Below, piece after piece: positions 1 through 64,000 of a DNA stretch of 64,000 nucleotides; the stretch's first letter is position 1, and the number at the start of each line of letters is the position of its first letter. The DNA comes from Sinorhizobium sp. 8-89. GTDB lineage: Bacteria > Pseudomonadota > Alphaproteobacteria > Rhizobiales > Rhizobiaceae. Under the pieces are notes generated by a model. The model was not told where the DNA came from. It saw only the letters and a program-made list of their open reading frames with translations, and did no database searches. A program made the translations under genes and the position numbers. The DNA lies in contig NZ_JASKLR010000020.1 in NCBI RefSeq assembly GCF_030124325.1, forward strand, positions 1 to 64,000, in the 5' to 3' direction.

Positions 1-1137
1 CCACTCCTCGAGCTGATCGGCGACCTGCTCAGCGCTGCCTACGACGGTGTAGTGACCTCTCGCCGTCGCGATCCACTGGTAGAGCTGCCGGATCGTGAAG
101 CCGTGCTCGTCGGCGATCTTGCGGATAAGCGCCTGGCGGCTCTTCATGCCTTCGGTCTCCTGGCTGACGGGGAGCGGACCATCGAGCGGATATCCGGTCA
201 GGTCGAGCGTTCCGCCGGTCAATCCATTGAGCAGGGCGACGCCGTCCTCGGGCACGATCAGCGCATTGAGCCGCTCGTACTTGTCACGCGCTTCTTCTTC
301 CGTTCGGCCGACGAAGGGCGCCACGCCCGGCATGATCAGCACGTGCTCGGGGTTACGCCCCGCGCGTTGGACGCGCGCCTTGATGTCCCGGTAGAACTCC
401 TGGGCGGAACTCAGATTCTGGTGTGCGGTGAAGATCACTTCAGCTGTCGCGGCCGCAAGCCTGCGTCCGTCCTCGGATTGTCCCGCCTGGACGACAACCG
501 GATGGCCCTGTATCGGGCGCGGCACGTTCAGCGGCCCTTTCACCGAAAAATGCTTGCCCCGGTGATTGATGTCGTGGACACGTCCCGCATCGAAAAAGCG
601 ACCGGTCGCCTTGTCGCGGATGAAAGCGTCGTCCTCCCAGCTATCCCAGAGGGCTTTGACCGTTTCGACATGCTCGTGCGCACGCTCGTAGCGCTCGGCG
701 TGGGTCGGCTGCGTCTCCCTGTTGAAGTTGCGCGCCGTCTCATCCCCTGCCGACGTCACCACGTTCCACGCGGCCCGGCCGTTGGAAAGAAGGTCGAGCG
801 ACGCAAATTTGCGGGCGAGCGTGTAGGGCTCCTCGTAGGTGGTCGAGGCGGTCGCGATAAAGCCGAGATGCGTCGTGAGCGGCGCGAGTGCAGCAAAGAG
901 CGTAATGGGTTCGAACCCCGCGATCTTGGCGTTCCCGCCTTCACGGCCCCCAAGCCCTACGGAGAGATTGTCCGCCAGGAAGTAGGCGTCGAACAGGCCG
1001 CGTTCAGCCGTCTGTGCAAGCCTCTTGTGGAATTCGAAACTTGTCGCGCCGTCTGCCGGTGCCTCCGGGTGTCTCCAGGCGGCGACATGCTGACCGCCGC
1101 CCGGCAGAAAGGCGCCGAGCTTGATCTTTCTGGTCAT
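1..1137 (-). CDS. LLM-class flavin-dependent monooxygenase (NtaA/SnaA/DszA type), C-terminus cut by window edge
   Basis: This gene encodes a bacterial-luciferase-like TIM-barrel monooxygenase that uses reduced FMN to oxidise a small substrate, in this subfamily often an organosulfur compound, nitrilotriacetate or a related molecule. The protein starts MTRKIKLGAFLPGGGQHVA, and the typical subfamily block STTYEEPYTLARKFASLD follows near residue 100, with the NVVTS and ARNF segments after it. About 379 residues are visible and roughly 60-80 of the usual 440-460 are lost at the window edge. It lies 73 bp downstream of an FMN reductase on the same strand, so the pair forms a two-component flavin monooxygenase. 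The substrate cannot be read from sequence; sulfonate or sulfone use is an inference from the reductase and the sfnB gene 12 kb away. Confidence 0.88.
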   Translation of the reverse strand, partial: MTRKIKLGAFLPGGGQHVAAWRHPEAPADGATSFEFHKRLAQTAERGLFDAYFLADNLSVGLGGREGGNAKIAGFEPITLFAALAPLTTHLGFIATASTTYEEPYTLARKFASLDLLSNGRAAWNVVTSAGDETARNFNRETQPTHAERYERAHEHVETVKALWDSWEDDAFIRDKATGRFFDAGRVHDINHRGKHFSVKGPLNVPRPIQGHPVVVQAGQSEDGRRLAAATAEVIFTAHQNLSSAQEFYRDIKARVQRAGRNPEHVLIMPGVAPFVGRTEEEARDKYERLNALIVPEDGVALLNGLTGGTLDLTGYPLDGPLPVSQETEGMKSRQALIRKIADEHGFTIRQLYQWIATARGHYTVVGSAEQVADQLEEW

Positions 1138-1210
1138 TGAACCCTCCGAGAATCGGCCGATCGGCCACGAGTTGATGGTTGCTTCACGATGTCTGTTCTC
1201 AGTCGGCGCG

Positions 1211-1768
1211 CTAGGCGGCGATGCTCCGCCAATCGGAGCGCGCCACGGCCCGCGTCGCTTCGTCGACCGACTGCCCTACCCGCGCATGGATCGCTTCGGA
1301 GAGCAGAACGCCGTCCGCAAAGTCCTTGTCCGACGCGTAGATTGCCGTCGGCATCGCAAGGGCTTCAAAGAAGCCGAACAGAGGGCGTAGCTGATGCTCC
1401 ACGATCAGCGAATGACGTTCGCCGCCGCCGGTCGCCGCGATGATGATCGGCTTGCCGCGCAACGACCTAGGATCGAAGAGGTCGAAGCAGTGCTTGAACA
1501 GGCCGGTGTAGCTGCCTTTGAAGGTCGGTGAACCGACGACCAGCACGTCAGCCTCGATCACCTGGCTGACGAGATATCGTGCTTCAGGGGCGAGATCGTC
1601 CAGCCGCCTCGCCTTGGGCAGCGAGGGACCGAAGTCCTCGATATCGAATGTCTGCGCGGACGCCCCGATGTTCAGCGCGAGCCGATGAACGATATGATCG
1701 ACGAACCCCCGGGTTTTGGATGGGCGTGTGATGTTTCCCGAGATTCCGGCTACTCTTTTATCCGGCAT
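1211..1768 (-). CDS. NAD(P)H-dependent FMN reductase (MsuE/SsuE family)
   Basis: This is a flavodoxin-fold reductase of 185 residues that supplies FMNH2 to the neighbouring monooxygenase. The N-terminus has the beta1-loop GISGNITRPSKT for FMN phosphate binding, and the family segment GSPTFKGSYTGLFKH is near residue 80, followed by GKPIIIAATGGGERH. An open reading frame extends 12 codons further upstream, but GGAGG lies at the right distance only before the internal ATG at 1768, so that start is preferred. It is probably co-transcribed with the LLM monooxygenase. MsuE-like proteins serve alkanesulfonate and methanesulfonate desulfonation, which is the likely setting; the exact substrate is unknown. 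Confidence 0.85.
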   Translation of the reverse strand: MPDKRVAGISGNITRPSKTRGFVDHIVHRLALNIGASAQTFDIEDFGPSLPKARRLDDLAPEARYLVSQVIEADVLVVGSPTFKGSYTGLFKHCFDLFDPRSLRGKPIIIAATGGGERHSLIVEHQLRPLFGFFEALAMPTAIYASDKDFADGVLLSEAIHARVGQSVDEATRAVARSDWRSIAA

Positions 1769-1809
1769 CTTGACCTCCGTTGGCGCCGCTTCAGATGTCG
1801 TCATCTAAA

Positions 1810-1833
1810 TCTATAATTTTTATGATTTATAGA
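1810..1833 (-). promoter_or_regulatory. AT-rich inverted repeat upstream of the FMN reductase operon
   Basis: Perfect 7-bp arms TCTATAA and TTATAGA are separated by 10 bp in a short AT-rich island, 42 bp upstream of the preferred start codon. This fits a regulator-binding site or an overlapping -10 region. No regulator gene is adjacent. Confidence 0.4.
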
Positions 1834-2160
1834 AACGAAGTTCTATTCCGCATCGTTAGAGGAGAAGAGTTTCCCATGATGCGGCCCGTGACCGCAGCGA
1901 CCTTGGCGCAACCAGTCTCTCCGCCCGTATTTGCCTGACTGTCATCGTATTCTGGAAAGGCAAGAAGTGCCGGCTTGGAGAGGACCTACTTCCCCGCACA
2001 AGCGGGTTGAACGACCAGTTGTTCGAGATCCTTGTTCGAAGCGGCGGCACGCGGACGCGATTGGGGCAGTCCCGCTCCGTCTGGCCCCCCACAGCGCCGC
2101 GCGCCTTGTTCGACGCGCAAAGGACGCCAATCGGCTACGATTTAAGGAAGCGACAGTGGA
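1834..2160. other. Intergenic stretch without a convincing gene
   Basis: Several overlapping short reading frames occur here, but none has a ribosome binding site plus recognisable sequence. It contains a degenerate copy of the window's palindromic repeat at 2091-2127 and leads into the 3' end of the molybdopterin subunit gene. Confidence 0.5.
2091..2127 (-). repeat. Degenerate copy of the short palindromic intergenic repeat
   Basis: The stretch beginning acagcgccgcgcg and ending gacgcgcaaaggacgc matches the hairpin of the cleaner copy at 37952-37995, with changes in the loop and a lost outer arm. Orientation is reversed relative to the 77-bp copies at 20338 and 37028. Confidence 0.5.
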
Positions 2161-4413
2161 TCAAGCACGTCCGACCGCGTTTCGTAGTCGCTCTCTGGTA
2201 AATGGCAAATCATAGAGACGCTTGCCAGTGGCGTCCCTGATCGCATTGGCGACAGCCGCGGCCGCAGGTCCTTGGGCTGCCTCGCCGGTACCGAGGAACG
2301 GTTCCCCGGGGCGCTCGACAATATGCACCTCGACGCTATCCGGAACGCTCGCAAAACGAAGGATCGGATAGCTCGACCAGTCGGTGCTGGTAATCCTCGT
2401 CCTGTCGAATGCCACGGCCTCGTAGAGCGTCCAGCTGATCGATTGCAGGATGCCGCCTTCCGTCTGGTTGCGGATGCCGTCCGGATTGACGATCTCGCCG
2501 CTGTCGATGGCGGAAACGGCGCGTACCACGCGAACGCGCCCGGTCTCCGGCTCGACTTCCGCTTCCATCGCCACCGCTAGGTAAGCAGCCAGGTTCTTGT
2601 AGCGCGCGAAGCCGAAACCGCGTCCGCGATTCCTCGGCATCTGGGCCTTGTCCCAGCCGAAGCGCTCTGCAGCCAGTTCGATGACGGCACGCGCACGCGG
2701 ATCCTCCATGTGCCGCAACCGGAATTCGACCGGATCAGCTTCGGCCATCAGTGCCAATTCGTCGATCGTGCTTTCGATCGCGAAGACATTGGCATAGCCG
2801 CCCAGCGCCCGGAGCGCAGAGACGCGCAGCGGCATGTCGGGCAAGAAGTGCCAGAGCACGCGCTTGTTCGGAATGGTGTAGAGCGGATTGGCGTTTCGGT
2901 CGCCGTTGCCGGAGGGACTGATTCTGAGCTCGGCCGGCTCCGGCTGGAAGGCTTGGGCCTTGTGGCGCGCTGCGAGCAGCGCACCGGCCCCGCCGGGCCG
3001 CGTCGAATGCGTATTGCTCCAGAGATCGTAAGCCCAGCTCGCGATCTTGCCTTGATCGTCGAGCGTTGCGCTGACTTTCATGAGCATCGCCGGACCATAA
3101 GGCTCCCAGCTGTGCTCCTGCTCGCGCATCCACTGAACGCGCACCGGCTTGCCGGGAATCTTGGTGGCAATGAGCGCGGCATCGGCGGCCGCGTCGTCGG
3201 CACCGTTATGGCCGTAGCACCCCGACCCTTCCATATGGATGACATGGACCTTTTCTTCCAGCATCGACAGCATCTCGGCGATCGCCTCGCGGTCGGGAAA
3301 GACCCCTTGCGTGTGCGATCAGACGTCCAACGTCCCGTCCGCCTTCATCTGCGCGACGGCGCAGGAGGGGCCGATCGAGCCGTGGATCTGATAGGGCCGC
3401 GTGTAGGTCGCCTCGAACACCTTGCCGCTGGATGAGATCACGCCCGCCTCGGCGACGGTTCCCACCTCGCGCTCGAGCCTTTGCAGTTCCGCCGGCAGGT
3501 CGGTCTGATCGGGGAGCGTCTCCCTTTCCTGCCACCGCGCGGCCTCTGCCAACGTCCGCATGGCATTTACCGCCTGAAATTCTTTCTCGGCCACGACGGC
3601 AAGGAAGTTGCCGTCGCGCACGACGGAGACGACGCCGGGCATTCCATCGGCCGCGCTTTGATCGAACTCGGTAAGCTCCGCTGCCGGGCTCGGCGGACGC
3701 ACGACGCGAGCATGCAGCATGCCATCCAGACGCAGGTCGTGCACATAGGCGGGCTGGCCTGTCACTTTCGCCGGGATGTCGACGCGAGGAAGCGGTTTGC
3801 CCATCACTCGGAAGCTACCGGGCTGCTTGAAGGCGGATTGCGGCTGCGCTTCCACGTGCAGCGTCTGGCCGGAAACAAGCTCGCCATAGGTGGCGCTTCT
3901 CCCGTCTTTTGCCAGCACGGATTTGTTTTCGGCCCTGAGTTCCGTCGGCGCTATGCCGAAGCGCTTGGCGGCTTCCGCCAGAAGCAGCGCGCGCACCTGT
4001 GCCGCGGCGTTCCTGATTGCGGTACCGCTGTTTTGCATCGACTGGCTGCCGGCCGTGAAACCTTCGTTCGGCGTACGGCCCGTGTCCGCCGTGATAAACT
4101 CGATCTCCGTCGGGTTCACCTCCAGTTCCTCGGCAGCAACCTGCAGAAGGGCTGTGCGGATGCCTTGGCCGAGCTCTGCCTTGCCGGTGAAGACGGTAAT
4201 CGAATTGTCGGGATTGATCCGGATCCAGGAATCGAGGAAGCGGTCGTCGTCAAGGCTGCCGGGCAAGGACGCGGGTGGTGCCGGTGGCGTCGTCGGCGGT
4301 GCCGGTGGCGCAGGCGCTTGGGCAAATGCGCGGCTAAGCGAAAAACTGACAACGAGCCCGCCGGCGCCGGCGATCACACTGCGGCGGGTGATTTCGTCCT
4401 TAAGAATGCCCAT
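2161..4413 (-). pseudogene. Molybdopterin-binding subunit of a xanthine-dehydrogenase-family hydroxylase (IorB-like), interrupted by in-frame TGA
   Basis: The large subunit of an isoquinoline-1-oxidoreductase/aldehyde-oxidase type molybdenum hydroxylase would be about 750 residues. The N-terminus has a twin-arginine signal (TRRSVIAGAGG) and a proline-rich linker, then GKAELGQGIRTALLQ and later FLGTGEAAQGP, which carries the expected catalytic glutamate. The reading frame is broken once: a TGA at 3319-3321 follows TLDV and is followed in the same frame by SHTQGVFPDREAI. Family members have tryptophan at that position (VWSHTQG), so a single TGG to TGA change explains it. No frame change is involved. 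The stop removes the C-terminal half, including the active-site glutamate. It is the last gene of a three-gene operon and its start overlaps the 2Fe-2S subunit stop by one base. A sequencing error is the alternative. Confidence 0.85.
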
Positions 4414-4916
4414 CAGCCTGCCCTCCGTTCATCGGACTCAGGCAACGAGGCGGCCTTCATCAATTCGCCTGCCCGTCTGATCGCCGCGAGAATCCGCATA
4501 TGCGTTCCGCAACGACAGAGGTTTGTCGCCAGCGCCTCGCGGATGTCCTCGTCGCTTGGCTGCGCATTCCGGCGCAAGAGCGCGTGCGCACTCATCATCA
4601 TGCCCGGGATGCAGTAACCACATTGCGCCGCCTGCAGCTCGATGAATGCCTGCTGCAACGGTCCCGGGTCGTCAATGGTGCCCAGACCTTCGATGGTCGT
4701 GATTTCGCGGCCTTCCAGCAACATGACGGGCACCATGCAGGAAAGCACCGCCTCGCCGTCCACCACCACCGTGCAGGAGCCGCACTGGCCGAGCCCGCAG
4801 CCGTATTTGGCGCCGTTCAAGGCCAGGTCGTCGCGAAGGACGTAGAGCAGAGGCGTCGACGGATCGGCGTCGATCTGATGCGGACTGCCGTTTACTGTCA
4901 GCGATATGCTCATCAT
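4413..4916 (-). CDS. (2Fe-2S)-binding small subunit of molybdenum hydroxylase (IorA-like)
   Basis: This 167-residue electron-transfer subunit carries two 2Fe-2S centres. The plant-ferredoxin-type cluster ligands are in GCGLGQCGSCTVVVDGEAVL plus the following SC, and the second cluster ligands are in QCGYCIPGMMMSAHALL and LCRCGTH. It passes electrons from the molybdenum cofactor subunit to the membrane-anchored cytochrome c encoded upstream. Length and cysteine spacing are normal for the family. The start overlaps the cytochrome stop by four bases and the stop overlaps the large-subunit start, which indicates translational coupling of all three genes. The protein itself looks intact although its partner is disrupted. 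Confidence 0.93.
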   Translation of the reverse strand: MMSISLTVNGSPHQIDADPSTPLLYVLRDDLALNGAKYGCGLGQCGSCTVVVDGEAVLSCMVPVMLLEGREITTIEGLGTIDDPGPLQQAFIELQAAQCGYCIPGMMMSAHALLRRNAQPSDEDIREALATNLCRCGTHMRILAAIRRAGELMKAASLPESDERRAG

Positions 4917-6301
4917 CCCTCCTCGGCACCGACATTGTGCGGCGCCCTTTCAATGCCGTCCGACGGCCGGATGGTCACCTTGTGCGCGCCGGACCGGGTA
5001 TTGGCGACCAGTTCCACAAGACCCGCCCATGCCGGCTCCTCGGAGAACCGCTCGCGCATGTAAGCAAGGACGTCGGCCACCTGCTGGTCATTGAGCAGAT
5101 GTCGGAAGGCCGGCATCACCGCGCTTGCCTCGCCGTCCGCCGGCGGAAGGCCGAACAGGACGATGTTGACGATGTTTTGCGGATTCGGCGCATTGACGGC
5201 AGTGCTGAGTTCGAAGTTCAGGCCGCCGAAGGGCTGGCGCTGGCGGCCTTCATGGCAACTTGCACAGGCGGCAATATAGATCGCTTCGCCTGAACCGGCC
5301 CCGGAAGCACTCACGAGCGAACTCTGGCTATCGGCCGTCTGCTCCAGGCGATCCCCTTCGAACTGCTCGCGCAATTGCGCCGCTCTTTCCCCGCGTTCGG
5401 GCGTCGGATCTCCCATGATCGACGTCACATAGGTGGCGATTGCCATGATATCGCTATCCGGAAGGGCGGAGAGATTGCCCGTTACCTCGGCCATGGGTCC
5501 GCGCGAAACGCCGTGGAATTCATGCCAGCCGTTGCGCAGGTAGAAGGCGAGGCTTTGCTCGTCCCACGGGATAGGAGCCTTGGAATCCTTGTTGATCGCG
5601 TAAGCCTGCCAGCCCTCCGCCTCGCCGCCGCCGAAGTTCCGGTCGCGATCTTCAGCACCGAACGCGTTGCGCGGCGTGTGGCAAGCGCCGCAGTGGCCGA
5701 GCCCTTCGGCAAGATAGCGCCCACGCGTCCACGCCTCGCTCTGACCGCTGTCCGGTTCCAGTTCGCCCCTGTCGAAGAAGAGCAGCTTCCAGCAGGCAAG
5801 CAGGGGGCGGAACGTCAGCGGGAACTGGAGATCGTTCTCAGGCGCTTCAGCCTTTACCGCGGCACGCGTCATCAGGAAGGCATAGAGAGCGCGGTTGTCC
5901 TCTTCCGAGACGCGCGTGAAATGGTCGTAGGGGAATGCTGGATAGAGATGGCTGCCGTTCCGGTCGACGCCCTCGTTCATGGCGCGCTGGAAGGCCGCCT
6001 CGTTCCAGCCGCCAATGCCCGTTTCACGATCGGGGGTGATGTTGGTGGAGTAAATCGTGCCAAAAGGGGTCGGCACGGCGAGACCGCCCGAAAATGCGGG
6101 TTTGCCGGGAACGGTGTGGCAGGCGATGCAATTGCCGAGCGCCGCCAATTGCGCGCCCTTCGCGACGAGATCCGGGGCAAAACTCGCCTGCGCCGCAGCG
6201 GCGTCCTCGGGGATTTCGGAACGCCACGCCAACAGAAAGAAAACACCTGCAGCCACAAATACGGCCGCAATGAAAACGATCGCCGCCCTCAAGGCCCGCA
6301 T
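4913..6301 (-). CDS. Three-haem c-type cytochrome, electron acceptor of the molybdenum hydroxylase
   Basis: The protein of 462 residues has an N-terminal membrane anchor (ALRAAIVFIAAVFVAAGVFF) and three CXXCH haem sites: CIACH near residue 63, CGACH near residue 210 and CASCH near residue 350. This arrangement is that of the cytochrome subunits of gluconate and alcohol dehydrogenases and of IorAB-type hydroxylases, which deliver electrons to the respiratory chain at the periplasmic face. An open frame continues 49 codons upstream, but that segment lacks homology features and the anchor begins right after the chosen ATG. It is the first gene of the operon. Confidence 0.9.
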   Translation of the reverse strand: MRALRAAIVFIAAVFVAAGVFFLLAWRSEIPEDAAAAQASFAPDLVAKGAQLAALGNCIACHTVPGKPAFSGGLAVPTPFGTIYSTNITPDRETGIGGWNEAAFQRAMNEGVDRNGSHLYPAFPYDHFTRVSEEDNRALYAFLMTRAAVKAEAPENDLQFPLTFRPLLACWKLLFFDRGELEPDSGQSEAWTRGRYLAEGLGHCGACHTPRNAFGAEDRDRNFGGGEAEGWQAYAINKDSKAPIPWDEQSLAFYLRNGWHEFHGVSRGPMAEVTGNLSALPDSDIMAIATYVTSIMGDPTPERGERAAQLREQFEGDRLEQTADSQSSLVSASGAGSGEAIYIAACASCHEGRQRQPFGGLNFELSTAVNAPNPQNIVNIVLFGLPPADGEASAVMPAFRHLLNDQQVADVLAYMRERFSEEPAWAGLVELVANTRSGAHKVTIRPSDGIERAPHNVGAEEG

Positions 6302-6567
6302 CGCAGATCTCCGCCGATCAGAGGAAACGCCGCACTTCCCGATCTGTTCCGAGCGACGAAGTGACGTGTAGGTGAGTGCGGGAAGTCCGTGAGCGTGCTC
6401 TTGGGTACGAAGCTGGTCGGGCTGCTGCTGCATGCCGGGGACGATCAACGACGCCGCCTCTGCTGCGGCCGCTGCAGATCCGCGTCGAGCGACGAAACGA
6501 GAGGAAGGACGTCACTGACGCCCTTCCTCTGCTTCCGCCGGTTTGCCGTCTTGCATAGCGATGCACC

Positions 6568-6804
6568 TTAAAGCCGGACATCCCAAAGGGGAAATCTGGC
6601 TTCCAGGAGCGTGTCCCCACTCTCCGGAAGACCGATATCGCGGCGCATGCGGTTTGACAGATGGGCGGTCCGGTTCGTCGTTTGACGACGTCTCCAGGCG
6701 GCCCGGATCAACGCACCCGCGGTCTTCCAGATGCCGAATTTCCGGCACAGGTCATCGACCGTTGCGGTAAGGGTATCAACAACTAAAAATTGTGCTTCAC
6801 GCAT
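6568..6804 (-). CDS. DUF1127 domain small protein
   Basis: A 78-residue protein ending with the DUF1127 signature (LSNRMRRDIGLPES). Short DUF1127 proteins are abundant in rhizobia; some influence phosphate, nitrogen or RNA metabolism, but the role of this one is unknown. The start at MREAQFL gives the usual family length; an in-frame start eight codons upstream is possible. It stands alone, with no operon partners. Confidence 0.75.
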   Translation of the reverse strand: MREAQFLVVDTLTATVDDLCRKFGIWKTAGALIRAAWRRRQTTNRTAHLSNRMRRDIGLPESGDTLLEARFPLWDVRL

Positions 6805-7348
6805 GATTTTTCCGTCCCGGCGCGACAATGCGGCCAGGTCCTCTCGAAGGTCGAATAGACGTGCGGAAGCGGACGCGGAAATGCGAACAATCGCTCCGTC
6901 AGCCGGTCACGTCAGCTCAAATGGGAAAGCGCCAATCGGCAGAAATCCGGGGCTTAGAGACCCTGGAAGCAAAATCGGCTCGAGCAAGATGTGCGATACA
7001 TCGTCGTGCTGCCAGCCGTCCCGCCAGAGAGGCGCATAATCACGAGAACAGATATCATTTCACGCCTCCTCTGATTTGAATTGCGAGTATGGTGACTTTA
7101 CACGAGACCGACCAATCTGCAAAGGCACAATTCGGGATTGTAGAAATCACGCCAGGTCCGTTGCGAGAATGCAACACTTTTCAGAGCTTCGTGCCGGCGC
7201 CGGCGAGCTGAAGCGCCACTTGCTTGTTCCGAGCGGGGCGACTCGCGGGACAAGCAAGAGACGACTGGAGGCCGCCAGGCGAAGGAAGCGGCCTGGGCAT
7301 CAGCCGCTCCGCGGATTCTCATGCCGGGTGCCGTTCCCAGCAGACTGA
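6805..7348. other. Long intergenic region with one hairpin
   Basis: No frame here combines a ribosome binding site with recognisable sequence. The only structure found is a stem-loop at 7219-7258, listed separately. Promoter elements for the DUF1127 gene are expected near its start but are not distinct. Confidence 0.45.
7219..7258. repeat. Inverted repeat forming a 12-bp stem
   Basis: Arms CTTGCTTGTTCC (7219-7230) and GGGACAAGCAAG (7247-7258) pair at 11 of 12 positions or at all 12 with one G-T wobble, and the loop can extend the stem with GAG/CTC. It sits about 90 bp past the stop of the aldo/keto reductase, so it could end that transcript, although there is no U-run. Confidence 0.45.
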
Positions 7349-8365
7349 TCACCTTTGATCGGCCTCGTTCCCGAGAAGCGCATCGACTTCCGCCATGATC
7401 GCGGACGGTAACGGACCTTTCTCCAGCGCGGCCAGATTTTCGCGCACCTGCGCCTCCGTCTTGAAGCCGGGGATGGGAAAGGTGTTGGGCGAGCGGGCCA
7501 GAATCCACCCGAGTGCCCCTTGCGCCAAGGTCCTGCCGCCGATCTGGAGGAGCTCTCGTACCTCTGCAAGGCGGTGGAGATAATCGGCGCGAGGCCGCCC
7601 GCCCTCGAAGAACCGCACCCAGCTATGACCGGCTGCGCGCACGTCGCTTGGCGGCAGACGCGTCTCGGGACTGAACTTGCCGCTCAGGAACCCCATCGCC
7701 AGCGGTGATCGATTGAGGCTGGCGAGATTGCTGCCCTCACACATCGCCAACATGGCCGGCCCATCCGTAAAGACGTTCAGCTCCTGCTGAACCGCAACGA
7801 AATGCGGGAATTTCACCATTCGTTTCGCCGCTGCGGCGTTGTCCGCGCTCCAGCCCCAGAAACGGATGGCGCCTTTCTCCGCCAGCTTCTCGAGCGTCTC
7901 GCCGGCCGCATCCGCCAGATCGGCCGAAAGCTCTCCGACATGGATTTGATAGAGGTCGATATAGTCGGTGCCCAGACGCTCAAGCGATGCTGCGCAGGCC
8001 TGTTCGATGTAGGCGGGGCTGACATCGGTGCTGACGAGGGCACGGGCGACGCGATCGTAAGTGTATCCGAACTTGGTTGCGATGATTGCATCGGCTCTTC
8101 GTCCGCTCAGTGCCCGGCCAATCACCTCCTCGCTGTGCCCGGTTCCATAAGCATCAGCCGTGTCGATCAGCGAAGCCCCCATCTCAAGCCCGAGTTGAAT
8201 GGCACGGATCGACTGTTCGTCGTCGACCTCCCCCCAGCCGTCCGGTTTTCCATCGAGTGTGAAATAGCCTCCAATCGCCCAGCAGCCTAAACCGATAGGT
8301 GCGGCCGCGAGGCCGGAGCGTCCCAATGGCCTGCGGTTGATCGCAGAGTTGTCGCTGGCAAGCAT
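7349..8365 (-). CDS. Aldo/keto reductase
   Basis: This 338-residue NADPH-dependent oxidoreductase has a TIM barrel. The catalytic tetrad is visible: Asp and Tyr in LIDTADAYGTGHSEE, Lys in IIATKFGY and His in LYQIHVG. The C-terminal NADP-binding part includes FPIPGFKTEAQVREN. The start was set at the ATG preceded by AAAGGAATGCC; a GTG five codons upstream is less likely. It probably belongs to the YajO/AKR11-13 type of reductases that act on aldehydes or sugars. It is monocistronic, and the physiological substrate is unknown. Confidence 0.9.
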   Translation of the reverse strand: MLASDNSAINRRPLGRSGLAAAPIGLGCWAIGGYFTLDGKPDGWGEVDDEQSIRAIQLGLEMGASLIDTADAYGTGHSEEVIGRALSGRRADAIIATKFGYTYDRVARALVSTDVSPAYIEQACAASLERLGTDYIDLYQIHVGELSADLADAAGETLEKLAEKGAIRFWGWSADNAAAAKRMVKFPHFVAVQQELNVFTDGPAMLAMCEGSNLASLNRSPLAMGFLSGKFSPETRLPPSDVRAAGHSWVRFFEGGRPRADYLHRLAEVRELLQIGGRTLAQGALGWILARSPNTFPIPGFKTEAQVRENLAALEKGPLPSAIMAEVDALLGNEADQR

Positions 8366-8657
8366 GGCATTCCTTTCCACTATGGTGATTCCAGCGAACT
8401 ATGGCACCGCGTGCGCGGCGATCAGAAGCTTCGATTCCGCAGGGGGTTTTTCAACAATGAAAAGCCGTTCGCCAGCGCGGCCACGAGACTTGGTGTTCGG
8501 CGTGAGGGGGCGCGGCACAAATTTGCGCCGCGCAGGAGGCGCCCGTCCGCCGGTCTGAGGGGACTGTGCTGCCGCTTCGAGCCATTCGCCGCCGGCGCAG
8601 TGCCGGCGGCTCAGACCGGTCTCTGCCGCATGTGAGGCCCTTATACCCGTGCCGACG

Positions 8658-9083
8658 TCAGGCTGATTCTGCATTGCCGTCCATGACGGCCTGAGGATCC
8701 ATCCACGCCAACTCGACTACATGCCCGTCGGGATCCTCGAACGTACGGTTGTACATGAAGCCCATGTCCATCGGTTCACGAATGTCGGCCTTGCCTCCGG
8801 CCTTCGCTGCGGTCTCGGTGAGCGAGTCCACCTCTTCGCGGCTGTCGCAGGAGAGGCAAAGCAGCACCTGGCAGGTCGCATGCGCGTCCGGAATCTCTTT
8901 CGACGTGAAGGTTGCGAAATAGTCGCGCGTCAGCAGCTGGAAGGTGATCGCGTCCGACCAGACCATCGAGGACGCCTTATCGTAGCTGAATTGCTCGTTC
9001 TTTTGGCACCCGATCGCTTGATAGAAGCGGGTTGAGGCGGCGATGTTCTTCACCGGCAGATTCACGAAAATCATCTTGGGCAT
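8658..9083 (-). CDS. VOC family (glyoxalase/bleomycin-resistance fold) protein
   Basis: A 141-residue protein with the paired beta-alpha-beta-beta-beta units of the VOC superfamily, starting MPKMIFVNLPVKNI and ending FEDPDGHVVELAWMDP, which holds the metal-ligand glutamate position. AAAGGAGACAGCA precedes the ATG. This subgroup (glyoxalase-like, often next to SRPBCC or DoxX genes) has no firm function. It may share a stress or resistance context with the ArsR operon that begins 1.4 kb upstream. Confidence 0.85.
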   Translation of the reverse strand: MPKMIFVNLPVKNIAASTRFYQAIGCQKNEQFSYDKASSMVWSDAITFQLLTRDYFATFTSKEIPDAHATCQVLLCLSCDSREEVDSLTETAAKAGGKADIREPMDMGFMYNRTFEDPDGHVVELAWMDPQAVMDGNAESA

Positions 9084-9251
9084 TGCTGTCTCCTTTGATC
9101 GAAGTTGGTGGCCTTTGCGCCGTTCGCAACGAACGCTCTCGTCGCCAGCCCGGACGCCGGGCGACCGGCTGCAGGACGAACACTCTCAAGACCCACTTGG
9201 CTGAAACCGTCGAGGCGAGTTGCACCGCAGGTCGCCGGTGCGTTCATCCTC

Positions 9252-9695
9252 CTATTGGCTGGACACCGGCAACGCTGCCATGTCCCTTGAACGAGGTGGG
9301 GCGGAAGTCTCTCGCGCGATGGGAAACAGAGCCCTGAGGCGCTGGTCGCGGAGCCATAGGCCGCCCCACATGAACAGCCCGAGATAGACGCTGAACAGGA
9401 TATGGCTGAAGAGTGGGCTGCCCGCGCGGATCTGGGTCGCCATAGCGCCGCCGAGCAGCCCCATCATCATCACCGCACCGAGCACACTTGTGCGCGGGAT
9501 CAGGTAGAGCACCAGGCAGATCAGCTCGATGAGGCCGATCGTGAAAGAATAGCCGGCGGGCCAGCCAAGCTCAGCCATCGTCGCTTCCGCCACAGGCATT
9601 TGGAGCAGCTTGGGCGCGATCGAGGCGCCAAGCATGAACAGGGCAAAAAGCCCGGTGAGAATCCGACCGGTCCAGAGCATCGCAGGCGTGTTCAT
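9252..9695 (-). CDS. DoxX family membrane protein
   Basis: A 147-residue protein with four predicted membrane helices (starting ILTGLFALFMLGASI, then FTIGLIELICLVLYLI, SVLGAVMMMGLLGGA and HILFSVYLGLFMWGGLWL), matching the DoxX/DoxX-like family. The start used overlaps the stop of the upstream SRPBCC gene by four bases, which indicates translational coupling and favours it over an upstream in-frame start. It is the third gene of an arsR-SRPBCC-doxX operon, a set common in Rhizobiales. Its biochemical role is unknown. Confidence 0.88.
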   Translation of the reverse strand: MNTPAMLWTGRILTGLFALFMLGASIAPKLLQMPVAEATMAELGWPAGYSFTIGLIELICLVLYLIPRTSVLGAVMMMGLLGGAMATQIRAGSPLFSHILFSVYLGLFMWGGLWLRDQRLRALFPIARETSAPPRSRDMAALPVSSQ

Positions 9696-10177
9696 GCCGT
9701 CCTCCCGTAGGTGTGCAGCCACTGTTCGAGCCGGGCGAAGGTGCCCGTCCAGCCGTGGCGATGTCCGGCAAGACTCTGCTCGGACTTCAATCCCTGCTGC
9801 GTGAACTCCATTTGCGTCTGCCCGTCGGGCAGTTCGGTGAGGAGCACGGTGACGAGCGTGCCGACCGGAGTGCCGTCCTCATGACCGTCGCTCTCCCACT
9901 TGAAGCTGAACACCAGCCGCTCGGGTGGAACCACCTCGCGATAGACTCCGCCCTGCCAGAGCACGCGATCTTCCGACGTTGAGCGCAGGCAGGCACGCCA
10001 GGCGCCGCCCGGGCGCAAGTCCTGCTCGGTGCGGACCGCGGGCCACTCAGGCGGCCCCAACCATGCGACAAGCATCTCCGGCCGCGTCCAGGCGCGCCAG
10101 ACCAGCTCTCGCGGCGCATTGAAGATGCGACGCAGGTTCAGCGAGTGCGCTGCAAGCGCGTCAGTGACGGGAGCCAT
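9692..10177 (-). CDS. SRPBCC / AHSA1-like domain protein
   Basis: A 161-residue START-like fold protein with the AHSA1 opening (LRRIFNAPRELVWRAWTRPE) followed by WLGPPEW, and the closing signature HGWTGTFARLEQWL. Such proteins bind hydrophobic ligands and usually sit beside an ArsR regulator, as here. Its start lies inside the last codons of the regulator (17-bp overlap) and its stop overlaps the DoxX start. GGGGAGCG precedes the ATG. The ligand is unknown. Confidence 0.9.
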   Translation of the reverse strand: MAPVTDALAAHSLNLRRIFNAPRELVWRAWTRPEMLVAWLGPPEWPAVRTEQDLRPGGAWRACLRSTSEDRVLWQGGVYREVVPPERLVFSFKWESDGHEDGTPVGTLVTVLLTELPDGQTQMEFTQQGLKSEQSLAGHRHGWTGTFARLEQWLHTYGRTA

Positions 10178-10508
10178 CGTCGCTCCCCGATTGGATGCTC
10201 TTCAGATAGGCATCCAGCCGATCGAAGCTCGATTCCCAGTAGTGGCGATACTGATCGATCCAGTCGGCGACCCCCTTCATCGCAAGCGGCTCGAGCCTGG
10301 CCGGCCGCCACTGCGCGGTGCGGCTGCGGCTGACGAGCCCGGCATTCTCCAGCACCTTCAGATGCCGCGAGATGGCCGGCAGGCTCATCGCAAACGGCGC
10401 GGCGAGATCGTTCACCGAGGTCTCCCCCTCGCTCAATCGGGCAAGGATCGCGCGGCGCGTGGGATCGGCAAGGGCAGCGAATTGGGCGCTCAGTGGATCG
10501 GTATGCAT
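10161..10508 (-). CDS. ArsR-family winged-helix transcriptional regulator
   Basis: A 115-residue repressor beginning FAALADPTRRAILARLSEGE, with the recognition helix in SLPAISRHLKVLENAGLV. It has no cysteine cluster for metal sensing, so it belongs to the non-metal SdpR-like branch typically paired with AHSA1 proteins. It is the first gene of the arsR-SRPBCC-doxX operon and probably represses it through the palindrome 15 bp upstream of its start. Confidence 0.93.
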   Translation of the reverse strand: MHTDPLSAQFAALADPTRRAILARLSEGETSVNDLAAPFAMSLPAISRHLKVLENAGLVSRSRTAQWRPARLEPLAMKGVADWIDQYRHYWESSFDRLDAYLKSIQSGSDDGSRH

Positions 10509-10523
10509 GACATATCCCTGTAT

Positions 10524-10539
10524 TTAACAGAGATGTTAA
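10524..10539 (-). promoter_or_regulatory. Putative ArsR operator
   Basis: TTAACA-GAGA-TGTTAA is a perfect 6-bp inverted repeat 15 bp before the arsR start codon. Position and symmetry fit autoregulation of the arsR-SRPBCC-doxX operon by its first product. Confidence 0.6.
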
Positions 10540-10707
10540 GTACGCTGTGAAAGGCTGTCAAGGGCTCGATCGGGCGCTTAGCGTATTGCCATCTTGAGCA
10601 TCAGGATGTTCGACGGAGCGCAAAAAATGTCCTCGCTGCAACAGGCGCCATAATGAAGTATAGTCGCGTGGGACCCCCAAGCGATCTTAGAGGGAGGAAA
10701 AGAACAA

Positions 10708-10962
10708 ATGTCCGTGGGCGCGGGTCCGCGAAAAGCGGACGCTGAATATGCGATTGAGTACTTCCAAGAGAACCCGGAAGCCGGCCTTTGCTACGAGGAT
10801 CGGCGCTGGTGGATTACGCCGAACGCAAACGAGACCGACCAGCAGGTCCTGCTTCTTGACGTGAATGAGGCCGAGCGGCTCAAGGACAATCCTCGCCTTC
10901 AACTCGTGTCGGGAATCGCTCATGCGGAACGGTCGCTCTGGGTCGTTCGAAGAATGACATAG
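10708..10962 (+). CDS. Hypothetical protein, 84 residues
   Basis: A small acidic protein (MSVGAGPRKADAEYAIEYFQ at the N-terminus, RRWWITPNANETDQ in the middle) with an excellent ribosome binding site, GAGGGAGG, 10 bp before the ATG. No signal peptide, membrane segment or known domain is visible. Gene-like codon use supports expression. No function can be given. Confidence 0.65.
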   Translation: MSVGAGPRKADAEYAIEYFQENPEAGLCYEDRRWWITPNANETDQQVLLLDVNEAERLKDNPRLQLVSGIAHAERSLWVVRRMT

Positions 10963-11049
10963 ATAGCTATCCGCCGTCTGTGTCCAAGCACTAGCATGGC
11001 TTGGCAGGTTCGAGCGGGTGTTGCCCGGTTGCGAATTCGACGTCGCGCC

Positions 11050-11121
11050 GATCTGGGAAAAAATACGCAGCCACGTAAAGTGCCACAGCCAGTGCGTCTA
11101 AAAAGACGCACGGTGCTGTAG
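11050..11121 (+). repeat. Short palindromic intergenic repeat, diverged copy
   Basis: It follows the same plan as the copies at 20338-20416 and 37028-37104: a GAT start, an A-rich run, ACGCAGCC...AAAGTGC, then the hairpin GTGCGTCT/AGACGCAC, ending GCTGTAG. The hairpin arms have changed together (GTGCGTCT with AGACGCAC instead of GCGCGTCT with AGACGCGC), so pairing is conserved. Confidence 0.65.
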
Positions 11122-11142
11122 CCTGCATCGTCGCGGTTCCGA

Positions 11143-12549
11143 TCACCCCGCCTTCAGTGCCACGCGTTTGCCGGTCGCGATCAGGCGTGCCGCCGCATAG
11201 GTCTGAGTGACGATCTCCGGAACGAGGTCGATGTCGGGCAGGCTGCCCACTCCGAGCGGACCGATCGCAAAGAGGTTCGGCGTGCGGCCGCCGCTGCCAA
11301 GCACTTCTCCGGTCGGGCTTACGGCGATGCCGAGTTCAAGCTCGTCGGGCATCGCCAGTCCGCCGGCAAAAAGGCTCTGCAACAGTGGCGCCTGCAGGTC
11401 CGGCGCCGAGCAGCGGCAGTCGATCACCTGGTCGGCCCGCAGCAGTTCCTCCGCGGGCTCGCCGGACCAGCGAACCATCAGCCCTTCCGGTACCCGCCGC
11501 CCGGCCCATCCGCGACGAAGTACCGTCCGGCCTTCGGCAAGCTCCTGCTGGAGGCGAGCGTGGACGGCCGCCGGCAGGCGGTTTCTGTGGCTGTCGTAGA
11601 TGGCGCGCAGATGCCGGTTGAACTGGCGCTTTTCGCGCGCGGGGAGCGCCTGCCAGAGAGAGCGCGCACGGCGGCGAAGCCCGTTCATCGCCGACTGCCA
11701 GCTCTGTCCCTTGGCCTCCGCATCGGCGCAGGCCCTGCGGACAAACCGGACGATCTCGCGGAGGCTCGACGGCATCGGGTCGACAGGGAAACTCGGGGCC
11801 GCCGACAGGCGCGTATGCGTCTGCGGGAGAAAGCCATGTCGCGACAGGAGCGTGACCGTCCCCGCGTAGCCGTTGTCACGCAACTGGAAGAGCTGGTCGA
11901 CGACACGAATGCCGCTGCCAAGAAGGATCGCATGCCGCGGATCGACGAGCCGGCGGGCTCTGACGACGGGCCGCTCCTCGTCGGGAACATCGACGTCGCG
12001 AGCCCTCATGCCAAAGCCGGTCGCGAGCACGACGACATCGCATTCGTCGGTTCCGGCGTCGTGAACGAGCGTGAAGCGACCAGTGGCGAGCTTGTGCAGA
12101 CCACGGACTGGCTGGTGGGAGAATTTTACGGTGATATCGGAACGGCGTGCAAGCGCTTCGGAAAAGCGCTGATGGACGTAGTCGCTGAAAATGCCCCTGG
12201 GCACGAAAATCTGCTGGAACCCGGGTATCGCCGCCGGTACCGCCGCCCGGAATTCGCCGTTGGTGCAAAGCCAGTCGTTGAAATCGTCAGGCTGCCCGGC
12301 GGCAACCGAAAGATCACGCACGCGGCTGTTGAGGATCTCGCAGCTCTGCGCCGAGGACAGCGCCTGGCCACCGCTGATCGACGGGTGAGGATCGTACATG
12401 GTCAAATGGAAGGATACGCGGACCGACTTCATGAGCGCGATCGCCATCATGATGCCCGAAAATCCGCGCCCGACGACGGCAATCTCGGGCTTCGAGGATA
12501 GCCCGGCCGCCGCGGACGGCTTCGCTGCAAACAATCCGTAAACAGTCAT
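11143..12549 (-). CDS. FAD/NAD(P)-binding oxidoreductase (FAD-NAD(P)-binding, HcaE/SidA-like fold)
   Basis: This 468-residue flavoprotein has an N-terminal dinucleotide-binding motif AVVGRGFSGIMMAIAL, a second Rossmann motif around AILLGSGIRVVDQLFQL, and a C-terminal block FAIGPLGVGSLPDIDLVPE, which is typical of the FAD-NAD(P)-binding family also found near siderophore and sulfur genes. The ATG at MTVYGLF was chosen because AAGGAGCTCAC precedes it; the frame is open 15 codons further upstream. It is divergent from sfnB. The substrate is unknown, and the link to sulfur metabolism is only positional. Confidence 0.82.
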   Translation of the reverse strand: MTVYGLFAAKPSAAAGLSSKPEIAVVGRGFSGIMMAIALMKSVRVSFHLTMYDPHPSISGGQALSSAQSCEILNSRVRDLSVAAGQPDDFNDWLCTNGEFRAAVPAAIPGFQQIFVPRGIFSDYVHQRFSEALARRSDITVKFSHQPVRGLHKLATGRFTLVHDAGTDECDVVVLATGFGMRARDVDVPDEERPVVRARRLVDPRHAILLGSGIRVVDQLFQLRDNGYAGTVTLLSRHGFLPQTHTRLSAAPSFPVDPMPSSLREIVRFVRRACADAEAKGQSWQSAMNGLRRRARSLWQALPAREKRQFNRHLRAIYDSHRNRLPAAVHARLQQELAEGRTVLRRGWAGRRVPEGLMVRWSGEPAEELLRADQVIDCRCSAPDLQAPLLQSLFAGGLAMPDELELGIAVSPTGEVLGSGGRTPNLFAIGPLGVGSLPDIDLVPEIVTQTYAAARLIATGKRVALKAG

Positions 12550-13224
12550 GTGAGCTCCTTTGCGTCCGGCCGCAGCCGTATCAGTCGTGGGCAACCCCTA
12601 CGCAGGACTTCGAGACACACAAATAGCTGCCGTTTGAATTTTCAGGGATATCAAGACTGGATGCCGCTCGGCTACCGGTAAGTCTGCGCTCCTTTGGCTG
12701 CCTCCAGCGCCGCGCCTCCTCAGGCGCATGCTTATGCGGCATAGTCTATCAAGTTAGTATTTTATGACAAAGAGACCGATCGGCAAGCGTTTTGTTCGAC
12801 CCCTCGTCTCAACCACTCGTCTCAAGCAGTCGCCGCCGAGGAACATCGCCCGGCGTTTCCGATTGAAACCCTGCCACGATTGCCCCTCGACAGCGGTGCG
12901 TCAAACGGCTTCGCCCGTCACGCTTTCTACAGCCTTCTCTACCGCGACCGGACGTATAATTGGCGAATGCAAGAAAACAGTCCATGCTTCATGCTATGAG
13001 AGAGGATCGACCCGAGCGAAGTAAAGAAAGTTCAATATCCACAAATTCTATAGAACAAGCTTCCTTACCGGATGTAAGGTGATCATTCAGTGATACGGGC
13101 CAATGTCGGAGCGGAATCGTCGAGAGTGGAAAACGGCTTCCGCCCGCACCGATGTTCTTGGAACCGATCGCGAGAGTTCCGGATTGATGCGATCCAGGGA
13201 CGTCGCGATCTATGGAGGATCGAT
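12550..13224. other. Divergent promoter region between the FAD protein and sfnB
   Basis: 675 bp without a supported gene. An 86-codon frame from 12764 has no ribosome binding site and an unusual composition. A short GC hairpin (GCGCCT/AGGCGC at 12712-12727), preceded by cagcgccgc, resembles a degenerate form of the window's repeat. Confidence 0.4.
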
Positions 13225-14442
13225 ATGGGAACCATCTCGCATTTCGCCGAGAAGACGAGATCGCCCGCGCAGCGCATCGAAAGCGAGGAAGAGGCCTTGT
13301 CGGTTGCAAGAGATCTGGCGAGGCAGTTTGCGGTACGTGCCAGCGAGCGTGACCTGGAGCGCGTTCTTCCCTATGAGGAACTCGATCAGCTCGCGCAATC
13401 AGGCCTGCTGGCGATCAGCGTTCCATCGGACTATGACGGGATCGATGTATCGAACGCCGTGCTCGCCGAGGTCGCGGCGATCCTCTCCGAGGCCGATAGC
13501 TCGATCGGCCAGATTCCCCAGAACCATTTCTATGTTCTGGAGGCGCTTCGTCACGACGGGACGGAGGAGCAGAAGAAGTTCTTTTTCGGGCGGGTGCTTG
13601 CCGGCGACCGGTTCGGCAATGCGCTCGCCGAAACCGGAACGGAGACCGTCGGCGATTACGAGACGCGCCTGACCGAAGACGGTGCCGGGTACCGGATCAA
13701 CGGCCGCAAATATTATTCGACCGGCGTTCTCTTTGCCGATTGGATCGCAATTTTCGCGCTCGATCCTGCCGACCAGCTGACCATGTCCTTCGTCCCGCGC
13801 GGCACCGAAGGCGTCCAGATCATCGACGACTGGGATAGTTTCGGACAACGCGTCACCGGCAGCGGCACGACCGTGCTGCAGAACGTCTATGTGAACGCCG
13901 GATCCGTCGTCCGGTTTCACCGCGGATTCGAACGTGCCGGCACCATCGGCTCCGTCGGCCAGATCATCCGTGCCGGCGTGGATCTCGGCATTGCGCGCGC
14001 CGCCTTCCGGGAGACGGTCGACTTCGTTCGCACCAAGGCGCGGCCGTGGACGGACGGCGGCGTGGAACGAGCGTCGGAGGATCCGTTGACGATCGCCCGG
14101 GTCGGCGAGATCGCCATCCGCCTGGAAGCGGCGTCGGCAGTCGTCGAACATGCGGGAAGAAAGGTCGATGTCGCCCAAATCGATCCGACGGAGCAACATG
14201 CAATCGAAGCGAGCCTTGCTGTCGCCACCGCCAAGGTTCTGACGACGGAGGTCGCGCTCGACGCCACCAACACGCTCTTCGAACTTGCCGGCACCGCCTC
14301 GACGAAGGTCGCGCTCAATCTCGACCGCTACTGGCGCAATGCGCGCACCCACACGCTGCACGATCCGGTTCGCTGGAAATATCACGTGGTCGGCAACTAC
14401 CATCTCAACGGCGTGACGCCGCCTCGAAATGGATCGCCTTGA
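13225..14442 (+). CDS. sfnB: SfnB-family sulfur acquisition oxidoreductase (acyl-CoA dehydrogenase fold)
   Basis: A 405-residue flavin enzyme of the acyl-CoA dehydrogenase superfamily. After a short N-terminal arm (PAQRIESEEEALSVARDLA) come the domain blocks LAISVPSDYDGIDVS, GNALAETGTET and GYRINGRKYYSTGVLFADW, and the C-terminal helical domain ends TLHDPVRWKYHVVGNYHLNG, which is characteristic of the DszC/SfnB branch rather than of true acyl-CoA dehydrogenases. SfnB proteins support growth on dimethyl sulfone and other organosulfur compounds. GGAGG precedes the chosen ATG; an upstream in-frame start would add 45 atypical residues. Confidence 0.85.
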   Translation: MGTISHFAEKTRSPAQRIESEEEALSVARDLARQFAVRASERDLERVLPYEELDQLAQSGLLAISVPSDYDGIDVSNAVLAEVAAILSEADSSIGQIPQNHFYVLEALRHDGTEEQKKFFFGRVLAGDRFGNALAETGTETVGDYETRLTEDGAGYRINGRKYYSTGVLFADWIAIFALDPADQLTMSFVPRGTEGVQIIDDWDSFGQRVTGSGTTVLQNVYVNAGSVVRFHRGFERAGTIGSVGQIIRAGVDLGIARAAFRETVDFVRTKARPWTDGGVERASEDPLTIARVGEIAIRLEAASAVVEHAGRKVDVAQIDPTEQHAIEASLAVATAKVLTTEVALDATNTLFELAGTASTKVALNLDRYWRNARTHTLHDPVRWKYHVVGNYHLNGVTPPRNGSP

Positions 14443-14712
14443 CTGATTACGCTCGGCGAGGACCGAATCAAGCTCATGGGCTGGCGATTGTAATTGTCAG
14501 TTTAGCTCAAGGATCCGCATGAGGAGCTTGGTCGGCAAGGCCTGCCCGGAACTCGTCGATCAGCGATTGTTCCCGACCGAGATAGCGCGGTGAGAAATGC
14601 ATGGAACGGCCCTTGCCACCCGCGCGGCTGCAGCGATGCCCCTCCGGTGCGGGCTGACGTCACCTGAGACACCGCTCTCCGCTTGCGACTAGCGGGTCCC
14701 TGCTCAGGCAAC

Positions 14713-15636
14713 TCAATTGCGCAGAAGATCCTGCATTTGACCTTGTTTTTGCAATCCGACTTCGCGAACGATCTCGGCGATCAGGGTAAACTGTGAAGAC
14801 AGGGGATTCGTCTTCCGCCACACCATTCCTATAGTCCGAGAAGGACGCGGCTTGGCCAGGCGAGACATGCACACTCTGGAGGATAGCGTCTCCGTATAAA
14901 CCGCCATCTGCGGAACGAGAGTAACGCCGATGCCGGCACCCACCATCTGGACAAGAGTGGAAAGAGAGCTCCCCTCCATCAACTCGCGTGTAGGCAAGGC
15001 CGCGACATTGCAGAAGGAAAGGGCCTGGTCCCTGAAGCAGTGGCCCTCCTCAAGAAGCAGCAGCTTCATCTCGTGAAGTTTGTCGGAACTGGGTACCGGT
15101 TTACCCGCATCTTCCAGCGGACGCACCAACACGAATTCCTCATCGAAGAGCGGGACCTCTTCCAGCGCAGGTTCGGAAACCGGCAGTGCGACGATCGCCG
15201 CGTCGAGCCGGGCTTCCAAGAGGTCTTCGATCAGCTTCTGAGTGATTGCCTCGCGCGGCCTGGGTTCCAGACCGGGGTAGCGCTGGTTGAGCGTCTTTAT
15301 GACATCAGGAAGAAGATAGGGCGCGACCGTAGGAATGACGCCGATACGAAGGCGGCCGGCGAGCGGACCATGCGCCGCGCGTGCCAGGTCCTTTAGTTCG
15401 TCAACTGAGCGCAGGATCGAGCGAACCCTTCCTGCGAACTCCTCGCCAAGGCCTGTGAGACGAATTTTTCGGCCCCCTCTTTCCACCAGGGGAGCACCGA
15501 TCAAGTCTTCCAGTTCCCTTATCTGCACCGACAACGCCGGCTGGGAGATTGCGCATGCCTCAGCCGCCCGTCCGAAGTGGCCCAATCTCGCGAGGGCATC
15601 GAAATAGCGCAGGTGTTTCATGGACAACCCAATCAT
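14713..15636 (-). CDS. oxyR: LysR-type peroxide regulator OxyR
   Basis: A 307-residue LysR protein with an N-terminal winged helix (HLRYFDALARLGHFGRAAEA) and a regulatory domain holding the redox cysteine pair in EEGHCFRDQALSFCN, spaced as in OxyR. H2O2 oxidises these cysteines and switches on target genes. It is divergent from katG, its expected target, across a 175-bp promoter region. A second in-frame ATG five codons in is possible. Confidence 0.9.
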   Translation of the reverse strand: MIGLSMKHLRYFDALARLGHFGRAAEACAISQPALSVQIRELEDLIGAPLVERGGRKIRLTGLGEEFAGRVRSILRSVDELKDLARAAHGPLAGRLRIGVIPTVAPYLLPDVIKTLNQRYPGLEPRPREAITQKLIEDLLEARLDAAIVALPVSEPALEEVPLFDEEFVLVRPLEDAGKPVPSSDKLHEMKLLLLEEGHCFRDQALSFCNVAALPTRELMEGSSLSTLVQMVGAGIGVTLVPQMAVYTETLSSRVCMSRLAKPRPSRTIGMVWRKTNPLSSQFTLIAEIVREVGLQKQGQMQDLLRN

Positions 15637-17986
<2,350 letters not shown>

Positions 17987-18014
17987 GGTTCCCTCGGAAT
18001 CTCGTCATCAATGT

Positions 18015-18041
18015 CCCATCCCTGGTTTCCCCGGGGGTGGG
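18015..18041 (+). terminator. Probable terminator after katG
   Basis: The stem CCCATCCC/GGGGTGGG (8 bp with one wobble) and an 11-base loop lie 29 bp past the katG stop; a short TTGTTTT follows. It also lies at the end of the convergent small gene, so it may act in both directions. Confidence 0.5.
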
Positions 18042-18245
18042 TCACTTGTTTTCCGCCCGAGGCCGTTTGGAACGATTTGCCGGATCACCCGCAGGGTCGT
18101 CCATCTGCCTGTCGCCGCGCTTCGATGGCGCCTTCCCGGCACGTTCCCGCGCATGGGCATCCGGACCGGCGACTATGGTGCCGGGTTTGGTGCTGTCCCG
18201 CTGTTCACTTTCCTTGTGATCAGGACGTCGACCCTCTTTGGCCAT
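18042..18245 (-). CDS. Small highly charged hypothetical protein
   Basis: A 67-residue, Arg/Lys/Asp-rich, probably disordered protein beginning MAKEGRRPDHKESEQRDSTK. GGAGGG lies 9 bp before this ATG; a GTG three codons upstream is too close to that site. No domain is recognisable. Its length and composition resemble rhizobial stress-associated disordered proteins, but no function can be assigned. It is convergent with katG. Confidence 0.6.
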   Translation of the reverse strand: MAKEGRRPDHKESEQRDSTKPGTIVAGPDAHARERAGKAPSKRGDRQMDDPAGDPANRSKRPRAENK

Positions 18246-18717
18246 GATGTACACCCTCCTTTTTGAACTATAACCTCAACGGCGCTGGCCTTGCCTTGTT
18301 CCGTAGATGTCATCGGTGCTGAGGATGAAAAAGTCCCTGGTGCCGTTCCGCTCTGTCGGGAACTCTGCCACAGCCCGCTCTGTGAAATCGCTCGAGACGT
18401 CGTGAGCCATCCGTACGGTGATGCACCGCAACGACGGCCGCATAGCCGGCCTAGCCGGCCGTTAACCTGGAAAAAACCTGGACGCCACAAAGCCTCGGCG
18501 GGAAGCGGCCGAGATCTTTGCTGCCGATGCCGAGATCTTTGCTGCCGATATAGAGGCGATCCCAACCCACTTCGGGCATCTAAGCTTTGCCAAGTGAGCT
18601 ATCGGGAACTAGATTGTCTGAAATAAGGCCAAAAATAAGAGAGCAAACTACTCCGCTAATGTGCGCACAGCCTCTAAACCTCGTTGAATTCATTGATCAT
18701 TTCACGAGATCGCGTCA
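18246..18717. other. Intergenic stretch upstream of the pcaQ-like gene
   Basis: No convincing gene. It holds an exact 21-bp tandem duplication at 18508-18549. A PcaQ-type site (ATAACC-N4-GGTTAA) could not be found complete; only the half-like ATAACC near 18267 was seen. Confidence 0.4.
18508..18549. repeat. Two exact tandem copies of a 21-bp unit
   Basis: The unit gccgagatctttgctgccga plus t occurs at 18508-18528 and again at 18529-18549 without mismatch. It is intergenic, and no role is apparent. Confidence 0.7.
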
Positions 18718-19647
18718 TTGTTAAAGAACCATGCCATCAAGTTTCGCCATCTGCAGACATTTGTCGAGGTCGCGCGCCAGAAGAGCGTGATGAAAGCGGC
18801 CGGAATCTTGCATGTCAGTCAGCCGGCGGTTACCAAAACGATCCGCGAACTGGAGGAGGTGCTGGGCGTCGCCGTGTTCGAGCGGGAGGGGCGCGGCATC
18901 AGGATCACCCGCTATGGCGAGGTCTTTCTCCGCCATGCCGGTGCCGCGCTGACAGCGCTCAGGCAGGGGCTCGACTCGGTCTCGCAGGAACGGTCCGGCG
19001 AAGGTCCGCCGATCCGGGTCGGGGCGCTGCCGACCGTTTCCACCCGCATCATGCCCCGCGCCATGGCGCTCTTTCTCAAGGAGGAAACCGGTACCCGCAC
19101 CAAGATCGTCACCGGAGAAAACGCGGTGCTGCTTGAACAGTTGCGCGTCGGCGACCTGGACCTTGTCGTCGGCAGACTCGCCGCGCCCGACAAGATGACC
19201 GGCTTTTCCTTCGAGCACCTCTATTCCGAACAGGTGGTCTTTGCTGTGCGCCCCGGCCACCCGCTCATCGCTGGCAAGCAATCGATCTTCGCTCATCTCG
19301 GGGACTATCCCGTCCTGATGCCCACCCGTGCGTCGATCATTCGTCCCTTCGTCGAGCGGCTCCTGATTGCGAACGGCATTGCCAGTCTGCCGAACCAGAT
19401 CGAAACGGTCTCAGATTCCTTCGGCCGCGCCTTCGTGCGCTCGAGCGATGCGATCTGGATCATCTCGGCCGGCGTCGTCGCGACCGATTTCGAAGACGGC
19501 CTGCTGGCGACGTTGCCGATCGACACCAGCGAGACCAAGGGGCCGGTCGGGCTAACTATGCGCACCGACGCGATCCCGTCCCTGCCGCTCGCCATCCTGA
19601 TACAGACCATCCGCGAGGCGGCCGGAGTGGCGATGCCGAAGGGCTGA
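18718..19647 (+). CDS. pcaQ: LysR-family regulator, PcaQ-like
   Basis: A 309-residue LysR protein whose N-terminus (IKFRHLQTFVEVARQKSV, then ILHVSQPAVTKTIRELE) and centre (VRVGALPTVS-type block, KIVTGENAVLLEQLRVGDLD) match my recollection of rhizobial PcaQ, the activator of pcaDCHGB (protocatechuate branch of the beta-ketoadipate pathway). The best start is a TTG, which gives the family's usual N-terminal length. Normally pcaQ is divergent from pcaDCHGB; here the upstream neighbour is katG plus a small gene, and no protocatechuate genes are in the window, so the assignment is by sequence only. The pcaRIJF genes lie 13 kb away. Confidence 0.7.
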   Translation: MLKNHAIKFRHLQTFVEVARQKSVMKAAGILHVSQPAVTKTIRELEEVLGVAVFEREGRGIRITRYGEVFLRHAGAALTALRQGLDSVSQERSGEGPPIRVGALPTVSTRIMPRAMALFLKEETGTRTKIVTGENAVLLEQLRVGDLDLVVGRLAAPDKMTGFSFEHLYSEQVVFAVRPGHPLIAGKQSIFAHLGDYPVLMPTRASIIRPFVERLLIANGIASLPNQIETVSDSFGRAFVRSSDAIWIISAGVVATDFEDGLLATLPIDTSETKGPVGLTMRTDAIPSLPLAILIQTIREAAGVAMPKG

Positions 19648-19732
19648 ACGCTGTGCCGGGAAGCGGCGCTTTACTTTCACCGACCGATAGCGAGAATGCC
19701 CGGCACTGGCGTTTTCATCCCTACCGTCCGTC

Positions 19733-20257
19733 ATGTCCGAAACAGAACTGCAGCTCGAAAATTTCGCGGAAGACCATGCCCGGGACCTGCCGAGCTGGTT
19801 CCCGACACTGCAATCGCTCATCCAGTGGGGCGGACCGGATGTCCGCTTTCCGCTCGACAAGGGACAGTTCGAGGCGATGGTCGCCGAAACGGCCGGCTCA
19901 GAACCGAAGCGCTGGATCTTTTCCGCCATCGCGCGAGGCGCTGTTGCGGGCCATGCACAGGTCGCCCTCGACTGGCGGAACGGCGTCGCGCGCCTCACCC
20001 GGGTCGCCGTCAATCCGCGCTTTCGCGGCCAGGGGCTCGCCCGTCCCTTCCTGCGGCTCGTCGTTCAGCGTGTCTTTGCGGTTCCCGCATTCGAGCGGCT
20101 GGAACTCCACGTCTATACCTTCAACAGCGCGGCGATCCGCACCTATCTCAGCCTCGGTTTCATCGAGGAAGGCGTGCGCCGCTCGTCCGTGAAAGTCGGC
20201 GACGAACGCTGGGACACCGCAACTTACGGCCTGCTGCGCAGCGATCTTCCCCGATAG
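19733..20257 (+). CDS. GNAT-family N-acetyltransferase
   Basis: A 174-residue acetyltransferase. The acetyl-CoA pyrophosphate loop is in VNPRFRGQGLARPFLRLVV, preceded by the beta-4 strand VARLTRVAV, and the C-terminal NSAAIRTYLSLGFIEEGVRR is typical of RimJ/RimL-like GNATs. The acceptor is unknown. It lies 85 bp after the LysR gene on the same strand and may be co-transcribed with it. Confidence 0.87.
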   Translation: MSETELQLENFAEDHARDLPSWFPTLQSLIQWGGPDVRFPLDKGQFEAMVAETAGSEPKRWIFSAIARGAVAGHAQVALDWRNGVARLTRVAVNPRFRGQGLARPFLRLVVQRVFAVPAFERLELHVYTFNSAAIRTYLSLGFIEEGVRRSSVKVGDERWDTATYGLLRSDLPR

Positions 20258-20337
20258 GGGCAGCTGCTGCGGAAACGCTACTGTCATCGGCGCCCGCACT
20301 ATGCCGGCCTTACTGCATGTTTCCTTGGATCGTAGCC

Positions 20338-20416
20338 GATTTAAGGACAAAAACACGCAGCCATTCAAAGTGCTGCCGCGTCCTTTGCGCGCCTGAAAAG
20401 ACGCGCGGCGCTGTAG
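20338..20416 (+). repeat. Short palindromic intergenic repeat, full copy
   Basis: A 79-bp element starting gatttaaggacaaaaacacg and ending cgcggcgctgtag, with an inner hairpin GCGCGCCT...AGACGCGC (one mismatch) and a first stem around GCAGCC..AAGTGCTGC. It closely matches 37028-37104. It sits in the 3' gap between convergent genes. Confidence 0.75.
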
Positions 20417-20512
20417 ATCATTCATCGTTTTATTGAAACAGTGAAACGATCTGACCTTTGAAACGACGCAATTTCGGGTGGAAAACAGTTACACAGTTTT
20501 CCTGGAACTGCT

Positions 20513-22258
20513 TTAATACCCACTCGCGGCGCCCGCCCCGATGCGGCTGTCGACGGCCCCGTTATAGCGGGCGCCGCCGCCGGCCTCGATCTCCGTGAGG
20601 TTTTCGCCGCCGACGAGGATGCCGGTCGCCTGTCCCCAGATCATCCAGTTTTCGTCGATTTCGACGTCATGGCCCATGGCGGCGAGAAGCTTGCGGGTAT
20701 CCGGCGAGAGCGCATAGGGCTCCATGAACACCTTGTCCGGCAGCCATTGATGGTGGAGGCGCGGCGCGTCGACCGCCTCCTGAATGTTCATGCCGTGGTC
20801 GATAACGTTGATGATCGCCTCAAGCGTGATGGTGATGATACGCGCGCCGCCGGGGCTGCCGATCACCATGAAGGGCTTGCCGTCCTTGGAGATGATCGTC
20901 GGGCTCATCGACGAGAGCGGCGTCTTGCCGGGCGCGATCGCGTTCGCCTCACCCTGGACGAGACCGTAGAGATTAGGCGCGCCGGGCTTGGCGGTAAAAT
21001 CGTCCATTTCATTGTTGAGCAGTATCCCCGTTCCGGGTGCCACCACACCCGCGCCGAAGGAGCCGTTCAGCGTATAGGTGACAGCGACAGCATTGCCCTC
21101 ATCGTCGATGATCGAATAGTGGGTCGTCTCCTTGCTCTCGGCGAAACCCGCCGGCATCAGCGCCTGCGAGACGCCGGCCCTGAAGGGTTCGATCTTCTCG
21201 CGGATCTCCTTGGCATAAGCCTTGTCGACGAGTTTGCTGACAGGATTTTCGACGAAATCCGGATCGCCGAGCGCGGTGTTGCGGTCCACATAGGCGTGCC
21301 GCATGGCCTCGACCATGGCATGGACCGTCTCCGCCGAACCGTAGCCGAGATAGGAGAGCGGATAGCCCTCGAGGATGTTGAGTATCTCGCAGATGATGAC
21401 GCCGCCCGACGACGGCGGCGGCGAGGAAACGATGTCATAGCCGCGGTAGTTGCATTTCACAGGCTCAAGCTCGCGAACGGCATATTGCTCGAAATCCTTC
21501 TTGGCGAGGATGCCGCCCTTATCCGCGCTCGCCTTGACGATCGCGTCGGCGATCGCGCCCTTGTAGAAGGCGTCCGGCCCGTTCTCGGAGATGCTCGAAA
21601 GCGAGGCGGCGAGATCGGCCTGGATCAGCTTTTCGCCGACCGCGAAGGGCTTGCCGTCGGGTTTCAGAAAGATCGCCGCTGCCGCCGGGTCCTTCGCCAA
21701 CCTCTCCGTTTTACCGTCGAAAGAGTCGACGTCGCCCTGCTCCAGCACGAAGCCTTCCTTGGCGAGCTTGATCGCCGGCGCGATCAGTTCCTTGAGCGGG
21801 CGCGTGCCATAGCGGCTGCGCGCGTACTCGAAACCCATCACCGGTCCGGGCACCCCGACGGCGAGATAGCCATTGGTGCTCAAGCCTTTGACGAGATTGC
21901 CCTTGTCGTCGAGATACATGGATTTGGTGGCGGCGAGTGGCGCACGTTCGCGAAAGTCGAGGAAGGTGGTCTTGCCGTCTTTGAAACGGATGGTCATGAA
22001 GCCGCCGCCGCCGATATTGCCGGCGGTCGGATAGGTGACGGCGAGCGCATAGCCGACGGCGACCGCCGCGTCGACCGCGTTGCCGCCCCTCTTCAGAACT
22101 TCCACGCCGATGTCGGAGGCGAGATGCTGGGCGGTAACGACCATGCCGTGCTCGGCTTTGACCGGCTCCGGCGACGCCGCCTGGGCGCTCCACGGTGAAA
22201 CGGCGACAAGCGAGAATATCAAAGCAAGGGACAGGCTCTTCAAGCTCAGACTGCGCAT
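20513..22258 (-). CDS. ggt: Gamma-glutamyltransferase
   Basis: A 581-residue periplasmic Ntn-hydrolase that cleaves gamma-glutamyl bonds of glutathione and related peptides. It has a Sec signal (SLALIFSLVAVSPWSAQA), large-subunit blocks GGNAVDAAVAVGYALAV and GGGGFMTIRF, and the autoprocessing site ETTHYSIID, where the second threonine would become the N-terminal nucleophile of the small subunit; later PLSSMSPTII and IGSPGGARI. The start at MRSLSLK is supported by GGAGGAAAGC and by the signal peptide directly after it; the frame is open further upstream. Confidence 0.95.
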   Translation of the reverse strand: MRSLSLKSLSLALIFSLVAVSPWSAQAASPEPVKAEHGMVVTAQHLASDIGVEVLKRGGNAVDAAVAVGYALAVTYPTAGNIGGGGFMTIRFKDGKTTFLDFRERAPLAATKSMYLDDKGNLVKGLSTNGYLAVGVPGPVMGFEYARSRYGTRPLKELIAPAIKLAKEGFVLEQGDVDSFDGKTERLAKDPAAAAIFLKPDGKPFAVGEKLIQADLAASLSSISENGPDAFYKGAIADAIVKASADKGGILAKKDFEQYAVRELEPVKCNYRGYDIVSSPPPSSGGVIICEILNILEGYPLSYLGYGSAETVHAMVEAMRHAYVDRNTALGDPDFVENPVSKLVDKAYAKEIREKIEPFRAGVSQALMPAGFAESKETTHYSIIDDEGNAVAVTYTLNGSFGAGVVAPGTGILLNNEMDDFTAKPGAPNLYGLVQGEANAIAPGKTPLSSMSPTIISKDGKPFMVIGSPGGARIITITLEAIINVIDHGMNIQEAVDAPRLHHQWLPDKVFMEPYALSPDTRKLLAAMGHDVEIDENWMIWGQATGILVGGENLTEIEAGGGARYNGAVDSRIGAGAASGY

Positions 22259-22358
22259 GCTTTCCTCCGGCGACTGGAATGATTGCCCGCAAAACGATGC
22301 CCTCAACCGATGACTGTAGCAGCAAAATTCACCGGCTGCACTCAGGAACGGGTCCGCA

Positions 22359-23021
22359 TCAATCGCCGGAATAGCGCTCCTCGCGCCAAGGATCCCCGCG
22401 CATGTGATAACCATTCCGCTCCCAGAAGCCGGCCATGTCGGCAGCGCGAAAATCGATCCGCGTCAGCCATTTGGCACTTTTCCAGAGGTAGAGGTGCGGT
22501 ACGATGAGGCGCATTGGGCCGCCGTGGGCGCGGCTGATCGGAGCGCCTTCCCAACTAGTCGCGAGGATCGCGTCCTCTGCGGCAAAATCGACGAGCGGAA
22601 GATTAGTGGTATAGCCGTCATAGCTCGTCAGTATGACGTATTCCGCCTCGGGCTTCGGCATCACGCGGTCGAGCAGGTCGCGGGTCAGCACGCCCTGCCA
22701 GCGATTGTCGTAACGCGACCAGGTCGTGACGCAATGTATGTCGGAGAGGCTGTCGCTCTGCGGCAACGACTGAAACGCCGTCCAGTCGAGCGACAGCGGG
22801 TTCTCGATGAGGCCCTTGAGGTCAAGTCGCCACGTCTCCGGCACGATGTGCGGCTGCTGCCCGAGATCCAGAACCGGCCAGTCCTTGACAAGGTGCTGGC
22901 CGGGGGGCAGACGGTCGGTCTCCGGACGTGCGAGGAGCCCGGTCAGGAACTTGCCATCCGCCGCCCAGCGCCGTTTGGTGGAGGTCAGTTTTGTCTCCAG
23001 TACCGGTTCGTCCTCGGCCAT
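22359..23021 (-). CDS. Sulfite-oxidase-fold molybdopterin-dependent oxidoreductase
   Basis: A 220-residue single-domain protein of the sulfite oxidase/YedY superfamily. The conserved molybdenum-ligand cysteine is in SDIHCVTTWSRYDNRW, and the cofactor contacts VILTSYDGYTTNLPL and GGPMRLIVPHLYLWKSAKW follow. It lacks a signal peptide, unlike MsrP/YedY, and so is probably cytoplasmic, as in the YuiH-like group. The preferred ATG (MAEDEPV) is 22 codons inside the open frame. No cytochrome partner is adjacent, and the substrate is unknown. Confidence 0.87.
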   Translation of the reverse strand: MAEDEPVLETKLTSTKRRWAADGKFLTGLLARPETDRLPPGQHLVKDWPVLDLGQQPHIVPETWRLDLKGLIENPLSLDWTAFQSLPQSDSLSDIHCVTTWSRYDNRWQGVLTRDLLDRVMPKPEAEYVILTSYDGYTTNLPLVDFAAEDAILATSWEGAPISRAHGGPMRLIVPHLYLWKSAKWLTRIDFRAADMAGFWERNGYHMRGDPWREERYSGD

Positions 23022-23457
23022 GATGCACCCGCCCGTCGTTTTTTTATTTCTGAGGCTGATTTGAGGCTCGAAAGGCCGCGGCGTCAAGCGAGCGGTTCGG
23101 GTGTCTGCCCATACCCGTTCGAGCTAACTCGGCCGGGTGAGTTCATTGACTATCCGCTTCCGCCATGACACTCTCTGCTGCAGTGCAGCAATGCTGCGCA
23201 CCTGTCTCGCACGGTCACCCTGCTCGGTGGAGGACTGTTTTCTTGCGGCCGGATGAACACGTCTTCGGAAACGCGCGCGGACTCGCGCCAGCCCCGTGGC
23301 CTTCGCACTCGCGCGGCCTGATATCGCAGGTTGCGTCCACCCAGGAGCGACCGACCCAACAATTGCCGTCATTCTGGAGTTGATGCCTTTCGCCTCGCCC
23401 GTTCGGGTGAGACGCCAGCGGTCACGGTGAAACGTCTCTATGAAGGAGAACAGTGGT
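23022..23457. other. Intergenic region before the polysaccharide cluster
   Basis: No gene supported. An imperfect stem (gcctcgcccg/cgggtgagac) about 40 bp upstream of the first glycosyltransferase could be a leader hairpin. Otherwise nothing distinct was seen. Confidence 0.4.
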
Positions 23458-24543
23458 ATGAAAGTTCTGTTTGCCGGCGGAAACGGTTATTATCCGGAGT
23501 TCAGCGGCGGCGTTCAGTCGAGCACGCACCACCTCGTCCAGCAATTGCGTGACCGTGGTCACGAGGCTGGCGTATTGGCCGCATTATTCGGCGACGGCAT
23601 GTTCGGTTTCAAGGCGCGCGTCAGGCTCAAGTTGTCCGGTGAGCGCGGCGTCATGGACAGCTTTCCCGGCTATCCCGTCGTTCGGGCTTGGCATCCCTGG
23701 GAGGCAGCAAGTTTCGCCGTCAATAAGCTCCGCCCCGACGTTGCGGTTGTGCAGTGCCACAAATCGGTCCCGATCGGAAAGGCGCTGCAGGTGCACAATG
23801 TGCCGCTGGTCATCTATCTCAGAAACGTCGAGTTTCACGAACTCGCGGGCGATCTCAGGGAACTGACCGGCGCCTACTACATCGCCAATTCGGAATTCAC
23901 CGCCCGCACCTACAAGCAGAAATACGGCATCGATTCGGTGGTCATCCCGCCGACGATCAACCCCGAAACTTACAAAACGCCGACGACGCGGAACTACGTG
24001 ACCTTCATCAATCCCTATAAGGAAAAGGGATTCGAGCTCGCGGTCCGCATCGCCGAACAATGCCCTGACATTCCTTTCCTGTTCGTCGAAAGCTGGAAGC
24101 TCGCCGACGACCATCGGGCAGAGATCGAGAAGATCATCGCGCCGTTGAAGAACGTGCGGCTCGAAAACCGCACCAGTGACATGAAAACCGTCTATGGGCG
24201 GACGAAGATCCTGCTGGCGCCGAGCAAATGGGAAGAGGCCTGGGGACGCGTGGCGTCCGAAGCCCATTGCAGCGGTATTCCGGTCGTCGGATCGACGCGC
24301 GGCGGATTGCCGGAGGCAATCGGCGACGGCGGCATCCTTCTCGACCACGATGGACCGCTCGAAGAATGGACTGGAGCGATCCGCCGCCTCTGGAGCGACG
24401 ATGCCGAATACGAACGGCTGTCGGCGGCCGCCTCGAAATTCGCCGCGCGCCCGCTCATGCAGCCTGAACGCCAGTTTGCGGCCTTCCTCGAGGTCCTGGA
24501 TCGCGCTGCCGCGAGCCGCGCCTCTGCACTCAAGGCTTCTTGA
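23458..24543 (+). CDS. Glycosyltransferase family 4
   Basis: A 361-residue GT-B fold enzyme opening KVLFAGGNGYYPEFSGGVQS, with the C-terminal nucleotide-sugar domain containing ILLAPSKWEEAWGRVASEAH and the E-x7-E-type segment GIPVVGSTRGGLPEAIGD. It probably adds a sugar to a lipid-linked envelope polysaccharide. The second ATG is preferred because AAGGAGA lies ahead of it. It is the first gene of a cluster with another GT4 enzyme and a Wzx-like flippase. Confidence 0.9.
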   Translation: MKVLFAGGNGYYPEFSGGVQSSTHHLVQQLRDRGHEAGVLAALFGDGMFGFKARVRLKLSGERGVMDSFPGYPVVRAWHPWEAASFAVNKLRPDVAVVQCHKSVPIGKALQVHNVPLVIYLRNVEFHELAGDLRELTGAYYIANSEFTARTYKQKYGIDSVVIPPTINPETYKTPTTRNYVTFINPYKEKGFELAVRIAEQCPDIPFLFVESWKLADDHRAEIEKIIAPLKNVRLENRTSDMKTVYGRTKILLAPSKWEEAWGRVASEAHCSGIPVVGSTRGGLPEAIGDGGILLDHDGPLEEWTGAIRRLWSDDAEYERLSAAASKFAARPLMQPERQFAAFLEVLDRAAASRASALKAS

Positions 24544-24553
24544 GACCGGCAAA

Positions 24554-25735
24554 ATGCGTATCGGTTTCATAGTTGGTCAGTTTCCGTCGCTTTCGGAAAC
24601 CTTCGTCGTCGGCCAGATGGCCGGCCTCTTGCGGCGCGGCTTTACGGTCGATGTCGTCTGCAACGGGATCTCGGACTATAATTTCGCGGATCGCAAGCAG
24701 GAGCCGCTTGCGACGCTTCTCGCACGAACCCGCGACTGGTGGGGTGCGGCGGCGCGCACGCGTCCGACGGTCGGGCGTCTGCCCGCGAAACTTCGCGACA
24801 AGGTCTCCACCGCACTCGACCTGTCGTCGGTCGCTCGCCTGAACGAATGCGACGTCGTCGTCGCTCATTTCGGACATAACGGCGCCCGCGCCGCGCGGCT
24901 GAAGAAATGGAAGAGGCTGAAACCTCCGATCGTCACGATCTTCCACGGCTATGACGTCGGCGTCCCGCTGCGCGAGCGTGGCCTCAGCCGATACAATGAC
25001 CTCTTCGAACACGGCACTCTCAACCTGACCGTGAACGACTATTTCCGCCGCGTTCTTGTGGACGCCGGGGCGCCGCAAGCCAAGGTCGCCGTGCACCATA
25101 TGGGGATTGATCTGCGAAACATTTCCTATGGATGGAGATCCTGGCGCGGCGTGCCGCTGCAATTGATTTCCGTATGCCGGTTGGCCGAAAAAAAGGGCGT
25201 GGAATACGCGCTGCGCGCGCTCGCACGAGTTCGTGCCGACGCGCCGGAACTCGACTGGCACTACACGATCATCGGCGACGGCCCTTTGCGGCAAAAACTC
25301 GAGGCGCTGGCTTCCGAACTCGACATCGCCGGTCGCGTTTCCTTCCTCGGCAGCCTTGCCCACAAGGACGTCAAGCAATGGCTCCGGCGCTCCCACGCCT
25401 TCGTGCTGCCGAGCGTCACCGCCAAGAACGGCGATGTCGAAGGCATCCCCGTGGCGCTGATGGAGGCCATGGCAGCCGGTTTGACGGTGGTGAGTTCCAA
25501 TCATTCCGGTATTCCGGAACTGGTCGAGGACCAGGAGACGGGCTTCCTCGCGGACGAAAAGGACGTCGGGACGCTCGCGAACCGGCTGCGCTTCGTCGCG
25601 GAGCATCCCGAGCACTGCGAGCGCATAGCGCTGCAAGCAAGAAAGAAGGTCGAGGCCGAATTCGACATGGAGGCACTCGACAACGATTTCGCCAAAATCA
25701 TCAGTCGGTTCGCCGGAACGAGGCAAGTCGCTTGA
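24554..25735 (+). CDS. Glycosyltransferase family 4, WcaL-like
   Basis: A 393-residue GT-B enzyme starting MRIGFIVGQFPSLSETFVVG, an opening typical of colanic-acid-type WcaL/AmsK transferases. The sugar-nucleotide site includes ISVCRLAEKKGVEYALRALA and the E-x7-E block EGIPVALMEAMAAGLTVVSS, then NHSGIPELVEDQETGFL. It starts 10 bp after the preceding gene's stop. An in-frame extension upstream overlaps the first transferase and is not real. It acts on a polysaccharide repeat unit; donor and acceptor are unknown. Confidence 0.9.
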   Translation: MRIGFIVGQFPSLSETFVVGQMAGLLRRGFTVDVVCNGISDYNFADRKQEPLATLLARTRDWWGAAARTRPTVGRLPAKLRDKVSTALDLSSVARLNECDVVVAHFGHNGARAARLKKWKRLKPPIVTIFHGYDVGVPLRERGLSRYNDLFEHGTLNLTVNDYFRRVLVDAGAPQAKVAVHHMGIDLRNISYGWRSWRGVPLQLISVCRLAEKKGVEYALRALARVRADAPELDWHYTIIGDGPLRQKLEALASELDIAGRVSFLGSLAHKDVKQWLRRSHAFVLPSVTAKNGDVEGIPVALMEAMAAGLTVVSSNHSGIPELVEDQETGFLADEKDVGTLANRLRFVAEHPEHCERIALQARKKVEAEFDMEALDNDFAKIISRFAGTRQVA

Positions 25736-27195
25736 ACGCAGAAAACATCCGATTCGGTCGCCTCGCGCTTCGCGGCGGGCTGGTGACAGGTGGCGCCCAG
25801 GCCATTCGCATGGTCGTTCAGTTCGTCTCCGTCATCGTGCTCGCGCGTTTGCTCGCGCCGGAGGACTTCGGCCTCGTCGCATCGGTCAGCCCGATCGTCG
25901 CCTTCGTCGGGCTTTTTCAGAATCTTGGGCTTCAACAGGCGGTTATCCAGCGCAAGGAGATCGGAGAGAGAGAGCTTAATCAGGTCTTCTGGATAAGTAC
26001 CCTCGTCGGTCTCGTCTGCACCCTGGTGGTCGTCGCCCTCTCGCCCGCCATCGCCTTTTTTTACGGCGACCAGCGCATGACGGCCATTGCGATTGCCGCC
26101 GCGCTGCCGCTGTTGCTCGGCAGCCTGGCTGCCCTTCCGCTCGCCTTGATGAACCGGCATCTCAAATTCGGACAATTGGCGTTGAACGATGTCTACGCTG
26201 CGGTCGTGGGCCTTCTGGTCACCGCAACGGCCGCCTATCTCGGGATGGGCTACTGGTCGCTTGTCATCGGGCCTGCGGCGTCTGCCGCCGTCGCGCTCCT
26301 CGCGGCGTGGTGGACGACGCGCTGGATGCCCGGCCGGCCGGCATTCGCAATCGACCGTGACATCATCTCGTTCGGCGCCAATCTCACCGGTTTCAACCTC
26401 GTCAATTTCTTTTCGCGCAATCTCGACAACGTTCTGATCGGCAAGTTTTCCGGGCCGATCGAGCTCGGCTATTACGATCGCGCCTACAAGCTTCTCCTGT
26501 TCCCGCTGCAGAACATCACGCAGCCGCTGTCGCGCGTGATGATCCCGCTGATGAGCCGCATCCAGGAAGACAAGCTCCGCTTTCGCGATATCTACCTGCG
26601 CACAAACTGGCTGCTCGCGGCAGTCACCATGCCCGGCATTGCGGCGGTGACCTCGGCCGCTGAACCGACCGTCAGCATCCTCTTCGGTGAACAATGGCTG
26701 CCGGTCGCCCCCATTTTCGCCTGGCTTGGGATCGCGAGCCTGATGCAGCCGGTTTCGAGCACCACGGGCTGGATCTTCATCTGCCAGGGCGAAACGAAGA
26801 CGATGTTCCGCTGGGGCATATACTCGTCGCTGACGACGGTGCTCTCCTTCGTTGTCGGCCTGCAATGGGGCGCGATTGGTGTCGCAGCCGCCTATGCGGT
26901 CAGCGGCTACGTCTTGCGCGTCCCGGTGCTCGCCTGGTTGTTGCAGCGGGTGGGGCCAGTCTCGGCGATTGATTTCCTTTACGTCCAGGGCCTCTTTCTG
27001 GTGTCGGCCCTGGCCGCCTGGATCTGCTATCGGATGCTGCCGGAAGCCCTAACCGGTTCATCGGACTTCCTCGCCCTCGCTTCCGCGATCTGCCTCAACT
27101 ACGGGCTGGCGCTCATCTTCGCACTTGCCCTACGCCAGCCTCGCAAAGTCCTGTTCGACGTCCTTTCGAAGGCCATGAGCGCCATTCGCCGATAG
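25732..27195 (+). CDS. Lipopolysaccharide/exopolysaccharide flippase, MOP (Wzx-like) family
   Basis: A 487-residue polytopic membrane protein that should move lipid-linked saccharide units across the inner membrane. About 12-14 hydrophobic segments are visible, beginning GAQAIRMVVQFVSVIVLARL, followed by the family motif LLAPEDFGLVASVSPIVAFV and later YDRAYKLLLFPLQNITQPLS. It starts with TTG overlapping the TGA of the upstream transferase, which fixes the start and implies translational coupling. Its 3' end overlaps the convergent pyruvyl transferase gene by 66 bp. Confidence 0.9.
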   Translation: MNAENIRFGRLALRGGLVTGGAQAIRMVVQFVSVIVLARLLAPEDFGLVASVSPIVAFVGLFQNLGLQQAVIQRKEIGERELNQVFWISTLVGLVCTLVVVALSPAIAFFYGDQRMTAIAIAAALPLLLGSLAALPLALMNRHLKFGQLALNDVYAAVVGLLVTATAAYLGMGYWSLVIGPAASAAVALLAAWWTTRWMPGRPAFAIDRDIISFGANLTGFNLVNFFSRNLDNVLIGKFSGPIELGYYDRAYKLLLFPLQNITQPLSRVMIPLMSRIQEDKLRFRDIYLRTNWLLAAVTMPGIAAVTSAAEPTVSILFGEQWLPVAPIFAWLGIASLMQPVSSTTGWIFICQGETKTMFRWGIYSSLTTVLSFVVGLQWGAIGVAAAYAVSGYVLRVPVLAWLLQRVGPVSAIDFLYVQGLFLVSALAAWICYRMLPEALTGSSDFLALASAICLNYGLALIFALALRQPRKVLFDVLSKAMSAIRR

Positions 27196-28473
27196 GCCTT
27201 CGATCAGAGGGCGGAGGAGATCCGCCGCCGACATCGCCGAGGCGTGCTCCTCGAGCACGGCCTTGAGGCTCACCTCGCGATAGTGATCGAGATTGCCGAC
27301 GAAGCGGTCGAGCTTGCCGCTCGCCTCTTCCGGCGTGACCGTATCGATGTCGAGCAGGACATCGTCGACGCCAACGCGCTTGGCGACTTCTTTGGTCTTG
27401 AACTCGTAGGCGATCGGCAGCACCGGCGTACCGACGCAAAGCGACATGATCATCATGTGCATGCGCGTCGCCACGACGAAATCGAGCTCCCTCGCGATCG
27501 TCATCAACTGCTCCGGCGTGTGGAACGACGCGTCGACCGTCACGTGCTCGGCGATGTCGGGCGCCAGTCCCGAGACGATCAGCTTCGCCGTCTTCGAGTC
27601 GTCATGGGCATATTCCGGCACGCCCTGGCAGGTCGAAATGAAAGTGACCTTCTTGCCGTGGTCGCGCACGAGCTTCGTCGCGATCTCGCGGACGGAATCG
27701 ATATACCGGCCCATGCCGCCGTCGCCGCCCTTGACGTAATGCCAGTGCCGTACGGAGATGCCGACGCGGCCAGTTGGCGCTGGGCGCCCGATCAGCAGCA
27801 GCGCCTTGATCCGCTCCACCTCCGCAAGCGCGAAGACGGAATCGGCGACCACGTGGCATTTCTTGGGATCGTCGACGAGATCGAGGATATGGTCGCGCGA
27901 ACGGACGTCGCGCAGGAGGATCAGCGGACTGCGGGCAAAAATCGGCGGCAGCATCCGGAGATTGTAAGGCTTCTCGAACGGCCCCAGAGACTGGGTGAAG
28001 AAGATCGTTCTCTTGCCAAGCATCTCGCCGAGCTTGAACTGGTTGATGCGCCGCTCGAGCGAATAGTTTTCGACGAGATAGGTGCCGCCCGTGGTGATCA
28101 CCAGATCGGCGCCCTTGTAGAGTGCAAGACTCTTCCGGTCCTCGTCGCTGAAGAAGCGCCTGTCGAGATAGTTGCCGCTGCCGAGATGGCGGAGCGCGTG
28201 GAAGGCAGCCTGGTTATAGACCTGCTTCAGCGCATTTTTAACGGTATTGTCGTCGTATTTGTACTTGAAGATCGATTCCGACGGGAGTTTCCGTAGCTCG
28301 ATGTCGGGATATTGCTCTTTCGGATACAGTCGCGCCGCGACGTCCGGCTGGCTGTCGAGCACCAGCAATTCCACTTTCTCACCCAGTATCGATTTCAGGA
28401 TATGCCTGATCGCGAAAAGAATGGCCGCGTCGCCCGTGTTCAAGCAGACGGTATTTTCGACTACAACTTTCAT
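27130..28473 (-). CDS. Polysaccharide pyruvyl transferase family protein
   Basis: A 447-residue GT-B-like protein of the CsaB/ExoV-type family that would add a ketal pyruvate to a sugar of an envelope polysaccharide. Typical segments are NTGDAAILFAIRHILKSILG at the N-terminus, ADLVITTGGTYLVENY, KRTIFFTQSLGPFEKPYN and LRDVRSRDHI, and in the C-terminal half ATRMHMMIMSLCVGTPVLPI followed by YEFKTKEVAKRVG. It is transcribed toward the transferase/flippase operon, with overlapping 3' ends. Confidence 0.88.
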   Translation of the reverse strand: MKVVVENTVCLNTGDAAILFAIRHILKSILGEKVELLVLDSQPDVAARLYPKEQYPDIELRKLPSESIFKYKYDDNTVKNALKQVYNQAAFHALRHLGSGNYLDRRFFSDEDRKSLALYKGADLVITTGGTYLVENYSLERRINQFKLGEMLGKRTIFFTQSLGPFEKPYNLRMLPPIFARSPLILLRDVRSRDHILDLVDDPKKCHVVADSVFALAEVERIKALLLIGRPAPTGRVGISVRHWHYVKGGDGGMGRYIDSVREIATKLVRDHGKKVTFISTCQGVPEYAHDDSKTAKLIVSGLAPDIAEHVTVDASFHTPEQLMTIARELDFVVATRMHMMIMSLCVGTPVLPIAYEFKTKEVAKRVGVDDVLLDIDTVTPEEASGKLDRFVGNLDHYREVSLKAVLEEHASAMSAADLLRPLIEGLSANGAHGLRKDVEQDFARLA

Positions 28474-28814
28474 GTTCCGTCATCCCCGTGTGAAAGTCTC
28501 GCCAGACATGGGAGGGTAGTGCCGGCCGACTTGCCGCTTGCGAGAGGTATTCCGTGCCCGACGGACAACCCGCAATAGCGTTCTGTCGCGAAGTTTTGGT
28601 GAATTCATGGCCGATGAGGCGATTTTTGCCGCAATGCAGCATAAGGGCAGATTTACGGGATCGGCAGCAAAGCGCCCCGAATCCGCCATCCTGCGTTTTG
28701 CGGTGGTCGCAGGAGGAGGCTCGCCTGCGCACGGGCGGAACAGGCGCTTTGCCGCCTCGAAGCGGACACTCGCTATCCCTGGCGGCATGGAATTGAGGCG
28801 GCCTCAGAGCCGGT
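28474..28814. other. Intergenic stretch between the pyruvyl transferase promoter and the ABC exporter 3' end
   Basis: No frame with a ribosome binding site and credible composition was found. The part next to 28473 should hold the promoter of the pyruvyl transferase gene. Confidence 0.4.
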
Positions 28815-30660
28815 TCACGTCGTCTCGACCGTATCGGCAATGTAGCCACCCGTCTGCCGCTTCCATAGCCGCGCGTAGAGCCCGTCTCGTTCGAGCAGCA
28901 CCGAGGGCGTTCCTTCCTCGATGATGCGGCCTTTATCGAGCACGACGATCCGGTCCATGCTGGCAATGGTGGAGAGGCGATGCGCGATGGCGATCACCGT
29001 CTTTCCCTCCATCAGCAGGGCGAGCTTGTCCTGGACCGCGGCCTCGGCTTCGCTATCCAATGCTGACGTCGCCTCGTCGAGCACGAGAATGGGCGCGTCC
29101 TTAAGCAGGACGCGGGCGATAGCGACGCGCTGGCGCTGGCCTCCGGACAGTTTTACGCCGCGGTCACCGATGAAGGCGTCGTAACCGCTGTCCTTGAGGT
29201 TGGCGATGAAGCCGTCCGCTTCGGCCAGCCTCGCGGCATGTTCCACCTCTTCTCGCGAGGAGCTTGGCCGACCGTAGCGGATATTGTCGCCGACCGAGCG
29301 ATGCAGCAGCGACACGTCCTGGGTGACCACGCCGATGCTCTCACGCAGGCTCGCCTGCGTGACGCTCCGTATATCCTGCCCGTCTATGGAGATCGCGCCG
29401 CCCTTCAGGTCGAAGAAGCGGAGGAGCAGGCTGACCAGGGTCGACTTGCCGGCGCCTGAGAGACCCACAAGCCCCACCTTCTCGCCGGCACGCACGGTGA
29501 GCGACAGGCCTTCGATCACCCCCTGTCCCTGCCGGTACTCAAACTGCACGTTCCTGAACTCGACCTCTCCGGCTGTCACCGTGAGCGACCTGGCGTCCGG
29601 CATGTCGATGATAGTCGGCGGCGTAGTCACGACGGGCATGGCGTCGCGGATCGTTCCCACCGCCTGGAAAATCTGCTGTCCCATCTGCAGGAAGGCACGG
29701 GAGTTGGCGTTGAGCCGCAGCACGATAGCGATCGAGGCGACGAACTGCCGATGGTGACGAAACCACCCACAAGCCCCCAGAAGCCGATGATGGAAATAGC
29801 GAGTGTGAGGACCGTATTGATCAGGATGACGCACGTGTCGGTCGTCAAGTGGATCCGCCTTTCGCGCTGTTGGCTCTCGACGGCGTTCTCCATGATCTTG
29901 CGCATCGCGCCCGCTTCGCTGTCTTCTGCCGCGAACAGCTTCACCATCTGGATGTTGCTGTAGAGATCGGTCATGGCGCCGACGACGAGGCTGCGCGCGC
30001 GGGCGGTCCTGCGCGAACGCAGGAAAAATGTGGCACCGCCGCCACCGCAAGCGCGATGTTGGCAGCAATCCAGACGAAAACCGGGAGCGCCAGCGGCCAG
30101 GAGAGCGCGCTGAGCAAAACGAGCGAGCCGACAAACTGTACCAGGAAGAGCGGCACCTGGTAGAAGGCCACGACAATCTGCTGCTGCACGGCGGACGCGA
30201 CCTGGGAAATGCGCGTCGCCACCTGGCCAGCGAAAAGATCGTGGAAGAAGGCGAGGTCCTGGCGCTCCACCGCCCTGTGGCCCTGCCATTGCATCGCGGC
30301 CGGCATACATACGTCCACGGTCTGCGAGTTCAGCGTGTTGCCGAGGAAGATCAGCAGCGGCAGCACCGGGAAAATCAGCACGCCGAGGACGGCTAGCGTC
30401 GGCCAATTCCCGTCGAGGAAAGCAGCTGCGCCCTTGGCGGTCACCCCGTCGACGACGAAGGAAATCCCCCAGATCGTCGCGAGATTGATGCCTTCGATGG
30501 CAATCATGAGGATGGCGACGGCCGCGAGCACGCCGCGGAACATCGAAGCGAAATGCACGAGCAGCGCGAAAGGCCCGCGTGACGGCAGCGGCGCGTAAGG
30601 AATGTCGAGCGGACGAATGAGCGTCTCGAAGGGACGATAGATGAGATCCGAAAACGACAT
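28815..30660 (-). pseudogene. ABC exporter (fused membrane and ATPase domains), two frameshifts
   Basis: A type I ABC exporter half-transporter of about 614 residues. The frame starting at 30660 gives the N-terminal membrane helices, breaks near 30024-30028 (an A-run of five on the + strand), continues in a second frame through SLVVGAMTDLYSNIQMVKLF, and breaks again near 29746-29748. A third frame then carries the rest: ASIAIVLRLNANSRAFLQMG, Walker A GLSGAGKST, signature LSGGQRQRVA, Walker B ILVLDEATSALD and H-loop AIAHRLSTI. Restoring one base at each site (one T in the sense-strand T-run; one C in GGCAG) rebuilds the whole family sequence. Two real deletions or two sequencing errors are equally possible. 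The ATPase half is intact but cannot be reached from the normal start. Confidence 0.85.
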
Positions 30661-30911
30661 GACGGCTCCGGCTAAGGGCGAAGGGATCGTTGCGATTAGA
30701 CACGGATCCTATCGGCCGCGAGAAATCGGGATTTGAATATATCGGTGCATCAGCGGCGCCGATCCGGACAGAATGCAACGGAACGGGCGCAATGCAACTC
30801 CTGATGACAGAAGATCTTAGCTTCTCATCTGAGGGCTGTCTGCTATAGCCTATGTCACCAACGGGAGTGGGCGGCCGGCCGAAAATATCTTGCCGCGGAC
30901 GGAGGGAGGTA

Positions 30912-31787
30912 ATGACTACAAATCGCCGTGCCAGCCTGGATGAGATACGCGCATTCCACGCGAGGATGATGGCGGTTGCCAGTAACTCAGCAGATGAACG
31001 GCTTGAGCGGATTTTTGAGCTTGTCCCGCGCGAGGCGTTCCTGGGTCCCGGGCCGTGGCAGATCAAAGTCAATCGACGCTACATAGAGACGCCCAGCGCC
31101 GATCCCTGCTACGTCTATCAGAATGTCCTTGTCGCACTGGATGTCACGAAGGGCATCAACAACGGCGAACCGTTCCTCCACGCAGCCTTGATTGGCGCGG
31201 CGGCCCCGAAGTCCGGTGATGTGGTAATCCATGTCGGGGCGGGAACAGGCTACTATACCGCGCTGCTAGCGTTGCTGGTGCTGCAAAACGGGCATGTTCA
31301 CGCTTTTGAGATCGACCGGCGCCTAGCCGATCGCGCGCGGGAAAACCTCGAGCCGTTTGAGGGTGTTGCGCTCACCAATGATGACGCGACGGCTTTGCCC
31401 ATGCGGAGCGCCAATCTCGTCTATGTGAGTGCCGGCGTCGTCGCGCTTCCAGCGCACTGGCTCGAAGCACTGCTCCCAGGAGGCCGTATGATCTTTCCTT
31501 GGCAGGCAAACAAGAGGACCGGTCTTGCAGTCCTGATCACTCGGACAGCCGCAGGCTACGAAGCGCGGCCACTAATGCCAGCTTGGTTCGTTCCCTGCGT
31601 CGGTGCATCGGATAGCGCCGAATGCAGCAAGTTTCCAACTTCGGCCGAGGCCTGGTCGATACGCTCGGTCTGGCTGACGCGGGATCGCTCGCCAGACGAG
31701 ACGGCCATTGCAATCTACAAAGACCTTTGGTTCTCAAGTGCTAACTGCCAGAATGTCCAAGTTGATCGGCGATTGGCTAACCTTTGA
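30912..31787 (+). CDS. Protein-L-isoaspartate O-methyltransferase-like methyltransferase
   Basis: A 291-residue SAM-dependent methyltransferase of the PCMT family. It has PREAFLGPGPW near residue 40 (substrate/SAM pocket region), motif I VVIHVGAGTGYYTALLALL, acidic loop AFEIDRRLADRAREN and LVYVSAGVVALPAHWLEAL. It is longer than housekeeping Pcm (about 215), with an 80-residue C-terminal extension, and PETPS/YxxP regions are altered, so it may act on another substrate. GGAGGGAGG precedes the chosen ATG. It stands alone and is divergent from the ABC exporter. Confidence 0.8.
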   Translation: MTTNRRASLDEIRAFHARMMAVASNSADERLERIFELVPREAFLGPGPWQIKVNRRYIETPSADPCYVYQNVLVALDVTKGINNGEPFLHAALIGAAAPKSGDVVIHVGAGTGYYTALLALLVLQNGHVHAFEIDRRLADRARENLEPFEGVALTNDDATALPMRSANLVYVSAGVVALPAHWLEALLPGGRMIFPWQANKRTGLAVLITRTAAGYEARPLMPAWFVPCVGASDSAECSKFPTSAEAWSIRSVWLTRDRSPDETAIAIYKDLWFSSANCQNVQVDRRLANL

Positions 31788-31959
31788 TGCCGACCAACCC
31801 TTTTAGCGACTCGGACGCCGCAGCTTTCGTCATCAGAGGAACTCAAACGTCGCTAACCAGTGTGCTCGACATCGGCTAGTCACGCCTTCGGCCCTAAGCA
31901 GCCATATGCAACATTCAAATACGTCGCATATCTTGGATGAATCCATGGGGGAGAGAACT

Positions 31960-32481
31960 GTGCGCCGAACTCGACTGATTGTTACAGCAGGACTGCCAGG
32001 TTCAGGGAAAAGCATCATCGCTGAAGGGCTTGCCAGGACGATTGGCGCGCCCATTCTCTCTGTTGATCCGATAGAGGCTGCAATGTGGCGATCTGATATT
32101 CCCAAGCATATGACGGGAATAGCTGCTTATGAAGTTGCGGCAGCTGTGGCGGAAGAGAACCTGAAGGTCGGTTTAACTGTCATTGTGGATGCTGTGAACC
32201 CTGTGGAAGCTGCGAGAGCGACATGGGTCCGATTATCGGAACGTCAAAAGAGCAAGCTGATTTTCGTTGAAGCCTACTGTTCCGATGAGGGTGTTCATCG
32301 CAAGAGAATTGAAAACCGGGTTCGCGGCATTACAGGCATGCCTGACATACCGTGGGAGCGTGTGCAAGAACGTCGCGCCGAATATGAGCCGTGGTCCATG
32401 GATCGCGTAATGATTGATACGGCCAAGAAATCTCCGGAGGCCCTGGTTCAGGACGTGCTCATGCAAATGGGGGAAGTCTGA
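31960..32481 (+). CDS. P-loop ATPase/kinase, AAA_33 (zeta-toxin-like) family
   Basis: A 173-residue nucleotide kinase-like protein with Walker A AGLPGSGKSIIAEGLA at the N-terminus, LTVIVDAVNPVEAARATW in place of Walker B, and an R-rich lid RVRGITGMPDIPWERVQERR. GGGGGAGAG lies just upstream of the GTG used here; ATGs at 31906 and 31945 in the same frame are alternatives. Its AT content is higher than the neighbours' and codon use differs somewhat, hinting at horizontal acquisition. No antitoxin gene is adjacent, so a toxin role is not supported; a small-molecule kinase is more likely. Confidence 0.78.
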   Translation: MRRTRLIVTAGLPGSGKSIIAEGLARTIGAPILSVDPIEAAMWRSDIPKHMTGIAAYEVAAAVAEENLKVGLTVIVDAVNPVEAARATWVRLSERQKSKLIFVEAYCSDEGVHRKRIENRVRGITGMPDIPWERVQERRAEYEPWSMDRVMIDTAKKSPEALVQDVLMQMGEV

Positions 32482-32559
32482 ACAACGACAAGGAATCTCC
32501 GCCCTCCACCCAAAGCTGAAGCCGAGGCGTGTACGAGGCGTCAGTTTTCTCGGTCGCGC

Positions 32560-33315
32560 CTATTGCACAAGCGGCCGCAATGCACCTTGCGTCTCCTTGA
32601 GCAAGGGCAGGTAACGTTCTGCGAGTTCAGAGGCTGCAACATGGGCGGCCGGAGCACCGATATTGAGCGCCGCGACCACCTGCCCGCGCGCGTTCATCAA
32701 AGGCACCGCGATCGAGCAAAGTCCGAGCTCGAGCTCCTGGTCGATGACCGCGTAGCCCTGCGCGCGAACCCGGCGCAGTTCCTCGATCAAATCTTCCGGA
32801 TCGGTCTTCGTGCGTGGCGTGTTGGCCCTTAGCTCGGTGCGTTTCAGGATCTCGCGCGCTTCCGTTTCAGGAAGTGCGGCGAGCAGCACGCGGCCCATCG
32901 AGGCGCAATAGGCGGGAAGGCGCGACCCCGGCATCAGGTTGATCGACATCACCCGGCGCTGCGAGGCGCGCGCCACATAGACGACCTCCGTGCCGTCGAG
33001 CACGGAGGCCGACGCGCTCTGGCCCGCCTTTTCCGAAAGCTGGTCGAGATAGGGCTGGACGAGTGCCGGCAAAGGTGTCGCCGACAGATAGGCGTGGCCG
33101 AGCCGCATGATTTTCGGGGTCAGCGTGAAAAACTTGCCGTCGTAGTCGGCATAGCCGAGTTCGGAAAGCGTGAGCAGCGAGCGCCGCACCGTGGCGCGGT
33201 CAAGCTCGGTGATCTTCGCAGCCTCTGCAATCGTCAGGCGCGGCCGCGCCTCTCCGAACGCCTCGATGACCTTCAGCCCGCGCGCAAAGCCGCTGACGAA
33301 ATCCGTTTCCCGCAT
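32560..33315 (-). CDS. pcaR: IclR-family regulator PcaR
   Basis: A 251-residue IclR protein with an N-terminal winged helix (RLTIAEAAKITELDRATVRR) and a C-terminal effector domain (DGTEVVYVARASQRRVM, RLPAYCASMGRVLLA, GLCSIAVPLMNARGQVVAAL). The sequence matches the PcaR/PobR branch that senses beta-ketoadipate and activates pcaIJF. It is divergent from pcaIJF, and the intervening region holds a 14-bp inverted repeat that is a good PcaR site. The C-terminal end is normal. Confidence 0.9.
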   Translation of the reverse strand: MRETDFVSGFARGLKVIEAFGEARPRLTIAEAAKITELDRATVRRSLLTLSELGYADYDGKFFTLTPKIMRLGHAYLSATPLPALVQPYLDQLSEKAGQSASASVLDGTEVVYVARASQRRVMSINLMPGSRLPAYCASMGRVLLAALPETEAREILKRTELRANTPRTKTDPEDLIEELRRVRAQGYAVIDQELELGLCSIAVPLMNARGQVVAALNIGAPAAHVAASELAERYLPLLKETQGALRPLVQ

Positions 33316-33341
33316 GATTCGCTCACCTCATTCATACAACC

Positions 33342-33386
33342 CATTTTGTGCGATATATGAACTAAAGTCAACTATCGCACAAAATG
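33342..33386. promoter_or_regulatory. Long inverted repeat between pcaR and pcaIJF, probable PcaR operator
   Basis: Arms CATTTTGTGCGATA (33342-33355) and TATCGCACAAAATG (33373-33386) are a perfect 14-bp inverted repeat with a 17-bp spacer, placed 27 bp from the pcaR start. This is the usual position for an IclR dimer-of-dimers site controlling both directions. Confidence 0.75.
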
Positions 33387-33504
33387 TTTGACGAGCGGCC
33401 GAAACGAGCGCTTATTTGCGCCATCGCCGACGACGAAAGCCTCGCGGACCCCTGGCCCTCCGAGGAGCATCCCAGGTCGGCAACATCAACGGAGGAGGGC
33501 CAGA

Positions 33505-34362
33505 ATGGCTCGCATATTGTCGCTCGCCGAGGCGGTCGCCGAAAACGTGAAGGATGGCGATACCATCGCCATGGAAGGTTTCACCCATCTCATCCCCTAC
33601 GCCGCCGGGCACGAGGTAATCCGCCAGGGCAGGAAGGATCTCTTCCTCGTCCGCATGACGCCGGACATCCTCTACGACCAGCTGATCGGCGTCGGCGCTG
33701 CACGGAGCATGAAATTCTCCTGGGGCGGCAATCCGGGCGTCGGCTCGCTGCATCGCTTCCGCGACGCGGTCGAAAATCAATGGCCGCGGCCGCTCGAAAT
33801 CGAGGAACATTCCCATGCGGCCATGGCCAACGCCTATGAAGCAGGCGCCGCAAACCTGCCCTTCGCGATGCTCAGAGGTTATATCGGCGCCGACCTTCCG
33901 AAGGTGAACCCGAACATCAAGACCGTTACCTGCCCCTTCACCGGCGAAGTGCTTGCCGCCGTGCCGGCGATCCGCCCGGACGTGACGATCATCCATGCCC
34001 AGCGTGCCGATCGGAAGGGCAACGTGCTCCTCGAAGGCATTGTCGGCGTGCAGAAGGAAGCGGTGCTTGCCGCCAGGCGCTCGATCGTGACCGTCGAGGA
34101 GATCGTCGACGAGCTTGTCCCGCCTTCCCCCAATTCGGTCGTGCTGCCGACCTGGGCGGTGACGGCAGTCGCCCACGTGCCGGGCGGCGCCTTCCCGTCC
34201 TATGCGCATGGCTATTACCCGCGCTCCAACGCCTTCTACATCGCCTGGGACGAGATCGCCCGCGACCGCGAAGCGTTTACCGCGTGGATCAAGGAGAACG
34301 TGCTCGACGCAAGGCCCGAGGATTTCGCCAGACACGCCGTAAAGTCGGCAAAGGCCGCGTGA
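33505..34362 (+). CDS. pcaI: 3-oxoadipate CoA-transferase subunit A
   Basis: The 285-residue alpha subunit of the enzyme moving CoA from succinyl-CoA to beta-ketoadipate. It starts ARILSLAEAVAENVKDGDT, with DTIAMEGFTHLIPYAAGHE, LIGVGAARSMKFSWGGNPGVG and TVTCPFTGEVLAAVPAI; this is the glutaconate-CoA-transferase-like type found in rhizobial pcaIJF rather than the SCOT-like type. GGAGGAGGG precedes the ATG, and an in-frame upstream extension is not used. It is the first gene of pcaIJF, 10 bp before pcaJ. Confidence 0.9.
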   Translation: MARILSLAEAVAENVKDGDTIAMEGFTHLIPYAAGHEVIRQGRKDLFLVRMTPDILYDQLIGVGAARSMKFSWGGNPGVGSLHRFRDAVENQWPRPLEIEEHSHAAMANAYEAGAANLPFAMLRGYIGADLPKVNPNIKTVTCPFTGEVLAAVPAIRPDVTIIHAQRADRKGNVLLEGIVGVQKEAVLAARRSIVTVEEIVDELVPPSPNSVVLPTWAVTAVAHVPGGAFPSYAHGYYPRSNAFYIAWDEIARDREAFTAWIKENVLDARPEDFARHAVKSAKAA

Positions 34363-34372
34363 GGAGGACACG

Positions 34373-35163
34373 ATGACGGATTTCACACCCACGGAAATGA
34401 TGACGATCGCCGCGTCGCGCGAACTTTCCAACGACGATGTCTGCTTCGTCGGCATCGGCGCGCCCTCGGCTGCCTGCAACATCGCCCGGCTGACGCATGC
34501 GCCGGACATCACGCTGATCTACGAGAGCGGCACCGTCGGCACCAAGCCGGACGTGCTGCCGCTGTCGATCGGCGACGGCGAGCTTTGCGACACCGCGCTC
34601 TTCACCGTCTCGGTCCCGGAAATGTTCCGCTACTGGCTGCAGGGCGGGCGCATCACCACCGGCTTTCTCGGCGGCGCGCAGATCGACCGCTTCGCCAACC
34701 TCAACACCACGGTCGTCGGCCCCTACGACCACCCGAAGGTCCGCCTGCCGGGTGGTGGCGGCGCGCCGGAGATCGCCTCCAATTGCGGCCGCATCTTCAT
34801 CACCATGGCTCTCTCGAAGCGCGGCTTCGTCGAGAAGCTGCCCTTCGTCACCTCGATGGGCCATGGCGAAGGTGGCGACCACCGCGAACGGCTCGGCATG
34901 AAGACGAAAGGGCCGACCCGCGTCATCACCGACCTTTGCATCCTCGAGCCCGATCCCGAGACGAAGGAACTGACCGTCGTCTCGATTCATCACGGCGTCA
35001 CGCGCGACAAGATCGTCGAAAACTGCGGCTGGGCGATCAAGTTCGCCGATGCCGTCATCGAGACGCCGGTGCCGTCGGAGACAGAACTTGCGGTGCTGCG
35101 CGACATCAACGCCCGCACCAAGAAGGCCCATCAGGGCACCGAGACGGGCAAGGAGGCCGCCTG

Positions 35164-35164
<1 letters not shown>
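34373..35164 (+). CDS. pcaJ: 3-oxoadipate CoA-transferase subunit B
   Basis: The 263-residue beta subunit, carrying the catalytic glutamate in TLIYESGTVGTKPDVLPLS, followed by LSIGDGELCDTALFTVSV and RITTGFLGGAQIDRFANLNT, hallmarks of CoA-transferase B subunits. The thioester intermediate forms on that glutamate. GAGGAG precedes the ATG. The stop codon shares one base with the pcaF start. Confidence 0.92.
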
Positions 35165-36366
<1,202 letters not shown>

Positions 36367-36406
36367 CCCCGCACCGGCGCGACACCAGTATCTACCGACC
36401 GTCGTG

Positions 36407-36694
36407 TCAATCGGTGATGTGAAATCCCACGGGCGCGTGCACGGAGGAGGCATCTTCGCTCTTGACGTTCGAGACCCGTGCTGCCGGCGGGCCTTTCCAG
36501 AACCGGCTCAACATCATCGAGATCGCCGCCTCGGGTCCGGCGATCAGAGCGGTGACTGAGCCGTCGCGTTCGTTGCGGACCCAACCCGCCAGGCCGAGCC
36601 GCGCCGCTTCGTCGCGGGTCCGGACGCGGAAGGCGACGCCCTGCACTCTTCCGGTGATCCGCACCAGAGCGGCCTTGCGATGATCCTCCGCCAT
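36407..36694 (-). CDS. acyP: Acylphosphatase
   Basis: A 95-residue enzyme hydrolysing acyl phosphates. The active-site arginine is in RITGRVQGVAFRVRTRDEA and the asparagine in GWVRNERDGSV, as in the family; the C-terminus VKSEDASSVHAPVGFHI is a little longer than the minimal fold. AAGGAGGCAGCC precedes the ATG. It is convergent with pcaF. Confidence 0.92.
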   Translation of the reverse strand: MAEDHRKAALVRITGRVQGVAFRVRTRDEAARLGLAGWVRNERDGSVTALIAGPEAAISMMLSRFWKGPPAARVSNVKSEDASSVHAPVGFHITD

Positions 36695-36856
36695 GGCTGC
36701 CTCCTTCGTCTTGGGGATCCTCTAGATCTGGCGCAGACAGCGGCGAATGCAAGCGCATCGCTCGGCGAGCGGTTGCACGCACCAGGCATCCGCGCACGAT
36801 CAGCCGACACTGTTGCAATTCCATATCTCGATTGCGTAGAAATTTACCACGTCGGA

Positions 36857-36886
36857 CTTGAAGATGTTGCATCGCAGCATTATTGT
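36857..36886 (+). promoter_or_regulatory. Candidate housekeeping promoter of the small RNA
   Basis: CTTGAA at 36857 and TATTGT at 36881 are separated by 18 bp, close to the rhizobial sigma-70 consensus (CTTGAC, CTATAT). A transcript would start about 36892-36894, right before the first hairpin. Confidence 0.5.
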
Positions 36887-36892
36887 ATGACT

Positions 36893-37010
36893 TATCGATA
36901 GAGTCTTCCTCCTCCCGGCTCTATCGTGGGATCGGCAACCCTCCTCCTCCCAGTTGCCGATCAGGATCGAAAGCCCGGCGCAACTCCTCCCGCGCCGGGC
37001 TTTCTCTTTT
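36893..37010 (+). ncRNA. Anti-Shine-Dalgarno small RNA, alpha-r14/cuckoo type
   Basis: Three consecutive stem-loops all display a C/T-rich loop with CTCCTCCC: stem 1 CGATAGAG/CTCTATCG (36896-36903, 36919-36926), stem 2 GATCGGCAAC/GTTGCCGATC (36930-36939, 36953-36962), and stem 3, which is the terminator (36970-36981, 36992-37003). Stems are perfect, while loops repeat the same anti-SD motif. This is the architecture described for the alpha-r14/cuckoo RNAs of alpha-proteobacteria, where the loops pair with ribosome binding sites or modulate mRNA levels. The promoter and U-rich end fit an independent transcript of about 115 nt. Strand is set by the U-tail. Confidence 0.78.
36970..37010 (+). terminator. 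Rho-independent terminator of the small RNA
   Basis: A perfect 12-bp stem AAAGCCCGGCGC/GCGCCGGGCTTT, a ten-base loop and a CTCTTTT tail. The loop itself carries CTCCTCCC. Confidence 0.85.
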
Positions 37011-37027
37011 GAAGGCTTTTGCACACC

Positions 37028-37104
37028 GATTTAAGGACAAAACATGCAGCGATTCGAAGTGCTGCAGCGTTCTTTGCGCGTCTGATAAGACGCGCGGCGT
37101 GTAG
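37028..37104 (+). repeat. Short palindromic intergenic repeat, full copy
   Basis: A 77-bp element starting gatttaaggacaaaacatgc and ending cgcgcggcgtgtag, with a first stem GCAGC...GCTGC and a second stem GCGCGTCT/AGACGCGC around a GATA-type loop. It closely resembles 20338-20416 and lies directly after the small RNA terminator. Confidence 0.75.
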
Positions 37105-37154
37105 GGTCGAAGCGTTGAGGCGATCGCGATAGAATGGCAGTCACCTGCACATTT

Positions 37155-37183
37155 GGGAACGTTTGAGCGGGTCCGGCATCCAA
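37155..37183 (+). promoter_or_regulatory. Predicted ECF-sigma promoter upstream of the sigma factor gene
   Basis: GGGAACGTTT, 12 variable bases, then GCATCCAA. The same 29-bp frame recurs at 37891-37919 in front of the next operon. The GGGAAC -35 box is usual for ECF promoters; the sequence begins 50 bp before the sigma factor start, so the gene is probably autoregulated. Confidence 0.65.
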
Positions 37184-37204
37184 TGTGCGACAAGGAGCCA
37201 CGCC

Positions 37205-37888
37205 ATGCCCATCGCCGAAGCAGTCCCTTCCCGAAAACGAGAGATGCCGTCGCGTGACATCGACGCCTTCCGCGCGATCATGCAGACGCACAACCGGAAA
37301 CTCTATCGCATCGCGCGGAGCATCGTGCAGAACAACAGCGATGCGGAGGACGTTCTCCAGGAAGCCTATGTCCGCGCCTTCACGCATTTTTCCGAGTTCC
37401 GCGGCGACTCGGCGATTACCACATGGCTGTCGCGCATCGTGATCAACGAGGCCTTGGGCCGACTGCGCCAAAGTCGGCGCAGGAAACGGCTCACCGAAGA
37501 CATGTCGCAAGCCCATCAGGCGGAGATCATCGCCTTCCCACTCAACGCAAACGCCGACGACCCGGAAAAGACGATGGCACAGAGACAAATTCTCGACCTG
37601 GTCGAAAAGGCGACCGACCAGCTCCCGGACATCTACCGCACGGTCTTCGTCATGCGCGTGATCGAGGGCCTCAGCAACGAAGAGACCGCCGGTCTGCTGG
37701 CGCTCCGCCCCGAGACCGTCCGGACGCGGCTTCATCGGGCTCGACACCTGCTGAAGGAACGGTTGGAGCGCCAGATCGGCCCCGTCCTAATGGACGCCTT
37801 TCCCTTCGCGGGCAAACGCTGCGAGCGCCTAACGGAGGCGGTCCTCGCTCGCATCTCGCGCCCTGATCCAGGGACCGGCGGCGGATAA
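37205..37888 (+). CDS. ECF-type RNA polymerase sigma factor
   Basis: A 227-residue RpoE-like sigma factor with region 2 (SIVQNNSDAEDVLQEAYVRA, then DSAITTWLSRIVINEAL) and region 4 (LSNEETAGLLALRPETVRTR, then LHRARHLLKERLE). The C-terminus extends about 30 residues past region 4. AAGGAG precedes the chosen ATG. No anti-sigma factor gene is next to it, which is unusual for ECF sigma factors. Matching promoter motifs upstream and in front of the following operon suggest autoregulation and control of the DUF4142-cupredoxin pair. Similarity places it near the rhizobial RpoE4/ECF26-type, but that is a judgement by eye. Confidence 0.9.
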   Translation: MPIAEAVPSRKREMPSRDIDAFRAIMQTHNRKLYRIARSIVQNNSDAEDVLQEAYVRAFTHFSEFRGDSAITTWLSRIVINEALGRLRQSRRRKRLTEDMSQAHQAEIIAFPLNANADDPEKTMAQRQILDLVEKATDQLPDIYRTVFVMRVIEGLSNEETAGLLALRPETVRTRLHRARHLLKERLERQIGPVLMDAFPFAGKRCERLTEAVLARISRPDPGTGGG

Positions 37889-37890
37889 TC

Positions 37891-37919
37891 GGGAACGTTT
37901 CGACCCGCGAAGCATCCAA
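37891..37919 (+). promoter_or_regulatory. Predicted ECF-sigma promoter of the DUF4142-cupredoxin operon
   Basis: GGGAACGTTT, 12 variable bases, GCATCCAA: identical in both boxes and in spacing to 37155-37183. It starts 3 bp after the sigma factor stop codon and about 130 bp before the DUF4142 start. Confidence 0.65.
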
Positions 37920-37951
37920 AGCACGTCAATTGGACATCACGCTTTGATCTT

Positions 37952-37995
37952 CTACAGCGCCGCGCGTCTTATCAGACGCGCAAAGGACGCTGTAG
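37952..37995 (-). repeat. Palindromic repeat hairpin in the leader of the DUF4142 gene
   Basis: A 44-bp element with outer arms CTACAGCG/CGCTGTAG and inner arms GCGCGTCT/AGACGCGC. This is the hairpin part of the 77-bp repeats, in opposite orientation. It lies between the predicted promoter and the start codon and so would be transcribed in the 5' leader. Confidence 0.75.
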
Positions 37996-38024
37996 GACTC
38001 TGAATTGCTGGAAAGGGACATCCG

Positions 38025-38549
38025 ATGACCATACGCTTAGCCACCGCAGCCGCTGCAATCGCCCTGTTGCTCGGGAGTAATTGGGCGCTCGCCGCCGACA
38101 AGCCGACGGATCAACAGATCGCGCATATCGCCTACACCGCAGGTGTGATCGATGTTGAAGCGGCGAAACAGGCCATTGCAACGTCGAAAAACAAGACCGT
38201 CGTCGAATTCGCCGAGAGCATGGTGCGCGACCACGAGTCTGTGAACAAGCAGGCGCTCGATCTCGTCAAGAAGCTCAACGTTGCGCCGGAAGACAACGAC
38301 ACCAGCAAAGCTCTGTCGCAGGCGGCCGAAACCAAGCGCGAGGAACTGGCGAAGCTGACGGGGGCGGACTTCGACAGGGCCTATGTCGAGAATGAGATCG
38401 CCTACCACAAGCAGGTCAACGGCGCACTGGAAACTCTGCTGATCCCGTCTGCGCAAAATGCCGAGCTCAAGTCTCTGCTCGAGACCGGGCTCAAGCTCTT
38501 CCAGGGCCATCAGCAGCACGCCGAACACGTCGCGACGGAGCTGAAATGA
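38025..38549 (+). CDS. DUF4142 domain periplasmic protein
   Basis: A 174-residue, mostly helical protein with a Sec signal peptide (LATAAAAIALLLGSNWALAA) and a DUF4142 body: IAYTAGVIDVEAAKQ, then VVEFAESMVRDHESVNKQ and, later, AYVENEIAYHKQVNGALE. The ferritin-like four-helix pattern with conserved His residues is typical of this family. Its role is unknown, although it is often found with stress sigma factors. AAAGGG precedes the ATG. The stop overlaps the following cupredoxin start by four bases. Confidence 0.88.
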   Translation: MTIRLATAAAAIALLLGSNWALAADKPTDQQIAHIAYTAGVIDVEAAKQAIATSKNKTVVEFAESMVRDHESVNKQALDLVKKLNVAPEDNDTSKALSQAAETKREELAKLTGADFDRAYVENEIAYHKQVNGALETLLIPSAQNAELKSLLETGLKLFQGHQQHAEHVATELK

Positions 38550-38869
38550 GCGCGAACCCTGCGAGACGCGCTTTTCTGGCGCTGTTCTTGGGCGCGGCGG
38601 CCATCGCCGTTCCCGCACAGGCAGAAACCGTTCAGGTCACGATCGACCGCCTCGCCTACGCGCCCGCGGAGATCGAGGCGAAGGTGGGCGATGAAATCGA
38701 GTGGATCAACAGGGATGCGCTCGTTCACACCGCTACCGTGCAGGGAGGCGCGGAAGTGCTCCTCCCTGCGAAAAAATCGGGGCGCCTCGTACTGCAGGAG
38801 CCAGGCAGCTTCGACTATATCTGCCGCTACCACCCCAATATGAAAGGGCACCTCATCGTGCGCCCTTGA
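38546..38869 (+). CDS. Cupredoxin-domain (amicyanin/pseudoazurin-like) copper protein
   Basis: A 107-residue secreted blue-copper protein. After a signal (RAFLALFLGAAAIAVPAQA) it has the Greek-key fold with type I copper ligands: His in RDALVHTATVQG, then Cys, His and Met in DYICRYHPNMKGHLIV. It presumably carries electrons in the periplasm or quenches copper/oxidants. It is translationally coupled to the DUF4142 gene and controlled from the same predicted ECF promoter. The partner redox enzyme is not in the window. Confidence 0.9.
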   Translation: MSANPARRAFLALFLGAAAIAVPAQAETVQVTIDRLAYAPAEIEAKVGDEIEWINRDALVHTATVQGGAEVLLPAKKSGRLVLQEPGSFDYICRYHPNMKGHLIVRP

Positions 38870-38918
38870 GCCTACAGGCAAGAGCGACCGGCCGGGTATC
38901 CGCCGACCGATCGCCTGC

Positions 38919-39644
38919 TCAGTGCAAGCCGAGGAACTGCTTCAGCTCCGGCGTCTGCGGATTGGCAAAGACATCCTCCGGCCGTCCGATCTCGTGCACG
39001 CGGCCCTGATACATGAAGACGACACGCGAGCAGACATCGCGGGCGAACTTCATTTCGTGCGTCACCATGAGCAGCGTCATTCCTTCGGCGGCAAGCTCGC
39101 GCACGACCGCCAGCACTTCGGCGACCAGTTCCGGATCAAGCGCCGAGGTAATCTCGTCGCAAAGCAGCGCCATCGGTTGCATCGCAAGCGCGCGAGCGAT
39201 CGCCACGCGCTGCTGCTGTCCGCCAGAGAGCTCGTCCGGATAGGCGTCGAATTTTTGCTCCAGGCCGACGCGCTCCAGCATCCTGCGCGCCATCTTCTCC
39301 GCCTCCGGTTTCGCCGTCTTCTTGACCACCATCTGCGACAGCATGACGTTGCCGCCAACCGTCAGATGCGGGAAGAGATTGAACTGCTGGAAGATCATGC
39401 CGATCTTCAGGCGCAGCGCCTTCAGGTGCACTTCATCGTCGTGAAGCTGAGCGCCCGCAACGGAGATTGAGCCCTTGCTGATCGTCTCGAGGCCGTTGAT
39501 GCAGCGTAAGAGCGTCGACTTGCCCGAACCGCTCTTGCCGATGATAGCGATCACCTCGCCCGGCTCGACATCGAGATTGATGCCCTTCAGCACCTCGTTC
39601 TCGCCGTAGCTTTTGCGGACCTCAGTAATTTCTATGAGCGACAT
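38919..39644 (-). CDS. Polar amino-acid ABC transporter ATP-binding protein
   Basis: A 241-residue ATPase of the GlnQ/HisP type: Walker A IGKSGSGKSTLLRCINGLE, Q-loop IGMIFQQFNLFPHLT, signature LSGGQQQRVAIARALAM, and Walker B MALLCDEITSALDPEL with H-loop VTHEM. Its start overlaps the upstream permease by 23 bp. It is the last gene of a gntR-SBP-permease-permease-ATPase operon. An in-frame upstream extension is not used. Confidence 0.93.
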   Translation of the reverse strand: MSLIEITEVRKSYGENEVLKGINLDVEPGEVIAIIGKSGSGKSTLLRCINGLETISKGSISVAGAQLHDDEVHLKALRLKIGMIFQQFNLFPHLTVGGNVMLSQMVVKKTAKPEAEKMARRMLERVGLEQKFDAYPDELSGGQQQRVAIARALAMQPMALLCDEITSALDPELVAEVLAVVRELAAEGMTLLMVTHEMKFARDVCSRVVFMYQGRVHEIGRPEDVFANPQTPELKQFLGLH

Positions 39645-40281
39645 TGAGCTTCCTTTCGAGGATCTGGCTGCTCCAGGAGAGCGGCCAGCAAAGCGCGAAA
39701 TAGATGAGGGCGACGAGGCCGTAGACGGTGAAGGGCTGGAAGGTGGCGTTGGTGACGACGGTGCCGGCCTTCGACAGTTCGACAAAACCGATGATCGAGG
39801 TCAGCGCCGTGCCCTTGATGACCTGAACGGAGAACCCGACTGTCGGTGGGACCGCGATTTTCATGGCCTGGGGCAGGATGACGTAGCGCATCTGCTGCAG
39901 CCGGCCCATGCCGAGGCTGGCGGCGGCTTCCCATTGGCCCTTGGCGATCGCCTCGACGCAGCCGCGCCAGATCTCGCCGAGAAAGGCGGCGGACCAGAAG
40001 ATCAAGGCCAGTCCGGCGGCAAGCCAGGCCGGCACGTCTATGCCGAAGAGACCAAGGCCGAAGAAGGCGATGAAGAGCTGCATCAGCAGCGGCGTGCCCT
40101 GGAACAGCTCGATGTAGTATTTCGCGAGCGACCGCGACCATTGGCGCTTGCTGACGCGCAGGAAAAGCAGGACCAGCCCGACGATACCGCCGCCGATGAA
40201 CGAGACGAGCGACAGGACAATCGTCCAGCGGGTGGCAAGCAGCAGGTTCCGCAAAATGTCCCAGATCGTGAACTCGATCAT
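39622..40281 (-). CDS. Amino-acid ABC transporter permease
   Basis: A 219-residue HisM-type permease with about five membrane helices and the ATPase-contact EAA loop in EAAASLGMGRLQQMRYVILP, followed by PPTVGFSVQVIKGTALTSII. It pairs with the second permease upstream and overlaps both neighbours (4 bp and 23 bp), so the proteins are coupled in synthesis. The substrate is probably a polar amino acid. Confidence 0.92.
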   Translation of the reverse strand: MIEFTIWDILRNLLLATRWTIVLSLVSFIGGGIVGLVLLFLRVSKRQWSRSLAKYYIELFQGTPLLMQLFIAFFGLGLFGIDVPAWLAAGLALIFWSAAFLGEIWRGCVEAIAKGQWEAAASLGMGRLQQMRYVILPQAMKIAVPPTVGFSVQVIKGTALTSIIGFVELSKAGTVVTNATFQPFTVYGLVALIYFALCWPLSWSSQILERKLNVAHRNY

Positions 40282-40949
40282 GGCACCGCCCTCCTCGGAA
40301 AGATGAGCCCGCCAACCATCGCCAGCACCTGGCGAAGCAGGACCGCGAGCGCCAGATAGACGGTAGTCGAGACAATATAGGCTTCGAAGGCGCGGAAGGT
40401 TCTCGACTGGATGAAATTCGCGGCAAACGTCAGGTCTTCCGCGGCGATCTGCGAAACGACGGCCGAGCCGAGCATGACGATGACGACCTGCGAGGAGAGC
40501 GCCGGCCAGATCCGCTGAAGCGACGGTACGAGAACCACATGGCGAAAGGTCTCGAAACGCGTCATGGCGAGGCTGGCGCCCGCCTCGAACTGGCCCTTCG
40601 GCGTCGCCTGAATACCGGCCCTGATGATTTCGCAGCTATAGGCGCCGAGATTGACGACCATGGCGACATTGGCCGCCTGCAGTTCACTGAGCTGCGGACC
40701 GAGCGAAGGGAGCCCGAAGAAGATGAAGAAGATCTGGATGAGGAACGGCGTGTTGCGGATCAGTTCGACGTAAAGCGCGATGATCGGCTTTAGCCAGGCA
40801 GGGCCGAGCGCCCTCACCCAGGCGCAGAAGATGCCAAGCGAAATGCCGGCAACGGCGCCGACCGCGATCAGTTCGACCGTGATCCCGATCCCCTTGACGA
40901 TCTGCGGATAATATTCGGCGAGCCAGCCGAATTCGAATTGATAATTCAA
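40278..40949 (-). CDS. Amino-acid ABC transporter permease
   Basis: A 223-residue permease with the HisQ/GlnP pattern: ELIAVGAVAGISLGIFCAWV, LYVELIRNTPFLIQIFFIFF and the EAA loop GQFEAGASLAMTRFETFRHV. The start was taken at a TTG (NYQFEFG) with AGGGG 7-11 bases upstream; a TTG seven codons earlier is the alternative. It is followed by a second permease with a four-base overlap. Confidence 0.9.
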   Translation of the reverse strand: MNYQFEFGWLAEYYPQIVKGIGITVELIAVGAVAGISLGIFCAWVRALGPAWLKPIIALYVELIRNTPFLIQIFFIFFGLPSLGPQLSELQAANVAMVVNLGAYSCEIIRAGIQATPKGQFEAGASLAMTRFETFRHVVLVPSLQRIWPALSSQVVIVMLGSAVVSQIAAEDLTFAANFIQSRTFRAFEAYIVSTTVYLALAVLLRQVLAMVGGLIFPRRAVP

Positions 40950-41027
40950 AGGCGCACCCCTGTTTAGCAAACATTCGGCGACGCCATCCCGTCCGGTAAT
41001 CTCCCGCGCGGGATGGCGGCCGGCTGA

Positions 41028-41813
41028 TTAGAGATCGGTGGGCAAATCGGTTCCGAGCCATTTCTGCGAAATGGCGTTCAACGAACCATCCGCCTTGGCG
41101 GCGGCAATGATACCGTTGACCTTTTCGAGGAGCGCGGGCTGTTCCTTGCTGAGGCCGATGTAGCAGGGCGAATTCTTGATGAGGAACTTGAGCTCCGGCC
41201 GCTTCGGCGGGTTCTTGGCGAGTATGGCCGCGGCAACGACGTTGCCGGTCGCGACAGCTTCGACCTGCCCGGAAAGGAAGGCGGAGATCGTGCCGTTGTT
41301 GTCCTCATAGCGCTTGATGATCGTGTCGGTCGGCGCGACCTTCGTCAGTTCCAGATCCTCGACTGCGCCGCGGGTGACACCGACCACCTTGCCGGCGAGT
41401 TCCTCGGGCTTCGCGACGGCGAATTCGGCTGGCCCGAAAACGCCGTTGAAGAACGGCGCGTAGGCGGTCGAGAAATCGATGACCTTCTCGCGCTCGGGGT
41501 TCTTGCCGAGGCTGGAAATCACCAGATCGACCTTGTTGGTCTGCAGATAGGGAATGCGGTTGGCGCTGGTGACCGGCATGAGCTCGACCTTCACGCCCAA
41601 TTTCTCGGCGATCAGATTGGCAATATCGATGTCGTAGCCGACCGGCGCCATGTCCGGTCCTACGCTGCCGAAGGGCGGAAAGTCCTGTGGAACGGCGACG
41701 CGCAGCGCGCCGCGTTCGGTGATGTCGCCGAGTGCATCGGCGTGGGAAACGGAAGCGAAGCCGACGGCTGCGGCCAGCGCCGCGATGGCAACGAAGTGTC
41801 TTCTTTTCAGCAT
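41028..41813 (-). CDS. Amino-acid ABC transporter periplasmic substrate-binding protein
   Basis: A 261-residue family-3 solute-binding protein. It has a Sec signal (VAIAALAAAVGFASVSHA), then the typical GALRVAVPQDFPPFGSVG and VGYDIDIANLIAEKLGVKVE, and the ligand Arg/Asp region LVISSLGKNPEREKVIDFS. It captures a polar amino acid for the permeases below. AAAGGAG precedes the ATG. It follows the gntR gene by 18 bp. Confidence 0.92.
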   Translation of the reverse strand: MLKRRHFVAIAALAAAVGFASVSHADALGDITERGALRVAVPQDFPPFGSVGPDMAPVGYDIDIANLIAEKLGVKVELMPVTSANRIPYLQTNKVDLVISSLGKNPEREKVIDFSTAYAPFFNGVFGPAEFAVAKPEELAGKVVGVTRGAVEDLELTKVAPTDTIIKRYEDNNGTISAFLSGQVEAVATGNVVAAAILAKNPPKRPELKFLIKNSPCYIGLSKEQPALLEKVNGIIAAAKADGSLNAISQKWLGTDLPTDL

Positions 41814-41831
41814 TACGGCATTCTCCTTTGT

Positions 41832-42565
41832 CTAGGGTTTGGCTTTGCGCGACGCCGTCGAAGACGGAGCGGCGGTCTGGGCAGGAAGCGAGAGGGAGTG
41901 TCTGAGATCGGCGAGCGGGTCGGGGCGTCTTGTAAGGTCCAGCCCCGTCTCCACCTGGTCGAGATGCTCGACGGAAAGTGCTGCCACCTTCTGGAATTCA
42001 CCTTCCTCCATCGCCGCGACGATACGGCAATGGCCGAGGTGGGACTGCATGGCGTGAAAATCGGACTGATAGAGCATCGAAATCAGGATCGTGCGCGCAG
42101 TCAGATCGCGCAGGATATCGACGAGAATGGCATTGCCGGCGAGTTCCGCGATGCGGATGTGGAAATCGCCCATCAGGCAGGTCAGGCGCTGCCGGTCACC
42201 GGCGGCAATTGCCGCCTTCTCCTCGGCGAGATGGGCGTTGAGGATTGCGCGGCCGGTTTCCGTCAGGCGGCTCATGGTGCGCAGAAGCCCGGCCTCGATG
42301 ACGCGCCGCGCCTCGTAGACCGTCATCGCCTCCTCGGCGGAGGGCTCCACCACGAACCAGCCACGCCGCGGGCTGACATTGACGATCCCGCGCGCCTCCA
42401 GCCGCATCATGGCCTCGCGCACGCGGGTGCGCGAAACATCGAAGAGCGCGGCGAGCTGGTTTCGCTCAGCCGCGTACCGGGACGGATCCTGGCGGAGAGA
42501 ATGGACGAGACGATGGCCTCGTCGATGCCATTCTGTGCGGTCTGTTGTGGCGACAAATCTTGCAT
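41832..42565 (-). pseudogene. GntR/FadR-family regulator with a 1-base frameshift
   Basis: The regulator of the amino-acid operon is broken near its DNA-binding domain. The frame from the ATG at 42565 reads MQDLSPQQTAQNGIDEAIVS and continues to RPGTRLSETSSPRSS, where it loses homology. The correct continuation, QLAALFDVSRTRVREAMMRLE in 20-residue terms LAALFDVSRTRVREAMMRLE, is in the next frame and runs to the normal FCD-domain end. Adding one C in GAAACCAGC (near 42457) rebuilds the protein (about 244 residues). The FCD domain has metal-ligand residues in GDFHIRIAELAGN and HLGHCRIVAAMEEGE. It may be real loss or a sequence error. Confidence 0.85.
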
Positions 42566-42764
42566 ACAAGGCAAGCAAGCAAGCGTCGTGCCAATTTCAG
42601 ATCGTTAATATTTTCAGCAACTTGCGGCCCTGTCCTGCACGTTTGGTAACCAGCCATGGATTTCGCGTGATTATTTGAGCGCCTCTTCATCAGTAGCCGA
42701 TGGGCGACTAAGCGGTGCGAACGCCGAGAAGAGGCGGGGCGGCCCAGCCCGCCCCGCTCGGCAC

Positions 42765-44795
42765 TCATTCCGTCCAGATCGCCACATCGACCGGCGCGAG
42801 CCGTCGGCCGCCGACATGGAACGTCGCCGTCTCTGCCGCCGGAACCTCTGCCGTCGCCTTGCCGAAATTGAAGGCAAAGCGGAGCCGTCCGCGGCGTGTC
42901 ACCCGCAGATCGCCGAGCTCGGTCAGGCTTTCCACCCCGGCCCAGCCGAGCGCGTCGCCGATCACCTTCCGGAGGAAGTCGCCGCGCGCGACGGTCGCGA
43001 GGTAGCGCGCCTTGTCGTTGCCGACGAGCGCCGGCGCGCCGTTACGGTATTCGCCATCGAAAGTGGCGAGCACCGTCTCGACGGTTCTGATGCTTTCGCG
43101 CCAGACGCCGGCCTCAAAGATCTCGTTGCCATAGAGGACGGTTTCCTTGTGGAAGTCCGGCAGCGACTCGACCCGGGCGACACTGACATCGATCAGCCTC
43201 GAAAGCGGCCCCGGCGGCAGGCCTTCCGGAATGTGCATGTCCTCGGTCTTGCTGCCGCTGCGCGCGCCGAAAAGGACCTTCGCGCCCGACCTTGCCAACC
43301 GTTCGACAAAGGCCGCGTCGGCAATCATCAGATCGGGCGCCAGCACCAACCGATAGCCGTCGACGTCGGAATGCGGGCCAATGAAATCGATGTCGACGCC
43401 GAGCCGTGACACCGTCGCGTACCAATCGAGCGCCGTGGCTGCGCCGGAATAGCTGCTGCCCTGCGGCAGTGCGCGTGTCGCCCAGCGGGAGCTGTAGTCA
43501 AGCACGATCGCGACCTTCGCCTTGCCGCGCGTCTCGCCCTTCGGCAGCCGTTTCATCTCGTCGGCCACCTGCGCGACTTCCAGATAGCCCTGGTCCGCTT
43601 CGCTGTTCGGCAGCAGCAGGCCCGCGTGGAACTGCTCCTGTGCGAAGGGCACCTGCCGCCAGCGAAAATAGGACACCATGTCGACGCCGTGGGCATAGGC
43701 GAGCCAGGTCCAGAGCCGCACCATGCCGTCGGCCGGCGACTGGTTGTGCGCCGCCCAGTTTACCGGGCCCGGCTGCTGCTCCATCACCCAGACGCGGCCG
43801 CGGCCGACCGCCCGATAGAGGTCGTGGTTGAACGCCGGCTGATCGGGGTCGCCGACGCGCAGGTAGTGCACCTTGTCTTCCGCCGCCAGCCGACCGTTCA
43901 AGAGCCCGCCCATCGGGTAGACGTCCCAGGAGGCAATGTCGATGTCCTCGCCGACCTTGTAGTGGTCGAAGTCTGTATTCTGCGACATGAAGTTATGTGT
44001 CACCGGACGGCCTGGCGAATGCGTACGGATGATATCGACCTGCGCCCTGTTGAAGCTCTTCACCTGATCGGAGGAGAAGCGGATGAAGTCGACGATATGG
44101 GTCGGGCTCGGCTCCTCGACGAGATTGTTCGGCAGTTCCACCTCGTCGAAGCTGTTGTAGTGCATCGCCCAGAACGACGTACCCCAGGCGCGGTTCAGCT
44201 CCTCGATGGTTCGGTAACGCTCAGCGAGCCACAGCCGGAAGGCGCGCAGCGCCTCGTCCGAATAGCTGTAGATCGTGTCGTGGTCGCCGTATTCGTTGTC
44301 CGTCTGCCAGGCATGCACATAGGCGCTTTCGCCATAGCGCGCAGCCATCGCCTCCGTGATGCGGGCGGCCTCCTGGCGGTACCGGCGGCTTGAGAAGCAG
44401 TAGTGGCGGCGCGCGCCGAACTTGCGCACGACACCGCGGGCGTCGACCGGCAGGATGTCCGGATGACGGTCGACCAGCCACTTCGGCGGCGCAGCCGTCG
44501 GCGTGCCGAGAATGACCTTGAGCCCGGCACCGCCAAGCACGTCGATCGCCTCGTCCAGCCATTGCCAGTGGAACTCGCCGGACCTCGGCTCGATCCGGCC
44601 CCAGGCGAACTCGCCGATGCGAACCCAGGCAAGCCCGAGGTCCACCATGCGGCTCGCATCCTCTTCCCATTTCTCGCGCGGCCATTGCTCCGGATAGTAA
44701 CAGACGCCGAGTTCGAGCATATCGGAGGTCGGGAGGTCGGGATTGAAACGGTTAGGTTTGGTCAGCGGCAGATGCAAGGTGGGTTCCTTTGTCAC
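42765..44795 (-). CDS. Beta-galactosidase, glycoside hydrolase family 42
   Basis: A 676-residue retaining glycosidase with the GH42 opening ELGVCYYPEQWPREKWEED, acid/base glutamate in WQTDNEYGDHDTIY, nucleophile glutamate in VWVMEQQPGPVNWAAHN, then the trimerisation and C-terminal beta domains. No signal peptide, so it acts on imported oligosaccharides in the cytoplasm. The start is GTG; a TTG six codons later with AAAGGA upstream is equally possible. It lies downstream of the broken lacI gene with its own LacI-type operator. Confidence 0.95.
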   Translation of the reverse strand: MTKEPTLHLPLTKPNRFNPDLPTSDMLELGVCYYPEQWPREKWEEDASRMVDLGLAWVRIGEFAWGRIEPRSGEFHWQWLDEAIDVLGGAGLKVILGTPTAAPPKWLVDRHPDILPVDARGVVRKFGARRHYCFSSRRYRQEAARITEAMAARYGESAYVHAWQTDNEYGDHDTIYSYSDEALRAFRLWLAERYRTIEELNRAWGTSFWAMHYNSFDEVELPNNLVEEPSPTHIVDFIRFSSDQVKSFNRAQVDIIRTHSPGRPVTHNFMSQNTDFDHYKVGEDIDIASWDVYPMGGLLNGRLAAEDKVHYLRVGDPDQPAFNHDLYRAVGRGRVWVMEQQPGPVNWAAHNQSPADGMVRLWTWLAYAHGVDMVSYFRWRQVPFAQEQFHAGLLLPNSEADQGYLEVAQVADEMKRLPKGETRGKAKVAIVLDYSSRWATRALPQGSSYSGAATALDWYATVSRLGVDIDFIGPHSDVDGYRLVLAPDLMIADAAFVERLARSGAKVLFGARSGSKTEDMHIPEGLPPGPLSRLIDVSVARVESLPDFHKETVLYGNEIFEAGVWRESIRTVETVLATFDGEYRNGAPALVGNDKARYLATVARGDFLRKVIGDALGWAGVESLTELGDLRVTRRGRLRFAFNFGKATAEVPAAETATFHVGGRRLAPVDVAIWTE

Positions 44796-44854
44796 TTTCA
44801 GTTGGCGACTGCAGGCGAAGCCTTCGTCGCAGCAACGAGCCGGCGGGCGCCGGG

Positions 44855-44870
44855 ATAAAAACGTTTATAT
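44855..44870 (-). promoter_or_regulatory. LacI-type operator upstream of the GH42 gene
   Basis: ATAAAAAC-GTTTATAT, a near-palindrome (7 of 8 positions) centred at 44862.5, with the same AAAC/GTTT core as the operators at 51985-52021 and 60171-60207. It lies 60 bp before the GH42 start. Confidence 0.6.
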
Positions 44871-45000
44871 TCTCGGTCGGAGAGACGCTGCGCGCCGCCG
44901 TTCCTAGAACTTTTCGCCGTTTCATTGAAGCCGTGGAATTACTCCAACCCTTTGAAATTACGCAGGTCCGCAGGGAAAGCGGCTACACACTTTTCTGGCT

Positions 45001-46036
45001 CTAGCGCTCCGGCCTGAGGCGATCGTCGCATCGCTCGATAAGGTCGGGCATCAGCAGAATTTGCAGCGCCTCCGGTTGTTCGCCCTCCATGCGGCGCAGG
45101 ATGAATTTGCCAAGCAGCGCGCTCGGTTCGCCGATCGGCAAGTAATAGGTGGTGATCGGCGGCGCGAAATACTGGCTGACGTTCAAGTCGTCGGTGGCAT
45201 TGATGACCGCGTCGCGACCATGGACGAGGCCACCGCGCGTGGAAGCCGGAGAAGGCACCAAGCGCGGTGGCCTCGTTGGCGCAGATATAGGCGGTCGGCG
45301 GATCCGTAAGTTGAGACATGGCGATCACGTTTTCCCGACCGAAGGCCGGGGTCAGCCGCCCGTGGGCGACCAGGGCCGGATCATAGGGAAGGCCCGCGAT
45401 GTCGAGCGCTTGCCGGTAACTGTTAAGCCGAACAATGCCGTAGGTCAGCTGCTCCACCGGATTGAGCAGGGCGATGCGCCGGTGCCCGCGCGCGACCAAG
45501 CGCGCCATCGATATGCGGATCATTTGCTGGTTGTCGGCGTCCACATAGGCGTGCGGCTCGTTCTCGATGCTCATGCCATAGGTGACGAAGGGAAAATCCG
45601 CCTCCTGCATCACACGGATGCGCGGATCGTCGGCGCGCGTACCGGAAATGATGATGCCGTCCGCCTTTTTCAGCGAGACGATCTGCTTGATCGTCGCGAG
45701 ACTTTCCTCGAAATCGCGCACTGCAAAAAGGGCGACGCGGTAAGGGCTTTCCTCCAGCGCCCAGGAAATACCGCTCAGGAGTTGAGCGTATTCGACGCCT
45801 TCCCATTCGTCCTGCTTCGGCCCCGGCGCCGTCATGATCGCGGCGACCTGAAAGGTCTTGCCGGTACGCAACTGCACGCCGTGAAGATTAAGCTCGTAGC
45901 CGATCCGCTCGGCGGCATCGAAGACGATCGCGCGCGTTTCCGGACGAACCTGCGGCGAGTGTTTCAACGCCTTGGACACGGTGGCGATCGACAGCCCCGT
46001 CTCCTGCGCAATGGTCTTGATCGTCGGTCGCTGCAT
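45001..46036 (-). pseudogene. LacI-family regulator with a 1-base frameshift
   Basis: The regulator of the sugar operon begins normally (PTIKTIAQETGLSIATVSKA with a hinge near residue 55) and keeps homology to ATALGAFSGFHAR near residue 266. There the frame shifts: the true end (GRDAVINATDDLNVSQYF, PPITTYYLPIGEPSALL) is in another frame ending at 45001. Removing one C around 45233-45234 on the + strand restores it. The repaired stretch then aligns without gap with the second LacI protein of this window (59057-60127) from E-ATALG to DDLN. As written, the protein would carry about 100 foreign residues. Sequencing error or true loss of the dimer/ligand end are both possible. Confidence 0.85.
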
Positions 46037-46050
46037 CGCCGTTCAACTCT

Positions 46051-47754
46051 TTACCGGTTTTCGTCGCGAAGGGATTGCGCCAGCAGCAGATAGACCGCCG
46101 ACGTCCAGGCGAACGCCCGGTCGTGCAAGCCCCTCCCCGACCGTGCGTCGAAGTTTTCGGCCATACCGCTTTTGTTGGCAAGTGCACAGAACTTTTGCGC
46201 GATTTCTCGCGCCAATGCGCCCTCGCCCTGCCGACGCAGGCCGTCCCAGAGGAGGTAGGTCGTCGGCGCCCAGATCGGCCCACGCCAATAGCCGTCGTCC
46301 TCGTAGAAGCGGCTCTGCGGGCTCTCGGTCGCCGGTCCCCATTCGGTGATGAAGCCGCCCGCCTTGAGCCTGGCGACAAGCCTTTTACTGATCGCCGCCG
46401 GGAGGCGCTTGCCGAGAAGCAACGGCATGAACTGGATCAGGCTTTCCCCGTCGACAACGCGGCCCGGATCGCTTGCGAGCCGCGCGCCAAATGTCTCGCC
46501 GGTCCACAGCCGGTCGATCAGCAGCGCGTGCAGCCTGTCGGCCGTCTCGGACCAGACGGCGGCACGGCTGGCATTGTCCGTGAGCAGCGTGGCAAGGGCG
46601 TCGCAGGCAAGGATCAGGAACACCGGCAGGTCGGGAGAAAGAACCGGACCGCCCTTGGCAAAGAAACTCGCATTGTCCCAGCCGCTGTCGTTGCCATGAA
46701 AATAGCTCGGCAGTTCGTGTTCGCCGGCTCGCGCACACGTCAGCCAATAGGCAATCTGCCGGCCGATCGCAGTGCAAAGATAGGCTTTGCGCTCGGGCGT
46801 CAGGAAATCCGGCTGCGCCGCGGCGATCAAGGACACCGCCCAGCCGTGCACCGGCGGCTTGGTAAAGGCGAAGAGCACGTCGCGGTCGTTCACATAGTCG
46901 GGCAAGAGGCCGGAGGGGTGCTGATGATCGAAGATCGCGGCAAACTGATCGAAGGCGAGCTTTTCATCGAAAGCCGCCACACCCAGCGCCGAGAAAGCGT
47001 TGTCCCAGCTCCAGATGTTGATCATGTGATTTTTCGACATGTAGATCGCCGGCCGCGTCAGCGCGCCGCCGGCGGGCACGGCATTCGCCCAGAGCAGGTA
47101 GGCGGCAAGCCGGCGCGCTTCCTCTCCGCCCGCCACGCCTGCGGGTACCGATCGATACCAGGCGGAAAACTCCGCCGCCACGCCGGCATGTGCCGCGTCG
47201 AAGCCGCCCGGCTTTTCCAGCGGCGGCAGCGCGCGGAAAAAATCCACGTTGCCTTCGAAGCCGCCTTCACCGGAGAAGGCGAAAGAGACCTCGGTCGAAC
47301 GATCGCGCTGCCATTCACCAGAGACGGCAAGATCTCCTGAAACGACTCTTGGAATGAACTTGACGTTCTCGGCGGCCGCGACGAGGCAATCCTCGCCGGC
47401 GGGCGTGCGGTAGACATAGTCGTAGCGCGAGCCTTCGAGATGGAAGCGAACGCCCCCGCGTTCGCCTTTCAGATACAGCCGCTCGCCCTCGCCGATCACG
47501 AAACGCACGCAACCCTCGCCGATCCGCGCGACGAACTGGTCCGGCGACAGCTCCAAGCGAGCCTCGGCGATTTCTCCTGTCCGATCCAGGAATTCGACGC
47601 GGCAGAGTCGACCAAGCGAGGGACGCTCGTCACCGCCGCTGACGTGTCTCAGATAGAGGGCGCGCTCGCTCTCACGGCCCGGCACCCGCATCATCGACAG
47701 CGTCAGGAACCGTCCCCTTCGGCTGAAGGGAACATGCTCGATATCGAACAGCAT
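46051..47754 (-). CDS. Trehalase/glucoamylase-like (alpha/alpha)6 glycoside hydrolase
   Basis: A 567-residue protein with an N-terminal beta-sandwich and a C-terminal (alpha/alpha)6 barrel of the MGH1/GH63-type. Active-site segments are NIWSWDNAFSALGVAAFDE (the Trp-Asp pair typical of the family), LPDYVNDRDVLFAFTKPPV, then SGWDNASFFAKGG and RGPIWAPTTYLLWDGLRRQ. No signal peptide is present, so it acts inside the cell on imported oligosaccharides. It lies 3 bp after the permease gene, within the sugar operon. The glycosidic linkage cut is unknown. Confidence 0.85.
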   Translation of the reverse strand: MLFDIEHVPFSRRGRFLTLSMMRVPGRESERALYLRHVSGGDERPSLGRLCRVEFLDRTGEIAEARLELSPDQFVARIGEGCVRFVIGEGERLYLKGERGGVRFHLEGSRYDYVYRTPAGEDCLVAAAENVKFIPRVVSGDLAVSGEWQRDRSTEVSFAFSGEGGFEGNVDFFRALPPLEKPGGFDAAHAGVAAEFSAWYRSVPAGVAGGEEARRLAAYLLWANAVPAGGALTRPAIYMSKNHMINIWSWDNAFSALGVAAFDEKLAFDQFAAIFDHQHPSGLLPDYVNDRDVLFAFTKPPVHGWAVSLIAAAQPDFLTPERKAYLCTAIGRQIAYWLTCARAGEHELPSYFHGNDSGWDNASFFAKGGPVLSPDLPVFLILACDALATLLTDNASRAAVWSETADRLHALLIDRLWTGETFGARLASDPGRVVDGESLIQFMPLLLGKRLPAAISKRLVARLKAGGFITEWGPATESPQSRFYEDDGYWRGPIWAPTTYLLWDGLRRQGEGALAREIAQKFCALANKSGMAENFDARSGRGLHDRAFAWTSAVYLLLAQSLRDENR

Positions 47755-47757
47755 GGC

Positions 47758-48570
47758 CTAACCTTTCACCGATGAGCCGACCGCGCCATCCATGATGTAG
47801 CGTTGCGCCAGGAAAAAGAGCACGAGCGGCGGCAGGCAGAGGATCACGGTGATCGCCGCGATCGAGGTCACGTCGACCTCATGCAGGCCCTTGAACATCG
47901 AAAGCCCGAGCGTCAGCGTGTATTTCGACTGGTCGTTGAGGAAGATCAGCGGGCCGAGATAATCGTTCCAGGCATTCATGAAGTGGAAGGTCCCGACGAG
48001 CACCAGCGCCGGCATCATCAGGGGCAGATGGATGCGCCAATAAATGTCGAAGCTGTTCGCCCCGTCCATCCGCGCCGCCTCGTCGATCTCCATCGGCACC
48101 GTCATGATGTATTGCCGGAGCAGGAAGACGAAGAACGCGTCAGCGAAATAGGCAGGCACGATCAATGGTTTGAGCGTGTTGATCCAGCCCAGCATGTTGA
48201 ACTCCATGTAGAGCGGAATCATCTTCACGTCCCACGGAATCATCATCGTTGCGAGCAACAGGATGAAGAGCGCATCGCGCCCGGGAAATCGAAAGCGGGC
48301 AAAGCCGAAGGCGACGAGCGAACTCGAGAGTAGTTGCCCGACCGTCGAGAAGACGACGACGATCAGCGAGTTCGTGAGATAGGTGCCGAACGGCTGCTTG
48401 CTCCAGGCGGCGGCAAAGTTCTCCCAGTGCCATTCGGACGGCCAGAAGACCGGCGGGAACTGATAGAGTTCGGCCGAGCTTTTGATCGCCGTCACGAAAG
48501 TCCAGTAGAAGGGCGCGATGAAGAGCGCGGAGGCAAGGATCAGCGCCGAATAGAGGAAGGTCTTACGCAT
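47758..48570 (-). CDS. Carbohydrate ABC transporter permease (MalG type)
   Basis: A 270-residue inner-membrane permease with six helices (starting FLYSALILASALFIAPFYWT) and the EAA loop EIDEAARMDGANSFDIYWRI. It forms a pair with the adjacent MalF-type permease, whose stop it overlaps by eight bases. The start is well supported by the signal-anchor-like N-terminus. Confidence 0.94.
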   Translation of the reverse strand: MRKTFLYSALILASALFIAPFYWTFVTAIKSSAELYQFPPVFWPSEWHWENFAAAWSKQPFGTYLTNSLIVVVFSTVGQLLSSSLVAFGFARFRFPGRDALFILLLATMMIPWDVKMIPLYMEFNMLGWINTLKPLIVPAYFADAFFVFLLRQYIMTVPMEIDEAARMDGANSFDIYWRIHLPLMMPALVLVGTFHFMNAWNDYLGPLIFLNDQSKYTLTLGLSMFKGLHEVDVTSIAAITVILCLPPLVLFFLAQRYIMDGAVGSSVKG

Positions 48571-49519
48571 TGCGCTCTCCGTCGGCCTGGCGGATCTCGC
48601 CTTCGTAGTAGACCCAGGCGGCAGACCAGCGCATCACCACGAGGCTCAAGGCAAGCACGATGACGAACATCACCCAGGAGCCGGCCGCGGCATAACCCAT
48701 GTCGAAATATTTGAAGGCGTTGTCGTAGACATACATGGCGAAGAAATAAGTTGAACCGAGCGGACCGCCCTTCGTCAAAAGCAGCGCGATCGTCAGTTGT
48801 TGGAAGGCGGAGATGATCGAGGTGATGAAGGTGAAGATGAGCATCGGCCCGAGCATCGGCAGCGTGATGAACAGCATTTGGGCCCAGCCGGGCACGCCAG
48901 AGATGGTCGCGGCCTCGTAAAGCTCCTTCGGGATCGCCTTGAGGCCGGTGAGCAGAATCAGCATCGTGCCGCCGAGCCCCCAGAGACTGGCGATGATGAT
49001 CGCGACGATCGCAAGATTGGGATCGCCGAGCCAGTTCGGGCCGTCGATGCCGACGAGCGACAGCATGAAGTTCAAGAGCCCGTATTCCCTGCTGTAGATC
49101 CAGCTCCAGATCGTCACCAGGGCGACGCCGGAAATGACGCTTGGCAGATAGAAGGCGGTGCGGAAGAAGCCGCTGGCAAAGGTCACGTGGTGCAGCATCA
49201 GCGCCAGGAAGAACGACATGACGATGTTGAACGGCACGTAGATCGCCGCGAACTTCACGGTGATCCAGAGGCTCTCCCAGAACTGCGGGTCCTCGGTGAA
49301 CATCGAACGGTAGTTGTCGAGGCCGACGAAGGTGCGCTCGCCGACCACCGGCCAGTCGAAGAAACTCATCGTCAGCGAGAACAGGAGCGGCCCGAGCGTG
49401 AAGAACAGGAAACCGAGAATCCACGGGGAAATGAACAGATAGGGCGCAATGTGGCGCCTGACGCTCGCACGCTTGCGGCGCGCCGCTCCTGTCTGCGTTC
49501 CGGCATAGGCCATATCCAT
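48563..49519 (-). CDS. Carbohydrate ABC transporter permease (MalF type)
   Basis: A 318-residue permease with six helices; IAPYLFISPWILGFLFFTLG near the N-terminus and the EAA loop KELYEAATISGVPGWAQML. It has a positively charged N-terminus (RRKRASVRRH) that fits the cytoplasmic side. It follows the binding-protein gene by 15 bp in the sugar operon. Confidence 0.94.
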   Translation of the reverse strand: MDMAYAGTQTGAARRKRASVRRHIAPYLFISPWILGFLFFTLGPLLFSLTMSFFDWPVVGERTFVGLDNYRSMFTEDPQFWESLWITVKFAAIYVPFNIVMSFFLALMLHHVTFASGFFRTAFYLPSVISGVALVTIWSWIYSREYGLLNFMLSLVGIDGPNWLGDPNLAIVAIIIASLWGLGGTMLILLTGLKAIPKELYEAATISGVPGWAQMLFITLPMLGPMLIFTFITSIISAFQQLTIALLLTKGGPLGSTYFFAMYVYDNAFKYFDMGYAAAGSWVMFVIVLALSLVVMRWSAAWVYYEGEIRQADGERNA

Positions 49520-49534
49520 TTCCCCGTTCCTCGC

Positions 49535-50764
49535 TTATTTCAACAGTCGCTTCGAGCGAGCCACGGCATCGTCCAGATGCGCCTTGGCGTTGCCCTGATC
49601 GATCATCGTCGCCTCGATGGCGCGCGCCAGGTTGTCCTGGATCTTGCCCCAGTTCTCGTTCTTCAAATACGCGTGGATTTCAATGTTCGAGGTGGCGAGG
49701 ATGTCGAAGAACGGCTTGTAGACCGGGTCCTTGGTCATGCCCTTCGCTTCGGCGACGCTGGTGCGGACCGGCAGGTCGTTGGTGCGCATGGCAACCGCTT
49801 CCGGCGAGGAGAAGAACTTTACGAATTCCCAGGCGAGATCCGGATGGGTGGCGTCCTTGGCGATCGAAATCGCCGATACACCGAGCGCCGAATGGGCGAC
49901 ATGGTCGCCGAACTTCGGCAGCGGCGCCACGCCATAGTTGAAGCCGGCAGCATCGATGCCCGCCTTCGACCACATGGCGCTCTGGAACATGGCGATCTTG
50001 CCGCCCTTGAAGAGCGTCCCGCCCGACGTATCGTCGCCGAGATTGAGGGTCACCGCCTCGTGCGACTTGGCCATATCGGCGAACATGTCGAGCACCTCGG
50101 CGGCCGCATCGCTGTTCATATAGCCATCGATCTCCTTGCCGTCGTCGGAGATGTATTTAGTGCCGTTCGACCACAGGAACTGCTCGAAGTCATAGGGGTC
50201 CGGTTTGGCGTCGACGGCGAAGCCATAGACCTTGTTCGCCTCATCGCGGAACTTCGCAGCCTTGGCGCGGAGGTCCTCCCAGGTCCATCCGTCCTTCGGC
50301 TGCTCAACGCCGGCCTTGGCGAACATGTCCTTGTTGTAGAAGACGACCTGGGTGGTGAAGCCCGAGGGCATGCCGTAGGTCTTGCCCTCGACGCGCGTCG
50401 TGTTCATCAACCCTTGAGGGAAATCGTCCGGCTTGATCTCGGCGGCATCGCGCGCGATCAGCTCGTCGAGCGGCATCAACGACGTGTAATATTGCGGAAA
50501 ATTCCACATATACATGACGTCCGGCGGATTGCCGGCGCCGAAGGCGGCGACGAGCTTCTGGTCGTAACCGTCCGCATAGGGTTCGACCTGAACCTTCACG
50601 CCCGGATGCTTTTCCTCGAATTTCTTTGCGATCGCCTGCTGGATTGCAAGGCTTTCATCCGTGTCCCAGGTCGCGAAACGCAAGGTCTCTTCCGCCCGCG
50701 TGGTCGCTCCCGTTAGCGCGAGCGCCAAAAACGAGCCGGCGATCGACTTCGTCATCTTATGCAT
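49535..50764 (-). CDS. Sugar ABC transporter periplasmic substrate-binding protein
   Basis: A 409-residue cluster-1 (MalE-like) binding protein: signal peptide (SIAGSFLALALTGATTRAEE), then ETLRFATWDTDESLAIQQAI, the sugar-stacking region PPDVMYMWNFPQYYTSLMPL and later AWEFVKFFSSPEAVAM. The start overlaps the ATPase stop by eight bases. It should bind an oligosaccharide cleaved by the GH42 and (alpha/alpha)6 enzymes, such as a galactoside; the ligand is an inference. Confidence 0.93.
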   Translation of the reverse strand: MHKMTKSIAGSFLALALTGATTRAEETLRFATWDTDESLAIQQAIAKKFEEKHPGVKVQVEPYADGYDQKLVAAFGAGNPPDVMYMWNFPQYYTSLMPLDELIARDAAEIKPDDFPQGLMNTTRVEGKTYGMPSGFTTQVVFYNKDMFAKAGVEQPKDGWTWEDLRAKAAKFRDEANKVYGFAVDAKPDPYDFEQFLWSNGTKYISDDGKEIDGYMNSDAAAEVLDMFADMAKSHEAVTLNLGDDTSGGTLFKGGKIAMFQSAMWSKAGIDAAGFNYGVAPLPKFGDHVAHSALGVSAISIAKDATHPDLAWEFVKFFSSPEAVAMRTNDLPVRTSVAEAKGMTKDPVYKPFFDILATSNIEIHAYLKNENWGKIQDNLARAIEATMIDQGNAKAHLDDAVARSKRLLK

Positions 50765-51932
50765 GTCTCTCCTCCAAAACCGGGCCGCGCGGGCCCCTTC
50801 CCTCTTCTTGATTGATGAGCGCCCGCGTCTCGGCATCGAGCGGCCGTTCGATCGCCTTCCCGTCGGCATCGAAGAGATGGCAATGCTCGGAAGGAATGCG
50901 GATATGGACGCGCTCGCGGGTTGAGACGGGATGCGTGCCGCGCACGACCGCGGTCAGATCACCGCCGCCTTCGAGGCTGATATGGACGTGGCTTTCGGTG
51001 CCGAGGCGTTCGACGAGCCTGACATTGCCGGCAAGATGCGCTTCATCGGGCGATGTCAACTCCAACTTGTTCGGGCGAATTCCAAGCGTCACGGGGCAGT
51101 CGCGGCCGATCGGCGCGGGCGAAAGCGTGTCGAGCGAAAGCTCCCGCGCGAGCCCGCCGCCGGCAAGCCTCAGGCCCGTCTCGCACTCGTCCGCCACGTT
51201 GGCGTTGACGAAATTCATGCGGGGGGAGCCGATGAACCCTGCGACGAAGAGGTTTGCCGGCCGATAGAACAGTTCCAGCGGCGTGCCGAACTGGCTGACC
51301 TTGCCCTTGTCGAGCACGACAACGCGATCGGAGAGCGTCATCGCTTCCACCTGATCATGCGTCACATAGATCATCGTCACGGCGAGACGCTCGTGCAGGG
51401 CCGCGAGCTCGACACGCATCGTCACGCGTAGCCCCGCATCGAGATTGGAGAGCGGCTCGTCGAGCAGGAACAGCTTCGGCTCGCGCACAATCGCCCGGCC
51501 GATCGCCACGCGCTGGCGCTGGCCACCGGAAAGCTGGCGCGGCTTGCGGTTCAGAAGCTCGGTAATACGCAACACCTCGGCCGCGTTCGTGACGCGCCGA
51601 TCGATCTCGTCGCGCTTCATGCCGTTCAGCGCCAGGCCGAAAGAGAGATTCTTGCGGACGTTCATGTGCGGGTAGAGCGCGTAGTTTTGGAACACCATCG
51701 CAATGTCGCGCTTCGCCGACGGCAAGTCGGTGATGTCACGCTCGCCAAGGCGGATCGAGCCGCCGTCGAGATTTTCGAGCCCGGCGATCGAGCGCAGCAA
51801 CGTGCTCTTGCCGCAGCCCGATGGGCCGAGAAAGCAGACGAACTCACCGTCGGCGATGTCGAGGTCGATGCCCTTCAACACTTCCAGCGAGCCGAAGCCC
51901 TTGCAAAGATTTTCGATGCGGATCGCTGCCAA
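50757..51932 (-). CDS. Sugar ABC transporter ATPase (UgpC/MalK type)
   Basis: A 391-residue ATPase: Walker A FLGPSGCGKSTLLRSIAGLE, signature LSGGQRQRVAIGRAIV, Walker B LFLLDEPLSNLDAGLRVTM, H-loop YVTHDQVEAM, then the C-terminal regulatory domain with NFVNANVADE and VTLGIRPNKLEL. Start at a TTG (AAIRIEN) with GGGGAGA upstream; another TTG five codons ahead is possible. It is the first gene of the sugar operon, behind the paired LacI operators. Confidence 0.93.
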   Translation of the reverse strand: MAAIRIENLCKGFGSLEVLKGIDLDIADGEFVCFLGPSGCGKSTLLRSIAGLENLDGGSIRLGERDITDLPSAKRDIAMVFQNYALYPHMNVRKNLSFGLALNGMKRDEIDRRVTNAAEVLRITELLNRKPRQLSGGQRQRVAIGRAIVREPKLFLLDEPLSNLDAGLRVTMRVELAALHERLAVTMIYVTHDQVEAMTLSDRVVVLDKGKVSQFGTPLELFYRPANLFVAGFIGSPRMNFVNANVADECETGLRLAGGGLARELSLDTLSPAPIGRDCPVTLGIRPNKLELTSPDEAHLAGNVRLVERLGTESHVHISLEGGGDLTAVVRGTHPVSTRERVHIRIPSEHCHLFDADGKAIERPLDAETRALINQEEGRGPRGPVLEERHA

Positions 51933-51984
51933 AAAATCTCTCCCCAAAGCGCACGAGGCGATCGCTGCCTTCGATGCACCACAT

Positions 51985-52021
51985 AGTTAAACGTTTTTAT
52001 AGACGAAAAAAACGTTTAACT
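51985..52021 (-). promoter_or_regulatory. Paired LacI-type operators before the sugar operon
   Basis: Two AAAC/GTTT palindromes: AGTTAAAC-GTTTTTAT (51985-52000) and AAAAAAAC-GTTTAACT (52006-52021), with centres 21 bp apart, two turns of the helix, so two dimers would bind on the same face. They lie 53-90 bp upstream of the ATPase start. Confidence 0.7.
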
Positions 52022-52196
52022 TACGTGTAAAGCGAAAATTCAGAGACCGTTTCAAGGTGGCGGTTTCAGGCGGCCATGATTCAAGTTTCTGATGTCGACA
52101 GCAGCGATGGCCGCCGTGTTGGGGGCATGTCAAGCGTGCGTTGTTGGACTAGGCGACATCTTGTAGATTTGGCACGACACCTTGGAGATTGGGAAC

Positions 52197-52634
52197 ATGG
52201 CGCTCAAGCGGATGGACAACGTTGGAATCGTCGTCGAAGACCTCGGAGGCGCGATTGATTTCTTTGGCGAACTCGGCCTTGAGCTCGAAGGGCGGGCCAC
52301 GATCGAAGGAGAATGGGCCGGACGTGTCACTGGACTGGGTGATCAGCGTGTCGAGATTGCCATGATGCGCACACCTGATGGACACAGCCGGCTCGAGCTC
52401 TCCCGCTTCCTCACGCCGCCTGTCGTCGCAGATCACCGGAACGCCCCGGTCAACGCTCTCGGCTACCTCCGCGTCATGTTCACCGTGGACGACATCGACG
52501 AGACGCTTGAAAGGCTCCGTACGCGCGGCGTGCAGCTCGTAGGCGAAGTGGTCCAGTATAAAGACGCGTATCGGCTCTGCTACATTCGTGGGCCTGAAGG
52601 GCTGCTCATCGGACTCGCCCAAGAAACTAGCTGA
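52197..52634 (+). CDS. VOC family (glyoxalase-fold) protein
   Basis: A 145-residue protein with two VOC units: RMDNVGIVVEDLGGAIDFF at the start and VMFTVDDIDETLERLRTRGV, ending YIRGPEGLLIGLAQE with the metal-ligand glutamate position replaced by the GLLIGL pattern. TTGGAGATTGGGAAC precedes the ATG, making this start preferred over the upstream TTG. Substrate unknown, possibly a resistance or lyase function. Confidence 0.85.
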   Translation: MALKRMDNVGIVVEDLGGAIDFFGELGLELEGRATIEGEWAGRVTGLGDQRVEIAMMRTPDGHSRLELSRFLTPPVVADHRNAPVNALGYLRVMFTVDDIDETLERLRTRGVQLVGEVVQYKDAYRLCYIRGPEGLLIGLAQETS

Positions 52635-52804
52635 GGGCGATACGAAGACAAATGGCGACGAGTGACCAATGTCAGCGAGCGCGTCCGAGGCGGCCCCGCC
52701 TGTTCGAGGTCCATCCCTCCACGGTCGGCCCGGCAGGGCAGAGGGGGTGTTGACACCACTGCAGCCGGATTGACTCTGGCCGGCTCCGCCCCGCGACCGG
52801 TTGA

Positions 52805-55800
52805 TCAACCGCTCGAAACACTTGCCAGCACCTCGTCGAGCGCATCGAGGAAATAGTCGCTGTTCTCGGCGCTAAAGGGCGCCGGCGGTTTGATCTTCAG
52901 CACGTTGTGATGCGGCCCCTCGCTTGAAAGCAGGATCCGGTACTTCCTCTTCATTTCGGCAATGACAAAGTCGAGTTCGCTCGCGGCCGGCTCCAGGGTT
53001 TCTCGATCGCGCACGAGTTCTATGCCGTTAAAAAGACCATGGCCACGCACGTCAGCGATGATTGGGTGCCGCTCCGCCAGCCGGCGCGCACCATCCATCA
53101 AACGCTTGCCGACGACCGCGCAATGGTGCACCAGCCGCTCGTCGCGAATGACGTCGAGTACCGCAAGGCCGATCTCCGCGGAAACCGGATTGCCGCCGAA
53201 CGTATTGAAATACTCCATCCCATTGGCAAAGGTCGCCGCGATCGCCTCGGTGGTGACAACGGCCGCCATCGGATGACCGTTGCCGATCGGCTTTCCCATG
53301 GTGACGATATCGGGCACGACGCCTTGGGTCTCGTGCGCCCACATGTGAGTGCCGACACGGCCGAAGCCCACCTGCACCTCGTCCGCCAGGCACAATCCTC
53401 CGGCAGCGCGCACATGGGAGTAAGCCTGCTTCAGATATCCCTCCGGCAGGACCAATTGGCCGCCGGTCCCCAAAATGCCCTCGCTGAAGAACAGCGCCGG
53501 CTTGCGGCCTTCCGCCGCCAGCGCTTCGACCTGACGTTTGACGTCTTCGGCATATTTCGCCCCCGCATCGGCATCGCCGTAACGGTAGCGGCCGCGGTAG
53601 AGATCCGGCATCTCGGCGACGCGCACATGCGCCGGCCTGCCCTCCCCGCCTTTGCCGGCGAATTTATAGGGACTGACGTCGATCAGGCTCGAGAGATGGC
53701 CGTGATAGGCGTGATCGACCGTGATGATGTCGCGGTTGCCGGTATAGGCACGGGCGAGCCGGATCGCGAGATCATTCGCCTCGCTGCCGGAATTAACGAA
53801 GAAGCAGACGTTCAGGTGGTCGGGGAAGAGTGCGGTCAGCCGCCGCGAATATTCGACCAGGCTGTCGTGCAGATAGCGCGAATTGGTATTGAGCCGCGCC
53901 ATTTGCGTCTCGGCCGCCTTGACCACACGCGGATGGCAGTGGCCGACATGGCAGACATTGTTGACCATGTCGAGCCAGCGGGTGCCCTCCTCGTCGATCA
54001 GATAGGCACCTTCGCCGCCGACGATCTTGAGCGGCGCCGCGCTATAGGCGATGCTCAACGACCGGCCGATGCGGCGATGGCGTTCGCGCACCAGAAATTC
54101 CTTGTCGCGCGAAACGGTTACCGAGGCCGGCACCGAAAGCCCGAGCACGACGCTCGGATCAGGGCTCACTTCGCGCCAGACCTGCCATTGGTCGCGCACG
54201 CCGACGCCATGCATCCGCGCTTCGAGACCGAGGTGATCGGTAACGATCTGGAAATGCAGATGCGGCACCCAACCGCCGTTTTCATCGCGGGCGCCTAGGG
54301 CCGCGAAAGCCTCCCCCTTGGTGATCGGCTGACCGATCGCAAGTTTTTCCGCGCTCTCGCGCGACAGGTGACCGTAAAGCGTCCAGAACACGTCACCCTC
54401 GGCGGTCACGTGCTCAATGAGCACCGTCGGACCGAAACCGTGCGCCACGGCGTCGTCATGGTAGAAGGCGACCTTGCCCGCAAACGGTGCATGAACGGAT
54501 TCGCCGGCCGGCGCAAAAATATCGACGCCGAGATGGACGGTGCGCCGCTGGCTCGCGACCGTCGTGCGATAGGCATCCCCCTTGTAGACCGCGCGGTCCT
54601 CGCCATAAAGGCCAAGGCCGAAGTCCGCGCCCTCGTCGCGGATAAGCTCCTCGATCCGGGCTTCCGCCTTCGCCTTGTCAAGTGTCGCCCAGTCGTTCGC
54701 AGCGAGCCCGCTTGCCGAAAAATCGAAGACCGCTGCCTTCGGCTTCGAGACTGCCGGCCTTATGATTCTCGAAAAATCATGGGCGTTCCGCTCGAGCCAG
54801 CGCACGATCCGCGCCGCCGTGGGAACCGGTTCGAAGCCACAGGCATCCCGAAGGCGAGCAACGGCAATTGCGCGGTTTTCGCGCTCGATCCGCTGCAGTT
54901 CGCGCCAGACATCCTTTTGGCTGACGAGCAGATAGGTGTTCTCGGGATTCTCGCGGATCTGTTTTGCTGCCACGCAGATGCTGACGGCGTAGCGCGTGCG
55001 CACGAGGTCGAAGATCAGCTCGACTTCGGTTTCCGTAAGCGGGTTGACGTCGTGATAAGCGCCGGCAAGGCGGGCGATGGTGCCAACCGCATCCTCCGCG
55101 CCGATCAGAGCATAGGCGGAGGCCACCGCGATCTCGATGACGCGAAAAGTCTCGACCATGTCGCCGAAGTCGAGCAGGCCGCTGACGCGTCCATCGGCGT
55201 CGAGAAGCACATTGTAATCATTGGCGTCGTTGTGGATCACCTGCCGCGGGCAAGCCTTCAGGCGCGGCAGCACGGCGGAAACGAAATGATCGAGAATGGC
55301 GCGAACCACGTTGCGCTTTTCCTCGTCCGCGATCAGATCGACATGGGCGCGATGCATCTCGGCCTGAGCGAGATCCCAGCCATAAACGCGCCCTGCACCC
55401 GGATGATCGAAGCCCGTCAAGGCGCGGTCGAGCGCGCCGAGCAAGGCTCCCAATGTCTCGACGCTTGCAGCGCTGCGGTTCGAAGCTCCCGCCCAGGTTT
55501 CGCCGGGCAGCCAGGTGAGGAGCCGGGCAAGGCGCGCTCCCTTGAAGTCGACGGAACTGAGCAGCGCGCCGGAACGATCCGGCAGGGCGCGGGAGACGGG
55601 CAATGCCGGCGCTGCCAGGGCCAGGTGCTCGAGAACGGCGACCTGCATGTCGAGCTCTTCCGAAGCACCCGCCGCGTGCAGCTTCAGCAGGAATTCACTG
55701 CCGTCGCTCGCGCGAACACGGAAATTGAGGTCGTGTTCGCCCGGCAGCGCGGAGATCTCTCCCTCCATCCCATAGGTCCCGGTCAGCAGCTTTTTGATCG

Positions 55801-55837
55801 CCGCTATCTCCTGTCCGCCCAAATCCTTCGTGGTCAT
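52805..55837 (-). CDS. Kinase / M23-peptidase-like / class III aminotransferase fusion (phospho-lyase type)
   Basis: A 1010-residue three-domain protein. Residues ~1-355 form an APH-type kinase domain (catalytic VIHNDANDYN near 205 and metal-binding LLDFGDMVE near 225). Residues ~375-565 hold an M23-like fold with the Zn ligand pattern HLGVD (near 435), YGHL (near 490) and PHLHF (near 528), without signal peptide. Residues ~570-1010 are a PLP class III aminotransferase with VNSGSEANDLA, LADEVQVGFGR and the PLP lysine in VTMGKPIGNGHP, a motif of the phospho-lyase branch (ethanolamine-phosphate and phosphohydroxylysine phospho-lyases). Kinase plus phospho-lyase would phosphorylate a hydroxylated amine and eliminate phosphate and ammonia. 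Similar fusions are known; the M23 role is unknown. It is the last gene of a LacI-led operon. Confidence 0.9.
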   Translation of the reverse strand: MTTKDLGGQEIAAIKKLLTGTYGMEGEISALPGEHDLNFRVRASDGSEFLLKLHAAGASEELDMQVAVLEHLALAAPALPVSRALPDRSGALLSSVDFKGARLARLLTWLPGETWAGASNRSAASVETLGALLGALDRALTGFDHPGAGRVYGWDLAQAEMHRAHVDLIADEEKRNVVRAILDHFVSAVLPRLKACPRQVIHNDANDYNVLLDADGRVSGLLDFGDMVETFRVIEIAVASAYALIGAEDAVGTIARLAGAYHDVNPLTETEVELIFDLVRTRYAVSICVAAKQIRENPENTYLLVSQKDVWRELQRIERENRAIAVARLRDACGFEPVPTAARIVRWLERNAHDFSRIIRPAVSKPKAAVFDFSASGLAANDWATLDKAKAEARIEELIRDEGADFGLGLYGEDRAVYKGDAYRTTVASQRRTVHLGVDIFAPAGESVHAPFAGKVAFYHDDAVAHGFGPTVLIEHVTAEGDVFWTLYGHLSRESAEKLAIGQPITKGEAFAALGARDENGGWVPHLHFQIVTDHLGLEARMHGVGVRDQWQVWREVSPDPSVVLGLSVPASVTVSRDKEFLVRERHRRIGRSLSIAYSAAPLKIVGGEGAYLIDEEGTRWLDMVNNVCHVGHCHPRVVKAAETQMARLNTNSRYLHDSLVEYSRRLTALFPDHLNVCFFVNSGSEANDLAIRLARAYTGNRDIITVDHAYHGHLSSLIDVSPYKFAGKGGEGRPAHVRVAEMPDLYRGRYRYGDADAGAKYAEDVKRQVEALAAEGRKPALFFSEGILGTGGQLVLPEGYLKQAYSHVRAAGGLCLADEVQVGFGRVGTHMWAHETQGVVPDIVTMGKPIGNGHPMAAVVTTEAIAATFANGMEYFNTFGGNPVSAEIGLAVLDVIRDERLVHHCAVVGKRLMDGARRLAERHPIIADVRGHGLFNGIELVRDRETLEPAASELDFVIAEMKRKYRILLSSEGPHHNVLKIKPPAPFSAENSDYFLDALDEVLASVSSG

Positions 55838-55853
55838 GATCCCGCTCACATTC

Positions 55854-56534
55854 TCACCATGAAACCCGCTTGCCGTCGAAAGCGAGGAAGCTGCCGCTAT
55901 TGGCGAGCCCCGCTTTGTCGATGACCGCTTTGAGCCCGGCTGCGCTCTCCGCGATCGGGACTGTCGCCGCCTCGCCGCCCATGTCGGTCTTTACCCAGCC
56001 GGGATGCAGCGACAGAACCGCAACTCCGCGCTTACGCAGATCCTGAGCGAGCTTCACCGTCGCCATGTTCAGCGCCGCCTTGGAGCAGCGATAGGCATAG
56101 TCGCCCTCGTCATCGTCGAGCGTGCCCTCAACCAGCGATCCCGCACGGCTGCTGATATTGGCGACGATCCGGCGCTCGCCGGCGAGGATGTTGGATAGAA
56201 GCGCCCGCACCAGAAGAAGCGGGGCCAATGCGTTGACGCGCATGACCTCGAGGAACTCCTCCGGATCGAGCGTCGCCAAGCCGCCCGTGTCGCCGCGAAT
56301 TCCGGCATTGTTGATCAGGAGGTCGATCGGCAGGCCGTCGAGTTCGCGCGCCAATGTGACAATCGAATTGCTATCGGCGACATCCAGCCTTCGCCGGGCG
56401 AGCCTGGGGTCAACCGAAGCCGAGACGGAACGCCCGCAGGCAATCACCTGCCAGCCAGAATCGGCATAGAGCCGTGCGAGCTCCAGGCCGAGACCGCGGG
56501 AAGCGCCGGTGATCAGGACCGTGGGGCCGGTCAT
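55854..56534 (-). CDS. Short-chain dehydrogenase/reductase
   Basis: A 226-residue SDR: cofactor loop LITGASRGLGLELARLYADS, NNAGIRGD, catalytic serine in NISSRAGS, and Tyr/Lys in GDYAYRCSKAALNM; ends SFLAFDGKRVSW. AGGAGCACC precedes the ATG; an upstream extension of ten codons is less likely. Located between the transporter and the fusion gene, it may oxidise or reduce the aldehyde released by the fusion enzyme; this is inference. Confidence 0.9.
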   Translation of the reverse strand: MTGPTVLITGASRGLGLELARLYADSGWQVIACGRSVSASVDPRLARRRLDVADSNSIVTLARELDGLPIDLLINNAGIRGDTGGLATLDPEEFLEVMRVNALAPLLLVRALLSNILAGERRIVANISSRAGSLVEGTLDDDEGDYAYRCSKAALNMATVKLAQDLRKRGVAVLSLHPGWVKTDMGGEAATVPIAESAAGLKAVIDKAGLANSGSFLAFDGKRVSW

Positions 56535-56544
56535 GGTGCTCCTC

Positions 56545-58197
56545 CTATCGATGCTTGATGTCATATTTTCGCTCGATCATGTTGACGAGGCTCGCCGCTG
56601 CAAGCGTCAGGAAGATGTAGAAGATCGCTGCCGAGTTATAGGGCGCAAAGGGCAGGAAGCTTGCCGACTGGAACTCGCGCATGCGCTGGGTGATGTCGCG
56701 GATCGACAGGATCGACAGCAGCGACGTGTCCTTGAGGATGGCGATCAACTCGTTGCCGAGCGGCGGGATGATGATCCGGAAGGCCTGCGGCAGCACGACG
56801 AGCCGCGCCGTCTGCCAGCGGTTGAGACCGATGCTGCGCGCCGCCTCGATTTGGCCGACGGGAATGGCATTGATGCCGGAGCGAAAGATTTCGGCGAGAT
56901 AGGCGGAATAGGCAAGCGCCATCGCGACGATGCCGCGCATCAGGTTAGGCGGGTCGAAGACGCCTTGGGTCGCGTCCTTCAAGGCGCCGCTCAGGGGCAG
57001 TCCGACATAGAGCACAATCACCAGCATCGGTATGCCGCGAATGGTATCGACGACGAACTCCGATCCGATCGCCAGCGGATGGCGCCGATGCAGGTAGCCG
57101 CCGAAGGTGAGCAGGCCGAGGATGATGGCGAGCACCGCGAAGGTGATGCCAGCCGACCGGTCCCGGTCGTTCAGCGCTTCGGTTTCCCAGAGTACCCGCC
57201 AACCTGCGGGAGCTGCCGCCTTAGGTAAAAGCGCAGCCGTCACGTCCTTCTTCTCCGCGGCCGCGACCGCTTCGGTCGGTCCAAGGAAGGTCCTGACGGC
57301 GGACTCGTTTTCGGGCGCACCCGGATATTGGCCGAAGCGCACAGCACCGATCAGGCCGGACGGCGTGTTGCTGACGATAGCCACCTTGCCTTCGAGCGAG
57401 CCAGCAAGCACATAGGCCTCGCGCGGCTGCAGCAGGAACCAGGCGGACGCGAGGGCAAGTGCAAGGGTCGCCAGCGCGAAAAGCAGGCTCGTGCGTGCGG
57501 TGTAGTGCAGTTGCAGCAGGCCGACCCAGATGAGCCCCATGACCGCCGCGAGAATATAGGCGGCGATGGCGGCGCGGATCGTCGTCGCAACCCCGGCGGC
57601 AAAGGCGATGTGTGCGAAGAAAAAGATGAAGATCAAACCCGCGCCATTGACGAAACCGAGGATCCAGGCGCCGACGCGGCGGAGCCGGGTGTCCGCCGCG
57701 TCGGTCTTGCGCGTGCCGGCGAAGAAAAGGCCAAGTCCCAGCAGGGTCATCCCGAAATAGGCCGGATAGAGTACGGATTCGACACCGTGCACCGCGAGGT
57801 CGGCCGCTTCCGACAACTGGCGGGGCGTCACGCCCTTGACCACGAGAGAAGACGTGAAGGGGTCGACGCCATTGGCGACGACGGAGGCAACGAAGGGATG
57901 AATGGTGCCGCTTGAGAGAAGGACGGCGGCGGCCACGAGATTGAGTATGGCGGCCGCCGTCGACAGCCGCGGGCGGTATGCCTTCGTCCGCGAAAGGAAC
58001 AGAACGGCGATGCCGGACGCAAACGCGATCATCAAGGCCAGAAAGCCCGGTACGAAGGTGGAGGAACCGTTCTCCACGCCGAGTATCGCCCGTAGCGAGC
58101 GCTGGTAGTCCCCGGAGGAAGCAAAGAGATAGACGATGAATGGCAGCGCGGTCAGGATGATCAGATTGCTGGGCCGCACGCTTCTCAGAAACGACAT
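56545..58197 (-). CDS. Amino-acid ABC transporter permease with long N-terminal membrane extension
   Basis: A 550-residue protein. The C-terminal ~220 residues are a usual HisM-type permease (VVDTIRGIPMLVIVLYVGLP and the EAA loop GQIEAARSIGLNRWQTARLV, ending ERKYDIKHR). The first ~330 residues hold about seven extra hydrophobic segments and a soluble stretch near 265-340 (EGKVAIVSNTPSGLIGAVRF), so the protein is more than twice the normal length. It follows the binding protein gene by 89 bp. No ATPase gene is in this operon, so an ATPase must come from elsewhere. Extended permeases of this shape exist in related bacteria. Confidence 0.88.
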   Translation of the reverse strand: MSFLRSVRPSNLIILTALPFIVYLFASSGDYQRSLRAILGVENGSSTFVPGFLALMIAFASGIAVLFLSRTKAYRPRLSTAAAILNLVAAAVLLSSGTIHPFVASVVANGVDPFTSSLVVKGVTPRQLSEAADLAVHGVESVLYPAYFGMTLLGLGLFFAGTRKTDAADTRLRRVGAWILGFVNGAGLIFIFFFAHIAFAAGVATTIRAAIAAYILAAVMGLIWVGLLQLHYTARTSLLFALATLALALASAWFLLQPREAYVLAGSLEGKVAIVSNTPSGLIGAVRFGQYPGAPENESAVRTFLGPTEAVAAAEKKDVTAALLPKAAAPAGWRVLWETEALNDRDRSAGITFAVLAIILGLLTFGGYLHRRHPLAIGSEFVVDTIRGIPMLVIVLYVGLPLSGALKDATQGVFDPPNLMRGIVAMALAYSAYLAEIFRSGINAIPVGQIEAARSIGLNRWQTARLVVLPQAFRIIIPPLGNELIAILKDTSLLSILSIRDITQRMREFQSASFLPFAPYNSAAIFYIFLTLAAASLVNMIERKYDIKHR

Positions 58198-58286
58198 TCA
58201 TTTCTCCGAGGAGTATGTTCCGGAAAGTTCCTGGTCCCGGAACGGACAACGCGCTCCGGGACAGTCGGATCAAGTCGGCGGTCGGC

Positions 58287-59021
58287 CTATTTGAGGCCCC
58301 AATATTTGTCGACGAGTTGATCCAGCGTGCCGTCGTCCTTGATCATCTTCAGCCCTTCGTTGAAGGCCGCGACATTGGCGTCGCCCTTGCGGAAGACGAG
58401 GCCGAGCGGATCGGATTCGAGATCCTTGATCCCAACAACGAGCTCGCCGGCGAATTCGCGTTCATAGGCCGCGGCATTGGCGCCGTTGATGACGACGCCG
58501 TCCACATCCTTGTTCTTGAGGGCGATGATCGCCGCGCTGAAACTGTCATAGGCAACGACGTTCTCCTTGCCGACGACACCCTCGGCGACCTGCGCGTCGG
58601 TGGTGTTGGCCTGGGCGGAAAGCTTTTTGCCCTTGGTCTTGAAATCATCGAGGGACGCACCCTGATCCTCGACGCGCACCAGCACGGCCTGGCTGTTGAC
58701 GATATAGGGGTCGGAGAAGTCCATGGCCTTCTTGCGCTCCTGGGTGATCGAGACGCCAGAGGCGACGAGGTCGAAGTTGCCCTGATCGAGCGCGGTGAAA
58801 ATGCCGTCCCAGCCGGTGGTCACGAATTCCGCCTGGCAATTGATCTTGGCACAGATGGCATTGACCACGTCGACGTCGAATCCGACGACCTGACCGGTCG
58901 CCGGATCGACGCTTTCCATCGGCGGCGACGTCGTGTCCGAGCCGACTTTCAGGAGCTGGCCGCCGAGATCGACGGCATGGGCGGCGCCGGATGCCAGGGC
59001 CGACAGCGCAAGGGCAATCAC
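58287..59021 (-). CDS. Amino-acid ABC transporter periplasmic binding protein
   Basis: A 244-residue family-3 solute-binding protein: GQVVGFDVDVVNAICAKINC, then FTALDQGNFDLVASGVSITQ and KKAMDFSDPYIVNSQAVLV. A GTG start lies 8 bp behind GGAGGAG. The signal peptide that results (MIALALSALASGAAHA) lacks the usual positively charged N-terminus, which suggests a base lost near the start or a real weak signal. It is downstream of lacI, with a 35-bp gap, and upstream of the permease. Confidence 0.85.
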   Translation of the reverse strand: MIALALSALASGAAHAVDLGGQLLKVGSDTTSPPMESVDPATGQVVGFDVDVVNAICAKINCQAEFVTTGWDGIFTALDQGNFDLVASGVSITQERKKAMDFSDPYIVNSQAVLVRVEDQGASLDDFKTKGKKLSAQANTTDAQVAEGVVGKENVVAYDSFSAAIIALKNKDVDGVVINGANAAAYEREFAGELVVGIKDLESDPLGLVFRKGDANVAAFNEGLKMIKDDGTLDQLVDKYWGLK

Positions 59022-59056
59022 AACGTTTTCTCCTCCGTTGTGAATTGTGGATCTCT

Positions 59057-60127
59057 CTACCCGACGAGACGCCCGCCGAGGCTGTCCGGCTGCCGCTCGA
59101 TCAGCTTCGGCCGGAAGATCTGGCGCAGTTCCTTTGGCTCCTCGCCCGCCATGCGCCGCAACAGGAACTCACCGAGCGTGCGCCCGAGAACTTCGATCGG
59201 CTGGTAGAAGGTGGTAATCGGCGGCGTGAAATAGGCGCTGACATTGATGTCGTCATAGGCGATGACATCGATGTCGACGCCCACCTGCCGTCCGAGACTG
59301 CCAAGCGCCGAAAGCACGCCGAGGGTCGTCGACTCGTTGATGCAGACAAAGGCCGTCGGCGGTTCCGCCGACTGCAGGAGGCGAGCGGCGCTTTCCCTGC
59401 CGAAATGCGTTGAAAGATCGCCCTCAACGACAAGATCATGAGAGGCTGGCAGTCCCGCTTCGCGGAAAGCGCGCGTAAAACCGTCGATCCTGTCGAGCGC
59501 ATAAGAAAGGCGCCGCTCCGGGTTGACGAGGGAGATGCGGCGGTGACCGCCAGCAATCAGCCTTGCCGTCGCCGCATGCGCCGCCCACTCGTTGTCGATA
59601 TCGACATGGGCATACTCGAGCGGTTGGCGGCAGCGGCCAAGCGATACGAATGGAAACCGGCTCTCCACCAGAAGATCGATGCGCGGATCGTCGTCGAGGA
59701 TGCCCGAAAAGATCAATCCGTCGGCCAGCCCCTGGTCGATGACCCGGCGTGCAACATCACAGCCCTCCGCCGCATCCCGAACGACATGCACCGACATGCG
59801 ATAATCGCTGCCGTCCAGCGCCTGGCTGATGCCGCTCAGGATCTGGGTATATTCGACGCCGTCCCATTCGTAGTTTTGCGCCGCGGTCACCGGCATCAAC
59901 ACGGCTGCCTGGCAGGTCCGGCCGGTTCTAAGCGCCATGCCGCGTGCATTGGCCTGATAACCGGCCTCGCGCGCCGCCTTGAAGATCACCTCCCGGGTCG
60001 CGGGCGCGACCACCGGTGAACCGCGGAGTGCCTTCGAAATCGTGGCAATCGAATAGCCGGTGATGTCCGCCAGAGTCTTGATCGTTGGCGGTGCGCTACG
60101 GCGCGCTGTGGGATTCTCCGCGGCCAT
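59057..60127 (-). CDS. LacI-family transcriptional regulator
   Basis: A 356-residue regulator: helix-turn-helix TIKTLADITGYSIATISKAL and hinge near residue 65, then a periplasmic-binding-protein-like domain (GLIFSGILDDDPRIDLLVES, RLIAGGHRRISLVNP, IDVIAYDDINVSAYFTPPIT). It is the first gene of the operon that encodes the transporter, SDR and fusion enzyme, so it likely controls it through the paired operators just upstream. Similar in layout to the broken LacI of the sugar operon. Confidence 0.93.
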   Translation of the reverse strand: MAAENPTARRSAPPTIKTLADITGYSIATISKALRGSPVVAPATREVIFKAAREAGYQANARGMALRTGRTCQAAVLMPVTAAQNYEWDGVEYTQILSGISQALDGSDYRMSVHVVRDAAEGCDVARRVIDQGLADGLIFSGILDDDPRIDLLVESRFPFVSLGRCRQPLEYAHVDIDNEWAAHAATARLIAGGHRRISLVNPERRLSYALDRIDGFTRAFREAGLPASHDLVVEGDLSTHFGRESAARLLQSAEPPTAFVCINESTTLGVLSALGSLGRQVGVDIDVIAYDDINVSAYFTPPITTFYQPIEVLGRTLGEFLLRRMAGEEPKELRQIFRPKLIERQPDSLGGRLVG

Positions 60128-60170
60128 GCGTCCTCCCCGACCTTGGCAACATCGCGTTCACTAGCAGGCA

Positions 60171-60207
60171 ATAAAAACGATTTCAACGAAAATATAAACG
60201 TTTTTAT
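60171..60207 (-). promoter_or_regulatory. Paired LacI-type operators before the second LacI-led operon
   Basis: ATAAAAAC-GATTTCAA (60171-60186, one good half) and ATATAAAC-GTTTTTAT (60192-60207, near-perfect) have centres 21 bp apart, the same spacing as at 51985-52021. They begin 44 bp before the lacI start, and two dimers would sit on one DNA face. Confidence 0.65.
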
Positions 60208-60430
60208 CGCTGATAGAGTTGTTGTTGAAATCACGCCTCCCTCCGCGGAAGCACACGGTCAGGTAGCGTCGCAGGCACAGTCGACAACAGGAATGGCAAT
60301 CGCGTTCCGCGCGCAGCGGTCCGCCGTCTCACGATCCGGCAAAACGAATCAAAATAAGGCGAGCAGTTCCGCTGCCTTCCGCAGTGTCGTTAGCCTGAGA
60401 AGATCGGAAGCACCGCCGGGAGGCGCGCCC

Positions 60431-61186
60431 TCAGTGGGCAGTGTAGGCACCGTCCACCAGGTGGACGCTTCCGGTGATGAAGCTCGCTTGCTCGGAGAGG
60501 AGGAAGCACACGAGGGAGGCGACCTCTTCCGGCGTGCCGCGCCTTCCCATCGGCTGCAGCGACATCATGCGCCGGGTGCTCGCGATGTCGGCATGCTCCG
60601 ACAACAGCGGCGTCTCGATCCAGCCGGGACCGACGGCATTGATGCGAACGCCGATTCGCGCATATTCCATGGCGGCGACCTTCGTCAGGCCGACCAAACC
60701 GTGCTTTGCTGCGGTATAGGCGGCCGCAGTCGGCAGACCAACCGAACCGAGAATGGAAGACATGTTGACGATCGCGCCGCCGCCCTGCGCCAGCATCGCG
60801 GCAATCTCATACTTCATACAGTAGAAAACGCCGTTCAGGTTGACGCTCATCACCTTGTGCCATTCGTCGAGCGGATAGTCGGCCGTCGGCTTGCGGATGC
60901 CATCGATCCCGGCATTGTTGACCGCCAGATGCAGGCCGCCGCATTCCTCGACGGCGAACTTTACCAACTTTTCCACAGCTTCGGCGTCGGCTACATCGAC
61001 GGCGAAATCATGGGCCTTGCCTCCGACCGAGCGAATCTCGGCGGCGATTCGGCGCGCGGCGTCAGCATCCAGATCGGCAACAACGACCTCGGCCCCCTCG
61101 CCACCGAGCTGCCGGGAAACAGCCGCGCCAATTCCGGAACCCGCGCCGGTCACGACCGCAACCTTCCCCTCGAAGCCAAGTTTCAT
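60431..61186 (-). CDS. Short-chain dehydrogenase/reductase
   Basis: A 251-residue classical SDR: VVTGAGSGIGAAVSRQL, HLAVNNAGIDG, catalytic serine in IVNMSSILGSVG and Tyr-Lys in AAAYTAAKHGLVGLTK, ending with ITGSVHLVDGAYTAH. This is the FabG/7-alpha-HSDH-like form. It is separate from the LacI operon by 303 bp, and its substrate is unknown. Confidence 0.93.
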   Translation of the reverse strand: MKLGFEGKVAVVTGAGSGIGAAVSRQLGGEGAEVVVADLDADAARRIAAEIRSVGGKAHDFAVDVADAEAVEKLVKFAVEECGGLHLAVNNAGIDGIRKPTADYPLDEWHKVMSVNLNGVFYCMKYEIAAMLAQGGGAIVNMSSILGSVGLPTAAAYTAAKHGLVGLTKVAAMEYARIGVRINAVGPGWIETPLLSEHADIASTRRMMSLQPMGRRGTPEEVASLVCFLLSEQASFITGSVHLVDGAYTAH

Positions 61187-61528
61187 TTTGTCTATCCTTA
61201 TTGCCGTCGTTCGACCTAATCGAGCGGGCGCGGGGCCGCAAGACGTTTCACAACCTACCCGGAGCGGCGACTGAATCGCCGGCCTGAAAACCCCGCAAGC
61301 TCCCGGGAACCCGCCTGTTGATCCCGCTCCTATTCACTCGCCTGATCTACGCGCCATCACAGATATACCACGCTTATCCTGCAGATGCTTTCGACAACGA
61401 ACGAAGATGTTCCCCGTTCGCGCTTTCTACCCTCGCCGGCCATCTTAATCGGCGTGCAACACTTGGCCGCCACGCGCCGCAGTGTTAAAGACGAATCGGG
61501 GGCGCATCAATTTGCTCAGCAGGTAAAG
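61187..61528. other. Divergent promoter region, SDR and L,D-transpeptidase
   Basis: No gene is supported. An in-frame open extension of the transpeptidase reaches 61385 but lacks a signal and a ribosome binding site. No clear operator was found. Confidence 0.4.
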
Positions 61529-62119
61529 ATGGACAATGACCAAATTACGCGCCGGATGCTCGTTTTGGGCAGTCTGGCTCTGTTGACCTCTGGATGTAGT
61601 GCAACCTGGCAAGGCGTGGGAATCCCATCGCTGCTCCCAAGTACCTCCGGCGTGGATCCCCGCTACCGAAGGCGGCATGTCCGCTACGAAGGATACGAGG
61701 CGCCCGGAACGCTTGTCGTCGATACAACGCAGCGTTACCTTTACGCCGTCGAAGAGGGCGGTTGGGCGATGCGCTACGGGATCGGCGTCGGAGAAGAAGG
61801 CCTCACGATGAAAGGCAAGGCGGTCGTCGGCCGCAAGGCGGAGTGGCCCTCATGGACCCCGACCGCCAGCATGATCAAACGCAAGCCGCACCTGGCGCAA
61901 TATGCGGGCGGCGTCTCCGGCGGGCCGCACAATCCGCTTGGCGCATCGGCCCTTTATCTCTATCGCGGCGGACAGGACACTATGTTTCGCGTGCACGGAA
62001 CGAACGAGCCGTGGACCATCGGCCACGCGGTTTCGAACGGCTGCATCCGCCTGACGAACGAGGACATCGTCGATCTCTACAGCCGCACGCCCGTAGGCAC
62101 CGAGGTATTGATCATCTGA
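61529..62119 (+). CDS. L,D-transpeptidase (YkuD domain) lipoprotein
   Basis: A 196-residue envelope enzyme that makes 3-3 peptidoglycan crosslinks or links proteins to peptidoglycan. Lipobox LLTSGC follows TRRMLVLGSLA at the N-terminus; the YkuD domain begins GTLVVDTTQRYLYAVEEG and its active site is HGTNEP...HAVSNGCIRLTNEDI, with the catalytic Cys and conserved His. ATG at MDNDQIT has a weak AGGTAAAG site; the open frame goes 48 codons further up. Confidence 0.92.
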   Translation: MDNDQITRRMLVLGSLALLTSGCSATWQGVGIPSLLPSTSGVDPRYRRRHVRYEGYEAPGTLVVDTTQRYLYAVEEGGWAMRYGIGVGEEGLTMKGKAVVGRKAEWPSWTPTASMIKRKPHLAQYAGGVSGGPHNPLGASALYLYRGGQDTMFRVHGTNEPWTIGHAVSNGCIRLTNEDIVDLYSRTPVGTEVLII

Positions 62120-62309
62120 TGGTGTTTCCCCTTAATTTTCGGTATAAACAAGGAAGCTGTGTGTTTTTGGGACACCGTTGAAAGTTCGGCAACGACAAAC
62201 CGGATGGCAACTGTGTCCTTTCTGCACTAGGCCGACTCGCAATTCGCCACTATTACTTTGAATGTTGCCTTCGATAACCCATTCCGACTATTGAGGAAAG
62301 GACTACTTG

Positions 62310-62450
62310 ATGAGCCGATTTCTAATCGTGATGATTGCGTTGTTTTCCGTCGCCAGCCTGAGCGCTTGCGGGACGATTGGCAAGGGCAAGGGGAAGGAAC
62401 CGCCACCGGCGGCGGCAGCGCCAGTAGAGCCGGCGCCAGTCTATAAATAA
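62310..62450 (+). CDS. Small lipoprotein, 46 residues
   Basis: Reads MSRFLIVMIALFSVASLSAC at the start, a lipoprotein signal with lipobox SLSAC, followed by GTIGKGKGKEP and an Ala/Pro-rich tail (AAAAPVEPAPVYK). GAGGAAAGGAC precedes the ATG. It is similar in size to short rhizobial lipoproteins but has no assigned function. A strong hairpin follows the stop. Confidence 0.7.
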   Translation: MSRFLIVMIALFSVASLSACGTIGKGKGKEPPPAAAAPVEPAPVYK

Positions 62451-62461
62451 GGTTGACCTTA

Positions 62462-62493
62462 GCGTGGGGAGGGTCCCGTGGCCCTTCCCACGC
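62462..62493 (+). terminator. Strong hairpin after the small lipoprotein gene
   Basis: A 12-bp stem, GCGTGGGGAGGG against CCCTTCCCACGC with one G-T pair, and an 8-base loop, 12 bp after the stop. No U-run follows, so it may be a terminator helped by Rho or an mRNA end stabiliser. Confidence 0.6.
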
Positions 62494-62602
62494 GATCTAA
62501 TCATGGCCACGCCGGCTTAGGATTTACAGCGCTGACGCCTGAAGCTCACAAAAGTTGGCTTCAACTTGCCGCTCATCAAAGCTCGGGAGATAGAGCGTAG
62601 TA

Positions 62603-63193
62603 ATGACGCTTATACGAGGTCGCATATCGCTCGTGGTCTTGCTCGCACTGGCGACCACAGCATGTCAAACCGAAGACAAGGCTCCCCAACCGCGTTTTGT
62701 TTCGAGTTACGCTTCCACCGGAGCACTGCCTGCCGGAAGTTCTCAACAGAAAAACTACGGATACTTCATCGAGTTCCGCTCTCGCTACGCGCTTAGTTAC
62801 GGGCACTCTTACGTGATCTTCGGGCGCACGAACAAGTCCGGAGCGATGATCGATCCTGAGGTCGCAGGACTTGCCCCGGCTACGACCGACACCGCACCCT
62901 ACGTCATGGGCCATTTCCTGCCGGTCCCGGCCGAGACCGGGTGGAGCGACGGCGACCTGGAAGAAGAATACAGGTCGGCAAGCTGGCGCGTTCTGCTGAC
63001 GGAATCCGAGTACCAGGAAGTCGTTGCGAACATTCGCAAGCTGAAAGCCAAGGCCCGCTTCTGGCACGCGTCGCTCTATAATTGCAACGCCTTCGTGGCG
63101 GAGATTGCGCGTTCCATGGGGTATAAGACACCCGGCATCTGGCTGAGGCCGCAAGAATTCATTACAAAGCTTCGGGAGATGAACGGCGGGTGA
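62603..63193 (+). CDS. Lipoprotein with permuted-papain-like His/Cys pattern
   Basis: A 196-residue exported lipoprotein (signal ISLVVLLALATTAC). The body carries ALSYGHSYVIFGRTNKSGAM early and ASLYNCNAFVAEIARSMGY late: a histidine in an HSY/HxYVxFG strand and a cysteine in an NCN turn, the order found in circularly permuted papain-fold (NlpC/P60-like, DUF4105-like) hydrolases. A role in peptidoglycan or lipid metabolism is possible. The family is not firmly recognised, and this reading is an inference. It follows the small lipoprotein gene. Confidence 0.72.
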   Translation: MTLIRGRISLVVLLALATTACQTEDKAPQPRFVSSYASTGALPAGSSQQKNYGYFIEFRSRYALSYGHSYVIFGRTNKSGAMIDPEVAGLAPATTDTAPYVMGHFLPVPAETGWSDGDLEEEYRSASWRVLLTESEYQEVVANIRKLKAKARFWHASLYNCNAFVAEIARSMGYKTPGIWLRPQEFITKLREMNGG

Positions 63194-63336
63194 GCGCAAT
63201 CGGTGCTCGCCCCCGCTTGTCCGACGGTCGGATCGTCCGACCGTCGCATTTTATCGGTCGGAGCGGAGCGTAATGGCCACATCCTTGACAGCTGTTGCGA
63301 TGACCGCGGATCGCAGCGAAGCTTTGGTGAGCTAGC

Positions 63337-63930
63337 GTGAACCTAACAGTCGCTTCCGTCGGCGAAATCATCTGGGTACTCGGTATCGTCGCGTGGTACT
63401 TCATTCGGCGTCCTTATGAGCGCCGCGCCAAACGCGTGCGGGTTGTCAGCGACCGCCGCTCGGGTTCCGAGAAGGTCGGCCTTGCAGCGGCCCTGCTCGG
63501 CCTTGCGATCGTTCCCGGCTTTTACGTCGCCACCGGCATTCCGGAGACCGCCGACTACCCGGCGCAGCCGTGGGCTGTCGCTCTCGGCGCGCTGATCTTT
63601 GCCACGGCGATGTGGGTCTTCCGCAAAACCCACAAGGAACTCGGCCGCAACTGGTCCATTTCGCTGGAGATTCGCGACAAGCACGAACTGATTTCCCGCG
63701 GGCCATATGCGCTCGTCCGGCATCCGATGTACACCTCCTTCCTGCTTATGGGCGTTGGCCAAGCCTTTCTGCTGTCGAACTGGGTGATAGGCCTCGCCGG
63801 TCTGGTCGGCTTTGCCGTCCTGTTTTTCCTCAGGGTGGACAAGGAGGAGCGTATGATGCTGGAGATCTTCGGCGCGCAGTACCGCACCTATATGGCCAGG
63901 ACCAAGCGAATTATCCCTTATCTTTACTAG
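63337..63930 (+). CDS. Isoprenylcysteine carboxyl methyltransferase family (ICMT/PEMT-like) membrane protein
   Basis: A 197-residue protein with five hydrophobic segments (VGEIIWVLGIVAWYFI, GLAAALLGLAIVPGFYVATG, PWAVALGALIFATAMWV and two near 145-180) and the ICMT SAM-binding signature LISRGPYALVRHPMYTSFLL, then FLRVDKEERMMLEIFG and YRTYMARTKRIIPYLY. Bacterial members methylate unknown small substrates or lipids. The start is GTG. Confidence 0.85.
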   Translation: MNLTVASVGEIIWVLGIVAWYFIRRPYERRAKRVRVVSDRRSGSEKVGLAAALLGLAIVPGFYVATGIPETADYPAQPWAVALGALIFATAMWVFRKTHKELGRNWSISLEIRDKHELISRGPYALVRHPMYTSFLLMGVGQAFLLSNWVIGLAGLVGFAVLFFLRVDKEERMMLEIFGAQYRTYMARTKRIIPYLY

Positions 63931-63940
63931 AGGTGGCATG

Positions 63941-64000
63941 ATGCGAGGTCGAGCCCTGAAGCTTTCGCCGGCACGACGCCTCGTCGGAGATCTGATGAGG
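63941..64000 (+). CDS. Start of an unidentified gene cut by the window edge
   Basis: The first 20 codons of a frame that begins MRGRALKLSPARRLVGDLMR, with AGAGGTGGC upstream. A second ATG three bases earlier could be the start instead. A resemblance of KLSPARRLVGDLM to acyltransferase openings (2-oxo-acid dehydrogenase E2-like, PRRLVxDLMHFA) was noted but is too short to trust. Confidence 0.4.
   Translation, partial: MRGRALKLSPARRLVGDLMR

What the first reader, a model, noticed from the sequence alone, without database searches (positions are those of the whole stretch)
52805..60127. LacI-led operon with a kinase-M23-phospho-lyase fusion and a dedicated importer: a candidate catabolic pathway
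The order lacI, binding protein, extended permease, SDR, fusion is collinear. The fusion joins an APH-type kinase and a GKPIGNGHP-type PLP domain; in eukaryotic hydroxylysine degradation these are two separate proteins. A pathway of import, phosphorylation, phospho-elimination and aldehyde redox follows by inference. The substrate is not known.
Basis: partly seen in the sequence, partly recalled or inferred. Interest (0 to 1): 0.75.

Follow-up and report, generated by a model that had tools for sequence, protein, structure and literature searches.

The report
Collagen-type glycosylated hydroxylysine breakdown gene cluster
A soil-bacterium gene cluster looks like a route for taking up the sugar-decorated amino acid hydroxylysine known from animal collagen, stripping its sugars and breaking the amino acid down with the help of one large three-domain enzyme.

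Summary
In detail: lacI, binding protein, extended permease, SDR and a 1014-aa kinase-M23-lyase fusion are collinear. The PLP domain is a phospho-lyase, not a transaminase (6TOR 495 bits, 5G4I 309, next 187; tree split SH-aLRT 100). The fusion already has an NCBIfam model, PRK06148 'hypothetical protein'. New here is a substrate. A palindrome, WWAAACGTTTWW, occurs four times in the 7.06-Mb genome, all in this window: before the lacI operon, twice before a sugar-ABC/GH63-like operon, once before the genome's only GH42. Relatives of the fusion sit beside GH63-like plus GH2/GH42/GH1 glycosidases (GH63-like in 14 of 80 named loci, about 0.5-0.7 expected), beside piperidine-6-carboxylate dehydrogenase or saccharopine-type genes, and are once fused to, once followed by, HglS. 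Predicted route: Glc-alpha1,2-Gal-hydroxylysine to hydroxylysine, phosphohydroxylysine, aminoadipate semialdehyde, 2-oxoadipate, 2-hydroxyglutarate; the host has the dehydrogenase and HglS on another contig. M23 active-site residues are invariant in 55 of 55 proteins with the domain, so it is probably an active cytoplasmic peptidase of unknown substrate. Against: no biochemistry, and 62 of 80 loci show neither kind of neighbour.

The parts
59057..60127 (-). LacI-family regulator (lacI1)
   Evidence: Pfam LacI + Peripla_BP_3; operator 67 bp upstream
58287..59021 (-). periplasmic binding protein, SBP_bac_3; nearest NCBIfam lysine/arginine/ornithine type, below cut-off
56545..58197 (-). ABC permease of 550 aa, HisM/EhuD-type domain only in the last 190 residues or so
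55854..56564 (-). SDR (probable ATG start 56534); role not established
52805..55849 (-). kinase-M23-phospho-lyase fusion, 1014 aa, PRK06148 subfamily
   Evidence: NF004799 1405.6 bits, cut-off 1128
55052..55744 (-). APH-type kinase domain (residues 36-266), D208, N213, D227, D230
54239..54538 (-). M23 domain (residues 438-537), H439 D443 H494 H530 H532
52826..54034 (-). PLP phospho-lyase domain (residues 606-1008), K853
60194..60205 (.). operator-like palindrome before lacI1 operon (the site that defined the pattern)
52008..52019 (.). operator-like palindrome before sugar-ABC operon
51987..51998 (.). operator-like palindrome before sugar-ABC operon, 21 bp from its neighbour
44857..44868 (.). 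operator-like palindrome before the GH42 gene
50757..51947 (-). UgpC/MalK-type ABC ATPase
   Evidence: NF008653 453.1 bits, cut-off 432
49535..50869 (-). sugar ABC binding protein (start as listed; not scanned itself)
   Evidence: annotated so at the same place in S. meliloti ml66
48563..49519 (-). sugar ABC permease (not scanned itself)
47758..48570 (-). sugar ABC permease (not scanned itself)
46051..47754 (-). GH63-like (PF22422) glycosidase, proposed alpha-1,2-glucosidase
44939..46036 (-). second LacI-family regulator
42765..44795 (-). GH42 beta-galactosidase, the only PF02449 match in the genome

Best explanation
A LacI-controlled regulon for catabolism of collagen-type glycosylated 5-hydroxylysine. 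Proposed steps: a UgpC-type importer and an SBP3 importer bring in glucosyl-galactosyl-hydroxylysine, galactosyl-hydroxylysine, hydroxylysine or short peptides of it; the GH63-like enzyme removes the alpha-1,2 glucose; the GH42 enzyme removes the beta-galactose; the APH domain phosphorylates the 5-hydroxyl; the PLP domain eliminates phosphate and ammonia to give 2-aminoadipate 6-semialdehyde; a piperidine-6-carboxylate dehydrogenase and HglS encoded elsewhere in the genome carry it on to 2-hydroxyglutarate. The M23 domain most likely cuts a peptide bond next to hydroxylysine in the cytoplasm. Shown by sequence: domains, clade, shared palindrome, intact active-site residues, recurring neighbours, presence of the downstream genes. 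Inferred: every substrate, every reaction and LacI binding.
For: PLP domain in the clade of ethanolamine-phosphate phospho-lyase 6TOR. Palindrome: 4 sites in the whole genome, all before these three transcription units, kept in S. meliloti and Ensifer. The only GH42 and the stronger of two PF22422 matches of the genome lie in the cluster. GH63-like in 14 of 80 named loci, 13 of the 14 with GH2, GH42 or GH1 as well; about 0.5 to 0.7 expected from the densities. Saccharopine-pathway-type pair in L047, L078, L079, L083; P6C dehydrogenase beside the fusion in L048, 824 bits, cut-off 730. In L089 HglS is fused in frame to the kinase-lyase; in Pedobacter steynii L090 it is the next gene of GH2-GH63-kinase-lyase-HglS. 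Host has P6C dehydrogenase (58%) and HglS about 2 kb apart on contig C38.
Against: No experiment. 62 of 80 named loci have neither a glycosidase nor a lysine-route gene of my query set in the stretch held, some of it cut short by contig ends. The query families were chosen after looking at the loci. S. terangae L075 has the operon and the palindrome but no GH63/GH42 in the stretch held. Pfam/NCBIfam surveys of fusion neighbours found no dominant partner: at most 3 of 87 for M23+ and 2 of 78, at a strict 1e-60, for M23-. Glycosidase specificity cannot be read from sequence; the window GH63-like protein is only about 25% identical to those of L080-L087. Single palindromes also occur in six unrelated loci. 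Collagen is not an obvious food of rhizobia. The nearest solved PLP relative acts on phosphoethanolamine, and no phosphohydroxylysine lyase sequence was at hand.
Confidence: 0.72

Rival explanations
1. Amino-alcohol route: the fusion phosphorylates ethanolamine or 1-amino-2-propanol and the lyase makes acetaldehyde or propionaldehyde; the nearby glycosidases serve another sugar.
For: Nearest solved relative is an ethanolamine-phosphate phospho-lyase.
Against: HglS fusion, P6C dehydrogenase and saccharopine-type neighbours of relatives point to aminoadipate semialdehyde; glycosidases share the palindrome; the binding protein is of the amino-acid type.
Confidence: 0.08
2. Free hydroxylysine is the substrate of the kinase-lyase, but GH63-like and GH42 belong to a separate beta-galactoside or kojibiose-type sugar system that only shares the regulator.
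For: In S. terangae L075 the operon stands without the glycosidases in the stretch held; the sugar operon has its own importer and a second LacI; most loci lack glycosidases.
Against: Glycosidases adjoin the kinase-lyase in several lineages and with different beta-galactosidase-type families; L085 has GH63 and GH2 fused in one protein upstream of it.
Confidence: 0.14
3. The PLP domain is an ordinary class III transaminase and the fusion is accidental.
For: Annotated in S. meliloti ml66 as class III aminotransferase-fold enzyme.
Against: Tree separates it from 7 transaminase/other rows with SH-aLRT 100; 495 and 309 bits to phospho-lyases against 187 for the next; kinase and lyase are joined or adjacent in many phyla.
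Confidence: 0.02

Closest known systems
Animal hydroxylysine degradation (hydroxylysine kinase AGPHD1/HYKK and phosphohydroxylysine phospho-lyase AGXT2L2/PHYKPL; Veiga-da-Cunha et al. 2012)
   Same: APH-type kinase followed by PLP phospho-lyase giving aminoadipate semialdehyde (recalled; the paper is not held; its title seen in a reference list)
   Different: here both are in one protein with an M23 domain, in a LacI regulon with importers and glycosidases
NCBIfam PRK06148 / NF004799
   Same: whole-length match over the cut-off; over the cut-off in 10 of 398 genomes sampled from the phylum
   Different: that model is named 'hypothetical protein'; no substrate is given
Arthrobacter phospholyase, PDB 5G4I (organism recalled)
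   Same: class III-fold phospho-lyase
   Different: falls in another clade (19 rows, support 99) with stand-alone lyases and some kinase-lyase proteins
Animal PGGHG (GH65), alpha-glucosidase for Glc-alpha1,2-Gal-hydroxylysine
   Same: proposed to cut the same bond (passages of PMC8626586)
   Different: GH65, whereas the enzyme here is GH63-like (PF22422)
Pseudomonas putida lysine route with HglS
   Same: HglS converts 2-oxoadipate to D-2-hydroxyglutarate (start of the abstract of PMC7286885)
   Different: there fed by lysine, here predicted to be fed by hydroxylysine

Membership tests
PLP phospho-lyases of the ETNPPL/PHYKPL clade | groups with ethanolamine-phosphate phospho-lyase apart from transaminases | tested here: met
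   (86-row clade with 6TOR, SH-aLRT 96; split from transaminase/other rows 100; quick tree)
PLP phospho-lyases of the ETNPPL/PHYKPL clade | catalytic PLP lysine | tested here: met
   K853, 98 of 98 aligned core proteins
PLP phospho-lyases of the ETNPPL/PHYKPL clade | elimination of phosphate and ammonia | not testable with these tools
   no assay
APH-type kinase | HxDxxxxN and DxGD residues (motif recalled) | tested here: met
   D208 and N213 in 96 of 98, D227 in 97 of 98, D230 in 96 of 98 core proteins
Hydroxylysine kinase | phosphorylates 5-hydroxylysine | not testable with these tools
   context only
M23 peptidase | HxxxD and HxH zinc/catalytic residues (recalled), LytM fold | tested here: met
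   55 of 55 proteins with a recognisable M23 domain, 53 of them with the kinase; 42 of 42 in a thinned set; model pLDDT 88.6, top Foldseek matches M23/LytM proteins
M23 peptidase | acts outside the cytoplasm on peptidoglycan or Gly-rich peptides | tested here: inconclusive
   the domain lies between two enzymes expected in the cytoplasm; no leader seen by eye at the N-terminus; no substrate test
GH63-type alpha-glucosidase | MGH1-like/GH63 catalytic domain | tested here: met
   PF22422 9.6e-47; only solved matches are short stretches of 2z07-type and mycobacterial hydrolases, 54 bits at best; L080's homologue matches YgjK, 256 bits
GH63-type alpha-glucosidase | hydrolyses Glc-alpha1,2-Gal | not testable with these tools
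   no assay
GH42 beta-galactosidase | GH42 catalytic, trimerisation and C-terminal domains | tested here: met
   PF02449 7.1e-154, PF08532, PF08533; 717 bits to a solved beta-galactosidase
LacI regulon | shared palindromic site before each unit | tested here: met
   binding itself not tested

The most novel reading that the evidence does not exclude
The 1014-aa protein is a trifunctional enzyme: its M23 domain is an active cytoplasmic zinc peptidase that frees (glycosyl)hydroxylysine from collagen-type dipeptides such as Hyl-Gly, the kinase phosphorylates it and the lyase deaminates it, giving bacteria of many phyla and some archaea a dedicated route for the glycosylated residue of collagen, with alpha-1,2-glucosidase and beta-galactosidase recruited several times independently.
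Probability: 0.3. Interest if true: 0.86.

Novelty: new variant of a known kind. Interest (0 to 1): 0.73.

Why it matters
Hydroxylysine with its glucosyl-galactosyl unit is a hallmark of collagen. If right, this names a function for a widespread 'hypothetical' protein family, gives the GH63-like and GH2/GH42/GH1 enzymes of these loci a testable substrate, suggests how microbes finish off collagen, and poses a concrete question about an M23 peptidase inside the cytoplasm. S. meliloti 1021, a genetic model, carries the cluster on pSymB, so it can be tested at once.

Tried and rejected
Ordinary transaminase: rejected. SDR as the aldehyde enzyme: not supported. M23 as a requirement for kinase-lyase function: rejected as a general rule, because 35 of 98 core proteins lack it and 8 have it degenerate (the 98 leave out pieces of 640 aa or less). 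A constant partner of the M23 type: none found; I scanned 87 of 126 prepared neighbour proteins of M23+ fusions and no Pfam family matched more than 3. For M23- loci I scanned 78 proteins, most of them from 113 prepared, against NCBIfam at 1e-60, and no family matched more than 2. The proline-racemase neighbour of L138 shows cysteines at both places that I take for catalytic (recalled), so I do not call it a 3-hydroxyproline dehydratase although the human one is its second-best solved match. The FAD-linked enzyme beside L082 and L139 resembles 2-hydroxyacid dehydrogenases; D-2-hydroxyglutarate specificity is only a guess. A first GH63 profile was contaminated by a GH63-GH2 fused protein and was replaced. 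My simple gene caller misses or misplaces genes in some loci (for example L076 downstream, L124, L066), so the tblastn counts are preferred to those. Literature: ten searches of open-licence PMC text; no listed title or abstract start described a bacterial kinase/phospho-lyase hydroxylysine route or Glc-Gal-Hyl use, but several lists were cut (for example 20 of 76, 20 of 33, 20 of 23), and of the listed papers I looked only at passages of three. The locus tags were guessed from recall, and largely repeated. The 2012 paper on the animal enzymes is not held and may mention bacterial fusions.
Full report
What is there. Five genes on the minus strand, 60127 to 52805, are collinear with gaps of 35, 89, 10 and 4 bp: lacI, an SBP_bac_3 binding protein, a 550-aa permease whose transport domain is only its last 190 residues or so, an SDR, and a 1014-aa protein with APH, M23 and class III PLP domains. 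The same order occurs in S. meliloti 1021 and ml66, S. terangae, Ensifer sp. PDNC004 and E. adhaerens Lc04. In S. meliloti 1021 it is on pSymB. The three-domain protein already has an NCBIfam subfamily model, PRK06148, named 'hypothetical protein'; in a sample of 398 genomes of the phylum 10 have a match over its cut-off.

The PLP domain. Against all PDB sequences the fusion scores 494.8 bits to ethanolamine-phosphate phospho-lyase (6TOR), 309.0 to a phospholyase (5G4I) and at most 186.7 to anything else. In a tree of 120 PLP-domain rows (L075, L076, L039, L041, L118 and rows of 400 aa or less left out beforehand) the phospho-lyases split from 7 transaminase/other rows with SH-aLRT 100. The window row lies in an 86-row clade with 6TOR (96); 5G4I lies in a 19-row clade (99) with stand-alone lyases and some kinase-lyase proteins. 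It is a quick tree with long outgroup branches and 38 of 117 inner branches under 80. It cannot tell phosphoethanolamine from phosphohydroxylysine lyases, as no sequence of the latter was at hand.

Regulon. Reading the DNA before lacI suggested a LacI-type palindrome. WWAAACGTTTWW occurs four times in the window without mismatch, against 0.18 expected with one mismatch allowed, and four times in the whole 7.06-Mb genome, all four in this window: 67 bp before lacI, 40 and 61 bp before the UgpC-type ATPase, 62 bp before GH42. The pattern read backwards, a chance control, occurs 5 times in the genome. The first site suggested the pattern, so three sites are independent of it. S. meliloti L074 has three perfect sites and one with a mismatch before the same genes; Ensifer L077 and L115 have four perfect sites each and one with a mismatch; L037 and L038 have one perfect site before their lacI and one with a mismatch; several come as pairs 21 bp apart. 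S. terangae L075 has the lacI site but no GH63/GH42 in the stretch held. Six other loci (L050, L082, L087, L106, L119, L157) have one site each that I cannot tie to this system. The sugar operon carries a GH63-like enzyme (PF22422), followed by a second lacI and a GH42 beta-galactosidase. GH42 has one match in the genome, PF22422 two, the stronger one here.

Relatives. I searched the loci by tblastn with 18 reference proteins taken from the window and from the loci themselves; the families were chosen after looking at the loci. Among the 80: GH63-like in 14, GH2 in 8, GH42 in 6 (one a fragment), GH1 in 1; 16 have at least one. Of the 14 with GH63-like, 13 also have GH2, GH42 or GH1; the exception, L078, is a short contig with only a piece of it. 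The 80 loci total 1.46 Mb. PF22422 match rows (pieces counted singly) number 30 in about 89 Mb of 18 related genomes and 34 in about 70 Mb of 13 genomes chosen mostly because they have one at the locus, so about 0.5 to 0.7 would be expected in the 80 loci (my arithmetic; related genomes are not independent, and the detection methods differ). Operons seen: SusC-SusD-GH63-GH42-kinase-lyase (Flavobacterium L080, L082, L084); SusC-SusD-GH2-GH63-kinase-lyase (L086, L087, L090, L097); GH63-fusion-GH2 (L150, and L151 with one gene between); GH63-fusion-SBP3-GH1 (Stagnihabitans L157); GH63 and GH2 in one 1650-aa protein before the kinase-lyase (Phycisphaera L085). SusC was tested by Pfam only in L080 and is inferred from size and place elsewhere. 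Outside the named set, GH2 adjoins the fusion in L047, L048 and L050, and L037/L038 carry lacI, permease, GH1 and SDR near the fusion.

Downstream chemistry. L047, L078, L079 and L083 have a pair of saccharopine-pathway-type genes (AlaDh_PNT_N and Sacchrp_dh_C by Pfam on L047; neither matched an NCBIfam model at 1e-20). L048 has L-piperidine-6-carboxylate dehydrogenase, 824 bits with a cut-off of 730; its solved relatives include alpha-aminoadipic semialdehyde dehydrogenase. Relatives of it at 56-57% identity lie 6.8 kb from the fusion in L040 and L041, and one at 77%, cut by the locus end, 9.2 kb away in L080. In L089 the kinase-lyase continues in frame into a 2-oxoadipate dioxygenase/decarboxylase domain (HGLS, residues 790-1038), and in L090 that enzyme is the next gene. 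Phosphohydroxylysine elimination gives aminoadipate semialdehyde (recalled from the animal enzymes), which is what these enzymes handle. The window's genome has a 58% identical P6C dehydrogenase at C38:213349 and HglS at C38:210385. Among the 80 named loci 6 have a lysine-route gene of this set (L078, L079, L080, L083, L089, L090) and 16 a glycosidase; 4 have both, so 18 have at least one and 62 have neither.

M23. H439, D443, H494, H530 and H532 are invariant in 55 of 55 proteins with a recognisable M23 domain (more than 35 bits to the window's domain; 53 also have the kinase; 6 are Sinorhizobium/Ensifer near-copies); none of 8 PRK06149-type fusions keeps the set; 35 lack the domain. In a thinned set the five are invariant in 42 of 42. 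The predicted middle region (mean pLDDT 88.6) matches ShyA, EnpA, lysostaphin and LytM best. The full-length model has pLDDT 85.6 and pTM 0.63, so domain placement is uncertain. A conserved active site in an apparently cytoplasmic protein argues for catalysis. In collagen the glycosylated hydroxylysine is followed by glycine, and M23 enzymes favour glycine-containing bonds (both recalled); hence the proposal of a Hyl-Gly peptidase, which is inference.

Known and unknown. Passages seen: PMC8154272 (class III lyases are few), PMC5974017 (P. putida grows on hydroxylysine), PMC8626586 (Glc-alpha1,2-Gal-Hyl and PGGHG). Seen as a listing with the start of the abstract: PMC7286885 (HglS). In ten searches of open-licence text no listed title or abstract start described such a bacterial route, with cut lists. 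The 2012 paper on the animal enzymes is not held; it may already mention a bacterial kinase-lyase fusion, so I claim novelty only for the substrate assignment with glycosidases, the regulon and the M23 conservation.

Noticed in passing
G000:C27:82808-85690 (L035:7800-10778): Second kinase-lyase fusion in the same genome, PRK06149-like, with a degenerate M23-like middle; substrate unknown.
   Followed up: partly
L112, L113: Archaeal MAGs (Borrarchaeum, Thorarchaeota) carry the kinase-M23-lyase fusion with the M23 residues intact.
   Followed up: partly
window 56545-59021: Binding protein and 550-aa permease without an ATPase gene; the N-terminal extension of the permease (about 350 residues) is unexplained.
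   Followed up: no
L138, L142, L151: Proline-racemase-family and ornithine-cyclodeaminase/mu-crystallin genes upstream of the M23+ fusion, possibly for hydroxyproline use.
   Followed up: partly
L082:12499-15450, L139:7764-10703: FAD-linked hydroxyacid dehydrogenase of about 980 aa directly after the fusion.
   Followed up: partly
L040, L041, L044: Glutamine-synthetase-like gene and branched-chain-type ABC importer near the fusion, a different context.
   Followed up: no
L046:8217-10295: M23-lyase protein lacking the kinase domain (692 aa), near what looks like an oligopeptide-type ABC transporter.
   Followed up: no
window 36890-37007 +: Alphaproteobacterial sRNA ar14 (Rfam RF02344, 105.6 bits).
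   Followed up: no
window 52182-52634 +: Glyoxalase-family ORF on the opposite strand between the two operons.
   Followed up: no
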